64,000 nucleotides of DNA from Streptomyces formicae (GTDB lineage: Bacteria > Actinomycetota > Actinomycetes > Streptomycetales > Streptomycetaceae), in assembly GCF_002556545.1 (NCBI RefSeq), contig NZ_CP022685.1, positions 7,232,001 to 7,296,000 of the forward strand, in the 5' to 3' direction. How positions within the stretch are numbered: position 1 is the stretch's first letter; each line of letters starts with the position of its first letter. A program made the translations under genes and the position numbers. The notes below the pieces were generated by a model, which was given only the letters and a program-made list of their open reading frames with translations, ran no database searches and was not told where the DNA came from. Below are positions 1-64,000 of this stretch, piece by piece.

Positions 1-230
1 AGGTCCGCGCCGACCGGCAACGTCTCGACCAGGTCGTCCGCGAAGATCTCCGCACCGTACGCGCCGCGCCCGCTCTCCCCGTGCCCGCGCAGGTCGACGC
101 CTATCACCCGGTAGCCCCGCTCGGCGATGGCCGGTCCCACCCGCCGCCAGGTGCGGTGGTCCGACATGATCCCGTGGACCAGGAGGGCGATCCGGTTTCC
201 GGTGCCCCATTCGTGGGTGTGCAACTTCAT
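1..230 (-). CDS. alpha/beta hydrolase, N-terminal part (cut by window edge)
   Basis: The reverse strand from the ATG at 230 reads into the left edge with no stop. The 76 visible residues show an alpha/beta hydrolase fold start: a strand followed by LLVHGIMSDHRTW (oxyanion-loop HG motif), then GVDLRGHGES, the usual strand-4/helix region before the nucleophile elbow. The nucleophile Ser and the catalytic His lie outside the window, so the substrate cannot be predicted. It is divergent from the VOC gene at 334. The family includes esterases, lipases and haloperoxidase-like enzymes. Confidence 0.8.
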   Translation of the reverse strand, partial: MKLHTHEWGTGNRIALLVHGIMSDHRTWRRVGPAIAERGYRVIGVDLRGHGESGRGAYGAEIFADDLVETLPVGAD

Positions 231-333
231 CGTGGTGCCCTTCTCGTACGTGGGTGGCCGGGCGGCACACGTCGATCTTGGCCGATCCGTTCCGCGCCCG
301 GCCGACGGCCCCCAGGTGGGATAGCTTCCGCAC

Positions 334-858
334 ATGCGATCGAATCTCTTCAACGTCGCCGTCGACTGCGCGAACGCGTACGAACTGGCGCGGTTCTGGA
401 GCAAGGTGGTCGGCCACCCCTTGAACGACGACGACTTTCCCGGCGAGTCCACGGCCGTCGTGCGGCTCCCGACGGGCGTGCGGTTGTACTTCGCCGAGAC
501 TCCGGAGGCGAAGGAGAGGGTGAAGGCGGGCCGGGCCGCCGACAGCGCCGACGGCGCCCACACCGCCGACGGCGCCCACACCGCCAAGAACCCTCTCCAC
601 CTGTGCCTCCAGCCCGATGGCCCCCGCGACGCGGAGGTCGAGCGGCTCAAGTCCGTGGGCGCGACCGTGCTCGCGGATCGGCGTACGCCGGACGGCAAGG
701 GGTGGGTCGTTTTCCAGGACCCCGAGGGCAACGAGTTCTGCGTGCTGCGCAGCGAGGCGGAATGGGTCGCGGGGGAGGTCCACGAGAAGGACCCCCGCGA
801 CGAGGCGGACACCCACGACCGGGCGGAAAAGTCGTTGCAGGGTGGGCCGGGGATGTGA
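334..858 (+). CDS. VOC superfamily (glyoxalase-like) protein
   Basis: A 174-residue protein beginning MRSNLFNVAVDCANAYELARF, the first beta-alpha-beta unit of a glyoxalase/bleomycin-resistance (VOC) module. The second module ends in the typical GWVVFQDPEGNEFCVL. Members bind a metal and act on small electrophiles or aromatic substrates, but the substrate cannot be told here. A short duplicated stretch, SADGAHTADGAHTA at about residues 70-83, lies in the loop between the modules and looks like a recent in-frame tandem duplication. The C-terminal 30 residues are charged and poorly conserved. It stands alone, with no operon partner. Confidence 0.8.
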   Translation: MRSNLFNVAVDCANAYELARFWSKVVGHPLNDDDFPGESTAVVRLPTGVRLYFAETPEAKERVKAGRAADSADGAHTADGAHTAKNPLHLCLQPDGPRDAEVERLKSVGATVLADRRTPDGKGWVVFQDPEGNEFCVLRSEAEWVAGEVHEKDPRDEADTHDRAEKSLQGGPGM

Positions 859-1090
859 CAGCGTCCCGATCATGACTCTGGGCATGGTCGTCGGCTGACT
901 CCCGCTCGCGCGCCGCGACGCGGGGGTTCCGTATGCCCTCCTGACGTGCCGGACACCCGGCACGTCCCTCTCCGATTTCTCCGATGACGGTCGTCCCGCT
1001 TTCGCGCCGGCCGTCGTTCCGGCAATCCTGAGACCCCTCTCGTCGAAGCGCTCTTCGTGCCCCTGAGCCCTGCGATCACGAGGAGTCCCC

Positions 1091-2293
1091 ATGCCGATGC
1101 CTGCCCGCATCGAGTGGACCGACAGCGACACCAACCACCCTGTTTTCTCCGCCCGTTGGCACTCCGAGAGCGGCGCGGCCGCGCCTCGGCGCGTCGTCGT
1201 GGCCGATGACACGACCAAGGCCGCCACCGCCCACCGCCTCGCCTGCGAGGGCACCGCCCTGCTCTGGCGCGGGGACTTCCACGGCGCCCGGCACCTGCTC
1301 GCCGCCATGGCGCGCCGCGTCGACAGGAAGCCCCCGCCGCCGGGGCGCACGCCCGCGGACGCCTTCCACCAGCATCGCCGCGCCAGGGGCCACCGCGCCC
1401 GGGTGCTCGGCATGCTGCTCGTGCTCCTCGACGGGGAGTACGACCTGGTGGGGGAGTGCGACCCGGTGGGAGGACGGGGCCTGGCGCTGCGCAGGGCGCC
1501 CGACGTGCGGGCCGCCTGTCGCGCGGCGTACGGTCCGCCCGGCGGGCCGACGGCTGTCTCCCTGCGCGAACTGCTGGGCGTGGTCGGCGCGCACGAGTGG
1601 CGCGTGAAGGGGGTGCCGGTGCCCGCCCTCGGCGGGGCGCGGATCCATCCGCATTACGGAGTGTTCTCGCCGGTCAGAGGGGAGTACGTCGACCTGGTGG
1701 CGCGGGCCCTGCTGCCGGTCGCCGCCGGGCGGGACGCGCCCCGCCCGCGTACCGCGTTCGACATCGGGACCGGAACGGGCGTGCTCGCCGCGGTACTTGC
1801 CCGCCGCGGACTCGACCGCGTCGTGGCCACCGACATCAACCCGCGCGCCCTCGCCTGCACCCGGGAGAATGCTCAACTCCTGGGCCTGCAAGGGCTGGTG
1901 GAGGTGGCGGCGCCAGGGCTCTTCCCCACCGAGGGGTGCGCCGCGCTCGTCGTGTGCAATCCGCCGTGGCTGCCCGCGCGTCCGACCTCCGCCGTCGAGC
2001 AGGGTGTGTACGACCCCGGCGGCGCGATGCTGTCCGGCTTCCTGGGCGGACTCGCGGCCCGTCTCGTGCCGGGCGGTGAGGGCTGGCTCGTTCTTTCGGA
2101 TCTGGCCGAGCGCCTGCAACTCCGCTCGCGCGAGGCGTTGTTGGGGGAGATCGCGGCGGCGGGGCTGCGGGTGGTCGACCGGCTCGACACCGTGCCGCGT
2201 CACCCGCGCGCGGCGGACGCCGCCGACCCGCTGCATGCCGCCCGCGCGGCCGAGGTCACCTCGCTCTGGCGACTCGCGCCCGACTCATTCTGA
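1091..2293 (+). CDS. class I SAM-dependent methyltransferase (HemK/RsmC-like)
   Basis: A 400-residue protein with an unrecognised N-terminal half and a Rossmann methyltransferase C-terminal half. Motif I is FDIGTGTGVLAAVLARRG, followed by VVATDINPRAL (acidic loop), and NPPW is the catalytic motif of N-methyltransferases acting on Gln or exocyclic base amines. The substrate is therefore likely a protein Gln or an rRNA base; this is inference from the NPPW motif. The ATG at 1091 follows GAGGAG closely. The stop codon (2291-2293) lies inside the first operator of the next gene, so the two transcription units abut. Confidence 0.82.
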   Translation: MPMPARIEWTDSDTNHPVFSARWHSESGAAAPRRVVVADDTTKAATAHRLACEGTALLWRGDFHGARHLLAAMARRVDRKPPPPGRTPADAFHQHRRARGHRARVLGMLLVLLDGEYDLVGECDPVGGRGLALRRAPDVRAACRAAYGPPGGPTAVSLRELLGVVGAHEWRVKGVPVPALGGARIHPHYGVFSPVRGEYVDLVARALLPVAAGRDAPRPRTAFDIGTGTGVLAAVLARRGLDRVVATDINPRALACTRENAQLLGLQGLVEVAAPGLFPTEGCAALVVCNPPWLPARPTSAVEQGVYDPGGAMLSGFLGGLAARLVPGGEGWLVLSDLAERLQLRSREALLGEIAAAGLRVVDRLDTVPRHPRAADAADPLHAARAAEVTSLWRLAPDSF

Positions 2294-2355
2294 AGCGAAC
2301 GATCCAAAATGTGCTAGCGTCCCTCTCCGTCAGTTCTGAAGCGTCCGCTCCAAAA
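2288..2355 (+). promoter_or_regulatory. paired operator palindromes and promoter of the MFS gene
   Basis: Two 22-bp near-palindromes lie at 2288-2309 and 2334-2355, centres 46 bp apart. Each begins TTCTGAAGCG and ends with TCCAAAA; in the second, TTCTGAAGCG pairs with CGCTCCAAAA. A related palindrome sits before the tetR gene at 4071-4093. A TAGCGT -10-like box lies at 2315-2320 between them, so a bound repressor would cover the promoter. Inference: these are operators of the TetR protein encoded at 4109. Confidence 0.7.
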
Positions 2356-2394
2356 GAGGGCGGGGCGGGCGCCGCGAGAGGGAGGACCGCCTCA

Positions 2395-3663
2395 ATGCCG
2401 CCAGCGGTGTACATAGTCGGGCTCGGCATCTTCACCCAAGGGACCTCGGAGTTCATGCTCTCGGGCCTCCTTCCCGGCATGGCCGACGACCTCGGGGTCT
2501 CGATCCCCGACGCCGGACTGCTCATCTCGGCCTTCGCGATCGGCATGGTCGTCGGCGCCCCGCTGCTCGCCGTCGCCACGCTCGGCTGGCCGCGGCGTAC
2601 GGCGCTCGTCTCCTTGCAGGCCGCCTTCGTTGTGGCCCATGTGGTCGGCGCCCTCGCGCCCGGCTACGCCGTCCTGTTCGTGACGCGCGTGATCAGCGCC
2701 CTCGCGTACGCCGGGTACTGGGGCGTCGCCGTGGCCACCGCGGTCGCGCTCGTCCCCGCGTCGGCCAAGGCGCGGGCGGTCGCCGTCGTCGCCGGTGGCC
2801 TGACGCTCGCCACCATCGTCGGCGTCCCCGCGGGTACGCTGCTCGGCCAGGTCTCCAGCTGGCGCGCCGCGTTCTGGGCGGTGGCCGCGGCGACCGTGGT
2901 CAGCCTCGTCTGCACCCTGATCCTCGTTCCCGGCGGAAACGGCGGACGCGGCGTACGTAGCGGAAACGGTGGACGCGGCGGAAACGGCGAACGCGGCGCT
3001 GGTGAACGCCCCTCCGTCAGGGCCGAGTTGCGCGGCATGGCGCGGCCGCAGCTCTGGCTCTCGTACGCCATCACGGCCTTCGCCTTCGGGGCGGTCATCG
3101 TCACCTTCAGCTATCTGGCGGCCCTGCTGACCGAGGTCGGCGGAGTCTCCGAGGGCTGGGTGCCCGCGATCCTCGCGCTGTTCGGGGTCGGTGGACTGGC
3201 GGGAATCGTGGTCGGTGGGCGTACCGCCGAGGCCAGTCCGCTCGGCACGCTCGGTCTGGGGCTCGGCGGCCTCGTGCTCTTCTCCGTACTCCTCGCCCTG
3301 ACGGCCGAGGTGACGGCCGTGGTGATCGCCCTCGTCCTCCTGCTCGGATTCGTCGGCTACGTCACCAACCCCGCCCTGCAGTCACGGGTGTTCACCCTCG
3401 CGCCGGGCGCTCCGACACTGGTCGGCGCCACGAACACGGCCGCGTTCAACGTCGGCAACACGGTGGCCCCGCTGCTCGGCGGCCTGACCATCGACGCCGG
3501 GTTCGGTTACGCGTCGGTGGCCTGGGTCGGCGCCGCGCTGGCCGGGGCGGGGGTGCTCGGCGTGCTCTGGGCCGCGCGGCTCCAGCGGGCGGAACGCGGA
3601 GGTCCGTCGGCGCCGACGCCCGTGGCGCGGGTCGCCCGTGAGTCCGTGCGGGCGGAGGCGTGA
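2395..3663 (+). CDS. MFS drug-efflux transporter (chloramphenicol/DHA1 type)
   Basis: A 422-residue polytopic inner-membrane protein with twelve hydrophobic segments. The N-terminus contains GIFTQGTSEFMLSGLLPGMA, typical of the Cml/CmlR branch of DHA1 drug:proton antiporters, and motif-A-like GWPRRTALV follows TM2. The central cytoplasmic loop (about residues 180-200) is a Gly/Arg/Asn-rich tandem repeat built from GGNGGRG-like units. I chose the ATG at 2395 because GGGAGGA lies about 10 bases upstream; the in-frame start at 2311 would begin inside the operator region. The downstream ridA-like gene overlaps its stop by four bases, so they are co-transcribed. Likely repressed by the TetR at 4109. 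Confidence 0.85.
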   Translation: MPPAVYIVGLGIFTQGTSEFMLSGLLPGMADDLGVSIPDAGLLISAFAIGMVVGAPLLAVATLGWPRRTALVSLQAAFVVAHVVGALAPGYAVLFVTRVISALAYAGYWGVAVATAVALVPASAKARAVAVVAGGLTLATIVGVPAGTLLGQVSSWRAAFWAVAAATVVSLVCTLILVPGGNGGRGVRSGNGGRGGNGERGAGERPSVRAELRGMARPQLWLSYAITAFAFGAVIVTFSYLAALLTEVGGVSEGWVPAILALFGVGGLAGIVVGGRTAEASPLGTLGLGLGGLVLFSVLLALTAEVTAVVIALVLLLGFVGYVTNPALQSRVFTLAPGAPTLVGATNTAAFNVGNTVAPLLGGLTIDAGFGYASVAWVGAALAGAGVLGVLWAARLQRAERGGPSAPTPVARVARESVRAEA

Positions 3664-4064
3664 GCGCCGAGGAGCGGCCCGGCCGCACCCGTGTCACCGC
3701 CGACCCCGACTGGTACGAGTCGGCGGGCATCTCGCTCGGCATCCGCGTCGGTGACCTGGTCTTCACCTCGGGGCAGGCGCCGGTCGACGTGCAGGGCGCC
3801 ACCGTCGGCGCGGGGGACTTCGAGGCCCAGGCCCGGCAGGCACTCGCCAACGTCTCCACGGTCCTCGGCCGCGCCGGGTCCAGCATCGACCGGGCCGTGA
3901 AGCTCACGGTGTTCGTCACCGACATGGCCCACCAGGACGTCTTCGCCCGGCTGCGCGCCGAGTTCTACGTCGCACCCTTCCCCGCCGAGTCCTTCGTGCA
4001 GGTCGCCGCTCTCGCGGACCCCGCGTGGCTGATCGAGATCGAGGCGGTCGGCGCCGTGGAGTGA
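3660..4064 (+). CDS. RidA family (YjgF/YER057c) protein
   Basis: A 134-residue protein, the normal RidA length. DLVFTSGQAPVD, the N-terminal strand motif, is followed by QARQALANVSTVLGRAGSSIDRAVKLTVFVTDM and ends in VQVAALADPAWLIEIEAVG. RidA enzymes hydrolyse reactive enamine/imine intermediates; the conserved Arg seen in archetypal RidA near the C-terminal strand is not obvious (the VQVAALADPAWL region lacks the usual R-x-A-V), so this may be one of the Rid subfamilies without deaminase activity. The GTG start overlaps the MFS stop (GTGA), indicating translational coupling. Confidence 0.85.
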   Translation: MSAEERPGRTRVTADPDWYESAGISLGIRVGDLVFTSGQAPVDVQGATVGAGDFEAQARQALANVSTVLGRAGSSIDRAVKLTVFVTDMAHQDVFARLRAEFYVAPFPAESFVQVAALADPAWLIEIEAVGAVE

Positions 4065-4070
4065 GGTGAC

Positions 4071-4093
4071 GTTTTGTAAGCGTGTTCCAAAAC
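4071..4093 (+). promoter_or_regulatory. operator in front of tetR
   Basis: The sequence GTTTTGTAAGC / GTGTTCCAAAAC forms an imperfect inverted repeat just upstream of the tetR start. It shares the outer TTxTG...CCAAAA arms with the two palindromes before the MFS gene at 2288 and 2334. This implies autoregulation by the TetR protein. Confidence 0.65.
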
Positions 4094-4108
4094 GTTTACG
4101 GTGGAGCC

Positions 4109-4693
4109 ATGGCCAGGCCACGAGAGTTCAACGAGGACCGTGTCGTCAGTGCCGCCATGGAGACGTTCTGGCGCCACGGGTACGAGGGCACGTCGACGCG
4201 GGACCTGTGCGACAGCACGGGCCTCGGCCCCTCCAGCCTCTACAACACCTTCGGCGGCAAGCGCCAGCTGTACCTGCGCGCCCTCCAGCACTACTACGAC
4301 ACCAGCACCGCCGAGCAGGTCGCCGTCCTGCGCGCCCCGGGCCCCGCCAAGGAACGACTGCGCGCCATGATGCTGCTCGCCGTCGAGGGGGAGCCCGAGC
4401 ATGAAGTCCGCGACGAACGCGGCTGCTTCGCGATCAACGCGGCCATCGAGGTCGCCGGGACCGACCCGGAGGTCAGGGCCGCGGTGCGGCGCACCTTCGA
4501 CCGGGTCGAGAACGAGCTGTGCGAGGTGGTAGAGGCGGGGCGGCGCGCCGGCGAGATCCGCTCCACCGGTGACGCGCGGACGGTGGCCCGCCGGGTGCAG
4601 AGCACGTACTACGGACTGCGCGTCCTCAGCCGGGTGCAGGACGACCGCGACGTCCTGCTCGCCACGGTGGACGGGGCACTCGCCGACCTGTGA
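4109..4693 (+). CDS. TetR/AcrR family repressor
   Basis: A 194-residue protein beginning MARPREFNEDRVVSAAMETF, with the helix-turn-helix YEGTSTRDLCDSTGLGPSSLY, a typical TetR DNA-binding domain of the branch whose members often sit beside RidA-like or MFS genes. The C-terminal ligand domain (GCFAINAAIEVAGTDPEV region) has the form seen in TetR_C family 16-like repressors. An ATG at 4109 gives the canonical start; the upstream in-frame codons overlap the operator. Shared palindromes upstream of both this gene and the MFS gene point to a local circuit controlling efflux. Confidence 0.85.
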   Translation: MARPREFNEDRVVSAAMETFWRHGYEGTSTRDLCDSTGLGPSSLYNTFGGKRQLYLRALQHYYDTSTAEQVAVLRAPGPAKERLRAMMLLAVEGEPEHEVRDERGCFAINAAIEVAGTDPEVRAAVRRTFDRVENELCEVVEAGRRAGEIRSTGDARTVARRVQSTYYGLRVLSRVQDDRDVLLATVDGALADL

Positions 4694-4941
4694 CGCGCGC
4701 CCGCCGCCACAGTGATCGGCACGCGTGCCCCGACCGCCGTCCTCTCGCGCCTCCCCGGACGCAACGGAAAGCCGCTCGGCTCCCTCTTCCAGGGTGGTCC
4801 GATGTGGGGGGAGGAGAACTACTACGGAAATGCCCCCCATCGCGTGTCACCTGCCCGTTTATCAGGTGTTGATCGGATACGGACAGGCTCCGCGGGTCCA
4901 CGTTCAGTCATGTACCAAAGGAATTGACCGGAGGCATGCAC

Positions 4942-5022
4942 ATGAAGATCGTTCGCTCGCTCAAGAAGAGGATCACCGGAGAGAAGAGCCTCAAGGCGTA
5001 CGCCTGGTACCACTGGTACTAG
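4942..5022 (+). CDS. atropopeptide (tryptorubin-type RiPP) precursor peptide
   Basis: A 26-residue ORF. The ATG at 4942 has GGAGG seven bases upstream; the ATG six bases earlier is too close to that site. The peptide has a basic leader (MKIVRSLKKRITGEKSLKAY) followed by a C-terminal hexapeptide AWYHWY and a stop. From memory, the RiPP tryptorubin A is built on the core AWYIWY, and its family (atropopeptides) is made from a short precursor plus a single cytochrome P450 that cross-links the aromatic side chains into a rigid, non-canonical atropisomer. Here Ile4 of the core is replaced by His. Normally the P450 gene follows; instead a hairpin and a degraded integrase follow, and a P450 appears at 27970. 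Gene function is a family-based inference with strong sequence support. Confidence 0.82.
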   Translation: MKIVRSLKKRITGEKSLKAYAWYHWY

Positions 5023-5044
5023 GCCGGCGAAGCGCCACATTCTG

Positions 5045-5089
5045 AGAGCCCATCTGACCTGCGGAAACGCAGGTCAGATGGGCTCTTTT
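5045..5089 (+). terminator. strong intrinsic terminator after the precursor gene
   Basis: An 18-bp perfect stem (AGAGCCCATCTGACCTGC and its complement) with loop GGAAAC ends in TTTT. It lies 23 bp past the precursor stop and 54 bp before the integrase start. It would stop transcription from the precursor promoter from entering the island. It may belong to the incoming element rather than to the original RiPP locus. Confidence 0.8.
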
Positions 5090-5142
5090 GATGCCTCGTG
5101 TGCACACCGTATGTGCGCCGGAGTTCGATCAACGTGCATGTC

Positions 5143-6479
5143 ATGGCACGAGTGGTGGCGCGAGAGCGCAAGGACGGTGGCGTCTCGTATGACGTCCGGT
5201 GGATAGCTGGAGGGAGCCGCAGGGGTAAGAACGAGTCGGAGATCTCCGCCGATGACAAGGCTGCGGCTGAGCGCTTCAAGAACCTGGTGGACGGGCACGG
5301 CCAGCACTGGCCCCGGGTTGGAGACGCGGCCGGGGCTTCGTCGAGCACCTCAGGAGCTTGGACGAGATGTTCGAACCCTTCGCCATGAAGCAGATTCGCC
5401 TGCTGACCGGTGTCCAGGGCGACACCAAGGCCAGGTATCGGCGGATGGTCGAGCAGAGCATGTCTCCGTGGTTCAAGAGCTTCTCCGTCCGGGACGGAGA
5501 AGGCGGGATCAACCGCGAGATGGTCCAGACGTGGATCAATGACCTGCAGGCGGGAGCGGCGGCCCCGCACGATCCGGCAGGCCGCAAGCCACGCACGAAG
5601 TTCAAGCCCAAGACCGTCGCGAACACGCATGGCCTGCTCCACGCGATCCTCCAGGCCGCAGTCGATGCCGAGCCGTCACCTCGAGCCACGAACCCGTGCG
5701 CCTACACCCGGCTTCCCCGTCTGGACGGCCACGAGCTCGAAGAGGAGATGACCTTCCTCGAACGCCAGGAGTTCGGGTGGATCTTCGAGTGCATAGCGGA
5801 GGACGCCAAGGACCTGACCGAGGCCTTCGAAGAGACAGGCGGCCGCTGGGGTGAGGTCACCGCTCTCTAGCCGCGAGACCTCCGCCGCCGGAACAACCGC
5901 CCTGCTGTCAGCATTCAGCGCGCGTGCCAGTGCGACGAGAACGGCAAGGCGTACATGGGCGCCCCAAAGACGAAGAGGAGCCGGCGCACGGTCGTCGTCA
6001 CCGAGGCGTTCTGGCAGAAGCTCAAGCGCAGAGCTAGGGGTAAAGCTCAGGACGACCTGCTCTTCACCGGCCCGGAGGGCAATCGATGGGACCCAGGAAC
6101 GTTCCGTCGACTGCGCTGGATGCCCGCGATCGAGCTGGCCATCGAGAAGTTCGGCCTGGCCAAGCGGCCGCGCCTGCACGACGTCCGTCACTCCCACGCA
6201 TCCTGGCTGATCGCGGCGAAGGTGCCTTTGCCCGCCATCCAGAGGTGCTTGGGGCACGAGAGCATCACCACGACCGTGGACCGCTACGGCCACCTCCTCG
6301 ATGCCCTGGACGACGAGGTCATCACAGCCATCGAATGGGCCATGAACCCGAATGCCCCGCTCCCGGGCTTCCTCGCGCACTCCGGACTGGCGGACGCAGC
6401 GAAAGACTTGCCTACGGTGCCGCACCAGCACCAGCATCCGCCCTCGACGAGGTCTCGTGGAAGGACGCGAGCGAGATAG
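5143..6479 (+). pseudogene. tyrosine recombinase (integrase), frameshifted and with an amber stop
   Basis: Three pieces together make one phage/ICE-type integrase. The N-terminal arm-binding start is MARVVARERKDGGVSYDVRW. The core-binding domain runs from about 5340, and the catalytic domain has Arg in TGGRWGEVTAL, HDVRHSHASWL (HxxR box) and GHESITTTVDRYGH with the nucleophile Tyr. Adding one G near 5315 restores the frame between pieces one and two. A TAG at 5868 interrupts VTAL-PRDL where the family has Gln (CAG), so a single transition would repair it. The gene is probably dead, although an amber suppressor or readthrough cannot be excluded. It marks the left edge of the island. Confidence 0.85.
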
Positions 6480-6709
6480 CGGAGCAAGGTACGGCAGGGG
6501 GACCGGTCTTTGTTGTCACACTTGGAGGCCGCGAAGTCCCGTTCGACGACAGTCAGCACGCTCAAGACGTCGCCGATCAGTGGAACGACGACTACGAAGA
6601 CGAGATGGACGCCATACGCGTCGAAGGATGGCCTGAGAGCAAAGTCGCGGCCCATGGAGCCGTAGGTCCGGAGGAACGCGAGCGATGGACCGGAGGTGGG
6701 CCAGTGTGA
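6450..6709 (+). CDS. hypothetical protein, start unresolved
   Basis: An open frame ending at 6709 encodes an acidic stretch with natural-looking composition: VFVVTLGGREVPFDDSQHAQDVADQWNDDYEDEMDA and beyond. It has no clear start codon after the integrase end; the only ATG in frame is at 6605. Its stop overlaps the GTG start of the next gene by GTGA, a coupling pattern that argues for real translation. No domain is recognised. It may have lost its 5' end. Confidence 0.4.
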
Positions 6710-7008
6710 CCCGGATGCCAGACCGGCAGCTCGCTCACGCCGCTCTGGCCTCGTACACGCCAGACGGCGCCCTTTCGTACGGGCCGCTCCCCGTCAGCAG
6801 CCGCTGGGCATGGGAATTCGAACCCGACAGCTTCACCACGAAGGCTGCCGAATACCGGATTGAGTTCCGTCCTAACGGCAACACCGAGGCCCACGTTCGC
6901 GGCATCAACAGAGCTGCTGTGAGGAGGGCGTACGAGCAGGCCTGCGCGAAGGCCCTGAAGGTTCGTTCGCAGAATCCGTACCTCGACGGGGTGCGAGCTG
7001 ATGCCTGA
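6706..7008 (+). CDS. hypothetical protein
   Basis: A 100-residue protein beginning VTRMPDRQLAHAAL, with the GTG at 6706 overlapping the previous stop. It is predicted soluble, with no motif recognised. An Arg/Ala-rich helix (NRAAVRRAYEQACAKALKV) lies near the C-terminus. An alternative ATG at 6685 would overlap the upstream frame by 25 bases. It belongs to the recombinase-linked accessory genes; function unknown. Confidence 0.5.
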   Translation: MTRMPDRQLAHAALASYTPDGALSYGPLPVSSRWAWEFEPDSFTTKAAEYRIEFRPNGNTEAHVRGINRAAVRRAYEQACAKALKVRSQNPYLDGVRADA

Positions 7009-7175
7009 TCGCCAGTCTCATGAAGCAGGCTTTCAGCTGCCGGTCTTCCAGCCGGGCGGTGGAGCGATTGTTCAGGTAGAGCTCGCCCGGGTCACCCACG
7101 TACGTGTTGACTGAGCAGCACCTGGATGGGCAGTAGCTCGACGCGCGCTACCGATCTATCGGTCAAGCTCCAGGA

Positions 7176-7197
7176 AGTGTCCGAGCGCTCGGACACT
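7176..7197. promoter_or_regulatory. perfect 22-bp palindrome, outer arm AGTGTCC
   Basis: AGTGTCCGAGC is followed directly by its exact reverse complement. A second palindrome with the same AGTGTCC/GGACACT arms sits about 75 bp downstream at 7251-7274. Such pairs are typical dimer-binding operators. No regulator gene is adjacent. Confidence 0.6.
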
Positions 7198-7250
7198 GAT
7201 TGGCGTGTCTGCGTGGAGCTGGCGACACCCACATAGGCATGGACCGCCGC

Positions 7251-7274
7251 GAGTGTCCCAAAATTGGGACACTC
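7251..7274. promoter_or_regulatory. 24-bp palindrome related to that at 7176
   Basis: GAGTGTCCCAA - AA - TTGGGACACTC: an 11-bp perfect inverted repeat around a 2-bp centre. It shares the outer seven bases with 7176-7197. Probable operator or recombination site. Confidence 0.6.
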
Positions 7275-7330
7275 GTCGGCGCCCCCCCCGTCAGCGGGTA
7301 GCAGTGCACCACGTGGTGCAGTGGCCTACA

Positions 7331-7421
7331 GAACCTCCCCGCGGGTGCGGGGAGGAGCCTCCATCTGTCAGATCGTCTGGCACAGAAGTTGAGAACACCC
7401 CCGCGTGCGCGGGGAGGAGCC
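7331..7421 (-). CRISPR. two-repeat CRISPR mini-array, type I-E-like repeat, no cas genes
   Basis: Two 29-nt hairpin repeats lie at 7331-7359 and 7393-7421, separated by a 33-nt unique spacer (7360-7392). Repeat stems are CCTCCCCGC/GCGGGGAGG and CCCCCGCG/CGCGGGG. The repeats differ at a few positions. Comparison with I-E repeats, which read towards CGGGGATAAACC in the forward sense, places the forward repeat on the minus strand. No cas gene is present in the window, so it would depend on machinery elsewhere or be a relic. Confidence 0.7.
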
Positions 7422-7547
7422 AGTACAGTGCTGGAGACGGTGATCCTAATAACTTGACGCACTCCCATCGAGTGGGAAATCGCAGAAACATAGTTTGCGG
7501 TTGCCGACAAGAGAGTGGGGCCGCGCCCTGGCAGGCCGGCCCCATGC

Positions 7548-7590
7548 GGGTGGGTTCTCGAGACCCACCCAATTGACCGCTTTTGCGGTC
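7548..7590. terminator. two consecutive hairpins
   Basis: GGGTGGGT...ACCCACCC (7548-7570, loop TCTCGAG) is followed by GACCGC-TTTT-GCGGTC (7575-7590). They lie just past the 3' end of the small minus-strand gene at 7614-7742, so they probably terminate it. Confidence 0.55.
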
Positions 7591-7613
7591 AGTGAAGGGT
7601 AAAGAGGGACCGG

Positions 7614-7742
7614 CTACAGGCCATGGCGCCTCCTCCAGTCGTTGAACCAGTCGGCAACAGCCCGGGTGGCCAACGCTGACAGGAAGGCGATCAAGACCTT
7701 TGCTGGTCCCTTCCTTCTGTCGCGAGACTTCTCGTCATCCAT
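7614..7742 (-). CDS. 42-residue small protein with strong RBS
   Basis: The ATG at 7742 is preceded by GGAGGT at ideal spacing on the minus strand. The peptide starts MDDEKSRDRRKG, continues with a hydrophobic/amphipathic helix (AKVLIAFLSALATRAVADWF) and ends in a basic NDWRRRHGL. The arrangement of charged start, amphipathic helix and basic tail resembles membrane-active small proteins or small-toxin-like peptides, but I recognise no family. It is too short for ordinary gene callers. It lies alone between the CRISPR mini-array and a GCGCGC repeat region, with hairpin terminators beyond its stop. Confidence 0.55.
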   Translation of the reverse strand: MDDEKSRDRRKGPAKVLIAFLSALATRAVADWFNDWRRRHGL

Positions 7743-7931
7743 GTGTACCTCCAATGCGCTGCTTGAGTGGCATAGCCACTAACTCATGCGCCAGCGCTTG
7801 AAGTTGCACGCGTCAGACAGTCCGACATCGCAGAACCGACGATATGCCCTGCGGTCGAGACGGAGAGCCCACTTCCCGAAATCGCCCTAAGGTCACCGCT
7901 TGCCCCACGTAACGGCATAAGTGACTTTGCA

Positions 7932-7971
7932 TTGCGCGCTCAGCGCGCTACAACGCGCGTATGGCGCGCAA
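7932..7971 (+). promoter_or_regulatory. four helically phased GCGCGC boxes over a start codon
   Basis: Four successive 10-bp units, each containing a GCGCGC core (TTGCGCGCTC, AGCGCGCTAC, AACGCGCGTA, TGGCGCGCAA), lie on one face of the helix and form an overall inverted repeat (TTGCGCGC...GCGCGCAA). The ATG at 7961 is inside the last unit, so a bound protein would block initiation. This is an operator-like array without an adjacent intact regulator. Confidence 0.55.
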
Positions 7972-8056
7972 CGAGGAGGCGGAGCCGTCTGCCATTCCGG
8001 AAATCTCCACAATCGGAGGAGGTCGCTCCCCCTGTCGCCTGCTTGATTGCTGGTGA
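7961..8056 (+). pseudogene. 31-codon remnant downstream of the GCGCGC operator
   Basis: The frame opens MARNEEAEPSAIPEIS and closes after 31 codons. The first 15 residues look like a genuine N-terminus; the rest does not. Probably the 5' stub of a regulated gene cut by an insertion. The region 8057-8209 has no recognisable gene. Confidence 0.3.
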
Positions 8057-8209
8057 CTCTCTGCGTCGTCGCCTAGGGGGTCGGCGGGCGGGGCGGCCCG
8101 GTATCAGTGCGGTGTTGCCGCCGAACACTGTTCCGGGTCTTCAGCGACGGTATCGGTGAGCACCAGGACGTGCTCGTCCGCCTAAACGGGTAAACCGGCG
8201 AGGACGCCG

Positions 8210-8530
8210 TCAGCTCGTCGAGCGAGGGTCACCCAGTGCATATCGCCTCCTTGTGATCAATGGGGGCGTCACGGTGTCGAGGCTGGGGAGATCGAGCCCG
8301 AGCCTGTGGTTAACCCGCTCAGGCCCCCGGTATGCCCTGCGTCGGTGGTCGTCTCGGGCCACCATGCCGAGCTTTTGGAGGCGGCCCAGCTGGTAGTGCA
8401 CGGCCGACTTGCCGGAGAGGCCAACTCGCGCCGCGATCTCCGTCAGAGTCGGGGCCTCGCTCCTCTCGGCGATCACCTCCCGCATGCACCGAAGGATCTG
8501 CACCTGCCGCTCGGTCGGAGCATCAATCAC
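8210..8530 (-). CDS. LexA-type winged-helix DNA-binding protein (truncated LexA-like)
   Basis: The GTG at 8530 follows GAGAGGAG. The 106-residue product opens with TERQVQILRCMREVIAERSEAPTLTEIAARVGLSGKSAVHYQLGRLQKLGMV, the LexA N-terminal winged helix. It lacks the C-terminal protease domain, so it cannot autocleave like LexA; stand-alone LexA-HTH proteins occur in actinobacterial mobile elements. The last 30 residues look unrelated and may derive from fused DNA. It lies immediately downstream of an ALDH fragment. Its role may be repression of island genes. Confidence 0.6.
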   Translation of the reverse strand: MIDAPTERQVQILRCMREVIAERSEAPTLTEIAARVGLSGKSAVHYQLGRLQKLGMVARDDHRRRAYRGPERVNHRLGLDLPSLDTVTPPLITRRRYALGDPRSTS

Positions 8531-8534
8531 GGTC

Positions 8535-8755
8535 GGCTCCTCTCGCAGGCGAGGCGGAGCAGTCGCGTGGCGTTGGCCATCGCCACCGCCTCGTCGACCG
8601 TCCGACAGCGGTAGATCGACACGACTGGGCCGAACGTCTCGTGGTCGAACAACGTCATCTCCGGGGTCACATCGGCCAGGATCGTCGGCTCGTAGAACAG
8701 CGGCCCGAGGTCGGGCCGGGCCTTGCCGCCGGCCAGTACGGTCGCGCCATCTCCA
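8535..8755 (-). pseudogene. aldehyde dehydrogenase, internal/C-terminal fragment
   Basis: The reverse strand encodes about 70 residues matching the ALDH core after the catalytic region: GGKARPDLGPLFYEPTILADV, then MTLFDHETFGPVVSIY and DEAVAMANAT. Both the N-terminal NAD domain and the C-terminal end are missing. It is a non-functional fragment, abutting the LexA-like gene. Confidence 0.75.
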
Positions 8756-8851
8756 GACGGTCACTCCTTCGGCGGGCCGAATCCGCTGGCCGTGGACGAC
8801 GGCCCAGGCCGCACGCCCGAGGGGCGCCAGGGGTTAATCGAGTGCCAATGC

Positions 8852-8898
8852 GGCCAACTGTCGCGCCCACTGGCCAAGTAGCGCGCTCAGTCACAGTT
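8852..8898. repeat. element terminus with 20-bp iterons (copy 1)
   Basis: Two tandem 20-bp units of the form GGCCAAnTnnnGCGC(T/C)CAnn end in GCTCAGTCACAGTT. The same array and end sequence recurs at 16074-16142. Here it truncates the HNH gene on the minus strand exactly at its GGSPT codons, as expected for the end of an inserted element. Confidence 0.6.
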
Positions 8899-9110
8899 GG
8901 TGATCCACCTTCGCTGATCGGGATGACGTGGTCGAGGACGAACGGGTCGTCGTCGGGTCCGGCGTCCGCCTGGTCGGCCCCGCATCGATAGCAACAGCCG
9001 TGATCGTGCGCGGTGACCTTGCACTTGAGGGTGGCCCACCTGCCTGAGCTGATGCCGTAGCGCGCGGCCTTGTCGTCGCGTCCTGCCCATGGTGTGCGCT
9101 GGTGGGCATC
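8887..9110 (-). pseudogene. HNH endonuclease, truncated
   Basis: The minus strand reads WAGRDDKAARYGISSGRW, CCYRCGADQADAG, then DPFVLDHVIPISEGGSPT, the start of an HNH nuclease (zinc Cys pair and the DHVIPIS histidine). The frame then runs into the repeated element terminus, removing the second CxxC and the last His. The 5' end is fused or frameshifted with the upstream hypothetical gene. Typical of actinophage/ICE HNH genes. Confidence 0.7.
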
Positions 9111-9433
9111 GGAGGGCTACCCGGGGAAGGGCGGGGGGCGGGGTGGGGGTGTAGCCCGAGGGGGTACGCCTGGAGGGCCCGTTCCTGTATCTCGATGAGT
9201 GCCTCGGCCATGGCGCCGCGTTCGAGGTGGGGTACGAGGCGTACGTGCATGACGCCGGTGCAGGGGGTGTTGTCGTCCTCCAGGTCGGCGGCGATGGTGA
9301 GGCCGTCGTCCTCGTGGTGGGGGTGGTGGGCGGCGTCGCGGATGAGGGCGTCGACGAGGGGGGTGGGGAATTGGGCTTCGTGGAGTTCGTCGCGGTAGGC
9401 GGCGAGGCGTTGGGCGGTGGTGAGTTCCGTCAT
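9111..9433 (-). CDS. hypothetical protein of phage/ICE type, 3' end disturbed
   Basis: Start ATG at 9433. The first ~95 residues (MTELTTAQRLAAYRDELHEA, then LVDALIRDAAHHPHHEDDGL and a HLERGAMAEALIEIQ helix) have coherent composition, after which the frame enters a Pro-rich run and continues into the HNH region (to 8891) in the wrong frame. In related mobile elements such a small protein directly precedes the HNH gene. I end it where sense composition is lost. Function unknown. Confidence 0.5.
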
Positions 9434-9499
9434 GGGGTGAGCCTCCGGACGAGAGGAAGCCCCCTGCCTGGTGGGCGATGGGGCTTCGGCCGGGGAATG

Positions 9500-9973
9500 T
9501 CAGGGCTTGGTGATCTTGTCGAGTGCCTTCTCCAGTTCGGCGCGGCGCTCCTCGGAGGTGAGCGCCTGATCTCTGGCAGTCCAGGAGAGGGCATAGCGGT
9601 CGACCTGCCGTCACGTCTTGTCGATCTCCTTCCGGCTGGTCGTCCACTGATCGGCGACCTTGACAGAGGGGAACTCGTAGAGGCTCACGGTGTCCGTGGT
9701 GATGAGCTGCGAGCAGTCCTTCGGACTCGGCTCCTTGCCCGCGGCCTTGTTCGAGCACGAGCCGGTGTTGTCCGTCGGTTCGCCGAGCGTGGTTACGCTC
9801 GTGGCCTCGGCGAGTTGGGCCGCGGCCTGCTTCGCGGTGGGTCCGGTCGGCTTCTTCGGGGCGCTGGCCTTGGGCTTGGCCTCGGGCTCGTCGTTGCTGC
9901 TGTCGCTGGACGAGCAGGCGGTGAGGGCGAGGGCGGCCGTGGAGAGTAACGCGGCGGTGGTGCGGTGGTTCAT
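9500..9973 (-). pseudogene. secreted lipoprotein with one in-frame TGA
   Basis: Start ATG at 9973. The signal peptide ends in the lipobox LTAC (ALALTACSSSD), followed by a Lys/Pro/Ala-rich linker and a 90-residue domain with two Cys (NTGSCSNKAAGKEPSPKDC). The frame stops at TGA (9611-9613) but continues in frame with convincing sequence (RQVDRYALSWTARDQALTS, RRAELEKALDKITKP) to 9500. A TGG (Trp) to TGA change explains it. The 120-residue product might still be made. Function unknown. Confidence 0.7.
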
Positions 9974-10648
9974 GGATCCCCCCTGGGATGTGGTGCTGGA
10001 GGGGTCATCATGCCCGGGCGGGTGGGGCTGGGGGGATATGCGTGAGCCCCGCGCTTGGCGGGGCTTCTGTGTCCGGGCACGCCGGACTTGGCGATTGATG
10101 TGCCATGGGTCGGGGCGTGGTGCAAGCAGGGATGCGTGGGTGTCGCGCGGTGTGTGTCCTTGAGGAGCTTCTAACTTCACATCCATACACCTGAGTTCAG
10201 TGTCCGGGATTCCGAGTCGCTGACCTCACCGAAGATCCACCCGAACGAGCCACGCAGAAGACATTGATCGGACGTCACTGTACGACACGTACCGACTATC
10301 AGAGGCCCTCCGACCCACGAACGGGCGGGCCACAGATGGGGGAATCGGACGTGCCAGCGGCATCGGAAGCTGCGGGAAGGGCGAGCTACGCAGCGCCGTT
10401 CTGCAAGTCGCTCACCTGCTAGTCCCCCCTGGGGTGATCAACTGGTCGGCCTCGCATCCTGAACAAGATTTGTCCGAAGGGATAGATCTCAGCCGGGAAC
10501 GGTCCCAAGTGTCAGTAAGATGACGGGCGTTCCACCAGACCTTTCCTTCTAGGCGCCGTCGTCACCCTCATGAAGTTCTGCACAGGGTAAGGCGGTTGGC
10601 CCTGGCGGGCCCGTCAGGGCACCACGGGAAGAGCTGGAGGAGCGAGTG
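9974..10648. other. gene-poor gap in island
   Basis: No convincing long gene. One 28-residue ORF with two Cys (10336-10422) is listed separately; otherwise I see only scattered stops and short GC-rich hairpin-prone stretches. Confidence 0.4.
10336..10422 (+). CDS. possible 28-residue Cys-containing peptide
   Basis: The ORF reads MGESDVPAASEAAGRASY and ends with FCKSLTC. The acidic/Ala-rich start and Cys/Ser/Thr-containing end recall leader/core organisation of class I-IV lanthipeptides, but there is no clear ribosome-binding site and no modification enzyme nearby. Listed only as a candidate. Confidence 0.2.
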   Translation: MGESDVPAASEAAGRASYAAPFCKSLTC

Positions 10649-10771
10649 GTGGAACCGAACAAGCCGGAGCTGCACAGGCGTTGGACCGACCCCGAGAGGT
10701 GGCAGGTTGGACTGGCCATTGTAGGTCTGCTGGTGGCGGTTATCGCCGCAGTGGGCCAGTTCGTGCAGTAG
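10649..10771 (+). CDS. 40-residue single-span membrane protein
   Basis: The GTG at 10649 (another GTG at 10646) follows GGAGGAG. The N-terminal half is charged (VEPNKPELHRRWTDPERWQ), followed by one clear transmembrane helix (VGLAIVGLLVAVIAAVGQFV) to the stop. No family recognised. Typical of small membrane proteins found in actinobacterial islands. Confidence 0.5.
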   Translation: MEPNKPELHRRWTDPERWQVGLAIVGLLVAVIAAVGQFVQ

Positions 10772-10832
10772 CGAGGCCCACGCATGAGCACCGGGAGCAG
10801 TCGGGCGCTGGAACGCAGCGAGCCCGGCCTCT

Positions 10833-11255
10833 TCAAGGGCGACCGGGCTCGTGAACTACTGTATGGAGGGCCTGACCTGGTGTGGAGCCGGGCCGGGCCC
10901 TTCGCGGGCACTTGGGTACCCAATACACATGCGCAACATTACAGCGATTCGCGTCTGTCGCGAACGTTCTGACTACCTTCTCACTGCCCTGTGGGCTCCC
11001 TCCGAGATCCCGAAGTGCTGGTCGTGCTCGTCGCAGCACGGTTCCTGCGTCGAGGACGATGAACACTCCACCTGCCACTACGTAGGCGAACCAACACTGC
11101 CCTCGGAGCACAGCGTTGGCCGTCGCCATTGGCTCGGCGCCGCGTTCCCGCCCGTCGGCCACTTCGTCGATGAGCGCGAGCAATTCCTCGTGCATGTTGT
11201 CCGGCAGCGCGGTCAGTACCTCGTCCCCGGTGGGCGGGAGATCCACCCTGTGCAT
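10833..11255 (-). CDS. hypothetical protein, RelE/ParE-like size and pattern
   Basis: 140 residues. The first ~70 (MHRVDLPPTGDEVLTALPDN, EELLALIDEVADG, then GQCWFAYVVAGGVFIVLDAG) have the helix-helix-strand-strand order of RelE/ParE-type toxins. The expected basic residues are sparse and the C-terminal half is Arg/Pro-rich and probably out of the ancestral frame. No antitoxin gene is adjacent. May be a degraded toxin-like gene. Confidence 0.4.
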   Translation of the reverse strand: MHRVDLPPTGDEVLTALPDNMHEELLALIDEVADGRERGAEPMATANAVLRGQCWFAYVVAGGVFIVLDAGTVLRRARPALRDLGGSPQGSEKVVRTFATDANRCNVAHVYWVPKCPRRARPGSTPGQALHTVVHEPGRP

Positions 11256-11336
11256 AACGCCCTCTTGTGATCTACAGGAGCAGCACGGTATGGCGGATCA
11301 CCAAGCCCCTGCGCACGCCTGTGGATAGCCGACAGA

Positions 11337-11864
11337 ATGTCGAACATGGATGCGGGAGATGCGGCACTCGTCGGCGCCATAGCGGCCGTGCTCGGAGCAG
11401 CCGTTGGGGCAGGAGGCGCGCTCGGCTCGGCTGCGATCACAGGACGCAATCAAGCACGGACTCAGAACGAGCACTGGCGGAGGCAGGTACGGCGGGACGC
11501 CTACGCAGCCCTCTTGGGAGCGGTAGCTGACTGCATCCTCGCAATCGATGCGGCACGGGACCTTGCCCTCGGGCCTACACCCTCCGATTTGCGGCAGTCG
11601 TATGAGGCGGCCCACGAAGCCCTCGGTGCGGTCCGTCGTGCTGCGAACCTGATCTTCCTCGAAGGTCCTGAACCCGTGGCTGACTCCTGTACAGACTTGG
11701 TTCGAAGCCTGGACACCTGGCACAAAGGCCTGATTGGGCTCCGCGAGAGACGCACTAACGAGGGCGCCACTACGTGGATGACCCGGGCGCGAACCGAGGC
11801 CATTGACCAGCTAGAAACGTTCCAGGAGCACGCGAGGGACGTACTCGATGGCTATTCCTGGTGA
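11337..11864 (+). CDS. hypothetical membrane-anchored protein
   Basis: 175 residues. A Gly/Ala-rich N-terminal transmembrane helix (ALVGAIAAVLGAAVGAGGAL) is followed by a soluble helical domain rich in Arg/Asp/Glu (WRRQVRRDAYAALLGAVAD, RQSYEAAHEALGAVRRAANL). This architecture is common in Streptomyces hypothetical proteins; no catalytic motif is visible. An alternative start is the second ATG at 11346. Stand-alone gene. Confidence 0.6.
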   Translation: MSNMDAGDAALVGAIAAVLGAAVGAGGALGSAAITGRNQARTQNEHWRRQVRRDAYAALLGAVADCILAIDAARDLALGPTPSDLRQSYEAAHEALGAVRRAANLIFLEGPEPVADSCTDLVRSLDTWHKGLIGLRERRTNEGATTWMTRARTEAIDQLETFQEHARDVLDGYSW

Positions 11865-11994
11865 CGGCTGCCGGACTCGGAGGTACCAGTGACGCCACCT
11901 TTTGTCCCGGTCATCGAGCACCTCCCCAACCGCAGTTGCTGTGTCGTTCCTCCAGTACGACTGATCCATCCGAGCGGGTGACGCGCGAGCAGCC

Positions 11995-12207
11995 ACCCAC
12001 ACCGCCCCCGCGCCCGCCGCGCTCCTCGCACTGCCCACCCTCGCCGCAACCACCGCGCTGATCGCCCTCGCCCAGGACCTGCCCGCAGCCGTCCTGGGAC
12101 CAATGCTCGGCCTGCACCCGGTCACCGCGGTGCACTGGCACTGGCGCGCCAGCACGGACTGGACCGCCTACCTCCAAGCCCGCATGGCCACACCGCCGAA
12201 GACGTGA
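11995..12207 (+). pseudogene. C-terminal scrap of a site-specific recombinase-like gene
   Basis: The frame ending at 12207 reads LPAAVLGPMLGLHPVTAV and then STDWTAYLQARM before the stop. This is the C-terminal LADMLGLHxNTAVRW...DWxxYLAAR pattern I associate with a common actinobacterial integrase-like family. The rest of the gene is absent. Confidence 0.5.
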
Positions 12208-12263
12208 AGCGGATTCTGCTGGTATCGATTGCAGATCGAGCGGTGGACCGGGCTGGAAAGCCT

Positions 12264-14676
12264 TCAGCCGCGGGAGCGCAGCATGCGGTCGGCTCGGTCC
12301 AGGAGATTCGTGCGGAGGACCGGGACAACCTGTGCCGCCAGTTTTTCCGCTCGTCCGACGAAAGTCAGGTCGATACCGAACACCGGGAAAAGCCATTTGG
12401 TGTAGGTCCGCGCCGGCACAGTTCCGCTGCGGTGGATGGTTTGCACGAGATCGAGGTAGACCTCAGCGTAGGGCCTGAGCAAGTCGTCCTGACCGGCGCT
12501 CCAGAACGGCGTCGCGACTGAGTGGACCGAAGCGAGAAGCACTGCACGGTCGTTCGCCAGCGTCTGCCAGACCGCATTCTTCTCGGCCGCGTCCGGGGTC
12601 GCCGCGTGGACCTGGAGCCTGCTGACCCACGCATCGGGATCCGGGTCGCAGTCGAGCAGCGCCTGTGCCTCGGCTGCGGTCGGGCTCCCGAGCTGAGCCT
12701 TGCGAACCAGTGCTCGCCACTGGAGATCGATGTCCTCCCCGGCCTCGGCCTGGAGCCATGCCACCTCCTCCACCCCGGCCGCAGTGCGCGCGAAGCCGCG
12801 CAACGCCGCTTTGCGGTAGGCGCCGACGCCGGAGAGGCCACGGCACACCGCAGCCACTGCTCGCAGCAACTCGTCCCGCTCCGACTCCGAGCTCCACAGA
12901 TCTGCAGCCTCGACAGCCAGGTTGAGATACGGCTCGATCACCGATGCGGACGTCTCGACAGCGAGCACTACGGTCAGGCGCTGCACGGCTTCGGCGGCTG
13001 TCGCTTCGCCGTTGCTCAGCATGTCCCAGGCCGTGGTGACGGCGATACCCCACGCGGTCGCGGTGGGCAGGCGGGCGGCGTTACGGAAGAACGCGTCTCT
13101 GGTCGTGGCGTCAGGTCTCGTCGAGGCGAAGGTCAGGTCTTCATCGTTGACCAGATACAGGTCCCCTCCTGCTGGCAGGTCGAGCCGGGCCCGTTCGCCC
13201 GCCACCTCGACTTCGACGAGTGCCATGCGCTCAAGGTGGTTCCCGGAACGCTCGTAGGCGCCGACGGCAAGCACATGCGGGCGCGGCCGGCCCCCCGGAC
13301 CCTGAGAGACCAGGGCAAACCCGTCTGTGTCGTGGCCGAGAGTCAGCCGGTCGGTGCCCGCTGTTTCCAGCCATCCCGCACGACAGTGGTCCAGGTCACG
13401 CCCGCTGGCGTCGGCAACCGCATCGATCACGTCCTGCAGCGTGGTGTTGCTCCAGGCATGCGTGGCGAAGTGGTTGGTCAGCCCTGCGGAGAAGTTCGCT
13501 TCGCCGACGTACGTCATCAGCTGCTGCAGTACGGACGAGCCCTTGGGGTAGGTGATGGCGTCGAACGTCGCTGCGGCCTTGGCGACGTCGTGGACCTGCT
13601 GGCGGATCGGGTGCGACATGGGTCCCTGGTCCATGAAATAAGCTTTGAGTTTCTCGCTGGCCAGGTGTGCCGTCCAGGCATCGGTGCACGGCGTCACGCT
13701 CACGGCCCAGTTGCTCGCGAACGCCTCGTTCAGCCAAAGGTCGTCCCACCAGCGCATCGTGACGATGTTGCCGACCCACATGTGCGCGAGTTCGTGCAGC
13801 AGGTACCGCGAGAAGATGTCCCACTTCGCCCTGGTCGGAGTAGTCCTGCGCAGGAACCAGTCCATCCAGGTGACGCAGCCGAAGTTCTCCAACGCGCCAG
13901 GGAACTCGGGCGTGAAGACCTGGTCGTACTTGTGCTGCGGAAACGGTATACCGAACTTGCCGGCGAAGAACTAGAGCCCCTGCGTGGTCAGGGTGAACAG
14001 CTCGTCGGCGTCCCGATCCAGGACCGAAGCCAGCGACTGCCGGGCGAAGAGCCCGAGATCATGACCAGCTCCGCGACGACGCAACTCGTAGTACGGGCCC
14101 GCGTTGATCACCGTGTTGTACGCCGCCAGCGGCGGCGTCGGCGGGAAGGTCCAGCATCGCACCGAGCCGAGGTCTTCGATCTGCGGGTCACCGCTGTTGC
14201 TCAGCACCCGCCAGCCGGAAGGAGCGGTCACGGTGAACGCCCACGGCGCCTTGAGGTCCGGCTGATCGAAGCAGATTCAACACGTACCGGGCGTAGTCGG
14301 GACTGAAGCCGGTGTAGACATACGTCTCGCCGTCAGAGGGATTGACCGCCTTGTGCACACCCCGGCCATCGGCCGAGCACTCCGTCACCGAAACCACCCT
14401 GAGGACGTTGCGCTCGCCAAGCCCGGTCAGCGCGATCCGGCCCTCGACAGCCGGCCGCAGCACGACCCCGTTGCGCGTGGCGCTCTCCACCGCCGCAGCA
14501 CAATCGACAACAGTCTCGGCCCCGGGCCGGTGACACGTAAAGGTGATCGTCGACTCGCACCGCACCCGCGAGCCGGTCATCAGATCCGAAAGGTCGACGG
14601 CAACGGCATACCGCTCGACCGTCAGCAGGATCGCGCGCCCCTCGGCCTCAGTCTGGGGCAGACTCCTGTTGCTCAT
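12264..14676 (-). pseudogene. pepN: M1 family aminopeptidase N, frameshifted and with an amber stop
   Basis: Start ATG at 14676 behind GGAGGGG. The pieces cover a whole PepN-like metallopeptidase: N-terminal beta domain (SPDYARYV, then frameshift near 14270), AYNTVINAGPYYEL, the substrate-anchoring GALENFGCVTW, the zinc site HELAHMWVGN with WWDDLWLNEAFA 18 residues on, and a long helical C-terminal domain. An insertion near 14270 shifts the frame, and a TAG at 13971 interrupts GL-FFAGKF. The catalytic part downstream of the amber stop remains open from an internal ATG at 13892, but that lacks the exopeptidase N-terminus. Inactive extra copy of a housekeeping gene. Confidence 0.85.
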
Positions 14677-14904
14677 CACTTTCCCCTCCCCTTTCACCGA
14701 CGGCATCTCCCGGCGAGCCCCGACCCGTCGCCAGATCCATAGCGACCGCTGGCCAGGACTTCAATCAGGTCCTCAGGGGTGCAACAAGAGGTGCAGGGCA
14801 CACGGCGAGCGCGCTTCCTCTACAGGGTCCAGGAGCAGGCACGAAAGGAATATGACACGTTCCGAATGACGCTCCCCGCCAACTTGTGCCTCCCAGTGGA
14901 GCCC

Positions 14905-15061
14905 GGCTCACCGTGAGGACTACGCCAATGATCTGGACGCCGAGCGCTCGCTGGTGGCGGTCACCGCGAAGAGCAACCGGTCCAAGGCCCATAAGGACCC
15001 TGCCGGATGGCTGCCTCCGCTCGCTGACGCCCATTGCACCTACGTGGCCGATTGGACGGCA
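14905..15061 (+). pseudogene. DUF1524-type secreted HNH nuclease, C-terminal fragment
   Basis: The plus strand reads DYANDLDAERSLVAVTAKSN, RSKAHKDPAGWLPPLADAHC and TYVADWTAV. This is the ...NDxxxLxAVxAxxNRxKGDxDPxxWLPP...CxY pattern of DUF1524 HNH nucleases. Both ends are missing; the 3' end is replaced abruptly by a CRISPR-repeat-containing repeat at 15062. Confidence 0.65.
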
Positions 15062-15279
15062 GTGCTCCCGCGCGAGCGGAGGTGAACCGTTCGTGGGAAG
15101 ACCGCCCCCCGTTGGAGTTCGGGCCCCGTCTGGGCAAGAGTTGCGGGCGCAGACATTCGCTGCTCTGGGCGCACGTGTGCGCCCAGGGCCGGACGGAGGC
15201 GGATCGAGTGGGATTGAGACTGATGGGAACGGTGTTGTTTGCCCTGGTTTTCCAAGGTGCGTCTCAGATATGGGTGCGG
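15062..15279 (+). repeat. duplicated CRISPR-flank segment, copy A
   Basis: Begins with a 28-nt CRISPR-type repeat (one base shorter than that at 27648) and continues with about 190 bp that align with 27677-27877, including GTTGGAGTTCGG, CGGACGGAGGCGGATCGA and GATGGGAACGGTGTTGTTTG. Copy B contains an 18-bp insertion near its end. The conserved sequence next to the repeat is probably a CRISPR leader. Here no spacer remains: upstream DNA is nuclease coding sequence. Confidence 0.65.
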
Positions 15280-15375
15280 AGACCGCGGCCTGGGCGGGGG
15301 TGCGTGGGCTGACCTGCGATGGCTCGCCCGACGGCGCCGGCCTGGCGGCCGTCCAGACCGGCGGACGGGGCGACG

Positions 15376-15981
15376 TCACGCAGGGACGCCGAGTGGCGGG
15401 TGCTCAAGCACGCGGGGCTTGTACTCGACCAGCTGGATGCGGCCGTCGAAGGTGCGGTGCTCGATCATCTCGAGAGCAACGTCCGGATAGCCATCGTAAA
15501 TGCGTTCTTCGCCCGTGGCCCCGGTGATCACCGGGAACACCACGACCCGGAAGCGGTCGACGAGTCCGGCTCGTAGCAGGGACCGGCACAGGCTGAGGCT
15601 GCCGAGCGTGCTGAGGAGCCCCGAGCCACTCGACTTCATGGCGCGGACCGCCTCGACGGCATCGTCGCGGACGAGCCTGGAGTTGGCCCACGTCAGTGGC
15701 TCCTCTAGTGAGGAGGAGAACACCACCTTGGACGCTCGCGTGAGCTCGTCGACGGACGCCTCTTCTTCGGGCCTGAACTCGTCTTGGCCATCCGGGACCT
15801 CGCCTGCGGCGAAGCCCGACATCAGGCGGTAGGTGTTTGCTCCCATCAGGTAGGTGGCCTTGGGCTGCTCGCCGAGCCATGCGATGTACTCCGGGCCCTC
15901 CAGGCCCCAGAACCCGGGCCATCCTTCTCCTGATGCATGGCCGTCGAGGGAGGTGATGAAGTCGACGAGAAGCTCCGACAT
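15376..15981 (-). CDS. dihydrofolate-reductase-family protein (RibD C-terminal domain)
   Basis: 201 residues, intact, ATG at 15981 preceded by AGGAAAGGA. Begins MSELLVDFITSLDGHASGEG, followed by YLMGANTYRLMSGF, LVRDDAVEAVRAMK and GSLSLCRSLLRAGLVDRFRVVVFPVITG. This is the DHFR-like NADPH-binding fold of the RibD_C family common in actinobacteria. True substrates are unknown for this branch. It is one of the few intact metabolic genes in the island, and its start lies about 90 bp from the second iteron array, so it may be cargo of that element. Confidence 0.8.
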   Translation of the reverse strand: MSELLVDFITSLDGHASGEGWPGFWGLEGPEYIAWLGEQPKATYLMGANTYRLMSGFAAGEVPDGQDEFRPEEEASVDELTRASKVVFSSSLEEPLTWANSRLVRDDAVEAVRAMKSSGSGLLSTLGSLSLCRSLLRAGLVDRFRVVVFPVITGATGEERIYDGYPDVALEMIEHRTFDGRIQLVEYKPRVLEHPPLGVPA

Positions 15982-16073
15982 GGCGGTTCCTTTCCTGAGG
16001 TGTCACGAGCTTGGACCGGCCGGGAACCACAAACTCATCGGCCCTCAGCTCAGCCCCACCCGCGAACGGCCCA

Positions 16074-16142
16074 GGCCAACCGTCACGCTCAGCTAGGCCA
16101 AGTACAGCGCTCAGGGGCCAACTGAAGCGCTCAGTCACAGTT
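16074..16142. repeat. element terminus with 20-22-bp iterons (copy 2)
   Basis: Three tandem units starting GGCCAA (22, 20 and 27 bp, the last including the end) terminate in GCTCAGTCACAGTT, identical to the end at 8898. On the minus strand another protein-like frame (SEILAQIRTRDLVERM, HSIPDDLVRT) is interrupted exactly at this border. Confidence 0.6.
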
Positions 16143-16403
16143 CGTACGAGGTCATCAGGGATCGAGTGGCGCATACGCTCAACTAGATCACGTGTGCGAA
16201 TTTGTGCAAGGATCTCCGACTTCACCACGGAGTACCCATGGTCAGTCCGCATGCCGTCTGGCCAGCGATGCCCACACTGATGGCTTACAACTGGCAGGTG
16301 CGCGATTCTGCGGCGTTTCACACCAGTAATAAGGTCGGCCCTGTTGCGATGGCCGCGCTCTGCCCGCACTGCCGACCGAAGGCTGGCAGAGCGACGGACG
16401 TGG

Positions 16404-17924
16404 TTACAATCCTTGGTACCAAGTGTTCGGTTCTTGGGCTACGGGAGAAATCGCAGCTTCAGGGTCCTCGATCGGGTATTCGTTCGGAAGTTTCATTCCA
16501 GGCTTTCCATTAACCAGGTTTGGTTTCAGATGTACGCGGCACCCTGATTCCCTAGCCTGTGCCACGAGATCCACTACCCACTCAAATGGAGGAGAAAAGC
16601 TCGGAACCAATCGACAATCTTCACCCGCTCCCTGAGTAGTCTCGGTCTGAGCGCCGATTACGACCCAGTCGAACATCGAGAGATCGTCAAATTTGAGTGG
16701 CTCTCTTAGAGGCTCAATCGAGAGCCATTTTACCTTAACTCCGTCAATTTCCCTGAAGGCGTCTTCAGCGATCCGTACACGCTTTTGCTCGTCGATGCTC
16801 GTGCCGACCCAAGCAGTCGGTGGAAGATCGACCTTGGTGTACCGCATCGGGAACTTAGTTAGAAGAAGGTATTCCCACATAGGATTAGCGGTCATGACCG
16901 AATGGACCTCAAGGATCCACTCCTCGGGAACCCAGCGACCGTAGAGGTCCGCCATTGAGCAAACGAACACCCGGTGCCATGTCGGATCGTTGCGGTGTTC
17001 CTCAGGAATGCGTGTGTTAGCTGGAGCTTGTAGGCGCTCGTGGTGGAATAGAGGATCGAACCCGACGGGGTTTACCTGAGGGAAGCGTTGGGTAATCCCG
17101 CGGGCATAGCAGTAGGTACATCCGTGTAGACAGCCAGTCACTGGATTCCATGACCATCGCGCCCAGGAGATTCCCTCGCCATCGACTTGGTTGTTGAACG
17201 TCGACTTTCCGGAGGGTTTGTTGTACGGCACTTCCCGGCCGTCGTGTGTCCTCAGCGTCAGCAGGACCCCGCTGGGCTTCTCACTCGGAGGCCCCTCTGG
17301 CAACTCGCGCAGCCGCTGGCGAGCTCGCTTCTCGGCCTGGTCTAGAGCCAACTCTCCCGATCGCACCTTGTCCACGAGCTCGGGTGCGTACTCAGCGACG
17401 GTCTTGGCGCGCTGAACAGAGCGAGCTGAGGTTCCGACCGTGCGGGCGGCTCTCGCACGGGAAGTCTGATCGTCAGGATGTTCGGACGCTTCTGGCTGAT
17501 CGGCCAGAAGCGTCGCTCCTGTGACCTGGGAGCTTACCTGTTCCGCGGTTCGCCTCGCTCCTTCGCGTTGACGTTCTTTGGCCTCCTCTGTGTAGGCCTT
17601 TTCGTACTCAAGAGCGAGAAATGCCTTCTGGCCGGCCGAGAGCTGGCGTCGCGCTACATTCTTCGAAACGATCAGGTCGAGGATCATGGACTCCGTGTGA
17701 TCCTCCGGCAGGGACTCGAACGCTGGCGTGATGCCAGCAGACTCGCAGGCGAGGTACCGGTTGCGGCCATCGAGGAGGACCGTTCGGTCGTGGTTGAGCA
17801 AAATAGGATCACGGAGGCCGTGGTACTTGATATCGAGTACCAAGTCTTCCATTTCCTCGCCCTGAAGTAGGGGGAATACGTCCGCGAATGAATGCACTTG
17901 GTAGGGGCCGAGCTTCTTGATCAT
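16404..17924 (-). CDS. ParB-like/DUF5131 (phage Gp37/Gp68-type) fusion protein
   Basis: 506 residues from ATG 17924. Residues about 5-110 form a ParB/sulfiredoxin domain (ILLNHDRTVLLDGRNRYLAC, then VARRQLSAGQKAFLALEYEK). A helix-turn-helix-like linker follows (ARTVGTSARSVQRA), and from about residue 230 comes a DUF5131-type domain: SWARWSWNPVTGCLHGCTYC with a CxxxCxxC motif like radical-SAM [4Fe-4S] ligands, WVGTSI and WLSIEPL. Gp37/Gp68 proteins are phage/mobile-element encoded and of unknown function; the fused ParB domain suggests DNA or nucleotide binding. The ATG overlaps the stop of the upstream gene (ATGA), so both form one operon. Lower GC than neighbours suggests transfer. Confidence 0.8.
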   Translation of the reverse strand: MIKKLGPYQVHSFADVFPLLQGEEMEDLVLDIKYHGLRDPILLNHDRTVLLDGRNRYLACESAGITPAFESLPEDHTESMILDLIVSKNVARRQLSAGQKAFLALEYEKAYTEEAKERQREGARRTAEQVSSQVTGATLLADQPEASEHPDDQTSRARAARTVGTSARSVQRAKTVAEYAPELVDKVRSGELALDQAEKRARQRLRELPEGPPSEKPSGVLLTLRTHDGREVPYNKPSGKSTFNNQVDGEGISWARWSWNPVTGCLHGCTYCYARGITQRFPQVNPVGFDPLFHHERLQAPANTRIPEEHRNDPTWHRVFVCSMADLYGRWVPEEWILEVHSVMTANPMWEYLLLTKFPMRYTKVDLPPTAWVGTSIDEQKRVRIAEDAFREIDGVKVKWLSIEPLREPLKFDDLSMFDWVVIGAQTETTQGAGEDCRLVPSFSPPFEWVVDLVAQARESGCRVHLKPNLVNGKPGMKLPNEYPIEDPEAAISPVAQEPNTWYQGL

Positions 17925-18919
17925 GCACAATCCTCGTCGCTTACCTCGTCACAGTCGGGCCAGAATGTCATCTGCTCGGGCGGTGGGGCTTCCTTGTACG
18001 CGTCGATCATCTGGAGTCTCTCATCCTTCGTCGCGGCTAGCCAATACTCTTCCTTGCCGCGAATGCCTTTCATTTCTGCCTTAGTGAGGAAGTGCCGGAA
18101 TAGTTCATTTCGGAACATGCCATCGCCTGCGCGATGCCAGGTGATAGAGACGTCGTGGCCTTGTTGCTTGAAAGCCCTGCGGACCAATACCTCTGTCCTG
18201 TTGCGCCACTTGTCGGAGGTTTCGATAAGGTACGACCACTGCGCGTCGTCGTTCGCTGCGGCGAGGCATAGATCGCGAGAGGAGGGCAAGGTACTCTGGA
18301 ATTCGGCCATGCGATCGAAGCACTCGATGCGAGTCGGCCTCATCTTCTTGTCGCGCTTAAGTCCTGTGGCGTTGCATCCCATGGTCGTTAGGCTGCGGAA
18401 GAAGCGGACGCCACTCCTATTTAGCTCGTGGGAGAAGGTTGAGCGCATAGCCCATCCGGTGATCGCATTCGGATCATTGATCGCGAAGACGGCGTCGCTT
18501 CCCCTGACCAAACTCACGGACGCATCGGCGCCATTGCCATTGATGATGTGCAGGGTTGCCCGAAAGGACTTCCAGCAAGTATCGCCAACCTGAGCGTACC
18601 CGAACTCTGGTAGTCGCTGCCGGAGGTTGGCTAGTAGCCGTGCGTATGTCACGGGATTGATCTCGTAAAGGAAGACCTCGACTGGGATCATCGACCGAGT
18701 AGCCTGATATGCGAGGATTCCGGGTGAGCAATTCCGGTTCCAGTACTCTCCGCCAGGTACCGTAGCGTCACCAGCGGTGAGATCGAACCAGACTAGGCGT
18801 CGCGGGGGTCTGAACAGGTGGGGGGCTGCCCCTACCTCTTCGCCGATCAACTGGTTGAGCATCATGTGCTTGGCGGGCGTGCGCCAGTCACTCCGGCCGA
18901 CATCTAGCCGCTTCACCAC
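17921..18919 (-). CDS. partner of the DUF5131 protein (TcmP-like/methyltransferase-fold hypothetical)
   Basis: 332 residues from a GTG at 18919, with GAGGAG about ten bases upstream. An early segment, LVWFDLTAGDATVPGGEYW, resembles motif I of Rossmann-fold enzymes, with VEVFLYEINPVTYARL where the ribose-binding acidic residue would fall. SDAVFAINDPNAITGWAM could be a DPP-like catalytic loop. DUF5131 proteins often pair with a 'three-Cys-motif partner' (TcmP) gene, and this gene's position and coupling fit that role, though the match to TcmP itself is only general. Putative two-gene cassette of unknown, possibly defence-related, function. Confidence 0.6.
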   Translation of the reverse strand: MVKRLDVGRSDWRTPAKHMMLNQLIGEEVGAAPHLFRPPRRLVWFDLTAGDATVPGGEYWNRNCSPGILAYQATRSMIPVEVFLYEINPVTYARLLANLRQRLPEFGYAQVGDTCWKSFRATLHIINGNGADASVSLVRGSDAVFAINDPNAITGWAMRSTFSHELNRSGVRFFRSLTTMGCNATGLKRDKKMRPTRIECFDRMAEFQSTLPSSRDLCLAAANDDAQWSYLIETSDKWRNRTEVLVRRAFKQQGHDVSITWHRAGDGMFRNELFRHFLTKAEMKGIRGKEEYWLAATKDERLQMIDAYKEAPPPEQMTFWPDCDEVSDEDCA

Positions 18920-19609
18920 GCCGCGGGCTCCTCACGGGGGTCCCGCGTCTTGCGTGAGCCGCGACTGTCCGGGGCAGCAGACCGTACTGGTGTAACTGCC
19001 GGTAAAACCAACGCAGTTGAACAACTGTTACCCATGGTGTATTTGGTGGCGTAAGAATAGAACGAGTGGCTGTAGTCGATTCTGTTGTTCGATATGCGGC
19101 GTGAATTCATTCATTCGAGTGAAAGGTGTCCTTGCTCGACTGAACGTTCCCTGGGCGCTGGTCAATTGGGGCTGCTTCCCCCTTCACTCACGTGCTCTTC
19201 GAGGCGCTGGGGCCGGTTCTGATGTCAGGCCGCAGGGGGTCACCACAGGCTCAGAGGCCTGCCGAGCGCTGCCGTGACACGGATGCCGTGAGCGATCTGC
19301 CCTCCGGATTCGCCGAGCGCCAGGCCGACTTGTATCGCCAAGCCGATGGCCCGCGAGCGGCCAGCGGGCCCGCGGAGGTCGGCCAGGGGGCTGCCGGGAT
19401 TGCGGCGCCGCGCCAGCCATTCGGTCCGGTTCTCCGCCGGGGTGCCGAGCCGCAGGTGCTTCGGCTGCTGGCACGAGGTCGGAGCGCCTGCGGACGATTC
19501 AAGTAGATGCCTCCGAGCTGCACCACATCCGGGCTGCCGCTACCGAGCGAGCACGATGGCGGCCGGCTCCACAGAAAGTGGACCAGAGCCACGCTGCCCC
19601 TGGAGCTCC
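18920..19609. other. promoter region of the DUF5131 operon and unrecognised DNA
   Basis: 18920-19110 is comparatively AT-rich and should carry the promoter of the minus-strand operon. 19111-19609 has open frames on both strands with shadow-like composition; I recognise no protein. Confidence 0.35.
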
Positions 19610-19713
19610 GGCGTCGTGGAAGGTCATGTCAACCGGATCAAGATGCCAAGCGGCAGATGTTCAGCCGCGCAGGATTCGAGCTCCTCCGAAAGCGAGTCCT
19701 GCTCTACGAGTAA
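19610..19713 (+). pseudogene. ISL3-family transposase C-terminal fragment
   Basis: WSSGVVEGHVNRIKM, then (one-base frameshift) KRQMFSRAGFELLRKRVLLYE and stop. This is the conserved C-terminus of ISL3-type transposases, whose catalytic Glu sits in the SSGxVEGxxNRxK motif. The remainder of the gene is not recognisable. Confidence 0.75.
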
Positions 19714-19721
19714 GGAGGAGG

Positions 19722-19997
19722 TCAGGAGTCTTCCTCGACGAGGCCGAACCCCGCGGGGAAGCCCTCCAGGAATTCGCGGCGCGATGGATCCGGCTCCTCC
19801 TCGGCCATCGAGTGCAGCACTTCAATGAGCTCGATTCGCTGATCACTCGACAACTGCGTCACCAGGTGGGCCACGCCCTCCAGGACCTTGACCGCGTCAT
19901 CCTGGTTCATCTGGTAGTCGTCGCACCCCTCAACGAACCAGAGGACGTCGACCAAAGCCTCCGCCAGAGCGCGGGTCAGCGACGAGTACGCAGACAT
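19722..19997 (-). CDS. small acidic hypothetical protein
   Basis: 91 residues from the ATG at 19997, with GGGAG upstream. Sequence features: LAEALVDVLWFVEGCDDYQM, LEGVAHLVTQLSSDQRIEL and an acidic C-terminus (EEEPDPSRREFLEGFPAGFG). Acidic, all-helical, single-domain; this profile is common among immunity-type proteins of actinobacterial polymorphic toxin systems, but no toxin gene is nearby and no family is recognised. Confidence 0.55.
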   Translation of the reverse strand: MSAYSSLTRALAEALVDVLWFVEGCDDYQMNQDDAVKVLEGVAHLVTQLSSDQRIELIEVLHSMAEEEPDPSRREFLEGFPAGFGLVEEDS

Positions 19998-20139
19998 CGA
20001 CAAGGTCTCCCAACAGGCGGCTGACAGAGCGAGATCATCTCAGCTTGTCCTACCGTTCTAGCGCGGGCCTACGCCGGTCATTCGTAGGATCGGTGAACCC
20101 GAGGACTGTGGGGGTGCCCGGTGCCGCCCACTGCGAAGC

Positions 20140-20751
20140 GTGAGGAATTCGGTGCGAAGGCGAGTTGACCAGGTCGCGCAGACTGAAGTGCGGCAGGCCC
20201 TCCTGTTGTTCCACGAGGCAACACGCCCGTCATCGCCGCAGCCCAGGTTCGACCTGATGGACTTCAAGGAGGGTCACTGGCCGGGGGCGGACGAATTCCA
20301 GCCAGCCGGCGGAGTACTCGAGGGCGCACAAACCATCATCGTGGCAACCCTGCTCGCGCCGTTCGCACAGGCCGTCTCGTCAACAGTGGGCACACGAGTC
20401 GCTAACACCATCGGCCCCTGGACACGGCTGCAACTCCGGCGCCTCCTACGCCGCGAAACACGACGACACCGCGTCGGAGTGATAAACCGTCTGACCCGAA
20501 GTCCACTGCTCCTCACCCACCACAACGTCGTCATCATCCTGCCTACTGGCATCCCCGCTGATGCACTGGCGCTGCTCCCCGTCATGAACTTCGACGACCT
20601 CAGCCACCACTTCGACCTCGGCGCCGCCATCGTGGGTTGGCAAGACAACAGATGGCAGGCACACGGAGCTCGTCAGGGACTAGCCGCCCTCTCCGAATGG
20701 GATCCCGCCACGGCCACGTGGACACACCGAGGACACGCGCAGCCAGACTGA
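20140..20751 (+). CDS. hypothetical protein with a central membrane-helix-like segment
   Basis: 203 residues. GAQTIIVATLLAPFAQAVSS could be a membrane segment; it is followed by a basic region (RLQLRRLLRRETRRHRVG) and then NVVIILPTGIPADALALLPV. Composition is natural but no domain is recognised. The opposite strand carries a comparable open frame, which lowers certainty. Confidence 0.4.
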   Translation: MRNSVRRRVDQVAQTEVRQALLLFHEATRPSSPQPRFDLMDFKEGHWPGADEFQPAGGVLEGAQTIIVATLLAPFAQAVSSTVGTRVANTIGPWTRLQLRRLLRRETRRHRVGVINRLTRSPLLLTHHNVVIILPTGIPADALALLPVMNFDDLSHHFDLGAAIVGWQDNRWQAHGARQGLAALSEWDPATATWTHRGHAQPD

Positions 20752-20869
20752 GTGAGCTGTTTGACCTCTGACCTCGAACATCGTCTCGTACGGGCTCATT
20801 TGTTGGGAGAGTCGCCGGGCACGCTGACGGCCCTCGCATGAGCATGCGTTCCGCCACAGAACCACGTTC

Positions 20870-21003
20870 ATGCGAAGGCCGCAGAGGAGAGTGTGCCGGA
20901 CCATGATGTCCTGCGTCCTCCCGGTCCGAAGCTGGGGAGCCGAACCTCCTTCACCGTGGTCATGCGGCGATAGCAGATGAGGAACGCGGCGAGTCCCGCG
21001 CGT
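20870..21003 (-). pseudogene. IS5-type transposase C-terminal remnant (third copy)
   Basis: On the minus strand, LAAFLICYRRMTT matches the ends of the two other IS5-type transposases nearby (LICYRRITK at 22458, LMCHRRLTK at 21083). Only about a dozen codons are recognisable. Confidence 0.45.
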
Positions 21004-21073
21004 GCATGGACGGCTCTCACGTCCGAAAAAGAGGGGGAGCTGCGACTGGTCCGTCGCCGGTCGATCGGCGTAA
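21003..21073 (+). pseudogene. IS5-family transposase, 5' piece of an interrupted gene
   Basis: The plus strand reads MDGSHVRKRGGAATGPSPVD followed by RRK up to TAA at 21071-21073. The continuation TGSKRHLICDG resumes at 23313 in the same frame once the element 21074-23312 and one TAA copy are removed. DG of MDGSHV is part of the DDE active site. Confidence 0.8.
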
Positions 21074-21082
21074 GACGTCATT

Positions 21083-21325
21083 TCACTTGGTGAGTCTGCG
21101 GTGGCACATGAGGGTCGCGGCGATGGCGGTGAGGGCCAGGAAGTGTTCTGGCTTGCGCTCGAAGCGGCGGTGCAGGCGTCGGCAGCGGACAGCCAGGACA
21201 CGGTCCGCTCCACGAGCCAGCGGTGTCGGCCCAGATGCCGGGAGGACTCGACACCCTTGCGGGCGAGACGGTGCCGGATGCCCCGGGAAGCGAGCCACGG
21301 CATGAACATCGGCTTCGCCGCCTGA
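21083..21325 (-). pseudogene. IS5-family transposase, C-terminal part (left IS copy)
   Basis: PMFMPWLASRGIRHRLARKG, HRWLVERTVSWLS (the DDE glutamate region, xxxWVVERT-like) and, after a one-base shift, CRRLHRRFERKPEHFLAL...LMCHRRLTK and stop. The N-terminal two thirds are missing. Confidence 0.75.
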
Positions 21326-21426
21326 GCGCCCGACGCCGGGCGTTCTCCGCAATCTGCGGAAAGCGCTGAGTTGACCGGTGCGATAACCGCAGGCGAGCGT
21401 CGGCGCGGCCCTGTACGGTCGCGACC

Positions 21427-22449
21427 ATGAAGAAGTGGGTGGTCCCCGAGAACTCGAAGAAACGCGTCCGACGCGCGAGCCGGACGATCGGGGAGGGGAC
21501 GGGTACGCCCGAGGAGATCCGAGAGGCGCGGGAGGTCCTGAGCAACTACCGTCTCGCCCATGCCTTTCCTCTGAACGCGGTGACCATGACCGTGCGGAAG
21601 CGAGCGCTCGACGTGAACCCGAACGCCGTCGTGGCCGAGCGCCGGAAGCGCCTGCCCACGATCCTCGACAAGCTGAAGCGCCATCCCACGATGAGCGTGA
21701 CCACCATGCAGGACTTGGGGGGCTGCCGGGTGGTCTTCGACACCGTCGCCGAGGTGGACAAGTTGGTCAGCGTCCTGGAGGAATTGCCACGGAGCAAGAA
21801 CCACGTCACGAAGGTTTACGACTACCTGCGTGATGAACCGGGGCCACGCGACTCCGGCTACCGGGGTGTTCACCTGGTGTACGAGTACGGAGCCTCGAAG
21901 ACGGAGTACCACGGCCTGAAGATCGAGCTGCAGGTTCGCACGCAGCTCCAGCACGCCTGGGCGACCGCCGTCGAGACCATGGACCTGTTCTCGGGCAGCG
22001 AGCTCAAGTACGGGAAGGGCGACGAGGAACTGCTCAGATTCTTCGTCTTGGTCGGCTCCCTCATGGCGTATGAGGAAGGCACCACTCCAGTACCCAGCGC
22101 CGAGGGAACGCGAGAGGAATTGGCGGCCGAGTTGGCGTGCCTGGAGGCGAGCGTCGGCGTTCTGGAGCGGCTACAGGGCTACGCGGCGATCGTGGGTGAG
22201 CATGCCCAGACGGACCGCCGGAACACCCTGACCCTCGAGCTCTTGCGGAACGAGGGACAGCTCACCGTGACGGTGCACGAGACGCTGGCCGCCGCAGAGG
22301 CCCGGATCACCGAGCTGGAGGCATTGGACGACGAAAACCTGGACGCGGTGCTCATCAACATCGCCCGGATCAGCCAGCTGCGCGACGCCTACCCGAACTA
22401 CTTCGCAGACACCGGCCGTTTCACCGCGTTCGTCGGGGCGTGCCTTTAG
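21427..22449 (+). CDS. RelA/SpoT-domain small alarmone synthetase-like protein (toxSAS/defence candidate)
   Basis: 340 residues. The synthetase-type nucleotidyltransferase core is visible: RLPTILDKLKRHPTMSVTTM, DLGGCRVVFDTVAEVDKL, DSGYRGVHLVYEY, then IELQVRTQLQHAWATAVETM, matching G-loop, GYRGxH and E-x-Q-x-RT-x-x-QHxWA signatures of (p)ppGpp synthetases. No HD hydrolase domain is present. A C-terminal helical region of about 140 residues follows. The stop TAG uses the first base of the adjacent IS end, so the C-terminus may have been clipped by the insertion. Stand-alone synthetases on mobile DNA include toxic SAS proteins and CapRel-type anti-phage fusions; activity here is inferred. No RBS is obvious. 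Confidence 0.8.
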   Translation: MKKWVVPENSKKRVRRASRTIGEGTGTPEEIREAREVLSNYRLAHAFPLNAVTMTVRKRALDVNPNAVVAERRKRLPTILDKLKRHPTMSVTTMQDLGGCRVVFDTVAEVDKLVSVLEELPRSKNHVTKVYDYLRDEPGPRDSGYRGVHLVYEYGASKTEYHGLKIELQVRTQLQHAWATAVETMDLFSGSELKYGKGDEELLRFFVLVGSLMAYEEGTTPVPSAEGTREELAAELACLEASVGVLERLQGYAAIVGEHAQTDRRNTLTLELLRNEGQLTVTVHETLAAAEARITELEALDDENLDAVLINIARISQLRDAYPNYFADTGRFTAFVGACL

Positions 22450-22457
22450 ACGCCATT

Positions 22458-23247
22458 TCATTTGGTGATGCGGCGGTAGCAGATGAGGGTGCTGGCAATG
22501 CCGACCGACGAAGGCGAGGGAGTGTTCGGGCGTGTGCTCGTAGCGGCGGTGCAGGCGTCGGTATTCGTTCAGTCAGGACATCGTTCGCTCGATCACCCAG
22601 CGGTGCTGGCCCAGTCGGTCGGAGGCTTCGATCCCGCGACGCGCGATGCGGGGCACGATCTGTCGTCGCCGCAGCCAGTTGCGTAGGTAGTTGAAGTCGT
22701 AGCCCTTGTCGGCGTGCAGTGTGGCCGGGCGTCGGCGCCTTGGCCCGTAGGGGGAGCGGATCGGTGGGGTGCCGCGCATCAGCGGGGTCAGGGCCTGGCT
22801 GTCGGCAGGTTCGCCGCGGTGATGCCGATCGACAGGGGCAGGCCGTTGCGGTCGGCGATGAGGTGGATTTTCGATCCGCTCTTGCCTCGATCGGTCGGAT
22901 TCGGTCCCGTCAGAGGCCCCCTTTTTGAGGGCACGGACGCTGACGGAGTCAATGGCGTACCGCGACCAGTCCAGTTCGCCGCGTGCGCCGAGTTCGTCCA
23001 GGACCAGGCGGTGGAGTGTGGCCCACACCCTGGCCTTGGACCACTCGGTGAGACGACGGAACGCGGTCATACCCGATGGTCCGAAACCGGGAGGCAACTG
23101 ATTCCAGGTGCATCCCGACGTCGCCACGAAGATGATGGCGGCCAACACCCCCCGGTCCCCATGCCGACGTCGGCCACCGCCCTGCGGGCGTTCCGGCGCT
23201 GGCGGAACCACACGCTCGAACAGCTCCCATAAACCGTCCGGCGCCAT
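22458..23247 (-). pseudogene. IS5-family transposase (right IS copy), frameshifted
   Basis: From ATG 23247: MAPDGLWELFERVVPPAPER, GCTWNQLPPGFGPSGMTAF, WSRYAIDSVSVRALKKG (first catalytic Asp region), a frameshifted stretch around 22870-22930, LHADKGYDFNYLRNWL (second Asp) and RLGQHRWVIERTMS (Glu), then TGA and LICYRRITK at the end. At least two frame disruptions and one stop make it inactive, although its ends look complete. Confidence 0.8.
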
Positions 23248-23312
23248 CCGCTCAACAACTCCACAGTCATCAACCCGGACTGCCGCAAGATCACGCCAAA
23301 CGAAACGGCGTC

Positions 23313-23552
23313 TAAGACGGGCAGTAAGCGTCACTTGATCTGTGACGGCAAGGGCACCTTGCTGCACGTCATCACGACCGTCGCCAACGTCAATGACATC
23401 ACCCAGGCCTTTGACCTGGTCGACGGCATCTCGCCCGTCGCCGGACGGCCCGGCCGACCATGAAGACGACCCGAGTCCGTCCTGGGCGACAAGGCGCATG
23501 CCTCCAAGGTCGTATGCCGACAGCTGCGGCGCCGCAGGATCCTGCCCGTGAC
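23313..23552 (+). pseudogene. IS5-family transposase, 3' piece of the interrupted gene
   Basis: Continues the frame from 21070: TGSKRHLICDGKGTLLHVIT, TVANVNDITQAFDLVDGISP, SVLGDKAHASKVV (second catalytic Asp: GDKAH) and LRRRRILPV, then sequence similarity ends. The last catalytic Glu is missing. Confidence 0.75.
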
Positions 23553-23558
23553 ATCCGA

Positions 23559-23756
23559 CTACCGGCTCAGTAAGGCGAGCGCGGTCAGGCACAAGGTCAG
23601 GGCTGCAGCAAACGCGACACCACTTCGCGAGAGGGCCGCTGGAATGGCGGCTCCCTCCCAGCGGGCCAAGCCGAAGGCGATCACTGCTGTGACGACGGCA
23701 AACAGAACGGCCACCGCCAGCACGAGGAGCAGGAACGCTGTGGAGCCATGGTTCAC
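23559..23756 (-). CDS. small two-span membrane protein
   Basis: From a GTG at 23756 with AAGGCGG upstream, about 65 residues: VNHGSTAFLLLVLAVAVLFA (TM1, continuing to VIAFGLARWEG) and SRSGVAFAAALTLCLTALAL (TM2). An alternative ATG at 23783 adds nine residues. I associate this with a widespread Streptomyces small membrane protein that often sits upstream of regulatory genes; function unknown. Confidence 0.6.
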   Translation of the reverse strand: MNHGSTAFLLLVLAVAVLFAVVTAVIAFGLARWEGAAIPAALSRSGVAFAAALTLCLTALALLSR

Positions 23757-23889
23757 GGGTGCACCGCCTTGGTGAGGTTCCATCGGCAAGGGATTAAGAC
23801 GATCTCGAGTAAAACCACCCGGTGAGCAGGTTGAATGTTCTTCGGCGACAACAGGGGGTTGTCCGATGAACAACTGAGCGGGAGGGCGC

Positions 23890-26181
23890 GTGGGCGCCAA
23901 GGGGAGACGATCGGGGCGGCCGTGGGCGTCACCGCGAGGTTCTTGTTTGGAGATCAACCAACTGGTTGAACAGATCCGGTCGTGGCTGGACAGCGCCTCA
24001 ATTTCTGTGGTGCAGCTTCATGAGCGTCTCACTCCGGACCACTTCACGGCGGGTGCGGTGCCCGAACTGCGCCGACTGCGCGATCTATTGTCCGGTGAAG
24101 TGCTGCCGTGGGACCTGGTCGAGGCGGTGGCCGATGTCTGTTTTCCTAAGGAACCAGTCGGCCGCGCCGAACAACGTCTGCAGGCAGCACGGGATTTATG
24201 GCAACGAGCCCGGGTCAGCCCGACTCCGCTCGCAAAAGGGACGCACGAGCTGGAACTCGCCCACGAACTGCTGGCAGCTAAAGACCGCACCATCGAGGTG
24301 TATCAGGAACTGCAGGTCGTTCGGCACGCCTACGAGACTAGTGAACGCAGTCGGGCCCAGGCGCTACAGATCGCCACCCTTCTCTTCGCCATGCTCGGGC
24401 AGGCGCAGGCAAAGGTGGCAGAGCTGAAACGTCGGGTCGACGCCCTACAGGTAGTGCCGCCAAAGAAACTGGAGGTGCATACAAACCTGGAGCTGCGCCT
24501 ATCGCGCGCGCAGCGACAGCAAAACGACCTGCGGCAGCAGTTGGCACGTGCACAGCAGGAGAGGGACACTGCCCAACAAGTTGCCGACCACGCCGCACGG
24601 CGTATTCAGGGCCTGGAAGCAGAACTGACTACCTTGCGGGAGTGGACAGAAGGCGATAATCCCAACCTCGTAGAGCACCTGACTGCTCAAGTTCCTCAGT
24701 CAGGATTGCAAGCGATCTCTAACGATGACGCGGATCTAGACGACGTCGATCTCGCTTTGCAGAAGGCCCGTGTCGTGCTCGATGAGGAACACGACACTGT
24801 TCAGCAGGCCGCCCAAGAAATGGGATATCGGACGCCTACGCACCCGGCCTCTCGCAGTGAACCGGCGGTGATGATTGTGCCTGCGCAGCTGCAGCACAGA
24901 CACCAATCACCCTCCTCTTATCGAGCAGCCGAAGATCCTTCCGGTTTGTCCCAAATAACCCGGGACAACCATCCGACCAGCTCTGCTGCTGCCCCCCAAG
25001 CCGACGGCCAACTGGCGGCAGCGGAGCTGGCGAGCCGCAGCACGTTGGATGGTGACCGGACCGCGTTGTACGGCCGCGAGGCGTACATCGCCGACGAGCT
25101 GCAGCGCACGATGCTGCCCGAGACGCTGCCGCGCCCGACCGGCGTGCGGCTCGCCTCGCGCTATCTGCCCGCCGCGGAGACGGCGCGGGTCGGCGGCGAC
25201 TGGTACGACGCGATCCCGCTGCCCGGCAGCCGGGTCGCCCTGGTCGTGGGCGACGTCATGGGGCACTCGATGACCTCGGCGGCGATCATGGGCCAGCTGC
25301 GGACGACCGCGCAGACCCTCGCGGGGCTCGACCTGCCGCCCCAGGAGGTCCTGCACCACCTGGACGAGCAGGCCCAGCGGCTCGGCTCGGACCGCATGGC
25401 GACCTGCCTGTACGCGGTCTACGACCCGGTCTCGCACCGCATCACCATCGCCAACGCGGGCCACCCGCCGCCCGTCCTGCTGCACCTGGGCGGCCGCGCC
25501 GAGGTGCTCCGGGTGCCGCCGGGCGCCCCGATCGGCGTGGGCGGCGTGGACTTCGAGGCGGTCGAGCTCGACGCCCCCGCGGGCGCCACGCTGCTCCTGT
25601 ACACGGACGGGCTCGTCGAGTCCCGCCTGCGCGACGTGTGGACCGGCATAGAGCAGCTGCGGGAACGGCTCGCCGCCACCGCCCAGTTGACGGGCCCCGA
25701 CCACCCGCCGCCCCTGGAGGCCCTCTGCGACGAGGTGCTCGACATGCTCGGCCCTGGCGACCGGGACGACGACATCGCGCTGCTCGCCGCCCGCCTCGAC
25801 GGGATCGCGCCCAGCGACGTGGCGTACTGGTTCCTGGAACCCGAGGACGCGACGCCGTCCCGGGCCCGTCGGCTGGCCCGCAGCGCCCTGGTGCGCTGGG
25901 GCCTGGAGGACATGACGGACTCGGTGGAGCTGCTGGTCAGCGAGGTCGTCACCAACGCCGTGCGGTACGCCTCCCTCCCTGTCACGCTGCGCCTGCTCCG
26001 CACCGACGTGCTGCGCTGCGAGGTCGGCGACGACGTGCCGCAGCTGCCCAGGCTGCGGCAGGCGCGGGCGACGGACGAGGGCGGGCGCGGCCTGTACCTG
26101 GTGAACTTCCTGTCACAGCGCTGGGGTGCGGCGCGGCTGAGCACGGGCAAGGTGGTCTGGTTTGAGCTCCAGCAAAATTAG
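23890..26181 (+). CDS. chimeric regulator: HTH/coiled-coil N-terminus fused to SpoIIE phosphatase and HATPase
   Basis: 763 residues from a GTG. Residues 1-110: actinobacterial HTH-like start (QLVEQIRSWLDSASISVVQL, LLSGEVLPWDLVEAVADVCF). About 120-310: long coiled coil (RRVDALQVVPPKKLEVHTNL, RQQNDLRQQLARAQQERDTA). About 310-385: Ser/Pro/Gln linker. From about 390: a PP2C/SpoIIE serine phosphatase (ELQRTMLPETLP, VGGDWYDAIPL and VVGDVMGH metal-binding Asp residues, LLLYTDGLVESR) and a C-terminal GHKL ATPase (ELLVSEVVTNAVRYA N-box, GRGLYLV). SpoIIE-HATPase proteins control anti-sigma networks. Composition changes from about 57% to over 70% GC at the linker, suggesting gene fusion. Start fairly well supported (GGGAGG). 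Confidence 0.75.
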   Translation: MGAKGRRSGRPWASPRGSCLEINQLVEQIRSWLDSASISVVQLHERLTPDHFTAGAVPELRRLRDLLSGEVLPWDLVEAVADVCFPKEPVGRAEQRLQAARDLWQRARVSPTPLAKGTHELELAHELLAAKDRTIEVYQELQVVRHAYETSERSRAQALQIATLLFAMLGQAQAKVAELKRRVDALQVVPPKKLEVHTNLELRLSRAQRQQNDLRQQLARAQQERDTAQQVADHAARRIQGLEAELTTLREWTEGDNPNLVEHLTAQVPQSGLQAISNDDADLDDVDLALQKARVVLDEEHDTVQQAAQEMGYRTPTHPASRSEPAVMIVPAQLQHRHQSPSSYRAAEDPSGLSQITRDNHPTSSAAAPQADGQLAAAELASRSTLDGDRTALYGREAYIADELQRTMLPETLPRPTGVRLASRYLPAAETARVGGDWYDAIPLPGSRVALVVGDVMGHSMTSAAIMGQLRTTAQTLAGLDLPPQEVLHHLDEQAQRLGSDRMATCLYAVYDPVSHRITIANAGHPPPVLLHLGGRAEVLRVPPGAPIGVGGVDFEAVELDAPAGATLLLYTDGLVESRLRDVWTGIEQLRERLAATAQLTGPDHPPPLEALCDEVLDMLGPGDRDDDIALLAARLDGIAPSDVAYWFLEPEDATPSRARRLARSALVRWGLEDMTDSVELLVSEVVTNAVRYASLPVTLRLLRTDVLRCEVGDDVPQLPRLRQARATDEGGRGLYLVNFLSQRWGAARLSTGKVVWFELQQN

Positions 26182-26551
26182 GCGGTTTCAAAAGTAAGAT
26201 ACTTAACCTTGCGGACAAATAGACACAAAACTATGTTACCGGAACTAACGGTGGCCGGATTGCTTGACCAGCCACGATGGAAACCGTGGCGAAACGGACG
26301 CACGCGCTGAGGCTGGAGTGCCGAAACGGGATGTCCATCACGCGCCCGAAGTTCTTCGGTATCCCCGGCCAGCCTCAGCGGCCTGCGACCGGGCTGACGG
26401 CGTGTGAACTACGGCAGACACGGCTTGCTCGGTACGACCGGACCGCATTGGACCTGGCCGGCCTCGAGCTGTCCCGGGGGGGCATCCTTGAGGGGCGTGA
26501 CCGGCCGCGAATGGATGATGCCGACCTGGAGCCGGGCCTGCCCGCCGTGCC
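26182..26551. other. AT-rich gap with hairpin structures
   Basis: The 80 bases after the phosphatase stop are AT-rich, unlike anything nearby. Two structures follow: GCCACG/CGTGGC (26271-26289) and a 12-bp perfect inverted repeat CGCTGAGGCTGG (26305-26316) with its complement at 26369-26380, loop about 52 bases. No gene recognised; could be an RNA element or an IS remnant end. Confidence 0.4.
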
Positions 26552-27523
26552 TTGCGAAAAGCTCGGTGTGGCAGTCTGCGCGGCTTTCAACTCCTACACC
26601 GCCCGTCCCCAGCGCATCCTCGTTCCCGCTCACACAGGCCATCGTGTCAGGGGGCCGAGGGCAGCTTGTTCCGCATCCGCGAACAGGCACACCTCCCAGC
26701 TCACACGATCGACACCCTCGCTTTTGCCCACCGCGTCCGCGGCGGCCCCTTTCCCACCGGCTGCAACCTCGACAACCTCGTCAAGGAAAACCTGGGCGAG
26801 ATCCGGCGCAAGCTCCGCTTTCCTACCTTCGCCCCCGGGCTGCGGCCCGGTGGCATGAGCGGAATGTCGCCCGAGAGGCACGACGCCGACCCGCGCGAGG
26901 ACGCATCGCTGGTCGCCCGGACTTGGGAGGCGATGGTCACCACCCGCACCCTCGCCTGGGGAGCCGGAAAGCCGTTCTGGACCCACCTCGACGGCGACAC
27001 CCGCCCCGGCTCCGCGGAACTGGTCGACGAGCACATCGCCGAACTCACCGGAGAACAGCCGCAGATCGAGGCAGCCGAATGGGCCGCCCGCATCCGGGAG
27101 GAGGGCCGAATCATGCGCCCCACCACCCCGAGCATCAACAGCCTGCTGCTGGCCAACCTGGCCGCCGCCTGCATCCCTGCCCCCGAGCCGGTTCGGATCA
27201 TCGCCGACCTACTCCAGACCGCGGGTGAGATCCCCTCCGCCCGAGTCCTGCAGGCCGAGGATCTCTATATGGCCTGCCAATACCTCGGCACCCAGCAGAA
27301 CCTCGACGTCCGGCACCGCAGCACGACCGGCAAGACACTCACCAAGCCCCTGCGAGAACCCGTCGCATGGGCCCTCTGGCAGCTCGCCCAACCGGAATGG
27401 ACGGCGGCTCAACGGCACTGGCGCGAGGAAGCGCGCACGACCGCTACCGGCCACGTCCGCCTCCGGGAGCTGAAGAAGGAACGAGAACGCATCCGGGGAC
27501 GCCTCGCCGCGCTCGTCGACTGA
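26552..27523 (+). CDS. hypothetical protein, N-terminus probably lost
   Basis: Codon third positions become strongly G/C from about 26690 on in this frame, supporting coding. Recognisable stretches: AHTIDTLAFAHRVRGGPFPT, NLDNLVKENLGEIRRKLRFP, ASLVARTWEAMVTTRTLAW, PSINSLLLANLAAACIPAPE and a charged C-terminal helix (LRELKKERERIRGRLAALVD). The first 45 codons after the TTG at 26552 look non-coding; the ATG at 26855 is an alternative start. I do not recognise the family. It lies directly before the CRISPR-repeat locus. Confidence 0.45.
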   Translation: MRKARCGSLRGFQLLHRPSPAHPRSRSHRPSCQGAEGSLFRIREQAHLPAHTIDTLAFAHRVRGGPFPTGCNLDNLVKENLGEIRRKLRFPTFAPGLRPGGMSGMSPERHDADPREDASLVARTWEAMVTTRTLAWGAGKPFWTHLDGDTRPGSAELVDEHIAELTGEQPQIEAAEWAARIREEGRIMRPTTPSINSLLLANLAAACIPAPEPVRIIADLLQTAGEIPSARVLQAEDLYMACQYLGTQQNLDVRHRSTTGKTLTKPLREPVAWALWQLAQPEWTAAQRHWREEARTTATGHVRLRELKKERERIRGRLAALVD

Positions 27524-27586
27524 GCACTACCGTGGTCGAAACGCCGAGGACACCGTGGTATTCAGCGTCGGAATACCGGGCGCCGA

Positions 27587-27676
27587 CTCACCTCCACTCG
27601 AGCGGAGGTGAACCGCCCATGCGTACTACGACAGCACCCCGATCGAGGTGCTCTCCGCGCGAGCGGAGGTGAACCG
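27587..27676. CRISPR. CRISPR relic: degenerate repeat, one 32-nt spacer, one repeat
   Basis: A degenerate 29-nt repeat (27587-27615), a 32-nt spacer (27616-27647) and a 29-nt repeat (27648-27676) whose hairpin is CTCCGCGCGAGCGGAG. Repeat and spacer lengths are those of type I-E. The degenerate copy on the left suggests the distal end there and the leader on the right, whereas comparison of the GGTGAACCG end with other I-E repeats suggests the opposite; orientation is unresolved. No cas genes nearby. Confidence 0.75.
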
Positions 27677-27877
27677 TTCGGGAACCGCCCCCGTTGGAGT
27701 TCGGCGCCCCGCCTGGGCAGGAGTCGCAGGCGCAGCCCTTCACCGCACTGCGCGCACGTGTGCACACCAGGCCCGGACGGAGGCGGATCGAATGCGATTG
27801 TGACGGATGGGAACGGTGTTGTTTGACCTGATTTTCCGATAGAAATACAGGCGAGGTGCGTCTCAGATTTGGGTGCG
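27648..27877 (+). repeat. duplicated CRISPR-flank segment, copy B
   Basis: Aligns with 15062-15279 across the repeat and about 200 bp on its right side. It contains TTGTTTGACCTGATTTTCC and an 18-bp stretch absent from copy A. Similarity stops at about 27877, 93 bp before the P450 start, giving the best estimate of the island's right limit. Confidence 0.65.
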
Positions 27878-27969
27878 CATCCCGTAGGGACGACGTAACT
27901 CGCCGTCGAGACCGCGCCCGGCCGCCCCACACGGCGCCGGGCGCGAGCCTCCCGCACCTGGAGACTCCG

Positions 27970-29025
27970 ATGCCCCCGACGCCCTCCTCCGGTACCGACC
28001 GGATGTCCAGGACCACCGTCTTCACGCCGCGACTCCACGCCCTGCTGCGCGACCACCGCGGCGAGGACGTGTTCCGGCTGGACGCCGACACCGTCGGCGT
28101 CGCCGGGCCCGAGCAGAGTGATCGGATCCTCGCCGCCCGCCCGGCCACCGAACGCGAACGCCCCACCTTCAAGCCGCTGCACGGGCGTTCGATCCCGCGC
28201 ACCGAGGCGTCCACCGTCATGCAGGCCATCGGCCGCGACGTGCGTACGGCGCTGCGCAAGCCCGTGCAAGGGGACGTCGACCTCTCCGGCGAGTGGCCGC
28301 ACGTCGGCCACGTCCATCTCCGTGATCTGATCCTGGGCGCCGACCCGTACCGGCTGCGCATCCTCATGGACCGGACCCTGGAGTTGACGCCCAAGCTGAC
28401 CTGGTCGGTGATCGCCGTCGGCGCGGCGCTGCCCGGCAGGCTCCGGCCGGGAGCGCCCGTCACCAGCATCGCGGGGCTCACCGCGAACGCCACGGGCTAC
28501 AGCGACCGCCGCTACGCGATGGGTCTGTACCGGCGGGCCGCGGCCCCGGTCTGCTTCACCGTCTCCACGCTCGTCGCCAACGCGTACTGGCTGGGGGCGC
28601 CGTTCGACGACGACACGCCGAACGAGCACATCCTCTACGAGTCCATGCGGCTGCTGCCGCCGTCCTGGAACATCCTGCGCAACGCGTCCCCCGAGTACCC
28701 GGCCATCGACGACCGCATCGGCGCGGGCGACGACGTCCTGCTGCTGCCGCTGCTCAGCCACCGCGACCCGGCGCTCTGGGAGGACCCCGACGCGTTCCGC
28801 CCCGAACGCTGGGCCGATCTCGACCCCGACGACCACCCCGGCTACCTCCCCTTCGGCCATGTCTCCGAACGCTGTTGGGGACGGCACATGGTGATGCCGC
28901 TCGCCGGTCTGCTGCTCGACGTCCTGCGCGCCGACGGCATGACGGTCGACCCGGGCCAGGCCACCGCGAAGGTGCCCCTCGCCGGCCTCCTCGGGGTCGA
29001 CAAGGTGCGGCTCGTGCGGCCGTGA
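27970..29025 (+). CDS. short divergent cytochrome P450, candidate atropopeptide cross-linking enzyme
   Basis: 351 residues from ATG 27970 (GGAGA six bases upstream), shorter than the usual ~400. The K-helix ExxR is present in LYESMRLLP, followed by NASPEYPAIDDRIGAGDDVL and LSHRDPALWEDPDAFRPERW. The heme-thiolate Cys is near residue 302 in FGHVSERCWGRHM, a variant of FGxGxHxCxG. The I-helix lacks the normal (A/G)GxxT; the corresponding region reads AAAPVCFTVSTLVANAYW. In tryptorubin-type loci one such P450 acts on the precursor; this is the only P450 here and the precursor (4942) lies on the other side of the island. Assignment to that precursor is inference. Confidence 0.8.
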   Translation: MPPTPSSGTDRMSRTTVFTPRLHALLRDHRGEDVFRLDADTVGVAGPEQSDRILAARPATERERPTFKPLHGRSIPRTEASTVMQAIGRDVRTALRKPVQGDVDLSGEWPHVGHVHLRDLILGADPYRLRILMDRTLELTPKLTWSVIAVGAALPGRLRPGAPVTSIAGLTANATGYSDRRYAMGLYRRAAAPVCFTVSTLVANAYWLGAPFDDDTPNEHILYESMRLLPPSWNILRNASPEYPAIDDRIGAGDDVLLLPLLSHRDPALWEDPDAFRPERWADLDPDDHPGYLPFGHVSERCWGRHMVMPLAGLLLDVLRADGMTVDPGQATAKVPLAGLLGVDKVRLVRP

Positions 29026-29056
29026 GGCCGGGAGGCCGGGAGGCCGGGAGGCCGGG
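29025..29056 (+). repeat. four perfect tandem copies of AGGCCGGG
   Basis: An 8-bp unit repeated four times begins in the last base of the P450 stop codon. Likely a slippage-prone microsatellite. Confidence 0.9.
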
Positions 29057-29451
29057 TGTGAGTAATGCCCCATGGCCGCAGGGGGGTTGGGTCTAGCGCT
29101 CGACCCTCGCGGCAGGGCATGGTGGGGGTTCGCAGTGCGGCACACGTGTCGCACCCGGACCCGTCATGGGGTTCGACCGCAGGGAGTGATGGACATGGCT
29201 GCGAACTACCGGCGCATGAGCGCCTCTGTTCACGGGAAGTGACCCCGGCCGCCGGGGCCGACCCCGGACGCGCTCCTGCGTTTGATCATTGAGGCCCAAC
29301 TGACCTTCCCCGTCGCCGCGTTCGGTGCGGCGTCGGCGTGGCTTCGGCGCTGGCCTCGGTGCTTCTTTTCGACGTCGGACGCGCGTCTCCTTCGGCCACT
29401 CGGCATCGCACTCGCCACTCGCCAGCTCCGCCCCGCCGACGGAGGAATCCC
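29057..29451. other. gap between P450 and small membrane protein
   Basis: No convincing gene. A possible 17-codon ORF near 29190-29240 lacks support. The last 15 bases contain GGAGGA, the ribosome-binding site of the gene at 29452. Confidence 0.5.
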
Positions 29452-29631
29452 ATGACCACCATCCTGATCGAACTCGCCGCAGGAGCCCCCGAGTTGCTGC
29501 TCGCGGCCGTTGTCGTGATCGCCGTGACCTTCCTTGCCGCCCTCGCCATCGCGGTCCGGGGCACGGCCCCGGAAGAACGCGCGACGGTCTTACGCGCCTT
29601 CGCCCAGATCCTGCCGGTGCGCAGGAGATAG
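29452..29631 (+). CDS. 59-residue membrane protein
   Basis: The ATG at 29452 follows GGAGGA at good spacing. One long hydrophobic helix (PELLLAAVVVIAVTFLAALA) is followed by a short basic tail (RGTAPEERATVL...PVRRR). Small single-span proteins like this are frequent in Streptomyces; function unknown. It converges with and overlaps by 42 bases the methyltransferase on the other strand. Confidence 0.65.
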   Translation: MTTILIELAAGAPELLLAAVVVIAVTFLAALAIAVRGTAPEERATVLRAFAQILPVRRR

Positions 29632-30378
29632 GCCGGGCCGATGGAACAGCGCCGTCCACAGGAACGGCTCGCCGAACAGCGGCGAGCCGTTCTTCTCGTC
29701 GCGCATGCGGCGCAGTTCGACCTCCGTCAGGCCCGCGAAGATCCGGCGCAGCGCGTCCGCGTCGTAGGCGAGGCCCCCGTGCAGGCCCCCGTGCAGGCCC
29801 GCCGTGCGGTAGAACTCCGCGTCGGACAGCTCGGATCCCATGCCGTTCTCACCGGCCGCGAAGCAGGTGAGGGCGAAGTGGCCGCCGGGCGCCAGGACGC
29901 GGTCCAGGAGCGCGAGATAGCTGATCCGCCGGTGCGGCGGCAGGTGGTGGAAGCAGCCGGAGTCGTAGACCAGGTCGTACGGCCCGGTCAGCGAGGCCCG
30001 CGTCAGTTCGAAGACGTCGCCCTGGTGGAAGCGCACGTCGGCGCCCGCCTCCTCGGCCCGGCCCGCGGCCCAGTCGAGCGCGGCGGGGGAGAGGTCGACG
30101 GCGTCCACGTCGAAGCCGAGGGAGGCGAGGTGGAGGGCGTTGCGGCCGGGGCCGCAGCCGATGTCGAGGGCGCGGCCCGGGGTGAGCAGTCCCCGCTCCA
30201 CGTACGAGACGAGGTTTTCGTCCGGTTTCGCGGCGAAGAACGGCACGGGCTTGCCCCGGTCCGCGTAGAAGCCGTCCCACCAGGCCGCCCCTTCGGCGGT
30301 CCACCGGTCGGCCTCCGGCGCGAACAGGGTGTCGAGGAGCTTCAGCACGTCGTCGATCGTGTGGATGTCGCGGTCCAT
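29590..30378 (-). CDS. SAM-dependent methyltransferase
   Basis: 262 residues from the ATG at 30378 (AAGGGGAC upstream). Motif I is ALDIGCGPGRNALHLASLGF, the acidic post-I residue is in VDAVDLSPAALDWA, and motif IV is in YDLVYDSGCFHHLPPHRR. This is a class I small-molecule methyltransferase of the thiopurine/UbiE-like type. The N-terminus WDGFYADRGKPVPFF is typical of a group common in actinobacteria. A short repeat LHGGLHGGL lies near residue 197. Upstream codons to 30522 are open but non-coding in composition. Substrate unknown. Confidence 0.82.
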   Translation of the reverse strand: MDRDIHTIDDVLKLLDTLFAPEADRWTAEGAAWWDGFYADRGKPVPFFAAKPDENLVSYVERGLLTPGRALDIGCGPGRNALHLASLGFDVDAVDLSPAALDWAAGRAEEAGADVRFHQGDVFELTRASLTGPYDLVYDSGCFHHLPPHRRISYLALLDRVLAPGGHFALTCFAAGENGMGSELSDAEFYRTAGLHGGLHGGLAYDADALRRIFAGLTEVELRRMRDEKNGSPLFGEPFLWTALFHRPGLSPAHRQDLGEGA

Positions 30379-30746
30379 CAAGTCCCCTTCGGTAGGGGGT
30401 AATTGTAGGTGGCGGCTGTTGTGTAAGCCCAGGTCAGGGGGTGTGAGGGGGGCTCTCCCGAAGCCCTCCGGCGGGTGCCTGGAGGTCTCTGGGGGAGAGG
30501 TCCGATCCGGGGCGTCGGTCAAGGCCTCACGGGGCGTGGGTGCCCGCGTGGGGTGCCCGTACGGGGGCGATCTCGGCCGCGGGGGAGCGGCTTTTCCCGT
30601 GCGAACACCGTGTTCACGTGTTCACGTGTTCACGCGAAGTATCCCCAGAAGTAATCGTGGCTGGTTGGATGTGCGGGCGTCCGGACACCGGCCGCTCCCG
30701 GCACGGCCGGAACCAGCAGCAACACCCCCCACTCCCAGGAGTCTCA
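30379..30746. promoter_or_regulatory. divergent intergenic region with triple GTGTTCAC repeat
   Basis: Lies between the divergent methyltransferase and sphingomyelinase genes. Three perfect head-to-tail GTGTTCAC copies at 30610-30633 are preceded by CGAACACCG in opposite sense. They could bind a regulator of the secreted enzyme. The 8-bp period differs from the 11-bp period of PHO boxes. No gene seen. Confidence 0.5.
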
Positions 30747-31736
30747 GTGCCGCACTCAGCGCTGCGCAGGACCCACGCGACCGCGATCTCCACCGTGCTC
30801 GCCGCCGCCACGCTCGCCGCCGTCGCCCCGTCCGCGACCGCGGCGGCCGACGCGCCTGCCGCCCCGCCTTCGCTCAAGGTGCTCACGTACAACACGTTCC
30901 TTTTCAGTAAGACGCTCTACCCGAACTGGGGTCAGGATCACCGGGCCAAGGCGATACCGGCCGCGGACTTCTTCCAGGGGCAGGACGTCGTCGTGCTGCA
31001 AGAGGCGTTCGACAACTCCTCGTCCGACGCGCTCCAGGCCAACGCCAAGGACCGCTACCCGCACCAGACCCCCGTGATGGGCCGCGGCAAGAGCGGCTGG
31101 GACGCCACCGGCGGGGCCTACTCCTCGGTGACCCCCGAGGACGGCGGCGTGACGGTCCTGAGCAAGTGGCCGATCGTGCGCAAGGAGCAGTACGTCTACA
31201 AGGACGCGTGCGGCTCCGACGCGTACTCCAACAAGGGCTTCGTGTACGCCGTGTTGGACGTGAACGGCACGAAGACGCACGTGGTGGGCACGCACACCCA
31301 GTCCACCGACCCGGGCTGCGGCAGCGGCGAGGCGGCGGCCACCCGCGCCAAGCAGTTCAAGGAGATGGACGCCTTCCTCGCCGCCAAGAACATCCCGGCG
31401 GGTGAACAGGTCATCGTGGCGGGCGACTTCAACGTCGACTCGCACAGCTCCGAGTACGCCTCGATGCTCGCCGACGGCGGCTTCGTCCCGGCCGACAGTC
31501 GCACGGGCCACCCGTACTCCTTCGACACCCAGGACAACTCGATCGCCGCCGAGCGCTACCCGGACGACCCCCGCGAGGACCTCGACTACGTCCTCCACCG
31601 CAAGGGGCACGCCCGCCCCGCCTCCTGGCGCAACAACGTGGTCAAGGAGCAGAGCGCGCCCTGGACGGTCTCCAGCTGGGGCAAGAAGTACACGTACACC
31701 AACCTGTCGGACCACTATCCGCTGACGGCGGGCTGA
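30747..31736 (+). CDS. secreted sphingomyelin phosphodiesterase (bacterial SMase C)
   Basis: 329 residues from a GTG at 30747 (AGGAG 6 bases upstream). Sec signal peptide: RRTH, a hydrophobic run (AISTVLAAATLAAVAPSATA) and an AxA cut site. The mature enzyme is an endonuclease/exonuclease/phosphatase fold: KVLTYNTFLF, VVVLQEAFDN (metal Glu), HVVGTHTQSTDPGC, VIVAGDFNVDSHS (Asn-Asp pair) and LSDHYPLTAG (catalytic Asp-His). These match neutral sphingomyelinases, which cleave sphingomyelin to ceramide and phosphocholine outside the cell, Mg-dependent. It ends directly after the catalytic His strand. Monocistronic. Confidence 0.85.
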   Translation: MPHSALRRTHATAISTVLAAATLAAVAPSATAAADAPAAPPSLKVLTYNTFLFSKTLYPNWGQDHRAKAIPAADFFQGQDVVVLQEAFDNSSSDALQANAKDRYPHQTPVMGRGKSGWDATGGAYSSVTPEDGGVTVLSKWPIVRKEQYVYKDACGSDAYSNKGFVYAVLDVNGTKTHVVGTHTQSTDPGCGSGEAAATRAKQFKEMDAFLAAKNIPAGEQVIVAGDFNVDSHSSEYASMLADGGFVPADSRTGHPYSFDTQDNSIAAERYPDDPREDLDYVLHRKGHARPASWRNNVVKEQSAPWTVSSWGKKYTYTNLSDHYPLTAG

Positions 31737-31741
31737 CCTGA

Positions 31742-31791
31742 ACGGAGTGAGCCCTCACTCATTGACGGAGTGAGGACTCACTCCGTATCGT
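31742..31791 (+). promoter_or_regulatory. TetR operators overlapping the promoter of tetR at 31799
   Basis: Two inverted repeats: GAGTGAG-CC-CTCACTC (31745-31760) and ACGGAGTGAG-GA-CTCACTCCGT (31765-31786). A TTGACG -35 (31762-31767) and TATCGT -10 (31786-31791), 18 bp apart, overlap them; transcription would start almost at the ATG. Autorepression is the natural reading. Confidence 0.75.
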
Positions 31792-31798
31792 CGTCGTC

Positions 31799-32461
31799 AT
31801 GACAGCACCCAAGGAAGCCCCCAAGGAAACATCCAAGGAAACATCCAAGGAAGCGCCCAAGGAGAACCAGACCGTCGCCCGCCGTCGCGCCCCCAGCATG
31901 TCGCCGGAGCAGCGCCGAGAAATGATCATCCGGACCGCGATCCCGCTGATCGCCGAGTGCGGCGCCTCGGTGACGACCGCGAAGATCGCCCGCGCCGCGG
32001 GCATCGGCGAGGGCACGATCTTCCGGGTCTTCGCCGACAAGGACGAGCTGTTGCTGGCCTGCATGGCCGAGGCGCTCTCTCCCGAGCACGCCGTCCGTGA
32101 GCTCGACGCGATCGACATGTCCCAGCCGCTGCCCGACCGGCTCGCGGAGGCGGCCGATGCGCTCCAGGCGCACATGGCCAGGATGGGCGCGATCGCCGGG
32201 GCGCTCGGGCACTTCGGCGGCAAGCACCCCGGCACGGTGCGCGGCGCGGGCCGCAGCGAGTCGACGACCCGTATCCGCGCGGCCCTCGCGGAGCTGATGG
32301 AGCCCGAAAGGGCCACTCTGCGCCGCCCGCCCGAGCAGATCGCGGCGCTCTTCTTCGGGCTGCTGTTCACCCAGCCGCGTACGGAGGACGAGCCCGACCT
32401 GACCTCGGGGGAACTGGTGGAGGTGTTCCTGCACGGGGCGCTCTCGGGAGGCGCCGAGTGA
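31799..32461 (+). CDS. TetR family regulator
   Basis: 220 residues. The N-terminal tail contains repeated Lys/Glu blocks (APKEAPKETSKETSKEAPKE), followed by the HTH: IIRTAIPLIAECGASVTTAKIARAAGIGEGTIFRVFADKDELL. The C-terminal ligand domain is helical. The upstream double palindrome suggests autoregulation. The downstream membrane protein gene overlaps its stop (GTGA) and is probably the main target through co-transcription. Confidence 0.85.
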   Translation: MTAPKEAPKETSKETSKEAPKENQTVARRRAPSMSPEQRREMIIRTAIPLIAECGASVTTAKIARAAGIGEGTIFRVFADKDELLLACMAEALSPEHAVRELDAIDMSQPLPDRLAEAADALQAHMARMGAIAGALGHFGGKHPGTVRGAGRSESTTRIRAALAELMEPERATLRRPPEQIAALFFGLLFTQPRTEDEPDLTSGELVEVFLHGALSGGAE

Positions 32462-32886
32462 GCGTGCCGATGAGGCGCTCGGGGGCGACGGCCCTGGCCG
32501 TCGTCGCCCCCGTCCTGGTGTGGCTGGTCGCGGACCCGTTACTGGGGCACCGGCTGCGGATCGCCGACGGCGAGCGGACGCTCGACATCGGCGCCGTGCC
32601 CGTGGCGATCGTCGCGCTGCTCGCGTCGCTCGTCGGCTGGGGGCTCCTCGCCGCCCTGGAACGGGTCGGTGTGCCGCGCGCCCGCACCGTCTGGACCGGG
32701 GTGGCCTGCGCCGCGCTGGCCGTGTCCTTCCTGCCGCTCACCGGCGACGGCATGGACGGCGGCACCCGGGTCGCGCTCGCGCTGATGCACCTGGCGGTGG
32801 CGGCGGTGCTGATTCCGGGCCTCGGCGCCACGGGCCCGCACCTTGGGCACGCGGGTGGCGGGGAGCGTGGCACCGAAGGTACCTGA
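32458..32886 (+). CDS. four-span membrane protein (DUF6069-like)
   Basis: 142 residues with four hydrophobic segments: ALAVVAPVLVWLVADPL, AVPVAIVALLASLVGWGLL, VWTGVACAALAVSFLPL and ALALMHLAVAAVLIPGL. This matches a small actinobacterial integral membrane family (DUF6069) that often follows a TetR gene. Overlaps the tetR stop by GTGA, so it is in the same operon and under the same operators. Function unknown. Confidence 0.72.
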   Translation: MSVPMRRSGATALAVVAPVLVWLVADPLLGHRLRIADGERTLDIGAVPVAIVALLASLVGWGLLAALERVGVPRARTVWTGVACAALAVSFLPLTGDGMDGGTRVALALMHLAVAAVLIPGLGATGPHLGHAGGGERGTEGT

Positions 32887-32950
32887 GGGTTCCTCCCGGA
32901 TACCTAGCCTGGTTCTCCCACCGTCCAGAGCCAGGAGAGCCAGGAGAGCC

Positions 32951-33889
32951 ATGCGAACCATGCGCGTCATCACCCAGCAGACGCTCGGCGGTCCCGAGGT
33001 GCTCACCGTCGTGGAGGCGCCCGAACCCCGGGCCCTGCCGACCGAGGTCCTCGTCCGCGTCAAGGCGATCGGACTGAACCCACTGGAGGCGCGCCTGCGC
33101 GCAGGCGAGTTCCCGCTGATCGGGCAGCCGCCGTTCACCCTCGGCTGGGACATCAGCGGCGTGGTCGAACAGGCACCGGGGACCTGGCGGTTCAGGCCGG
33201 GCGACGAGGTGTTCGGGATGCCGCTGTTCCCGCGAGCGGCGAACGCGTACGCCGAGGTCGTGTCGGCCCCGGCACTGCACCTGGCACGCAAGCCGCCCTC
33301 CCTCTCGCACGTCGACGCGGCGGCCCTGCCGATCGTCGGCCTCACGGCGTGGCAGGGCCTCGTCGACCTCGGCGGCGTGACCGCGGGCGACCGCGTCCTG
33401 GTCCACGGCGGTGGTGGCGGGGTCGGCCACGTCGCGATCCAGATCGCGAAGGCGCTCGGCGCGTACGTGATCACGACCGCGAGCGGGAGCAAGCGGGCCT
33501 TCGTCGAGGGGCTCGGCGCCGACGAGGTGCTCGACTACACGAGGGTCGACTTCGCCGATGCGGTCCGCGACGTCGACGTCGTGCTCGACACGATCGGCGG
33601 CGACACCGTGGAGCGATCGCTCGACGTGCTCCGCCCCGGCGGCCATGTGGTGACGGCGGTCGCCGAGGAGAACGTGGCGCTCGCCGACACGTACGAGGCG
33701 TCCGGAATGCGCTTCAGCGGCATCGCGGTCGACCCCGATCCGGTCGCCCTGCGAGGTCTCGTCGCACTGGTCGAACAGGGCAGGCTCCGGGTCCACGTGC
33801 AGGAGACGTTCCCCTTCGAGCGCGTGGCCGACGCACACCGCCTGCTCGACGCCGGCCACCTCCGGGGGAAGCTCGTTCTCACCGTCTGA
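32951..33889 (+). CDS. NADP-dependent quinone oxidoreductase-like MDR protein
   Basis: 312 residues from ATG 32951 (AGGAG upstream within a threefold CCAGGAGAG repeat; an ATG at 32960 is an alternative). GroES-like N-terminus (VLVRVKAIGLNPLEARLRAG), no zinc-ligand cysteines, and a Rossmann domain with VHGGGGGVGHVAIQIAKALG (AxxGxxG-type NADP site) ending in GKLVLTV. Zinc-independent quinone oxidoreductase branch of the medium-chain dehydrogenases. The 3' end converges with PPK2, overlapping 11 bases. Confidence 0.85.
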   Translation: MRTMRVITQQTLGGPEVLTVVEAPEPRALPTEVLVRVKAIGLNPLEARLRAGEFPLIGQPPFTLGWDISGVVEQAPGTWRFRPGDEVFGMPLFPRAANAYAEVVSAPALHLARKPPSLSHVDAAALPIVGLTAWQGLVDLGGVTAGDRVLVHGGGGGVGHVAIQIAKALGAYVITTASGSKRAFVEGLGADEVLDYTRVDFADAVRDVDVVLDTIGGDTVERSLDVLRPGGHVVTAVAEENVALADTYEASGMRFSGIAVDPDPVALRGLVALVEQGRLRVHVQETFPFERVADAHRLLDAGHLRGKLVLTV

Positions 33890-34823
33890 CGGACGCGTCC
33901 TCCAGCAGGAGCCTCTTCCTGCTCTCCTCGACGTCGAAGTCCGCCGCCGGGTACTTCGGGTCGAGGGATTCCAGGTGTTCCAGGAGCAGCTTGCTGATGG
34001 CCCAGTTGCGGTACCACTTGCGGTCCGCGGGGATCAGGTACCAGGGGGCCGCCTCGGTGGAGCAGCGTTCCAGGGCCAGTTCGTAGGCCTCCTGGTAGGC
34101 GGGCCACAGGGCGCGTTCCTCGATGTCGCCGGGGTTGAACTTCCAGTGTTTGTCGGGGTTGTCGAGGCGCTCCAGGAGGCGGCGGCGTTGCTGGGCGTAC
34201 GAGATGTGGAGGAAGCACTTGACGACGGTGACGCCGTCGTCGGCCAGGGACTTCTCGAAGCGGTTGATCTGGCCGTAGCGGCGGCCGAGCTGACTGCGGG
34301 GGACCAGTTCGCGGACGCGGGCGATGAGGACGTCCTCGTAGTGCGAGCGGTCGAAGATGCCGATCTCGCCGGGCTGGGGGAGTGCCTTCATGACGCGCCA
34401 GAGGAAGGGGTGGTTCAGTTCCTCCGGGGTGGGCGCCTTGAAGGCTTTGATGCGGCAGCCCGAGGGGTTGAACAGGCCGATGACGTGCTTCACCGTGCCG
34501 CCCTTGCCGCTGGTGTCCATGCCCTGGAGGACCAGGAGGACGCGGCGGCGGTCGCCCGCCGTGCTCGCGGCGTACAGGCGTTCCTGGAGGTCGGCGAGGC
34601 GTTCGCCCATGTGGGCGGTGGCCGCGAGGCCCGCGGGCTTGTCGCTCGGGCCCGCGGGCGTCGCGGCCGCGTCGTACGAGGAGAGGTCGACCCGCTCTCC
34701 TTCGGGGATGCGCAGCAGATCGCGCAGGGGCGGCGGTGCGGCCTGCTCATCGGCCTTCCGGCCCCGCTTCTTCGCGCTCCTGCCGTCCTTCGTGGACTTC
34801 GCCACCTTCTTGGACTTCGCCAC
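33879..34823 (-). CDS. ppk2: polyphosphate kinase 2 family protein
   Basis: 314 residues. A Lys-rich N-terminal tail (MAKSKKVAKSTKDGRSAKKR) precedes the PPK2 catalytic domain: Walker A LQGMDTSGKGGTVKHVIGLF, lid region FDRSHYEDVLIARVRELVP (Walker B Asp) and KCFLHISYAQQRRRLLERL. PPK2 enzymes phosphorylate nucleotides from polyphosphate; single-domain class I/III members act on NDPs or NMPs. The WYLIPADRKWYRNWA end is diagnostic. Start chosen at the first ATG; it faces the oxidoreductase. Confidence 0.9.
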   Translation of the reverse strand: MAKSKKVAKSTKDGRSAKKRGRKADEQAAPPPLRDLLRIPEGERVDLSSYDAAATPAGPSDKPAGLAATAHMGERLADLQERLYAASTAGDRRRVLLVLQGMDTSGKGGTVKHVIGLFNPSGCRIKAFKAPTPEELNHPFLWRVMKALPQPGEIGIFDRSHYEDVLIARVRELVPRSQLGRRYGQINRFEKSLADDGVTVVKCFLHISYAQQRRRLLERLDNPDKHWKFNPGDIEERALWPAYQEAYELALERCSTEAAPWYLIPADRKWYRNWAISKLLLEHLESLDPKYPAADFDVEESRKRLLLEDASVRR

Positions 34824-34877
34824 CGCGCACCCCTTCCGGTCGTCTCCCTCGATCGTGCGACGAGGGCCGGGGGGCCG

Positions 34878-36239
34878 CTACTTGTGCCAGGGCCCCGTCA
34901 CGGCGAACGTCGTGCCGGGCGTGTAGCAGTTCACGTACATCGTGTCGTGGTCGGGCGAGAACGTCACCCCGGCGAACTCGCCCCACTCGGGCTCCTCCGG
35001 CGTGCCGATGTTCTGTCGGCCGCGGGCCATCGGGTAGATCTCGCCGCCCCGGGTCAGGCCGTACACGTACTGGGCGCCGCCGCCGTCCTCGCACACCATC
35101 AGGCCGCCGCTGGGCGCGAGGCAGATGTTGTCGGGGGACTCGCCCGGCAGTTGGATGTCGGTGCTCGGGCCGAAGACGATCACGAGGGTGAGGCGGCGCC
35201 GGGACGGGTCGTAGCGCCAGATCTGGCCGAAGTGGGTGGCCGCCGAGCCCTCCGCGCTGTGCGCGAAGGAGGATACGAAGTAGACGGAGGAGCCGCCCCA
35301 GTAGCAGCCCTCCAGCTTCTGCGCGTGCGTGATGCCCTTGGGCCCGAAGTCCTGGAGCCGGATGGGGGTCTGGGCGGCGAGCGGGTCGGGGACGTCGACC
35401 CATTCGACGCCCTCGAAGCAGGCACCCGTCTCCTGGACGGCGGACAGGTCGGGGACGCCGGGCACCCGCATGGCCTGGAGCCTGCCGCCCGCGCGCAGGG
35501 AACCGCGGCCGCCCTCGGGTTTTTCGGGCAGGAAGCGGTAGAAGAGGCCGAAGGGCTTGAGGAAGGCGTCCTCGGTCTCGTAGACGACGCCGCGCCGGGG
35601 GTCGACGGCGATCGCCTCGTGCTGGAAGCGGCCCATCGCGGTGAGCGGCACGGCGCCGGTGCGGTGCGGGTCCACCGGGTCGACCTCGAAGATGAAGCCG
35701 TGGTCCTTGGTGTAGCCGTTGGTCCCTGCCTTGTCCTCGGTCTCCTCGCAGGTGAGCCAGGTGCCCCAAGGGGTGGGCCCGCCCGCGCAGTTGACGGCGG
35801 TACCGGCGATGGCGACGCGTTCGCCGACGACGTTGTTTCTCCGGTCGAGCGCGAGCGTCGTACAGCCGCCCTTGGCCATCGGGTCGTAGGTCAGACCCTT
35901 GACCGTGGGTACGCCGATCCTGCCGGTGACGCGGTTCTCGTGATTGCGCACGAGGTGGACCCCGCCGTGCTTGCCGCGGAAGGCGGCCATGCCGTCGTGG
36001 TTGCTCGGCACCTTGCCCTCACCGGAGCGAAGGTCGCCGCCCTCGCGCGAGAGGACCTTGTAGCGAAAGCCCTTGGGGAGGTCGAGCAGTCCCGCGGGGT
36101 CGGGGACGAGGGGGCCGTAACCGGCCTTCCCGTGTGCGGCGGCCGTGCCCGCGAAGAGTTCCGAGAGGGCTCCGGTGAACGCGATTCCCGCGCCCAGGGC
36201 ACCGGAACGGGCGAGAACCTGACGTCGAGTGGCAGACAT
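34878..36239 (-). CDS. PhoX-type (DUF839) secreted phosphatase
   Basis: 453 residues from ATG 36239 with AGGAGG ten bases upstream. The N-terminus SATRRQVLARSGALGAGIAF is a twin-arginine signal (TRRQVL). The mature protein has the PhoX beta-propeller signatures: VRNHENRVTG, GGCTTLALDRRNNVV, GPTPWGTWLTCEET with the Cys and Glu metal ligands, and GRFQHEAIAVDPRRGVVYET (His/Glu). PhoX is a Ca/Fe-dependent alkaline phosphatase exported folded by Tat. No PHO box was identified upstream by eye. Confidence 0.85.
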   Translation of the reverse strand: MSATRRQVLARSGALGAGIAFTGALSELFAGTAAAHGKAGYGPLVPDPAGLLDLPKGFRYKVLSREGGDLRSGEGKVPSNHDGMAAFRGKHGGVHLVRNHENRVTGRIGVPTVKGLTYDPMAKGGCTTLALDRRNNVVGERVAIAGTAVNCAGGPTPWGTWLTCEETEDKAGTNGYTKDHGFIFEVDPVDPHRTGAVPLTAMGRFQHEAIAVDPRRGVVYETEDAFLKPFGLFYRFLPEKPEGGRGSLRAGGRLQAMRVPGVPDLSAVQETGACFEGVEWVDVPDPLAAQTPIRLQDFGPKGITHAQKLEGCYWGGSSVYFVSSFAHSAEGSAATHFGQIWRYDPSRRRLTLVIVFGPSTDIQLPGESPDNICLAPSGGLMVCEDGGGAQYVYGLTRGGEIYPMARGRQNIGTPEEPEWGEFAGVTFSPDHDTMYVNCYTPGTTFAVTGPWHK

Positions 36240-36366
36240 GATGGGCAACCTCCTGCTGGCGGACAGGAATGTGACCGGATGTGTGTACCACGCGCTCTGG
36301 TGCGCGGGAACCACGCGCGTAGCTATCGGTTTTCCGCCTGCCGTCCAGCGCCCCGCCCCGATGGGG

Positions 36367-37461
36367 CTAGTCGCCCACGAGCCCCTTGGCGTCCCGTGCG
36401 AGCGCCGTGAGCCGCGAGATGGCGCGGAAGTACTTCTTCCGGTACCCGCCGTTGAGCATGTCCTCGCTGAAGAGCCGGTCGAAGGGCACACCGGAGGCGA
36501 GCACCGGCACCTCCCTGTCGTACAGCCGGTCGGCGAGCACCACAAGGCGCAGGGCGGTCGACTGGTCGGGCACCGGCGTCACATCGGTCAGACAGACCGC
36601 GGCGATGCCGTCCGTCAGCGCGCCGTACCTGCTGGGGTGGACCTTGGCCAGGTGCGCGAGCAGATGCGGGAAGTCGTCGAGGGACGCGCGCTCGGTCGCG
36701 TACGCCGCCTTGGTGACCTGCTCGTCGGAGTACGGGGCGGGGGCCTCGGGAAGGCCCCGGTGGCGGTAGTCGTCGCCGTCGATGCGCAGCGCCCTGAAGT
36801 GGGCGGAAAGGCCCTGGATCTCGCGCAGGAAGTCGACGGAGGCGAACCGGCCCTCGCCGAGCTTGCCGGGCAGCGTGTTGGAGGTCGCCGCCAGGGCCAC
36901 GCCCTCGTCCACCAGCCTGGCCAGGAGCGAGGAGACGAGCACCGTGTCGCCCGGGTCGTCGAGCTCGAACTCGTCGATGCAGAGCAGTCGGTGCTCGCCG
37001 AGCGTGCGGACGGTCTGCTGGAAACCGAGCGCGCCGACCAGGTTGGTGAGCTCCACGAAGGTGCCGAACGCCTTCTTCTCGGGCGCCGCGGGCGTCGCGT
37101 GCCAGAGGGAGGCGAGCAGGTGGGTCTTGCCGACTCCGTAGCCGCCGTCGAGGTAGACGCCGCGCGGGCCCGAGGGTGCGGCGGGCCGGGACCTGCCGAA
37201 CCACCGCTTCTTGGCCGCGCCACTGGCGTGCGCCCCGCCGAGACCCGCGGCGAAGCCGCTGAGGACGCGGACGGCCTCGGTCTGGCTCGGCTGGTTCGGG
37301 TCGGGGATGTACGTGGCGAAGCGGACCGAGTCGAAGCGCGGCGGCGGCACCATCTCGGCGACCAGACGGTCGGCGGGGACGTGGGGCTCGCGTGCGCAGA
37401 GGGACAGCGGAGCCGCTTCGGCTATGGGGGTCTGCCCGGGGGCGGCGGTGGAGGACGACAC
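36367..37461 (-). CDS. zapE: ZapE/AFG1-like cell-division ATPase
   Basis: 364 residues from GTG 37461. P-loop in GVYLDGGYGVGKTHLLASLW, Walker B in HRLLCIDEFELDDPGDTVLV, sensor 1 in VALAATSNTLPGKLGEGRF. The order and the FxRxI-like ends match ZapE (AFG1/LACE1), an FtsZ-associated AAA+-related ATPase. It is divergent from the RibD-like gene, sharing the short region 37462-37497. The start is uncertain because the frame stays open upstream. Confidence 0.85.
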   Translation of the reverse strand: MSSSTAAPGQTPIAEAAPLSLCAREPHVPADRLVAEMVPPPRFDSVRFATYIPDPNQPSQTEAVRVLSGFAAGLGGAHASGAAKKRWFGRSRPAAPSGPRGVYLDGGYGVGKTHLLASLWHATPAAPEKKAFGTFVELTNLVGALGFQQTVRTLGEHRLLCIDEFELDDPGDTVLVSSLLARLVDEGVALAATSNTLPGKLGEGRFASVDFLREIQGLSAHFRALRIDGDDYRHRGLPEAPAPYSDEQVTKAAYATERASLDDFPHLLAHLAKVHPSRYGALTDGIAAVCLTDVTPVPDQSTALRLVVLADRLYDREVPVLASGVPFDRLFSEDMLNGGYRKKYFRAISRLTALARDAKGLVGD

Positions 37462-37497
37462 GGTTCCCAACCTTAAGGGGCGTGCAAGACTGCGGAT

Positions 37498-38352
37498 ATG
37501 CGACGCCTGTTCCCTGTGACCGACCAGACATGCGACCAGACATGCGACCGGACGGACGCCCGGACGGAGGACCGGACACCTGACCGGACCCACGACCGTA
37601 CGGATGATCGTGCGGGCGGTGTGGCCACGGGGCAGGCGCACTGGGGGCTCGACGAGCTGGCCGACGCGTACGCCTATCCCGACGGCGCCGCACCCTGGCT
37701 GCGCGCCAACATGGTGTCCACGCTCGACGGCGCCGCCCAGCACGACGGGCGCTCCCAGCCGATCTCCAACGACACCGACATGCGGATCTTCGGCACCCTG
37801 CGCGGGCTCGCCGACGTGGTGGTCGTCGGGGCGCAGACGGTGCGCCAGGAGGGGTACCGACCGGCACGCGCGCGTGAGGCGTTCGCGGCCCGCAGGGCGG
37901 CCGCGGGGCAGACGCCCGCACCGGCGGTCGCCGTGGTCAGCGCCGGTCTGGACCTGGATTTCACGCTTCCGCTCTTCACCTCTCCGCTCGCGCCCACCCT
38001 CGTGGTGACCGGCGCGGCCGCCCCCGCCGACCGGATGGCCGAGGCCCGCAAGGCGGGCGCCGTCGTGGTGATCGCGGGCGAGGGCGCGGCCGTGGCTCCG
38101 GAGCGCGTGGCTCCGGTTCTGGCCGAGCGGGGGCTGACCCGGCTGCTCACCGAAGGAGGGCCCCGTCTGCTGGGTCAGTTCGTGGCGGCGGGGGTACTCG
38201 ACGAGCTCTGCCTGACGATCTCGCCGATGCTCACCGCCGGAGACGCTCAGCGCATCGCGGGCGGACCCGCTGTCGCGGTGCCCGAAAAATTCGTACTGAC
38301 GTCCGTACTGGAGGAGGCCGGGTTCCTCTTCACCCGATACCGTCGTACCTGA
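37498..38352 (+). CDS. pyrimidine reductase family (RibD C-terminal-type) protein
   Basis: 284 residues. After an odd N-terminal tail made of repeating Asp/Arg/Thr (DQTCDQTCDRTDARTEDRTP), the RibD_C fold begins: WLRANMVSTLDGAAQHDGRS, MRIFGTLRGLADVVVVGAQT (NADPH site), LLTEGGPRLLGQFVAAGVLDEL and ISPMLTAGDAQRIAGG. Acts as an NADPH-dependent reductase of riboflavin-type pyrimidines or a relative. The tail is encoded by an imperfect GACCGGAC-type repeat and is probably dispensable; a later start is possible. Confidence 0.8.
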   Translation: MRRLFPVTDQTCDQTCDRTDARTEDRTPDRTHDRTDDRAGGVATGQAHWGLDELADAYAYPDGAAPWLRANMVSTLDGAAQHDGRSQPISNDTDMRIFGTLRGLADVVVVGAQTVRQEGYRPARAREAFAARRAAAGQTPAPAVAVVSAGLDLDFTLPLFTSPLAPTLVVTGAAAPADRMAEARKAGAVVVIAGEGAAVAPERVAPVLAERGLTRLLTEGGPRLLGQFVAAGVLDELCLTISPMLTAGDAQRIAGGPAVAVPEKFVLTSVLEEAGFLFTRYRRT

Positions 38353-38484
38353 CAATCAGCGGAATCAGCCGTTCCGTTTGCCTTCCGCTGGGCACACTAG
38401 ATCTCGCAGACCCCGTGCGGTCACGGGGCAGGATGGTTTCCGCAGGGGCCTCGCGACGGCCCACGGAGGAGAAGGGCGCCTGCA

Positions 38485-38967
38485 GTGTTCACGAGCGTAT
38501 TGATGATCGAGAAGGCCCTGACGTCCGCCGACGTGGAGTTCGTCACCACCTTGCACGGTGACGAGCCGGTCGCCTTCCACGTGCTGCTCCAGCCCAGGGG
38601 CGACCAGGCGGACCGGCTCCTCAGGGCGATCGACGACGTCGCACTCGGCGAGCTCGACGAGGCGGCGCGCGAGGGCAAGACGCCCGAGGGACAGGACGCG
38701 ACGGGGCCCGGCGAGCAGGCACTGCAGGTCTCCCTGCTCGCGCTGCGCGCGGCGGGCTGCGAAGCGACCGGGCGGCTCATCGAGGACCACCCCCTCGACG
38801 CGCTCAAGACCCTCGTCGACGAGGCGGGGGCGGACGAGGTCATCGTGCTGACTGACCCCCACTACGTGGAGGAGTTCTTCCACCGGGACTGGGCTTCGCG
38901 GGCGCGGCACAAGGTGGGGGTTCCGGTGCTGAAGCTGTTCTCGCACAGTCTCGCGGACGAGGCGTAG
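38485..38967 (+). CDS. conserved hypothetical protein (universal-stress-like)
   Basis: 160 residues from GTG 38485 (GGAGGAGAAGG upstream). FTSVLMIEKALTSADVEFVT, HVLLQPRGDQADRLLRAIDD, RLIEDHPLDALKTLVDEAGA, DEVIVLTDPHYVEEFFHRDW. The alternation resembles a UspA-like alpha/beta fold with a conserved DPHYVEEF box. In Streptomyces genomes this gene is regularly found upstream of murC/msrB-type genes and is sometimes mislabelled indole-3-glycerol phosphate synthase, for which there is no motif support. Confidence 0.7.
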   Translation: MFTSVLMIEKALTSADVEFVTTLHGDEPVAFHVLLQPRGDQADRLLRAIDDVALGELDEAAREGKTPEGQDATGPGEQALQVSLLALRAAGCEATGRLIEDHPLDALKTLVDEAGADEVIVLTDPHYVEEFFHRDWASRARHKVGVPVLKLFSHSLADEA

Positions 38968-39046
38968 GCGCCACCGCTGCCCCTGACGGGGCTCGAGTGC
39001 TACTAGGCTGGGGCGCTCAGCTACGTACGACTTGGGAGACACACGC

Positions 39047-40441
39047 ATGGCACCCGGCCTTCCTACCGCCATGGACCGACCGCACTTCATCGGCATCGGC
39101 GGCGCCGGAATGTCGGGCATCGCGAAGATCCTGACCCAGCGCGGCGCCAAGGTCGCGGGCAGCGACGCCAAGGACTCCGCCACCGCCGAGTCGCTGCGCG
39201 CCCTCGGCGCCACGGTCCACATCGGGCACGACGCGGCGCACCTCGCGGCCGACGCGAGCTGCGTCGTCGTCTCCTCCGCGATCCGCGCCGACAACCCCGA
39301 GCTGGTCCGTGCCACCGAGCTCGGCATCCCCGTCGTGCACCGCTCGGACGCGCTCGCCTCCCTGATGGCGGGCCTGCGCCCGATCGCGGTCGCCGGTACG
39401 CACGGCAAGACCACCACGACCTCGATGCTCGCGGTCACGCTCGACGCCCTCGGCCTCGACCCGTCGTACGCGATCGGCGGCGACCTGGACGTGCCGGGCT
39501 CCAACGCGCTGCACGGCGCGGGCGACATCTTCGTCGCCGAGGCGGACGAAAGCGACCGCAGCTTCCACAAGTACGCGCCCGAGGTCGCCATCGTCCTCAA
39601 CGTGGAGCTCGACCACCACGCCAACTACGCGTCGATGGACGAGATCTACGAGTCCTTCGAGATCTTCGCGGGCAAGGTCGTGCCCGGCGGCACCCTGGTC
39701 ATCTCGGCGGACCAGCCCGGCGCGGTGGAGCTCACCCAGCGCGTGCGCGACCTGGGGGAGCTGAAGGTCGTCACCTACGGCGAGGCCGAGGGCGCCGACC
39801 TGCGCATCCACAAGATCACCGCGCGCGGTCTGACCAGCGAGGTCACCGTCCTGCTCGACGGCAAGCTGCTCACCTTCACGGTCTCGGTGCCCGGCAGGCA
39901 CTACGCGGGCAACGCGGTCGCGGCCCTCGCGGCGGGCATCGCCCTCGGCATCCCGTCCCGGAACCTGGCCGGTGCCCTGAAGGCGTACACGGGCGTCAAG
40001 CGCCGCCTCCAGCTCAAGGGCGAGGCCGCGGGCGTCCAGGTCATCGACTCCTACGCGCACCACCCGACCGAGATGACGGCCGACCTGGAGGCGATGCGCT
40101 CCGCCGCGGGCGACTCCCGCATCCTCGTCCTCTTCCAGCCGCACCTCTTCTCGCGCACCCAGGAGCTGGGCGCGGAGATGGGCCAGGCCCTGGCGCTCGC
40201 CGACTCCTCCGTCGTGCTCGACATCTACCCGGCCCGCGAGGACCCGATCCCCGGCATCACCAGCGACCTGATCATCGACGCCGCCCGTGCCGCGGGCGCC
40301 GAGGTGCGGGGCGCGGGCGACAAGGACGCGGCGGTGGCCGAGATCGCGGGAATGGCGAAGCCCGGCGATCTCGTTCTCACCATGGGAGCGGGCGACGTCA
40401 CGGACCTCGGCCCGCGGATCCTGGCCGATCTTTCGAAGTAG
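39047..40441 (+). CDS. murC: UDP-N-acetylmuramate--L-alanine ligase
   Basis: 464 residues from ATG 39047 (GGGAG upstream). HFIGIGGAGMSGIAKILTQR (UDP-binding loop), VAGTHGKTTTTSMLAVTLDA (ATP P-loop), EADESDRSF, NVELDHHANY, and IDSYAHHPTEMTADLEAMRS, all defining MurC. It adds L-Ala to UDP-MurNAc in peptidoglycan synthesis, cytoplasmic. Length is normal for the family. It is located outside the dcw division cluster, as in other streptomycetes, and is followed by msrB after 19 bases, likely one operon. Confidence 0.95.
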   Translation: MAPGLPTAMDRPHFIGIGGAGMSGIAKILTQRGAKVAGSDAKDSATAESLRALGATVHIGHDAAHLAADASCVVVSSAIRADNPELVRATELGIPVVHRSDALASLMAGLRPIAVAGTHGKTTTTSMLAVTLDALGLDPSYAIGGDLDVPGSNALHGAGDIFVAEADESDRSFHKYAPEVAIVLNVELDHHANYASMDEIYESFEIFAGKVVPGGTLVISADQPGAVELTQRVRDLGELKVVTYGEAEGADLRIHKITARGLTSEVTVLLDGKLLTFTVSVPGRHYAGNAVAALAAGIALGIPSRNLAGALKAYTGVKRRLQLKGEAAGVQVIDSYAHHPTEMTADLEAMRSAAGDSRILVLFQPHLFSRTQELGAEMGQALALADSSVVLDIYPAREDPIPGITSDLIIDAARAAGAEVRGAGDKDAAVAEIAGMAKPGDLVLTMGAGDVTDLGPRILADLSK

Positions 40442-40460
40442 GAAGTAAGGGGTTCCCGTC

Positions 40461-40868
40461 ATGTCGTACGACGTAGAGAAGCCGGACGAGGAGTGGCGCG
40501 CGCAGCTGAGCCCCTCGGAGTACGCGGTCCTGCGCCAGGCGGGCACCGAGCCCGCCTTCGTCGGTGAGTACACCGACACCAAGACCCAGGGCGTCTACTC
40601 CTGCCGGGCCTGCGGCGCCGACCTCTTCACCTCCGGCGAGAAGTTCGAGTCGCACTGCGGCTGGCCGAGCTTCTTCGACCCGAAGGACACGGACGCGGTC
40701 GAGCTGGTCGAGGACACCTCGCACGGCATGGTGCGCACCGAGGTGCGGTGCGCGCGCTGCGGCTCGCACCTCGGGCACGTCTTCGAGGGCGAGGGGTACG
40801 CGACGCCGACGGACCAGCGGTACTGCATCAACAGCATCTCGCTGCGGCTCACGGCCGACGAGGGCTGA
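40461..40868 (+). CDS. msrB: peptide-methionine (R)-S-oxide reductase
   Basis: 135 residues. Zinc-binding CxxC pairs in YSCRACGADLF and VRCARCGSHLGHVFEGEG, the GWPSFFDP motif and the catalytic Cys in RYCINSISLRL. It reduces methionine-R-sulfoxide in damaged proteins. Close behind murC with GGAAGTAAGGGG upstream. The last 20 bases overlap the convergent thioesterase gene. Confidence 0.95.
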   Translation: MSYDVEKPDEEWRAQLSPSEYAVLRQAGTEPAFVGEYTDTKTQGVYSCRACGADLFTSGEKFESHCGWPSFFDPKDTDAVELVEDTSHGMVRTEVRCARCGSHLGHVFEGEGYATPTDQRYCINSISLRLTADEG

Positions 40869-41652
40869 GTCCCGCGAGGGCCGTGCGGACGAGGTCCGCC
40901 ACGGACTCCCGGTGGTCGTCGAGAAAGAAGTGGCCACCGGGGAACGTCCGCAGGGCGAAGGCGCCCCGGCTGTGCCTCTCCCAGGCCGCGGCCTCCGTCG
41001 CGGTCACCTTGCCGTCCTTGTCGCCGGTGAGCACGGTGACCGGGCAGGAGACGGCGGCGTCCGGGTCCGCACGGTGGGTCTCGATGGCCCGGTAGTCGTT
41101 GCGGACCGTCGGCAGCACCATCGCCTGTACGTCGGGGTCCCGCAGGAGCCGCATGTCCGTGCCGCCCTGCGCGGCGAGTTCGGCGAGGATCCCCTCGTCG
41201 TCGCGGGTGTGCACGCGCTCGGTGCGGAAGTGCGAGGGCGCCCGCCGTCCGGAGAGGAAGAGGGCCGCGGGCGACGTGCCGAGCCGCTCCTCCATGCGTA
41301 CGGCGACCTCGAAGGCCAGCGTCGCGCCCATGCTGTGCCCGAACAGGGCCAGGGGGCGGTCGTCCGCCCACTCCTCCAGCACGTCGAAGATCCGCTCCGC
41401 GAGTTCGGGGACGGTCTCCACCAGCGGCTCGGCCCTGCGGTCCTGGCGCCCCGGGTACTGCACCGCGAAGGTGTCGACGTGCGGCGAGAGCGCGGCCGAG
41501 AACGGATGGAAGTAGCTGGCGCTGCCCCCGGCGTGCGGCAGACACACCAGGCGTACGCCGCCCGACGCGTCGCCGTCGGCGGCTTCGGCGGAGGCGTGGA
41601 AACTCCTGATCCAGGCGTCGGTCTCGGCGGCCCTGCGCACCACGGGATTCAT
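40849..41652 (-). CDS. type II thioesterase of the NRPS cluster
   Basis: 267 residues from ATG 41652; the open frame runs further upstream only as a shadow of the KAS II gene. LVCLPHAGGSASYFHPFSAA, VQYPGRQDRR, the nucleophile elbow LFGHSMGATLAFEVA (Ser), LTGDKDGKVT and FPGGHFFLDDHRE (His). It is a stand-alone external thioesterase that removes misprimed acyl groups from carrier proteins in PKS/NRPS systems. It is separated from the KAS operon by a hairpin terminator, so it may have its own promoter at 41653-41738. It marks the left limit of the recognised cluster. Confidence 0.9.
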   Translation of the reverse strand: MNPVVRRAAETDAWIRSFHASAEAADGDASGGVRLVCLPHAGGSASYFHPFSAALSPHVDTFAVQYPGRQDRRAEPLVETVPELAERIFDVLEEWADDRPLALFGHSMGATLAFEVAVRMEERLGTSPAALFLSGRRAPSHFRTERVHTRDDEGILAELAAQGGTDMRLLRDPDVQAMVLPTVRNDYRAIETHRADPDAAVSCPVTVLTGDKDGKVTATEAAAWERHSRGAFALRTFPGGHFFLDDHRESVADLVRTALAGLSPRRP

Positions 41653-41738
41653 GCGGGAAACGGTCCACGGCCTGGCTAAATCCCGGCTAAACGCCCCGAG
41701 GCGCCGGGGCGGGCGACGGCGTAGGCGGGAACGACGGC

Positions 41739-41774
41739 AGCGGGCCCGGACCGTGAAGGCGGTCCGGGCCCGCT
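41739..41774 (-). terminator. terminator behind the KAS III-ACP-KAS II operon
   Basis: 15-bp perfect stem AGCGGGCCCGGACCG with its complement and a 6-base loop, 19 bp past the KAS II stop. No T run, as usual in GC-rich actinobacteria. Confidence 0.75.
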
Positions 41775-41792
41775 TGTCACCCGTGGGGGGCG

Positions 41793-43013
41793 TCAGGCCG
41801 CCTGGAAGGCGAGCACCGCGTTCTGGCCGCCGAACCCCATGGAGTGGCTGAGCGCGAAGTCGACCTTTCCCTCGGTGGCACGGGTGGCCACGTCCAGGTG
41901 GACGGCCGGGTCGAGGGTGCTGAGGTTCGCCGTCGGGGGCACCACGCCGCGCTCGATCGCGAGGACCGTGTAGATGCTCTCGACCGCTCCCGCGGCGCCC
42001 AGGAGGTGACCGGTCACGCCCTTCGTCGAGGTGACGAGGGGGCCTTCGGGGAAGACGCGCTCGATCGTCTCGGCCTCGACCCTGTCGTTCAGCGGGGTCG
42101 AGGTGCCATGGGCGTTGATGTGCCGCACGTCCGCCGGGCCCGCCCCGGCGTCCGCGAGCGCCGCGCGGACGGCGGCCTCGATGCCTCGGCCCTGCGGGTC
42201 GGGAGCGCTGAGGTGGTGGGCGTCCGCGCCGGCGCCGTACCCGGCCACGCGCGCGTGCACCCGGGCCGACCTGGCCCTGGCGTCCGCGAGGCGCTCCAGG
42301 ACGAGGATGCCCGCGCCCTCGCCGCCCACGAAGCCGTCCCGGTCCGCGTCGAAGGGCCTGGACGCCGCGGCGGGGTCGTCCTGGCGGCGCGAGAGCGCGC
42401 CCATCTGCGCGAAGCCCGCCATGACCAGCGGGGTCACCATCGCGTCGCTGCCGCCGGTGATGACGATGTCGCAGCGGTCCAGGAGAAGCAGGTCCCTGGC
42501 CACGCCGACGGCCGTCGTCCCCGACGCGCAGGCCGTGGCGACGACGAGGTTCGGGCCGCGGGCCCCGCACTCCATGGCGACCTGCCCGGCCAGCATGTTG
42601 GGCAGCTGCATGGGCAGCAGGAGCGGCGAGACGCGCGACGCGCCCTCGTCGACGAGCACCTGGTGCTGGCGCTCGACGGTGGACTGCCCGCCCTGGGCGG
42701 TGCCGAGCACGACGCCGACGCGCGGGGCGTCCCACGTCGTGGGATCGAGCCCGGCGTCCGCGAGGGCCTCGTGCAGCGCGACGAGCGCGTACTGGACGAA
42801 GCGGTCGAGACGGTGGGCGCGGCGGGCGCCGAGCAGCGCGGCGGCGTCGAACCCGGGCACCCTGCTGGAGATCCGCACCGGGTTGTCCGCGAGCGACTCG
42901 TCGACGGCGGCCGTGGGCCGCCCGGCGCACACCGTCTCCCAGTTGGTCTCCACGCCGATCCCGGCGGGGGTGACCAGACCGAGGCCGGTGACGGCGATGT
43001 CGTGACGCTCCAT
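41793..43013 (-). CDS. beta-ketoacyl-ACP synthase II (FabF-like, cluster copy)
   Basis: 406 residues. Elongating ketosynthase triad: Cys in VVATACASGTTAVGVA, His in INAHGTSTPLND and His in KGVTGHLLGAAG; GFGGQNAVLAF at the C-terminus. It extends an acyl-ACP by two carbons. The ATG overlaps the ACP stop by one base (TGATG), so ACP and KAS II are translated together. Together with the KAS III it resembles the fabH/acp/fabF set that builds the acyl tail in lipopeptide clusters such as CDA. All three catalytic residues are present. Confidence 0.9.
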   Translation of the reverse strand: MERHDIAVTGLGLVTPAGIGVETNWETVCAGRPTAAVDESLADNPVRISSRVPGFDAAALLGARRAHRLDRFVQYALVALHEALADAGLDPTTWDAPRVGVVLGTAQGGQSTVERQHQVLVDEGASRVSPLLLPMQLPNMLAGQVAMECGARGPNLVVATACASGTTAVGVARDLLLLDRCDIVITGGSDAMVTPLVMAGFAQMGALSRRQDDPAAASRPFDADRDGFVGGEGAGILVLERLADARARSARVHARVAGYGAGADAHHLSAPDPQGRGIEAAVRAALADAGAGPADVRHINAHGTSTPLNDRVEAETIERVFPEGPLVTSTKGVTGHLLGAAGAVESIYTVLAIERGVVPPTANLSTLDPAVHLDVATRATEGKVDFALSHSMGFGGQNAVLAFQAA

Positions 43014-43243
43014 CAGGCCCTCGTGCCCGCGTTCTCCATGAGGCCCACGACGTCGCCGAGGGTGCTGACGCCGGTGAGGGAGTCCTCCGGGATCTCGAAG
43101 CCGAGCGACTTCTCCAGGATCAGGCTGAGCTCGACCAGGGCGAGCGAGTCGAGCTCGGCGTCGGCGAGCGTCGTCTCGGGGGTGAGCCCCTCGACCGGGA
43201 GGTGCAGCTGGTCACCGAGGATGGCGAGCAGTTTGTCGAACAT
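43013..43243 (-). CDS. acyl carrier protein (minus-strand cluster copy)
   Basis: 76 residues from ATG 43243. The 4'-phosphopantetheine attachment Ser lies in DAELDSLALVELSLILEK, with the usual acidic helix II. Sits between KAS III and KAS II in one operon, so it should carry the growing acyl chain. Coupled to KAS II by overlap. Confidence 0.9.
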   Translation of the reverse strand: MFDKLLAILGDQLHLPVEGLTPETTLADAELDSLALVELSLILEKSLGFEIPEDSLTGVSTLGDVVGLMENAGTRA

Positions 43244-43311
43244 GCTGGTCTCCAAGCGTTTCGTGTGCCGTTCGGGCGCGGGGTGAGGGGGGAAGTCCTC
43301 AGCGGGCGGGG

Positions 43312-44325
43312 TCAGATGACGGGGGAGACGTCGGGCCAGACGAGGGTGGTGGCACCCCAGGTGAGGCCCCCGCCGAAGGCGGTGAGCAGCACCCGGTGGC
43401 CGGGGCGCAGGGTGCCGTCGGCCGCGGCGTCGGCGAGCAGGATCGGCACCGAGGCGCCCGCGGTGTTGCCGACCCGTTCGATGTTGGAGGCGCGCCGCTC
43501 GGGCGGGATGCCCACGAAGTCCGCCACGGCCGACGTGATGCGGCCGTTGGCCTGGTGGGCGACGAGCAGGTCGACGTCCCGCGCCGTCCAGTCGGCGGCG
43601 GCCAGGGCGTCCGCGCAGACGGTGGACATCCGGGTCACCGCGTGCCGGAAGACCTGACGCCCCGCCATCCGGAAGTAGCGCTCCTCGCGGGGCAGCGGTC
43701 CCTCGACGCGGCGCGCGGCGCCGCGCGTGCCGACGGCGACGAGGTCGGCGTTCTCGCCGTCGCTGCCGAGCAGCGTCCGGCCCACGGCGCCGGGCTCGTC
43801 GGGCGTGCCCGCGCGCAGCACCACCGCACCGGCGCCGTCGCCGAAGATGGGTGCCGTCGTACGGTCGTCGGGGTCGATCAGGGTGGTGAACGCCTCCGCG
43901 GCGATCACCAGGACGTGCTCGGCGGTGCCCGCGGCGATCAGCCCGGCACCGGTCGCGAGCCCGTACAGGAACCCGGTGCACACGGCCGACACGTCGAACG
44001 CGGCGACCCCGGTCATACCGAGCCGCGACGCCACCTCGGGGGCCGTCGCGGGGCAGGGCCTGTCGGGCGTGGTGGTGGCGAGGACGACGGCGTCCACCCG
44101 GTCGAGGCCCGCCGACTTCAGCGCGCGCCCGCCCGCCTCGACCGCGAGGTCGGCGGTGGTGGTGCCGGGGGAGATGACGTGCCGCCGCGCGATGCCGGTA
44201 CGGGACCGGATCCAGTCGTCCGTGGTGTCCAGGCGCTCCACCAACTCGTGGTTGGACACCGTGTTCGGCGGCAGATGGGCGCCCACTCCGACGATCACTG
44301 CCGTGTTCGTGCCCGCTCTTGTCAT
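43312..44325 (-). CDS. beta-ketoacyl-ACP synthase III (FabH-like)
   Basis: 337 residues from ATG 44325 with AAGGAG eight bases upstream. Cys-His-Asn triad: DVSAVCTGFLYGLATG, LLVAHQANGRITSAV, RVGNTAGASVPILL; start motif GVGAHLPPNTVSNHELVERL and DDWIRSRTGI. Starts fatty-acyl or short polyketide chains from an acyl-CoA and malonyl-ACP. First gene of the KAS III-ACP-KAS II operon; 44326-44605 before it should hold the promoter and has no gene. Confidence 0.92.
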   Translation of the reverse strand: MTRAGTNTAVIVGVGAHLPPNTVSNHELVERLDTTDDWIRSRTGIARRHVISPGTTTADLAVEAGGRALKSAGLDRVDAVVLATTTPDRPCPATAPEVASRLGMTGVAAFDVSAVCTGFLYGLATGAGLIAAGTAEHVLVIAAEAFTTLIDPDDRTTAPIFGDGAGAVVLRAGTPDEPGAVGRTLLGSDGENADLVAVGTRGAARRVEGPLPREERYFRMAGRQVFRHAVTRMSTVCADALAAADWTARDVDLLVAHQANGRITSAVADFVGIPPERRASNIERVGNTAGASVPILLADAAADGTLRPGHRVLLTAFGGGLTWGATTLVWPDVSPVI

Positions 44326-44605
44326 CCGGCACTCCTTGGACGGGGATCCGCGTTCCGCGGCCCGGGTCTGCGGTCCGCGGGGATTTCGGCGGCCCACCGG
44401 TCGAGCCCCTTCAGTCTCGGATCGCGGGCTATGGGGCGCGTATCCCCCTGTTATCCGGCGGTCTTGCGCAACGGGCCCCTGCGGCGCGCCACTTGGTGGG
44501 AGCGAGGGCGCCCTCGACGTGCGGAATCGGGTGCAGGCGGCGATCCTCGCGTACGAGGCGGGGCTCGTGAGCAGGTCGGGTACCCGCCGCTGGCGCGGAG
44601 GGATC

Positions 44606-45706
44606 CTACGGAAGCTCCAGATGCCGGAGGTGCATCGCGCGCGGCGCGAGGACCGAGACGTCGACGGCGTCGACCGTGGCGCGTCCGGTGAGCGCCATGG
44701 TGTCGGCGAGCTCCCGCATCAGGAGTGAGAGTACGGCGTGCGCGCCCGCCGTGCCGTCCACCGCGAGGCCGTGCAGCACGGGGCGTCCGACGAGGACGGC
44801 GGTGGCGCCGAAGGCGAGCGCGACGACGATGTCCGAGCCGCGCCTGACGCCGCCGTCCATGAGGACGGGGCAGCGGCCCGCGACGGCCGCCACCACTTCG
44901 GGCAGCACCTCCAACGTGGCCGGTGCGCCGTCGAGTTGGCGTCCGCCGTGGTTGGACACGATGATCCCGGCCACCCCCGCGTCCAGGGCGGCCCGCGCGT
45001 CATCGCCGCTCAGCACGCCCTTGGCGAGGACGGGCAGGCCGCTCCACTCGCGAAGCCGGGCGACCACCGACCAGTCGAGCGCCGGGTGGAAGGCGGTGCG
45101 GCTGTGCGCCGCGGGCGATGCCGCGACGTCCGCCCGGGCACCCTCGGCGAGCCCTTCGACCAGGTTGGCGGGCACGATGTGGGGCGGCACCTGGAAGCCG
45201 TTGCGCAGATCGCGCAGGCGCCGCCCCATGAAGGGGGTGTCGACCGTGAGGACGAGTGCCTCGTAGCCCGCGGCGGCGGCGCGCCCGGCGAGCGAGCGCG
45301 TCACCTCCTCGTCGCGGAAGCAGTACATCTGCAGCCACAGCGGGGCGCTCGCCTCGCGCGCGACCCGTTCCAGGCTCTGGCTCGCGAACGTGGAGACCAC
45401 CAGCGGCAGGCCGAGTGCGCCCGCTGCCCGTGCCGTGCCGGACTCGCCGTCGCGGTGCGCCAGTTCGTGGTACGCGACGGGGGCCACGCCGAGCGGCGCG
45501 GCCCACCGGCCGCCGAGGACCCGGACGTGCGTGTCGGGCTCGGTGAAGCCGGGGAGGGCCTTGGGGCGCAGACACACCGTGTCGTACGCCGCCTCGTTGG
45601 CCGCGAGGGTGCGCTCCCTGCCCGCGCCGCCCGCGATGAAGTCCCAGACGTCCTCGGGGAGTTCGCGCCGGGCGAGCGTGGCGTACTCGTCGAGGCTCAG
45701 CGTCAC
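44606..45706 (-). CDS. hmo: 4-hydroxymandelate oxidase (FMN alpha-hydroxy acid oxidase)
   Basis: 366 residues from GTG 45706, overlapping the hmaS stop by four bases. FMN-dependent alpha-hydroxyacid dehydrogenase fold: EYATLARRELPEDVWDFIAG, RPKALPGF, WLQMYCFRDEEV, LTVDTPFMGRRLRDLRNGF, LAKGVLSGDDA (FMN Lys), GIIVSNHGGRQLDGAPATLE (catalytic His/Arg) and LMDGGVRRGSDIVVALAFGA. With HmaS it makes 4-hydroxyphenylglyoxylate, the Hpg precursor; the aminotransferase HpgT is not in the window. Genomic pairing makes this specificity firm. Confidence 0.92.
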   Translation of the reverse strand: MTLSLDEYATLARRELPEDVWDFIAGGAGRERTLAANEAAYDTVCLRPKALPGFTEPDTHVRVLGGRWAAPLGVAPVAYHELAHRDGESGTARAAGALGLPLVVSTFASQSLERVAREASAPLWLQMYCFRDEEVTRSLAGRAAAAGYEALVLTVDTPFMGRRLRDLRNGFQVPPHIVPANLVEGLAEGARADVAASPAAHSRTAFHPALDWSVVARLREWSGLPVLAKGVLSGDDARAALDAGVAGIIVSNHGGRQLDGAPATLEVLPEVVAAVAGRCPVLMDGGVRRGSDIVVALAFGATAVLVGRPVLHGLAVDGTAGAHAVLSLLMRELADTMALTGRATVDAVDVSVLAPRAMHLRHLELP

Positions 45707-46785
45707 TCGTCCGCCGTCTCCCGGGTGCGCTCGACGGCCTCGTACAGCGCCTTGATGTTGGAACTGCCGAAGCCCTGGGCGCCGTTGCGCTGGATGAGCT
45801 CGTAGAAGACCGTGCGGCGCTCGTGGGGCGAGCGGGTGAAGATCTGGAGCAGGTGGCCCCACTCGTCGCGGTCCACCAGGACGTTGGTCTCGCGCAGGTC
45901 GGCGATGTGCTCCTCCAGGTCCCCGACGCGCTCGCGGATCACGTCGTAGTACGTGGCGGGGGTGGTGAGGAACTCCACGCCCCGGCCGCCCAGTTCGCGC
46001 ACCGCGCCGACGATGTCCTCGACGAGGAAGGCCAGGTGCTGCACGCCCGCCCCGGCGTGCGCGGCGAGGAACTGGTCGATCTGGCCCGGGTTGCGGGTCG
46101 GGTCGGGCTCGATGAGCGTGAAGGTGATGCCGCCCGACTCGTTGCGCACGACCTTGGAGTCCATGGCCTGGTCGCCGACGAGGATGTACTCCTCGGAGAA
46201 GTAGTGCAGGTCGAACGCCTGGTTGTAGAAGTCGACGGTCCGCTTGAGGGTGTCCACCGGGACGCAGGCGGCGATGTGGTCGACGCCGCCGAGGACGGGG
46301 GCGGGGGCCGGGGCGTCGGCTGCGGTGTCGTCGATGTTCCAGCGGCGGTCCGGCGGCAGCGTCCCCGCGAAGGGCCGAGACGGCTGTACGAGGGTGTGGC
46401 GCAGGTCGCCGAAGCCCGAGACGACCGCGAAGCGGTCCGCGCGCGCCGGGTCCACGGCGTCGGTGGGCGCCCGCAGCGCGGTGGCGCCCGCGCCGGTGGC
46501 CCGCACGTAGTCCCGGTCGAGGTCCTCGCAGACGAAGGCGAGGTCGGCGAAGGAGTCGCCGTGCGCGTCGAGGTGACGGGAGACCTCGCCGTCGTCGCCG
46601 ACCGGCGCGGTGACGACGAGGGTGACCGCGCCGTTGCGCAGCGCCCACGAGCGGCGGTCGGCCGTTCCGGTCTCGGGCCCCGCCGTGGCGATCAGACGGA
46701 AGCCGAAGCGATCGGTGAAGTAGGTCGTCGCCGCGTCCTCGCACGCGGTGTACAGCTCCGAGTAGGCAAGGGTGTTCGGTGACAT
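45703..46785 (-). CDS. hmaS: 4-hydroxymandelate synthase
   Basis: 360 residues. Two VOC domains; non-heme iron ligands His in LGGVDHIAACVPVDTL, His in AGVQHLAFLVEDIV and Glu in RTVFYELIQRNGAQGFGSSN. FGSSNIKALYEAVE replaces the FGKGNFKALFEAIE typical of HPPD, which fits the hydroxymandelate synthase branch that converts 4-hydroxyphenylpyruvate to L-4-hydroxymandelate. Coupled to hmo by overlap. First gene of its operon, with the divergent promoter region 46786-47033 upstream. Hpg occurs in CDA, glycopeptides, nocardicin and similar products. Confidence 0.93.
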   Translation of the reverse strand: MSPNTLAYSELYTACEDAATTYFTDRFGFRLIATAGPETGTADRRSWALRNGAVTLVVTAPVGDDGEVSRHLDAHGDSFADLAFVCEDLDRDYVRATGAGATALRAPTDAVDPARADRFAVVSGFGDLRHTLVQPSRPFAGTLPPDRRWNIDDTAADAPAPAPVLGGVDHIAACVPVDTLKRTVDFYNQAFDLHYFSEEYILVGDQAMDSKVVRNESGGITFTLIEPDPTRNPGQIDQFLAAHAGAGVQHLAFLVEDIVGAVRELGGRGVEFLTTPATYYDVIRERVGDLEEHIADLRETNVLVDRDEWGHLLQIFTRSPHERRTVFYELIQRNGAQGFGSSNIKALYEAVERTRETADE

Positions 46786-47033
46786 ACCAGCTCCAAGAGG
46801 ACGGCTTACCTAGGGCGAATTCCTGGCATGGAGGGCGGTAATCCAAGACGCCTTTCCGGGGATCCCGTAAATGCGCCTTGAGGCTACTTTACGAGCTTGG
46901 TTTATGCCCTCGTTATTGAAGCCATATAGGCGCTCTGGCCTGTGGTTATGTCTCGGTTTTCGCAATTCTTGACGGTCTCTTCGCGTGACTGCTAACGTCT
47001 TGCCGGAATTCAATTACTGTGCGGGGGTTCTTC
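46786..47033. promoter_or_regulatory. AT-rich divergent promoter region of the NRPS cluster
   Basis: Between hmaS (minus) and the ACP gene (plus). For the plus strand, TTGACG (46969-46974) and TAACGT (46993-46998) are spaced 18 bp, with the ATG 36 bases on. The opposite promoter is less clear; TATATGG on the minus strand near 46927 is a candidate -10. The region is notably less GC-rich than the cluster. Confidence 0.65.
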
Positions 47034-47300
47034 ATGCGTCAGAATTCTGCTGAGCATTCCGTCGAGTCCCTTACGGCCTGGCTGGCCGAGCGGTTCGCCG
47101 GGTACGCGCGGCGCGCTGTGGAGGACATCGATCCGCGGCGCCCGTTCGCCGACTACGGCCTCGACTCGGTGGGTGCCGTCTCGCTCGCCGCCGACATCGA
47201 GGACCGCTTCGGCGTCGAGATCGACGCCGAGGAGATGTGGAACCACCCCACGCCCGCCGCCCTGGGCGAGCTGCTCGCCGGCAAGCTCGTCGGCGCCTGA
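47034..47300 (+). CDS. acyl/peptidyl carrier protein (free-standing)
   Basis: 88 residues; ATG 47034 after GGGGG (a GTG at 47019 is possible). Phosphopantetheine Ser in FADYGLDSVGAVSLAADIED, of the modular-PKS-like DxGLDSV type rather than the fatty acid type. It is followed after 36 bases by a luciferase-like monooxygenase, which suggests that the monooxygenase acts on a substrate held by this protein. Confidence 0.85.
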   Translation: MRQNSAEHSVESLTAWLAERFAGYARRAVEDIDPRRPFADYGLDSVGAVSLAADIEDRFGVEIDAEEMWNHPTPAALGELLAGKLVGA

Positions 47301-47336
47301 GCACCTCGTCGAGTTCTTCGGGACGGTGAACTGACC

Positions 47337-48359
47337 ATGGACTTCAGCCTGTTGTACTTCGCCAACCGCAAGGTCGACGACCCGCCCGCCGAGTACGACC
47401 TGCTCTTCGACGCGGCCCGGTTCGCCGACGAGCACGACTTCACCGCCGTGTGGCTGCCCGAGCGGCACTTCCACCCCTTCGGCGGCGCCTACCCCAACCC
47501 GGCGCTCGCCGCGGCCGCGCTCGCCACCCGCACCAGCCGCCTGCGGCTGCGCGCGGGCAGCGTGGTGCTCCCGCTGCACGACCCGCTGACCGTCGTCGAG
47601 GACTGGGCGTTCGTCGACAACCTCTCGCGCGGCCGCGTCGACCTGGCCCTGGCCACCGGCTGGAACGCCAACGACTTCACGCTGGTGCCCGAGCGCTACG
47701 AGGACCGCAGGGCGTACACGAGGGACCACGTGCCCGTCCTGCGCGACCTGTGGGCGGGCAAGACCGTCACCCGGCGCAACGGGAAGGGCGAGGACGTCGA
47801 GGTCGGCACCTACCCGCGCCCCGTCCAGCCGGAGCTGGACATGTGGCTCACCTGCGCCTCCCACCCGGCGGGCTTCGCCGAGGCGGGCGCGCTCGGCCTC
47901 AACGTCCTGACCGCGCTGCTCTTCCAGCGCGTCGAGGACCTGGCGCCGCGCGTCACGGCGTACCGCGACGCCCGCGAGAAGGCGGGCCTCGACCCCGACA
48001 CGGGCCAGGTCACCGTCATGGTGCACACCTTCGTGGGGGAGAGCGACGCGGCGGTGCGCGAGACCGTCCGCGCGCCCTTCCTGGAGTACCTGGAGTCCTC
48101 CGTCGACCTGTGGAAGGACCACTGGCAGGACCTCGGCCGCCTCTCCGGCGAGAAGCTCCTGAGCTACGCCTTCGAGCGCTACTTCCGTACGTCGGCGCTG
48201 CTCGGCTCGGTCGAGAAGTGCACCCGGTTCGTACGCGACCTGCGGGAAGCGGGCGTCACCGAGGTGGCCTCGCTGATCGACTTCGGAGCGCCGGGACCCG
48301 TGACGCTGGACGCGCTGCCCTACCTCGACCAGGTACGGCGCGCCGTCCAGGAGGGCTGA
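47337..48359 (+). CDS. luciferase-like flavin monooxygenase of secondary-metabolism type
   Basis: 340 residues. MDFSLLYFANRKVDDPPAEY, ADEHDFTAVWLPERHFHPFG, AYPNPALAAAALATRTSRLR, LRAGSVVLPLHDPLTVVEDW, DLALATGWNANDF: the signature run of the natural-product luciferase-like monooxygenase family (TIGR04020 type, as in MupA-related or PKS/NRPS-associated enzymes). FMNH2-dependent oxygenation, often beta-hydroxylation or oxidation of a carrier-bound chain. Same operon as the ACP at 47034. Substrate unknown. Confidence 0.85.
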   Translation: MDFSLLYFANRKVDDPPAEYDLLFDAARFADEHDFTAVWLPERHFHPFGGAYPNPALAAAALATRTSRLRLRAGSVVLPLHDPLTVVEDWAFVDNLSRGRVDLALATGWNANDFTLVPERYEDRRAYTRDHVPVLRDLWAGKTVTRRNGKGEDVEVGTYPRPVQPELDMWLTCASHPAGFAEAGALGLNVLTALLFQRVEDLAPRVTAYRDAREKAGLDPDTGQVTVMVHTFVGESDAAVRETVRAPFLEYLESSVDLWKDHWQDLGRLSGEKLLSYAFERYFRTSALLGSVEKCTRFVRDLREAGVTEVASLIDFGAPGPVTLDALPYLDQVRRAVQEG

Positions 48360-48391
48360 GGGCTCGCCCGCGCCGGGGCGGGAGAGCAGGA

Positions 48392-48426
48392 GAAGGGCCG
48401 TCCGTCGGTGTGCCGGACGGCCCTTC
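48392..48426. terminator. bidirectional terminator between LLM and ATPase genes
   Basis: 13-bp stem GAAGGGCCGTCCG with CGGACGGCCCTTC, loop 9 bases, placed between converging genes. Confidence 0.8.
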
Positions 48427-48471
48427 CCCTTCTTCGGAGCGGCACGGGGGAACCGCTCCTCCAGGGGTGGT

Positions 48472-50907
48472 TCAGAGGGCGGCGCGGCCTCGCCTGCCGT
48501 AGGCCCACACGAGTTCGAGCGCGAGGCCCGCGACCACGGCGCAGCCCACCGAGGCCCAGGGCGCGGTGACGCCGACCAGGCGCAGTTGGAAGAAGTCCTG
48601 CAAGAAGGGGACGAGCAGGACGACGCAGAAGCCCGCCGCCATGGTCAGGACGAGCAGGATCCGCCACCACGTGTACGGGCGGGCGATGATGGCAAGGGCC
48701 CACAGCGCGACGAGGAACAGCGCGAGCGTCGCCGCGGAGGTCTCCGCGTCCAGGTCGTCCGCGTACACCTGCCGCGCCACCAGGTACGCCACCGACGTGG
48801 CGAGCGCGGCGAGCGCGCCCGCGGGGATCGCGAAGCGCAGCACCCGGCCCACGAAGTCGGGCCGCGCGCGCTCCTTGCCGGGGGCGAGCGCCAGGAAGAA
48901 CGCGGGCACGCCGATGGTCAGCGTGCCGATCAGCGTGATGTGCCGGGGCAGGAACGGATAGGGCACGCGCGCGCAGACGATCACGATCGCCATCAGGACC
49001 GAGTAGACGGTCTTGGTGAGGAAGAGGTTGGCGACGCGCTCGACGTTGCCGATGACGCGACGGCCTTCTGCGACCACCGAAGGCAGCGTCGCGAAGCTGT
49101 TGTCGAGCAGCACGATCTGGGCGACCGCGCGGGTGGCGGGGGAGCCCGAGCCCATCGCCACGCCGATGTCGGCGTCCTTGAGGGCGAGCACGTCGTTGAC
49201 GCCGTCGCCGGTCATCGCCACGGTGTGGCCCTGGGACCGCAGGGCCTTGACCATGTCCCGCTTCTGCCGCGGCCCCACCCGGCCGAAGACGCTGCCCCGG
49301 CCGACTGCTTCGGCCAGATCGCGGGGGTCGTCGGGCAGGTAGCGGGCGTCGACGGGGTGGTGCGCGCCCGGCAGGTCGAGCCCGGCGGCCACCGCGCCGA
49401 CGGAGACCGCGTTGTCGCCGGATATCACCTTCGTGGTGACGCCCTGCTCGGCGAAGTACCGCAAGGTGTCGGGGGCTTCCTCGCGGACGCGCTGCTTGAT
49501 GTTGACCAGCGCGCACGGCACCGTCGCGTCCGGCACCGAGGCGGGATCCCGAAGGAGCTCGTCTAGGGGGCGCGAGCAGCGGGCGAGCAGCAGCACCCGC
49601 AGGCCGCGCGCGCCGTAGGTGTCGGCGGCGACGAGCACCGTGTGGCCGGGGCGGAGGAGAGTGTCGGGTGCGCCGATCAGCCAGGTCGACTCGACGCCGC
49701 ACGCCTCCACGAAGGTGGCGCCGCTCCAGCGGCGCGCCGAGGAGAACGGCGCGTTGGCCGTGCGCACCCAGTCGTCGGGGGCCGGATGCGACTCGACGAT
49801 CGCCCGCATGCTCGCGTTGGGCCGTTCGTCGGCGGCGCCGAGCGCGCCGAGCACCGCCGCCACGGGACAGGCCGGGTCCAGCGAGTGCACCTCGTCGACG
49901 TCCATGGACGGCTCGGTGAGCGTGCCCGTCTTGTCCAGGCACACGGTGTCGACGCGGGCCAGGCCCTCGATCGCGGGCAGCTCCTGGACCAGGCACTGCC
50001 GCTTGCCGAGCCGGACCACGCCGACGGCGAAGGCCAGCGAGGTGAGCAGCACGAGGCCCTCGGGCACCATCGGGACCAGGCCGCCCACCATGCGGCGCAC
50101 GGCCTCCGGCACGTCGTCGTCGTTGACCATCAGTTGCGTGATGATCAGCGCGATGCCCGCGGGCACGATGGCGAGCGTCACGAACCGCAGGATCCGGTCG
50201 ATGCCGTTGCGCAGCTCGGAGTTGACCAGGGTGAACCTGCGGGCCTCCTCGGCGAGCCGCGCCGCGTACGCCTCGCGGCCCACCCGGTTCGCGGTGAACG
50301 TGCCGGTGCCCGCCACCACGAAGCTCCCCGAAAGCACGGTGTCACCCGGGCGCTTGACGACCGGATCGGCCTCGCCGGTGAGCAGCGACTCGTCGACCTC
50401 GAGGCCCTCGGCGACGCGGACCAGGCCGTCCACCACGATCCGGTCGCCCTGGGCCAGGTCGACGGTGTCGTCGATGACGATCTCGGACGCGGCGAGCGCC
50501 ACCGGGGCGCCGTCGCGCCACACCCGGGGCCGGGTCTCGCCGATGATGGCGAGCCGGTCCAGGGTCCGCTTGGCGCGGACCTCCTGGACGATGCCGATCA
50601 GGGTGTTGGCGAGGATCACGCCGCCGAACAGGCCGTCCTGGACGGGCCCCACGATCATGATGATCACGAAGAGGACGCCGATGACCGCGTTGATCCGGGT
50701 CAGCAGGTTGGCGCGGACGATCTCCCCGATGCCGCGGCTCGACCGGGCGGGGACGTCGTTGACCCGGCCCCGCGCGACCCGCTCGGCCACCTGGGCGGCG
50801 GTGAGTCCGCGCACCGCGTCGACGGGTCCCCCGGGCACCGGCCCGGCGAAGGCTTCAGGGTCGGCGCCACGACCGCTCTCCTCGTGCGCCTCTACCCGCT
50901 TCTCCAT
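48472..50907 (-). CDS. P-type cation-transporting ATPase
   Basis: 811 residues from ATG 50907; the frame is open further upstream but this ATG has good sequence context. Phosphorylation motif [20 protein letters not shown], actuator [20 protein letters not shown], hinge [20 protein letters not shown], and about ten transmembrane segments with [20 protein letters not shown] in M4 (PxxPEGL, as in Ca2+/Mg2+-type or related P-ATPases). It expels or imports divalent cations. It lies on the opposite strand inside the NRPS locus; it could give self-protection or ion supply (for example to a calcium-dependent product), or be unrelated. Confidence 0.85.
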
Positions 50908-51203
50908 GCTTCCGGTGCCCTCCGCACTCGTCGTGCCGGGCCGCTCCCTCCGTGGGGAACGGCCCGGCTGCGTGTCCAGGAGAGACCGTAGAAGCGGGGC
51001 AGAGGCCCCCACCAGGCACTAACGGTAGGACGTGGCCTGCACTTTCGATGGAGCGGGCGCCTCCGGACGGGCTCGGCCGACCAGCGGCCGTGGCCCCACG
51101 TGGAGGGGGCCGAGGACGGTCCCCTGAAGGTCGAACTAGGCTTCGACGAGGAGAGCGACGCCTGGCGCTCCACCACCGACCGCCCGGGAAAGGAACACGC
51201 GCC

Positions 51204-51419
51204 ATGACCAACCCCTTCGAGAACGACGACGCCCCGTACCTGGTCCTCGTGAACGACGAGAACCAGCACTCCCTGTGGCCCGTGTTCGTCGACGTGCCCG
51301 AGGGCTGGCGGTCCGTCTTCGGCGAGGCCGCCCGTAAGGACTGTCTCGACTACATCGAGCGGAACTGGAGCGACATGCGGCCCAAGAGCCTCGTCGACGC
51401 CATGGACGGGAGCAAGTGA
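51204..51419 (+). CDS. MbtH-like protein
   Basis: 71 residues with the full family pattern: [60 protein letters not shown] (NxEQYSLWP and WTDMRP-like). MbtH proteins bind and activate adenylation domains. AAAGGAAC lies upstream of the ATG, and the gene lies 136 bases ahead of the first NRPS gene, so it should serve that assembly line. Confidence 0.95.
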
Positions 51420-51555
51420 CCCCGGCCGCACCGGCCGTCCCCGCACGTCCCGCTCCCTCGGTGCCGCACGGGCCGCTCAGTATGCCGACATGACCCTCCA
51501 TCCACTTATAACGCGCCAATAAGACCCGCATACCGCGATCTTCGACACTGTCGGC

Positions 51556-54500
51556 GTGTCAGACCCCCATGCGTACCGAGCAGCGAGCGCCGCGCAGCAA
51601 GGCGTCTGGCTGGCCCACCAGTTGGACCCCGGCAGCACGCTCTACCACTGCGGGGTCCGCCTCGTCGTCGAAGGCCCCGGCCTCGACGTGCCGCTGCTGC
51701 GCGAGGCCGTGCGGCGCGCGGTCACCGAGGCCGAGACGCTGCGGACGCGGTTCGTCGCCCACGAGGACGAACTGCGCGTGCGGATCGCGGACGTGCCCGA
51801 GGAGCCGCTGACCGTCGTCGACCTGCGGGCCGGACCCGAGGCGGAGCGCGAGGCCGCCGCCCGCGCGTGGACGGACGCCGACCTCGCCGCCCCCATGGAC
51901 CCGGCCCGCGGCCCGCTCGCCGCGCACACCCTGCTCCGGATTGCCGACGACCGGGCCTGGCTGCACCTGCGCTACCACCACATCACCCTCGACGGGTACG
52001 GCCAGAACCTCTACCTGCGCCGCCTCGGCGACCTCTACAGCGCCCTGGTGGCGGGCCGCGACCCGGGGCCGAGCCCCTTCGTGCCACTGGGGCGGCTCCT
52101 GGACGAGGACGCGCGCTACCGCGCCTCCGACCGCCACGCCCGCGACCGTGCCCACTGGCTGCGGGAGTTCACCGGCGCGCCCGTGCCCGCCACCCTCGCG
52201 GGCCGCTCCGCGCCGCCCGGCGCCGAGGTGCTGCGCAGCGCCGTACGGCTGCCGGGGGAGCGCGTACGGGGGCTCCTGGACGCGGTGCCGGACGCCGTGG
52301 GCCGCTGGTCGCTGCTGGTCGTCGCCGCCACCGCCGCCTATCTGCACAGGATCGGCGGCGCCCGCGAGGTGGTCATCGGGCTGCCGCTCGCCGCCCGGGT
52401 GGGCGGGGCGTCGGTCACCACCCCCTCCATGGCGGTGAACGTGCTGCCGCTGCGGATCGCCCTCGACGAGACGACGACGTTCGCCGGACTGGTCGCCCAG
52501 GCCCGGGCGAAGGTCAGCGAGGCGATCAGGCACCAGCGCTACCGGGGCGAGGAACTCCGCGCGGAACTCGGCCTTTCGGGCGCCTCCGACGACCTGCACG
52601 GCCCGTCCGTGAACACCATCGCCTACGAGGAGGAACCGTCCTTCGCGGACCTGCGCGTCACCCGCCACCAGGTCATGACGGGGCCCGTCAAGGACCTGTC
52701 GGTGGTCGCCGTCGGCACCCAGGACGGCGAGGGCGGCGTCCTCCTCGAACTGGAGGCCAACCCCGCGGTGTACGACGCGGCCGGGCTGACCCGGCACCGC
52801 GACCGCTTCACCGCGTTCCTCGACGCGCTCGCCCGCACCCCCGACGAGCCGGTCGACGACGTCGACGTGCTCGGCGACACCGAGCGGGAGCTGCTGCGCG
52901 CCTGGCGCGACACCGGCACGGACGCGCCGCCGCCCACGGCGAGCCTCGCGCGCCTCTTCGAACGCCAGGCACGCCTGCGCCCCGACGCGACGGCCCTCGT
53001 CGACGTCGACTCCGAACAGGCCCTCACGTACGGGGAGTTGAACGCCCGCGCCGACTGGCTTGCCCGGCGCCTCACCGCGAGCGGCGTGGCCCCCGGCGAC
53101 CTCGTCGCGCTCCTGATGCGGCGCTCGGCCCACCTGGTGGTGGCGATCCTCGCGACGCTCAAGGCGGGCGCGGGCTACGTGCCGCTGCACCGGGGGCACC
53201 CGCCGGAGCGGTCCCGCGGGATCCTCGCCGACACGGCGGCGCGCGCCCTGCTCACCGACGACGTGGCGGGCGCGCACCCGGTGACGGCCGGGGGCGGGCC
53301 GCCCGTGATCGAGGTGGGCGACGCCGAGACGGAAGGGCCGGGCGCGGACACGCCAGGCGCGGGCACGCCGGGCGCGGACGTCCCCGGTGATGCCGTCGCG
53401 TACGTGATGTTCACCTCCGGCTCCACAGGGCTGCCCAAGGGCGTGGCCGTCACCCACGCCAACGTGGCGGCCTTCGCCCTCGACCGGTGCTGGAGCGACG
53501 ACGTCGCCGAGTGCGTCGTCTTCCACGCCAACCACGCCTTCGACGCCTCCACCTACGAATTGTGGGTGCCCCTGCTGCGCGGCGGCCGCGTCGTCGTGGC
53601 ACCGGAGGCACCGCCCACGGCCGAGCACATCGGGCGGCTCATCGCCACCCACCGTGCCACCAACTTCCATGCCACCGCGGGGCTTTTCCGGGTGCTCGCG
53701 CAGGAGGCGCCGCACGTCTTCGCCGGGCTGCGGGAGATCTCCACCGGCGGCGACGTGGTCTCCGCCGACGCGATCCGCGCACTCCAGCGGGCCTGCCCCG
53801 ACCTGGTGGTCCGCACCACCTACGGCCCGACCGAGACCACCGCGTTCGCCACCCACCTTCCGTTCACCGCCGCCGACCCGGTGCCCGACACCGTGCCCAT
53901 CGGCCGCCCCATGGACCACACCCGAGCCCATGTCCTCGACGCCCGGCTGCGCCCCGTGCCCATCGGCGTCCCCGGCGAGCTGTACGTCGCGGGCGCGGGC
54001 GTCGCCCGCGGTTACTGGGGTCGGCCCTCGCTCACCGCGGGGCGCTTCCTGCCCGACCCCTTCGGGGCGCCGGGAGAGCGCATGTACCGCACCGGGGACA
54101 TCGCCAGATGGCGGCCCGACGGCACGCTCGACCATCTGGAGCGCGCCGACGACCAGGTCAAGGTCCGGGGCTTCCGCATCGAGCCCGGTGAGATCGAGTC
54201 GGCCCTCAGGCGCCGCCCCGAGATCGGCCAAGCGGTGGCTCTGGTACGGGAGTTCAGGGGCGACGGCGCGGACAAGCGGCTCGTCGCCTACGTCGTGCCA
54301 TCGGGCGGGCCCGGCGCCGCCCCCGACCCCGGCGTCCTGCGCACCGCACTGGCCGAACAGTTGCCCGACTACATGGTGCCCGCCGCCTTCGTCGTCATGG
54401 ACGCGCTGCCGATCACGGCGAACGGCAAGCTCGACCGCGCGGCCCTGCCCGCCCCCGACTTCGGGGCGCCGACCCCGGGCAGGTCCCCGCGCACCCCGCT

Positions 54501-57500
54501 GGAGGCCACCCTGTGCGGGCTCTTCGCCGACGTCCTCGGTGTCGACCGCGTCGGCATCGACGACAGCTTCTTCGACCTGGGCGGACACTCCCTGACGGCC
54601 ACGCGCCTCGCGGGTCGGGTGCGCTCCGCGCTCGGCCTCGAACTGGAGATGCGGGCACTGTTCGAGACGCCCACGGTCGCCGCGCTGTCCGCGGGCCTGT
54701 CCCGCGTGCGGCGCACAGGACCGCCGCTGCTTCCGGTGCCCGAGGCCGCCCGCCCCGACCCGCTGCCGCTCTCGTACGCGCAGCGCCGCCTCTGGCTCAT
54801 CGAGCAGCTCGAAGGCCCTGGCGCCACGTACAACATGCCGCTGGCCCTGCGTCTGAGGGGCCCGCTCGATCGCACGGCGCTCGCCCTCGCCCTGTCCGAC
54901 CTCACCGAGCGGCACGCGAGCCTGCGCACGGTCTTCCCGCAGGGGCCCGAGGGGCGGCCCCACCAGCGGATCCTCACCGGCGCCGCGGGCACACCCGCGC
55001 TGACCGTGCGCGACGCGGCCCCCGACGAAGTGCGGGGGCTGCTCGCCGCCGAGGCCGCGCGCGGCTTCGACCTCACCCGGGACCTCCCGCTGCGCGCCAC
55101 CCTGTGGCACGTCGGCGCCGACGTGCACGTCCTGCTCCTGGTCATCCACCACATCGCGGGCGACGCCTGGTCGCTCCCGCCGCTGCTTCGCGACCTGTCC
55201 ACGGCGTACGCGGCCCGGCGCGCGGGCGACGACGCCGACCTGCCGCCGCTGCCCGTGAGCTACGCCGACTACACGCTGTGGCAGCGCGCGTTCCTCGGCG
55301 ACCCCGACGACGACGAGAGCCCCGCCGCCACGCAACTCGCCTACTGGCGAGAGACGTTGGACGGACTGCCGCAAGAACTCGCGCTGCCCTGCGACCGGCC
55401 GCGCCCGCAGGCCGCCTCCCACCGGGGCGGCTCCGTGCCGCTCGTCATCGACGCGCACCTGCACGAGCGGATCGGACGGCTCGCCCGCGCGGGCGGCGCC
55501 AGCGCGTTCATGATCGTCCAGGCCGCCGTCGCCGCCCTGCTCACCCGGCTCGGCGCGGGCGAGGACATCCCCGTCGGGGCGCCGGTCGCCGGGCGCACGG
55601 ACGAGGCGCTCGACGACCTGGTGGGCTTCTTCGTCAACACCCTGGTCCTGCGCACCGACACCTCGGGCGACCCGACGTTCCGGGAGCTCCTGGCCCGGGT
55701 CAGGGACCGCGACCTCTCCGCCTACGCGCACCAGGACCTGCCCTTCGACCGGCTCGTCGAGGCGCTCAACCCCCGGCGCTCGCTCGCCAGGCACCCGCTG
55801 TTCCAGGTGATGATCGCCTTCCAGGGGGTGGCCGACGGGATCGCGGAGTTCGCCGGGGCCGAGGTGGCGCGCGAGCCGCTCGCCGCGCCCGCCGTCAAGT
55901 TCGACCTCTCCTTCGAGCTCGCGGAACGGTTCGCCCCCGACGGGACGGCCGCCGGGATCACCGGCACCGTCGAGTACGCGACGGACCTGTTCGACGCGGC
56001 CACGGCGGAGGGCATCGCGCGACGGCTCGTCCGGTTCGTCGACGCGGTCACCGCCGACGCCGATCAGCCCCTGAGCGCGGTCGACATCCTCGAACCCGCC
56101 GAGCGGGCGCGGCTGTTGACCGAGTGGAACGACACGCGAGCCGACCTCGCCGAAGCCACCGTGCCGGAGCTCTTCGCGGCGCGCGCGGACGAGACGCCGG
56201 ATGCCGTCGCGCTCGTCTTCAGGGACACCGAGCTGACGTACCGCGAACTGGAGGCGCGCGCGGAGCGCCTCGCCCGGCACCTGACCGGCCTCGGCGCGGG
56301 CCCCGAACGCGTCGTGGGCGTCGCGCTCCCGCGCTCCACCGAACTGATCGTCACGCTCCTCGCCGTGCTCAAGGCGGGCGCGGCCTTCCTGCCGCTCGAT
56401 CCGCAACTGCCGGCGGAACGACTGGAGTTCATGCTCAAGAACGCCGATCCGTTGTGCGTGGTGACGCGCGGGGACGTCGCCGAGGGGCTGCCGACGGCGG
56501 GATGCGCGGTGGTGGTGCCCGACGAGGTGGGGGACGGTCCGGGCGACGCCCTCCTCGGCACGGCCGCCCCGGCCCTCGCGGGCGGACAGCACCCCGCCTA
56601 CGTCCTCTACACCTCGGGCTCGACCGGGCGGCCCAAGGGCGTCCTCGTGACCCGCGAAGGGCTCGCCAACCGGCTGGCCTGGATGCAGGAGCGCTACGGC
56701 CTGACCCCCGGCGACCGCGTGCTCCAGAAGACGCCCGCGAGCTTCGACGTCTCCGTCTGGGAGTTCTTCTGGCCGCTGGTGCGCGGCGCGACACTGGTCG
56801 TCGCCGAGCCCGATGGGCACAAGGACCCGGACTACCTGGCCGACGCGATCCGCGCGCACGGCGTGACCGTCGTCCACTTCGTACCGTCGATGCTCCGCGC
56901 CTACCTCCAGGCGCCGAAGGCCGCCGAACCCTCCGCGCTGCGACGGGTGTTCTGCAGCGGCGAGGCCCTCACGCGGGAGCTGGAGGCCGCCTTCCACGCC
57001 ACGGTGGACGCGCCGCTGTCCAACCTCTACGGGCCGACCGAGACGGCCGTGGACGTCACGGCGTGGGACTGCCGCGCCGACGACGGGACGGCCGAGGGAC
57101 CGGTGCCGATCGGCATGCCGGTGGCGAACACCCGCCTCTACGTCCTGGACCGGCGGCTCGGTCTCGTGCCGCCCGGTGTGGTGGGGGAGTTGTACGTGGC
57201 GGGCGTGCAGTTGGCGCGCGGCTACGTGCGCCGTCCAGGACTCTCTGCGGAGCGGTTCGTCGCGGATCCGTACGCCGCCTCGTACGGCGTCGCGGGTGAA
57301 CGCATGTACCGCACCGGTGACTTGGCGCGTCGGCGCCCCGACGGGCAGGTCGAGTACGTCGGCCGCGTGGACGACCAGGTGAAGGTGCGCGGCTTCCGCA
57401 TCGAGCCCGGTGAGGTCGAGGCGGCGCTGCTCGGGCACCCCCGGGTGGCACAGGCCGCCGTGGTGGTCCGCGCGGACGGGCCCGGCGAGCCCCGGCTCAT

Positions 57501-59457
57501 CGGCTACGTGGTGCCGTCCGGCGGCGGCTGCGATCCGGCGGACGTGCGGCGCTCCGTGCGGGACCTGCTCCCCGACTACATGGTGCCCGCCGCCGTCGTG
57601 GCGCTCGACGCGCTGCCGGTGACGGTCAACGGCAAGCTCGACCGCGCGGCGCTCCCCGCGCCCGGCTTCACCGCGGCCCCCGGCGGGCGGGCTCCCCGCA
57701 CGCCGCGCGAACGCACGCTGTGCGCGCTGTTCGCCGAGGTGCTCGCGGTGGAATCCGTCACCGTCGACGACGGCTTCTTCGACCTCGGCGGCGACAGCAT
57801 CCTCTCCATCGACCTGGTCAGCAGGGCCCGCGCGGCCGGTCTCGTCCTCACCCCCGGCGATGTGTTTCGCTGCGGCACGGTCGCCGAACTCGCCGACGTG
57901 GCGCGGGACGCGGCCGACGGGGCGAGGGCCGCGGTGCCCGCCGAGACGGCGGCCACGGGTGAGCTGGAGCCCACCCCGGTCATGCACTGGCTGCGCGAAC
58001 GCGGCGGCCGGGCCGACGCCTTCCACCAGTCGGTGCTCGTGTGGACCCCCGCCGGGCTCGACGAGGCGGGCCTGATCTCGGCGCTCGACGCCCTGGGCCG
58101 CCATCATGACGCGCTGCGGCTGCGCCTGGACGTCGACGATCACGGGTACGAGGGCGGCGCGCGATGGCGGCCTCATCTCCCTGATGCCGGGTCCTTCGAC
58201 GCGGCGGGATGCGTACGCCGCGTCGACGTGACCGGTCTCGACGAAGCGGGCCTGCGTGCTCGCGTCGCGGAGGAGACGGTGGCCGCGGAGGGCCGACTGC
58301 GGCCGGGCGATGGGGTGGTGCTCCAGGCGGTCTGGTGCGACGCGGGCCCCGAAAGCTGCGGTCAACTCGTCCTCGTCGCGCATCACTTGGCCGTCGACGC
58401 GGTGTCCTGGCGGATCCTGCTCGGCGATCTCGCGGCGGCCTGGGGGGCCGTGGCGGCCGGCCGCGATCCCGTACTGGCCCCCGTGGGCACCTCGCTGCGC
58501 GCCTGGGCGGCGGCGCTCGTGGCCGAGTCGCGTTCGGCACGCCGCGAGGCCGAGCTGCCCGCCTGGACCGACATCCTGCGAACGCCCGAACCTCCGCTGG
58601 GCGGCCGCGCCCTGGACCCGGCAAGGGACCTGGGGGAGACCGCGAGATCCCTCACGGTCACCGTCCCCGACCGGGACGTGGACCCGCTCCTGAACGGGCT
58701 CACCGCCGCCTACCGCACCGACGTGCCGACGGTCCTGCTCGCCGGGCTCGCCCTCGCCGTCGGCGCGTGGCGCCACGGAGAAGGCGGGCAGGGCGGTGGG
58801 AGCGTACTCGTCGACGTGGAGGGCCACGGCCGCGAGGAGACGCTCGTGCCGGGCGCCGACGTGAGCCGGACCGTGGGCTGGTTCACGACGCTGCATCCCG
58901 TACGGCTCGACGCGGACGGGTGGGACGCGGTCCTGGACGGTGGGCCCGAGGCGGGTGCCGTACTCAAGCGGATCAAGGAACAACTGCGCGCGGTACCGGA
59001 CCACGGCGTGGGCCACGGCCTGTTGCGCCACCTCAACTCCCGGACGGCACCGGCCCTCGCCGCGCTCGCCCGGCCCCAGATCCTCTTCAACCACCTGGGG
59101 CGGCTCACGTCCGCCGCCGCGGGCGCGCCCGAACCCTGGCGGCCCGTCGCCGCGCCGCAGGGGCCGCCGCGCGGCACCCCGGGGCTTCCCCTGTCCCACG
59201 CCCTTGAGATCACCACGCTGGTCGAGGACCGCGGCGCGGGGCCGCGGCTGCGGCTCACGCTGTCCTGGCCCGGCGGCCTGCTGACCGAACCCGACGTGGC
59301 CTCCCTCGCCCGTACCTGGCTGGCCGGACTGAGCGCGCTGGCCCGGCACGCGGAGCGGCCCGACGCGGGCGGCAGGTCGCCGTCCGACCTCGCGCTCGTC
59401 TCCCTCAGCCAGGAACAGATCGAGCGCCTCGAAAACACCTGGAGGACTTCGCGGTGA
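51556..59457 (+). CDS. NRPS, modules 1-2: C-A-T-C-A-T-E
   Basis: 2633 residues from GTG 51556. C1: HHITLDGYG near 141 (active HHxxxDG), N-terminus [12 protein letters not shown] recalls starter C domains. A1: [11 protein letters not shown] ~619, FDASTYELW ~662, YGPTETT ~755, NGKLD ~956. T1: LGGHSLTAT ~1008. C2: HHIAGDAWS ~1198. A2: [11 protein letters not shown] ~1685, FDVSVWEFF ~1730. T2: LGGDSILS ~2076. [11 protein letters not shown] ~2276. My eye-derived A-domain codes are D-A-Y-H-S-G-T-A-F for A1 (no match I know) and D-V-W-H-F-S-L-V-D for A2, a serine code. With the E domain, D-Ser is predicted. An initial C domain with no upstream module fits acylated first residues. Its stop overlaps the next NRPS start (GTGA). 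Confidence 0.93.
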
Positions 59458-62400
59458 GCGCGGAAATCGAAGACATCCTGCCGCTGTCCCCGTTGCAGGA
59501 AGGGCTGCTCTACCACGCCCAGCACGGCACGGAGGGCGCGGCGGGCACGGTCGACGGCTACGGCGTCCAGCTGATCCTGCGCCTCGCGGGCCCCCTGGAC
59601 CACGCCCGCCTCCGAGCCGCCTGCGGCGCCCTGCTGGCCCGCCACGCCAACCTCCGCGCCGCGTTCCTCCACGAGGACCTGGACCGCCCGGTGCAGCTGA
59701 TCGCGGCCGAGGTGGAGACGCCCTGGCGGGAGCATGACCTGAGGGGGGTGGGCGCGGGTGCGGCGCCTGTGGCGGAGTCCTTCGCGGCAGCCGATGCGGA
59801 CCTGCCCCCCGCCCCGCAAGCCGTCGCCGCGCAGTTGCTCCGCGAGGAGCGCGAGCGCGGGTTCGATCTGACGCGGCCGCCCCTGCTGCGGTTCGCGCTC
59901 GTGCAACTCGCGGACGACGAGCACCTGTTGGCGTTCACCCACCACCACATCCTCCTCGACGGCTGGTCCGTCCCCGTCCTCGTACGCGAACTGCTCACGC
60001 TCTACGCCCACCACGGCGACCCCGCGCCGCTGCCCCGGGTCCGTCCCTTCCGCGACTACCTGGCCTGGCTCGCCGGGCGGGACCGGGAGGCGTCGCTCGG
60101 CGTGTGGTCGGCGGCGCTCGCCGGGATCGAAGGACCCACCCGGCTCGCCCCCGAGGCGGCCCCCGCGAGCCCCGGCGCCGCCGCACGGGCGCCCGCGCAC
60201 CTGACCACCGACCTCGACGAGCGCCTCACCGCGGACCTGCGCACCCGCGCCGCGGCGGGCGGGCTGACCCTCAACACCCTGATCCAGGGCGCCTGGGCAG
60301 TGCTCCTGCACAAGCTGACGGGACGCGACGACGTGGTGTTCGGCGGCGTCGTGTCGGTGCGGCCGCCGGAGCTGCCCGGCGTGGCCGACATGGTGGGACT
60401 GCTCATCAACACGCTGCCCGTGCGCGTCCGGGTCGCACCGGACGACAGCCTCGGCGCCGTCTGCGCCCGCCTCCAGGACGAGCAGTCCCGGCTGATCGAC
60501 CACCAGTACATCGGGCTCGCCGAGCTGCAACGCGTCGCGGGTAAGGGCGAGTTGTTCGACACGGTCGTCGTTCACGAGAACTACCCCGTCGACACCGAGG
60601 CCACCGCGGACCCGAACACGCCGGGACCGCGCGTCACCGGCACCGAGGACCACGGCGGCACGCACTACCCGCTGGCCCTGATCACCCACCCCGGCGACCG
60701 GCTGCGGCTGCGCCTGGACCACAGGACCGACCTCTTCGACGCGGCCGCCGCGCGCGACATCCTGGACCGCCTCGTACGGATCCTGCGGGCTGCGGCGACG
60801 GGCCCCGGGCGCCCGGTGGCCCGCACGGACGTCCTGTCCGCGACGGAGCGCGGGCGCGCCCTCACCGACTGGGGCCGCGGCGCCCCGCAGAGAGGCCACG
60901 GCCCGCTGCCCGTCCCCGGCGAGCCCGACCTGTCGCGGCTCTTCGCGGCCCAGGCGGCCAGGACCCCGGACCGGATCGCGGTCGTGGACGGCGGGACCCG
61001 GCTGACCTACCGCGAACTGGACGTGCGCGCCGAGGCGTTGGCCCGCGAGCTCGTGGAGTGCGGGGCCGGCCCCGGGCGGCACGTCGCCGTCGCGATGGAC
61101 CGCTCGGCGGACCTCGTGGTGGCGCTGCTCGCCGTCGTGCGGTCGGGCGCCGCCTACGTGCCGATCGACACCCGCTGGCCCGCGGAGCGGCGCCGGTTCA
61201 TCCTGCGCGACACCGACGCGCACGTCCTGCTCCCCGACGCGTGGGCGCCGCGCACCCTCACCCAGGACGCCGCCCGCGCCCCGCGCTGCGGGACCGCCGC
61301 GGCCCACCCCGACGCCCTCGCGTACGTGATGTACACCTCCGGCTCCACGGGCCTGCCCAAGGGCGTCGCCGTCACGCACCGCGACGTGATCGCCCTCGCG
61401 GCGGACGCGCGGTTCACCGGCGGCGCGCACGACCGGGTCCTGCTGCACTCGTCGCACGCCTTCGACGCCGCCACCTACGAGATCTGGGTGCCGCTCCTCA
61501 ACGGCGGCCGGGTCGTCGTGGCGCCCCCCGGCGAACTGACCGCGCCCGCCGTCAAGGGGCTCGTCGCCGAACAAGGCCTGACCGCCGCGTTCTTGACGAT
61601 CGGTCTGTTCCGGCTGCTCGCCGAGGAGGCGGCGGACTGCTTCGGCGGCCTCCGCGAGGTGTGGACGGGCGGCGAACGCGTGCCGCCCGAGCCGCTGCGC
61701 GCCGTGCTCGACGCCTGCCCCGGCACCACCGTCGTCGCCGTGTACGGGCCGACCGAGACGACGACCTTCGCCACCTGCCGGGCGTTCGCACCGGGCGACC
61801 GGGTCCCGGACACCGTGCCGATCGGCGGCCCGATGGACGGCACCCGCACCTACGTGCTCGACCGCTCCCTCGGGCTCGTCCCGCCGGGCACCGTGGGGGA
61901 GCTGTACGTGGCGGGCGCGGGGCTGGCCCGTGGCTACGTGCGGCGCCCCGGCCTGTCGGCCGAGCGCTTCGTCGCGGATCCGTACGCCGATTCGTACGGA
62001 GTGCCCGGCGGGCGCATGTACCGCACGGGCGACCTGGCGCGCTGGACGCCCGAGGGGCGACTGGAGTTCGCCGGGCGCGCCGACACCCAGGTGAAGGTGC
62101 GCGGCTTCCGCATCGAGCCCGGCGAGGTCGAGACGGTGCTCCTGGCCCAGCCGGGCGTCGGGCACGCCGCGGTCGTCGTCCGCGAGGACAGGCCGGGCGA
62201 CCGGCGGCTCGTCGCCTACGTGGTGCCGGGCAGCGGCCGCGCGACCGACGAGGTCGACACGGCGCGGCTCACCGACGCGCTGGCCGAACAGCTTCCTGGG
62301 CACATGGTGCCTTCGGCCGTCGTCGTACTCGGCGCGCTGCCGCTGACCGTCAACGGCAAGCTGGACCGCAGCGCGCTCCCGGCCCCCGGGCACGCCACCG

Positions 62401-62681
62401 TGGCGGGCGGCCGCGAGCCGCGCACGGAGCGGGAGCGCGCCCTGTGCGGGCTCTTCGCCGAGGTGCTCGGGGTGCCCGAGGTCACCGTCGACGACAGCTT
62501 CTTCGCGCTCGGCGGCGACAGCCTCCTGAGCATGCGGCTCGCGGGCCGGATCCGCGCCTCGCTCGGCGTGGAACTCCCGCTGCCGCTGCTGTTCAAGCAC
62601 CCCACGGTGGCCTCCCTCGCACCACACCTGCCGGGCTCGGACGCGCCGCCGCAGCGTCCCCGGCTGAGGCGGATGCGCTGA
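59454..62681 (+). CDS. NRPS, module 3: C-A-T
   Basis: 1075 residues from GTG 59454. [20 protein letters not shown] opens a C domain of the type that follows an E domain (D-C-L), with HHHILLDGW near 162. A3: [11 protein letters not shown] near 627, FDAATYEIW near 669, YGPTETTTF near 763, NGKLD near 967. T3: [12 protein letters not shown] near 1018. The code read by eye is D-A-Y-F-W-G-V-T-F, of the hydrophobic DAxxxGxTF kind; I do not assign a residue. Short C-terminal tail after the carrier domain, no docking motif recognised. Confidence 0.92.
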
Positions 62682-62740
62682 CCCGAGGCCCCGGCCGCCC
62701 GCCGCCGCCCCACCCCGCCGCACCACCGAGGAGAACCTGA

Positions 62741-64000
62741 GTGATCCCCCTTTCGTTCGCGCAGCGGAGGCTGTGGCTCACCGGGCAGCTGGAGGGCCGC
62801 TCGGCGACGTACAACATCCCGCTCGGCCTGCGCCTGTCGGGCACCGTGGACCGCGCGGCTCTCGTGGCGGCGCTGCGGGACGTCGTGGGGCGGCACGAGA
62901 GCCTGCGCACGGTGATCGGGCGGACCGGCGGCGAGCCCTGCCAGGTGATCGTCGACGTCGACGAGGCGCGCGAACTCCTCACCGACCTGACGGGCGCCGG
63001 AACCCTCGGTGACGCCGAACTGGCCACCTCGCTCGCTGAGTTCGTCGGTTACGAGTTCGACCTGTCGGCGGAGGTGCCGCTGCGCGCGTGGCTGTGCCGT
63101 ACCGGGCCCGACGAGCACGTACTGACCCTGGTGGTGCATCACATCGCCGCCGACGGCTGGTCGTTGGGCGTCCTGTTGCGCGATCTCGGTACCGCGTACG
63201 GGGCACGGCTCGACGGGCGCGCCCCGCAGTGGGAACCGCTGCCGGTGCAGTACGCGGACTACACCCTGTGGCAGCGCGAGCTGCTCGGCGACGAGGACGA
63301 CCCGGAGAGCCTCGCCGCACGCCAGCTCGCCTTCTGGCGCGAGCGCCTGGCCGGGGCGCCCGAGGAACTGGCCCTGCCCACCGACAGGCCCCGGCCGCCC
63401 GTCGCGAGCCGCCGGGGCGCCACCGTGCCCCTCACGATCGGGCCCGAGCTGCACGGCCGCGTCGCCGCGCTCGCCCAGGACCTCGGCGCCAGCGTCTTCA
63501 TGGTGCTGCGCGCCGGGCTCGCGGCCCTCCTCTCGCGCCTCGGGGCGGGCGACGACATCCCCATCGGCACCCCGGTCGCGGGCCGCACCGACGAGGCGCT
63601 GCACGACCTGGTGGGCTGCTTCGTCAACACCCTGGTGCTGCGCGCCGACACGAGCGGCGACCCCTCGTTCGCCGAGCTCGTGGAGCGCGTGCGGGACGCG
63701 GACCTGGCGGCGCTCGCGCACCAGGACGTGCCGTTCGAGCGCCTGGTGGAGGCGCTGAACCCGACGCGGTCGCTCGCCCGCCACCCGCTGTTCCAAGTGA
63801 TGTTCGCCTTCGAGAAGTTCACCGGAACGCTGCCGCCGCTGGGGGGCCTCGCCGCCGAGCCCGTACCGCTGGGTCTCACCACCGCCCACTTCGACCTCTC
63901 CTTCGACCTCACCGAACGGCACGACGGCACCGGGGCGGCGGCCGGGCTCACCGGCACCCTCGGCTACGCCACCGACCTGTTCACCGCCGACACCGCCCGG
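62741..64000 (+). CDS. NRPS, module 4 start (C domain; runs off the window)
   Basis: From GTG 62741 (GAGGAG upstream) the frame is open to the right edge, 420 residues. SFAQRRLWLTGQLEGRSATY, VVHHIAADGWSLGVLL (active-site HHxxxDG near 131), [40 protein letters not shown] and [15 protein letters not shown] give a complete LCL-type condensation domain. Its substrate, module count and any thioesterase lie beyond the window. Confidence 0.95.
   Translation, partial: MIPLSFAQRRLWLTGQLEGRSATYNIPLGLRLSGTVDRAALVAALRDVVGRHESLRTVIGRTGGEPCQVIVDVDEARELLTDLTGAGTLGDAELATSLAEFVGYEFDLSAEVPLRAWLCRTGPDEHVLTLVVHHIAADGWSLGVLLRDLGTAYGARLDGRAPQWEPLPVQYADYTLWQRELLGDEDDPESLAARQLAFWRERLAGAPEELALPTDRPRPPVASRRGATVPLTIGPELHGRVAALAQDLGASVFMVLRAGLAALLSRLGAGDDIPIGTPVAGRTDEALHDLVGCFVNTLVLRADTSGDPSFAELVERVRDADLAALAHQDVPFERLVEALNPTRSLARHPLFQVMFAFEKFTGTLPPLGGLAAEPVPLGLTTAHFDLSFDLTERHDGTGAAAGLTGTLGYATDLFTADTAR

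Follow-up and report, generated by a model that had tools for sequence, protein, structure and literature searches.

The core of tryptorubin A is AWYIWY. The plasmid locus of Streptomyces clavuligerus (L165) is taken here to be the one that makes the amyxirubins, or clavorubins. Amyxirubin and clavorubin are alternative names in the main text of PMC11450843, where atropopeptide precursors are recognized by a KSLK motif, or a close variant of it, together with a Trp at core position 2. According to the same text, KSLK occupies residues 17–20 of the putative precursors, and no core residue other than W2 is conserved among atropopeptides. With the CoreFinder procedure described there, precursors were sought within 3 kb of a cytochrome P450 and were located near 328 of 440 predicted P450s.

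The window (the whole stretch of 64,000 nucleotides of Streptomyces formicae DNA analyzed here) contains a locus of this kind in which 22,947 nt separate the precursor from the start of the P450. We consider it highly probable that this is a tryptorubin-type precursor with its cognate P450, that the locus was split by an insert, and that cross-linking would now take place in trans. The family and the recurring core are known, and the gene arrangement is what is unexpected. The features are as follows.

4082–4693, + strand: TetR-family regulator (Pfam TetR_N and TetR_C_13), syntenic in relatives
4825–5034, + strand: upstream region and precursor, the last conserved stretch before the left junction (blastn with L062–L065 and L035)
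4930–4934, + strand: ribosome-binding site GGAGG, 7 nt 5' of the ATG
4942–5022, + strand: atropopeptide (tryptorubin-family) precursor (NF038372 match; alignment with nine relatives)
about 5035–27871, no strand assigned: insert of ~22.8 kb that splits the precursor from the P450, a mosaic with broken genes (gap in blastn comparison with five unsplit relatives)
5045–5086, + strand: terminator-like hairpin with a perfect 19-bp stem, a GAAA loop and a short T-run (inverted repeat; homologue of a tRNA-Ala(TGC) terminator)
5140–6479, + strand: broken tyrosine-recombinase integrase with no frame open throughout (PF00589 on the 5955–6476 piece; stops in three frames)
27872–27969, + strand: original precursor-P450 spacer with a hairpin (about 27914–27944), which stayed with the P450 (homology to L022 and L064 resumes at 27872)
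27970–29025, + strand: atropopeptide-modifying cytochrome P450 of 351 residues, with the heme motif FGHVSERCWG (Cys302) and ExxR at 224–227

The precursor open reading frame has 26 codons, with the ATG at 4942 and a TAG at 5020–5022, and its translation, MKIVRSLKKRITGEKSLKAYAWYHWY, ends in A-W-Y-H-W-Y. These coordinates and this sequence agree exactly with a sequence-only reading of the window, which had also pointed to an ideal ribosome-binding site; the GGAGG is likewise found 5' of the precursor start codon in the nine relatives compared. NF038372, the curated NCBIfam model of the tryptorubin precursor, matches the peptide over residues 1–26 of 26 with 57 bits against a cut-off of 33 (E = 1.7e-15), which identifies the frame as an atropopeptide precursor. 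A Pfam search of the peptide gave no match. The leader carries KSLK at residues 15–18, and the aromatic-rich core AWYHWY has the Trp at position 2 that the published family rule describes. The pattern KSLKxYAWYxWY-stop occurs once in the 9.6-Mb genome, and reversed-pattern controls gave no match in any genome scanned, so the frame lies far beyond chance. A looser pattern, KSLKxxxWxxW, likewise matches once, and no second precursor was found in the window or in the genome by KSLK-type patterns. Judged by its sequence, the frame is a tryptorubin-type RiPP precursor of a known family, as had been proposed: its leader resembles those of known atropopeptide precursors, by both NF038372 and the published motif, and relatives with the same flanking genes also have the frame. 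The further expectation that gene finders would skip so short a frame has to be qualified, because the NCBI model would probably annotate the precursor gene.

A scan of the whole collection for KSLKxYAWYxWY-stop returned 28 named loci, seven of which have the AWYHWY core (L011, L015, L027, L029, L030, L033 and L035). The same pattern is present in 14 of the 392 genomes of the genus sample, a set that overlaps with the named loci, and six of these 14, S. formicae included, have a His at core position 4. Several Streptomyces share the AWYHWY core, which is therefore not peculiar to this genome. Given a known family and a recurring core, the locus is a further member of that family. The sequence-only reading had not met with a description of a His-4 product, and the string AWYHWY indeed does not occur in the literature text searched (main texts), but the core itself is shared. 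Within the same scope, AWYHWY was not found in the main text of PMC11450843, nor AWYH in that of PMC12352619. In the latter text, ScaA variants were assayed with the P450 ScaB, one of them bearing an artificially introduced His at the corresponding position; nearly all ScaA variants, except an Arg one, gave cyclic tetrapeptides.

Streptomyces sp. G44 (L015) has exactly the same precursor peptide, and the two genes differ in four sense codons, all synonymously, and in the stop codon. Compared with the AWYHWY loci of this strain, Streptomyces sp. WAC 01529 (L011) and Streptomyces silaceus (L035), the core is identical, the precursors are 96–100% and the P450s 87–89% identical, and the flanking genes are common as far as the loci reach. 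These three loci are unsplit, with the P450 starting 72–136 nt 3' of the precursor, whereas the locus in the window is split. With the tryptorubin family in general (NF038372 and the main texts of PMC11450843 and PMC12352619) the window shares the full-length precursor match, KSLK, W2, the hexapeptide core and one dedicated P450 of the same family. It differs in the His at core residue 4 and in the gap between the genes, which elsewhere spans tens to a few hundred nucleotides. The S. clavuligerus plasmid locus has a KSLK precursor ending in KSLKGYAWYIWW just 5' of a P450 that is 71% identical to that of the window; it differs in its core, in the adjacency of its genes and in its location on a plasmid. 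Two further groups of loci were seen. In L091, L120 and L121, precursors with KNLK or KSMK lie beside P450s, and these motifs are outside the CoreFinder list as given in the main text of PMC11450843. In L101 and L103–L107, precursors with the core AWYGWI adjoin P450s 58–63% identical to that of the window.

Pfam gives 45 P450 matches in the S. formicae genome, in some cases two for the pieces of a single gene. The P450 at 27970–29025 shows 86–87% DNA identity by blastn to the precursor-adjacent P450s of L011 (cut short by the locus end in this comparison), L015 and L022, and 82% identity across a longer stretch to that of L035. The identity of 86–87% to P450s that lie beside the same precursor indicates that this is the cognate enzyme, and the partner that the sequence-only reading had suggested is thereby confirmed. 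The heme motif FGH...RCWG is present in 22 of the 28 named loci; in five of the remaining six the locus stops within the P450, and L026 holds none. In NCBIfam the P450 comes closest to ApyO, another RiPP P450, but stays below threshold (61 bits, cut-off 525), and a sequence search of the PDB gave general P450 similarity only (best E 8.5e-10).

None of 150 conserved columns deviates in the P450, which is also the case for 11 of the other 47 sequences. Its dN/dS to the five closest relatives is 0.195–0.273, compared with 0.193–0.284 among those relatives, and its private codon changes comprise 6 nonsynonymous and 17 synonymous ones (N/S 0.35; 0.18–0.62 in the five others); both measures pool selection before and after the insertion. 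The reading frames of the precursor and the P450 both look intact. An intact P450 with an ordinary dN/dS would fit continued function, and equally a recent insertion.

A query of the genus sample with the P450 gave at least 50 matches, spread over 48 of 392 genomes (best five candidates per genome). Forty-nine P450 loci outside the S. formicae genome were examined. Three of these (L108–L110) have P450s that are 38–40% identical and no precursor by regular expression; they were taken as another family and left out. In all 46 orthologous loci, which come from 45 genomes, the P450 lies 35–240 nt 3' of the precursor. The precursor was found by regular expression in 45 of them, and in L091 it is the KNLK variant, 156 nt 5' of the P450. 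A search of 120 relatives, 12 of them matching, added two loci from another genus (L120 and L121), with precursors 82–128 nt 5' of the P450. Among the 28 named loci, the P450 is 40–136 nt 3' of the precursor in 27, the exception being L026. The window is the only case among the loci examined in which a precursor and its cognate P450 are both present but far apart. That the two genes are neighbors in relatives and separated here by an insertion had been overlooked in the sequence-only reading. In the literature text searched, no report of a split RiPP cluster or of an unlinked RiPP precursor was found.

Five unsplit relatives (L062–L065 and L035) define the junctions. Their blastn matches to the window begin at 4821–4914, end at 5029–5034 and resume at 27872–27935. 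The flanking genes are syntenic on both sides in these five, where the locus is continuous, and this synteny indicates one ancestral locus that was opened by the insert. The proximity of 3 kb used for mining is a feature of gene arrangement and not a property of the precursor or the enzyme, and its absence from the window is explained by the insertion, which parts a syntenic locus into two halves.

The GC content of the insert is 0.564–0.687 in all but one of its 1-kb intervals, compared with 0.675–0.738 at the flanks. The fold across 5023–5100, which includes the hairpin at its left end, has an energy of -50.5 kcal/mol and a z of -7.7. The integrase that follows is 70–73% identical at the DNA level to integrases beside tRNA-Ala in four genomes (G006, G085, G062 and G225). 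A search of 295 genomes with the hairpin and the integrase listed matches to one or the other in 82, that of S. formicae included. Fifteen stretches from the matches listed were examined: on reading, the 3' end of tRNA-Ala(TGC) adjoins the hairpin in all 15, ARAGORN finds an intact tRNA-Ala(TGC) in 14 (the exception is L172), and in four an integrase with 70–73% DNA identity lies 3' of the hairpin. There is no tRNA in the 64-kb window, where GCGCCACATTC before the hairpin is the sole reminder of the tRNA end GGCTCCACA. The tRNA-Ala of the S. formicae genome is intact, has another terminator and lies at about 4,817,800, 2.42 Mb from the window. No second integrase copy in this genome was reported among the best 40 of 151 candidates.

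By its sequence, the insert begins at its left end with the hairpin and the broken integrase of an integrative element of the tRNA-Ala(TGC) type. The elements of the four genomes share with it the order of hairpin and then integrase, and a further stretch, at about 19.2–19.5 kb of the window, is common to L174 and L176. Those four elements adjoin tRNA-Ala, whereas the window copy sits in an atropopeptide spacer and its integrase is broken. The simplest reading is that such an element used the spacer as a secondary integration site and later decayed, with other insertions added; alternatively, a rearrangement may have carried the element into the spacer. No attachment-site repeat of at least 18 nt joins both ends of the insert, and no matching right attachment site was found. 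The literature searched on secondary attachment sites contained nothing relevant. Plasmid records matched the first 7.5 kb of the insert in part only (none of 58 matching records reaches 80% coverage), and Rfam gave no match at gathering scores over 4600–29100. A 12-nt direct match, CGTGTGCACACC, occurs near both ends of the insert (5097–5108 and 27757–27768); it is nearly palindromic and may be due to chance.

Other contents of the insert include an IS5 transposase, a SpoIIE-type phosphatase and two CRISPR remnants. The remnants (15062–15278 and 27594–27877) resemble type I-E arrays, the type being assigned by reading, and end with a duplicated downstream stretch that is 82% identical; long arrays with a matching repeat occur in further genomes of the genus. 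The duplicated stretch (15062–15278 and 27648–27877) was at first considered as the end of a mobile unit, an idea that was dropped. When 295 genomes were searched with this stretch, the CRISPR repeat part alone was covered outside the S. formicae genome among the matches listed. A RelA/SpoT-domain protein (21427–22449) matches the PADLOC candidate defense family PDC-S33 (E 4.8e-108). A DUF5131 protein with a longer N-terminal part (16404–17930) matches the PADLOC candidates PDC-M41B and PDC-M30B, and the neighboring frame at 17921–18919 has no family match. An aminopeptidase N frame (12264–13892, - strand) covers positions 261–825 of an 832-position model and is probably a gene fragment. Beyond the insert, the window has very long + strand frames of 2633 and 1075 residues at 51556–62681, of megasynthase size.

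That the short frame arose by chance, or that it encodes a different class of P450-RiPP, for example a biarylitide, might be argued from its length of just 26 codons and from the Tyr and His in the core, both of which are used in biarylitides. The full-length match to NF038372 and the conservation of the leader, the ribosome-binding site and the flanks in relatives argue against this, as does the precursor length of five residues described for biarylitides in PMC13417212; on the sequence comparisons this explanation is already refuted, and its probability is negligible. The separation of the genes could instead be an artefact of assembly, the precursor and the P450 being truly adjacent in the chromosome. 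The split is known from one assembly, with no second split genome among the 46 genus loci and the two further ones, and its right junction adjoins the stretch duplicated at about 15.1 kb. We regard this as very improbable, because the genome is a single contig of 9.61 Mb rated 100% complete, the left junction, with a hairpin and an integrase, makes sense as the end of an element, and a short duplication of about 220 nt whose copies have diverged should be resolved by a modern assembly.

With a genuine split in the reading that we prefer, the ancestral two-gene unit would have been opened by an insertion in its short spacer. The leader with its KSLK would recruit the P450 to the precursor, and the enzyme would join the aromatic side chains of AWYHWY and one backbone nitrogen, as in tryptorubin. 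A housekeeping peptidase would then free a rigid hexa- or pentapeptide. Because of the insertion the P450 now has to act in trans from a transcript of its own, and cross-linking would proceed in this way unless expression of the P450 has been lost. In four relatives the spacer folds into a GC-rich hairpin (z -1.4 to -4.7; in L063 hardly better than shuffles), and the spacer copy that stayed with the P450 in the window has a z of -3.6 (27885–27972). The terminator-like hairpin brought by the element, which is stronger than that of the spacer, now lies 22 nt 3' of the precursor stop. A search with the sigma-70 consensus found no promoter-like site at 27500–28000 before the P450 or at 4700–5200 before the precursor. 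A terminator scan of the same two regions was also negative, and the hairpin at 5045 is below its T-run threshold. A pathway that still works, with the precursor and the P450 as separate transcription units 23 kb apart, the former with its own terminator and the latter with another promoter, and with separate regulation, is tentatively given a little less than an even chance. Much the same holds for the possibility, which we rate just short of even, that a genuine cluster has been silenced: the P450 would have lost a shared promoter through the insertion, no product would be made and both genes would await decay, although the precursor itself may still be made. The hairpin now 3' of the precursor and the lack of a consensus promoter before the P450 are in keeping with silencing, and so is the orphan KSLKAYAWYIWY frame of Streptomyces zagrosensis (L026, 1393–1473). 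This frame has ATA at the expected start, and the best match to the window P450 in that assembly is 31% identical over 87 residues, so there is no close relative of the enzyme. It suggests that precursors left without their enzyme may decay, but an in-frame ATG six codons further upstream makes this decay uncertain, and L026 is a single, uncertain contrasting case. Silencing is also opposed by the intact state of both genes, with no deviating column and an ordinary N/S ratio in the P450, by the broken integrase, on account of which the insert may not be fresh, and by same-strand frames upstream (23890–26181 and 26552–27523) that could read through into the P450.

A His-4 atropopeptide core gives specific masses to look for: [M+H]+ is calculated as 925.399 for linear AWYHWY and as 923.384, 921.368 and 919.352 after loss of 2, 4 or 6 H, and the corresponding dehydrogenated forms of WYHWY come to 852.346, 850.331 and 848.315. 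With the 3-kb limit of CoreFinder and precursors located near three-quarters of the P450s, as its main text reports, split clusters of such a kind would be missed, and some of the P450s listed there that have no nearby precursor may be split likewise. The split is a natural test of whether a precursor and its P450 need to be transcribed together. If the product is made, mining based on gene neighborhoods undercounts the family; if it is not, an early step of cluster loss is preserved in this strain.
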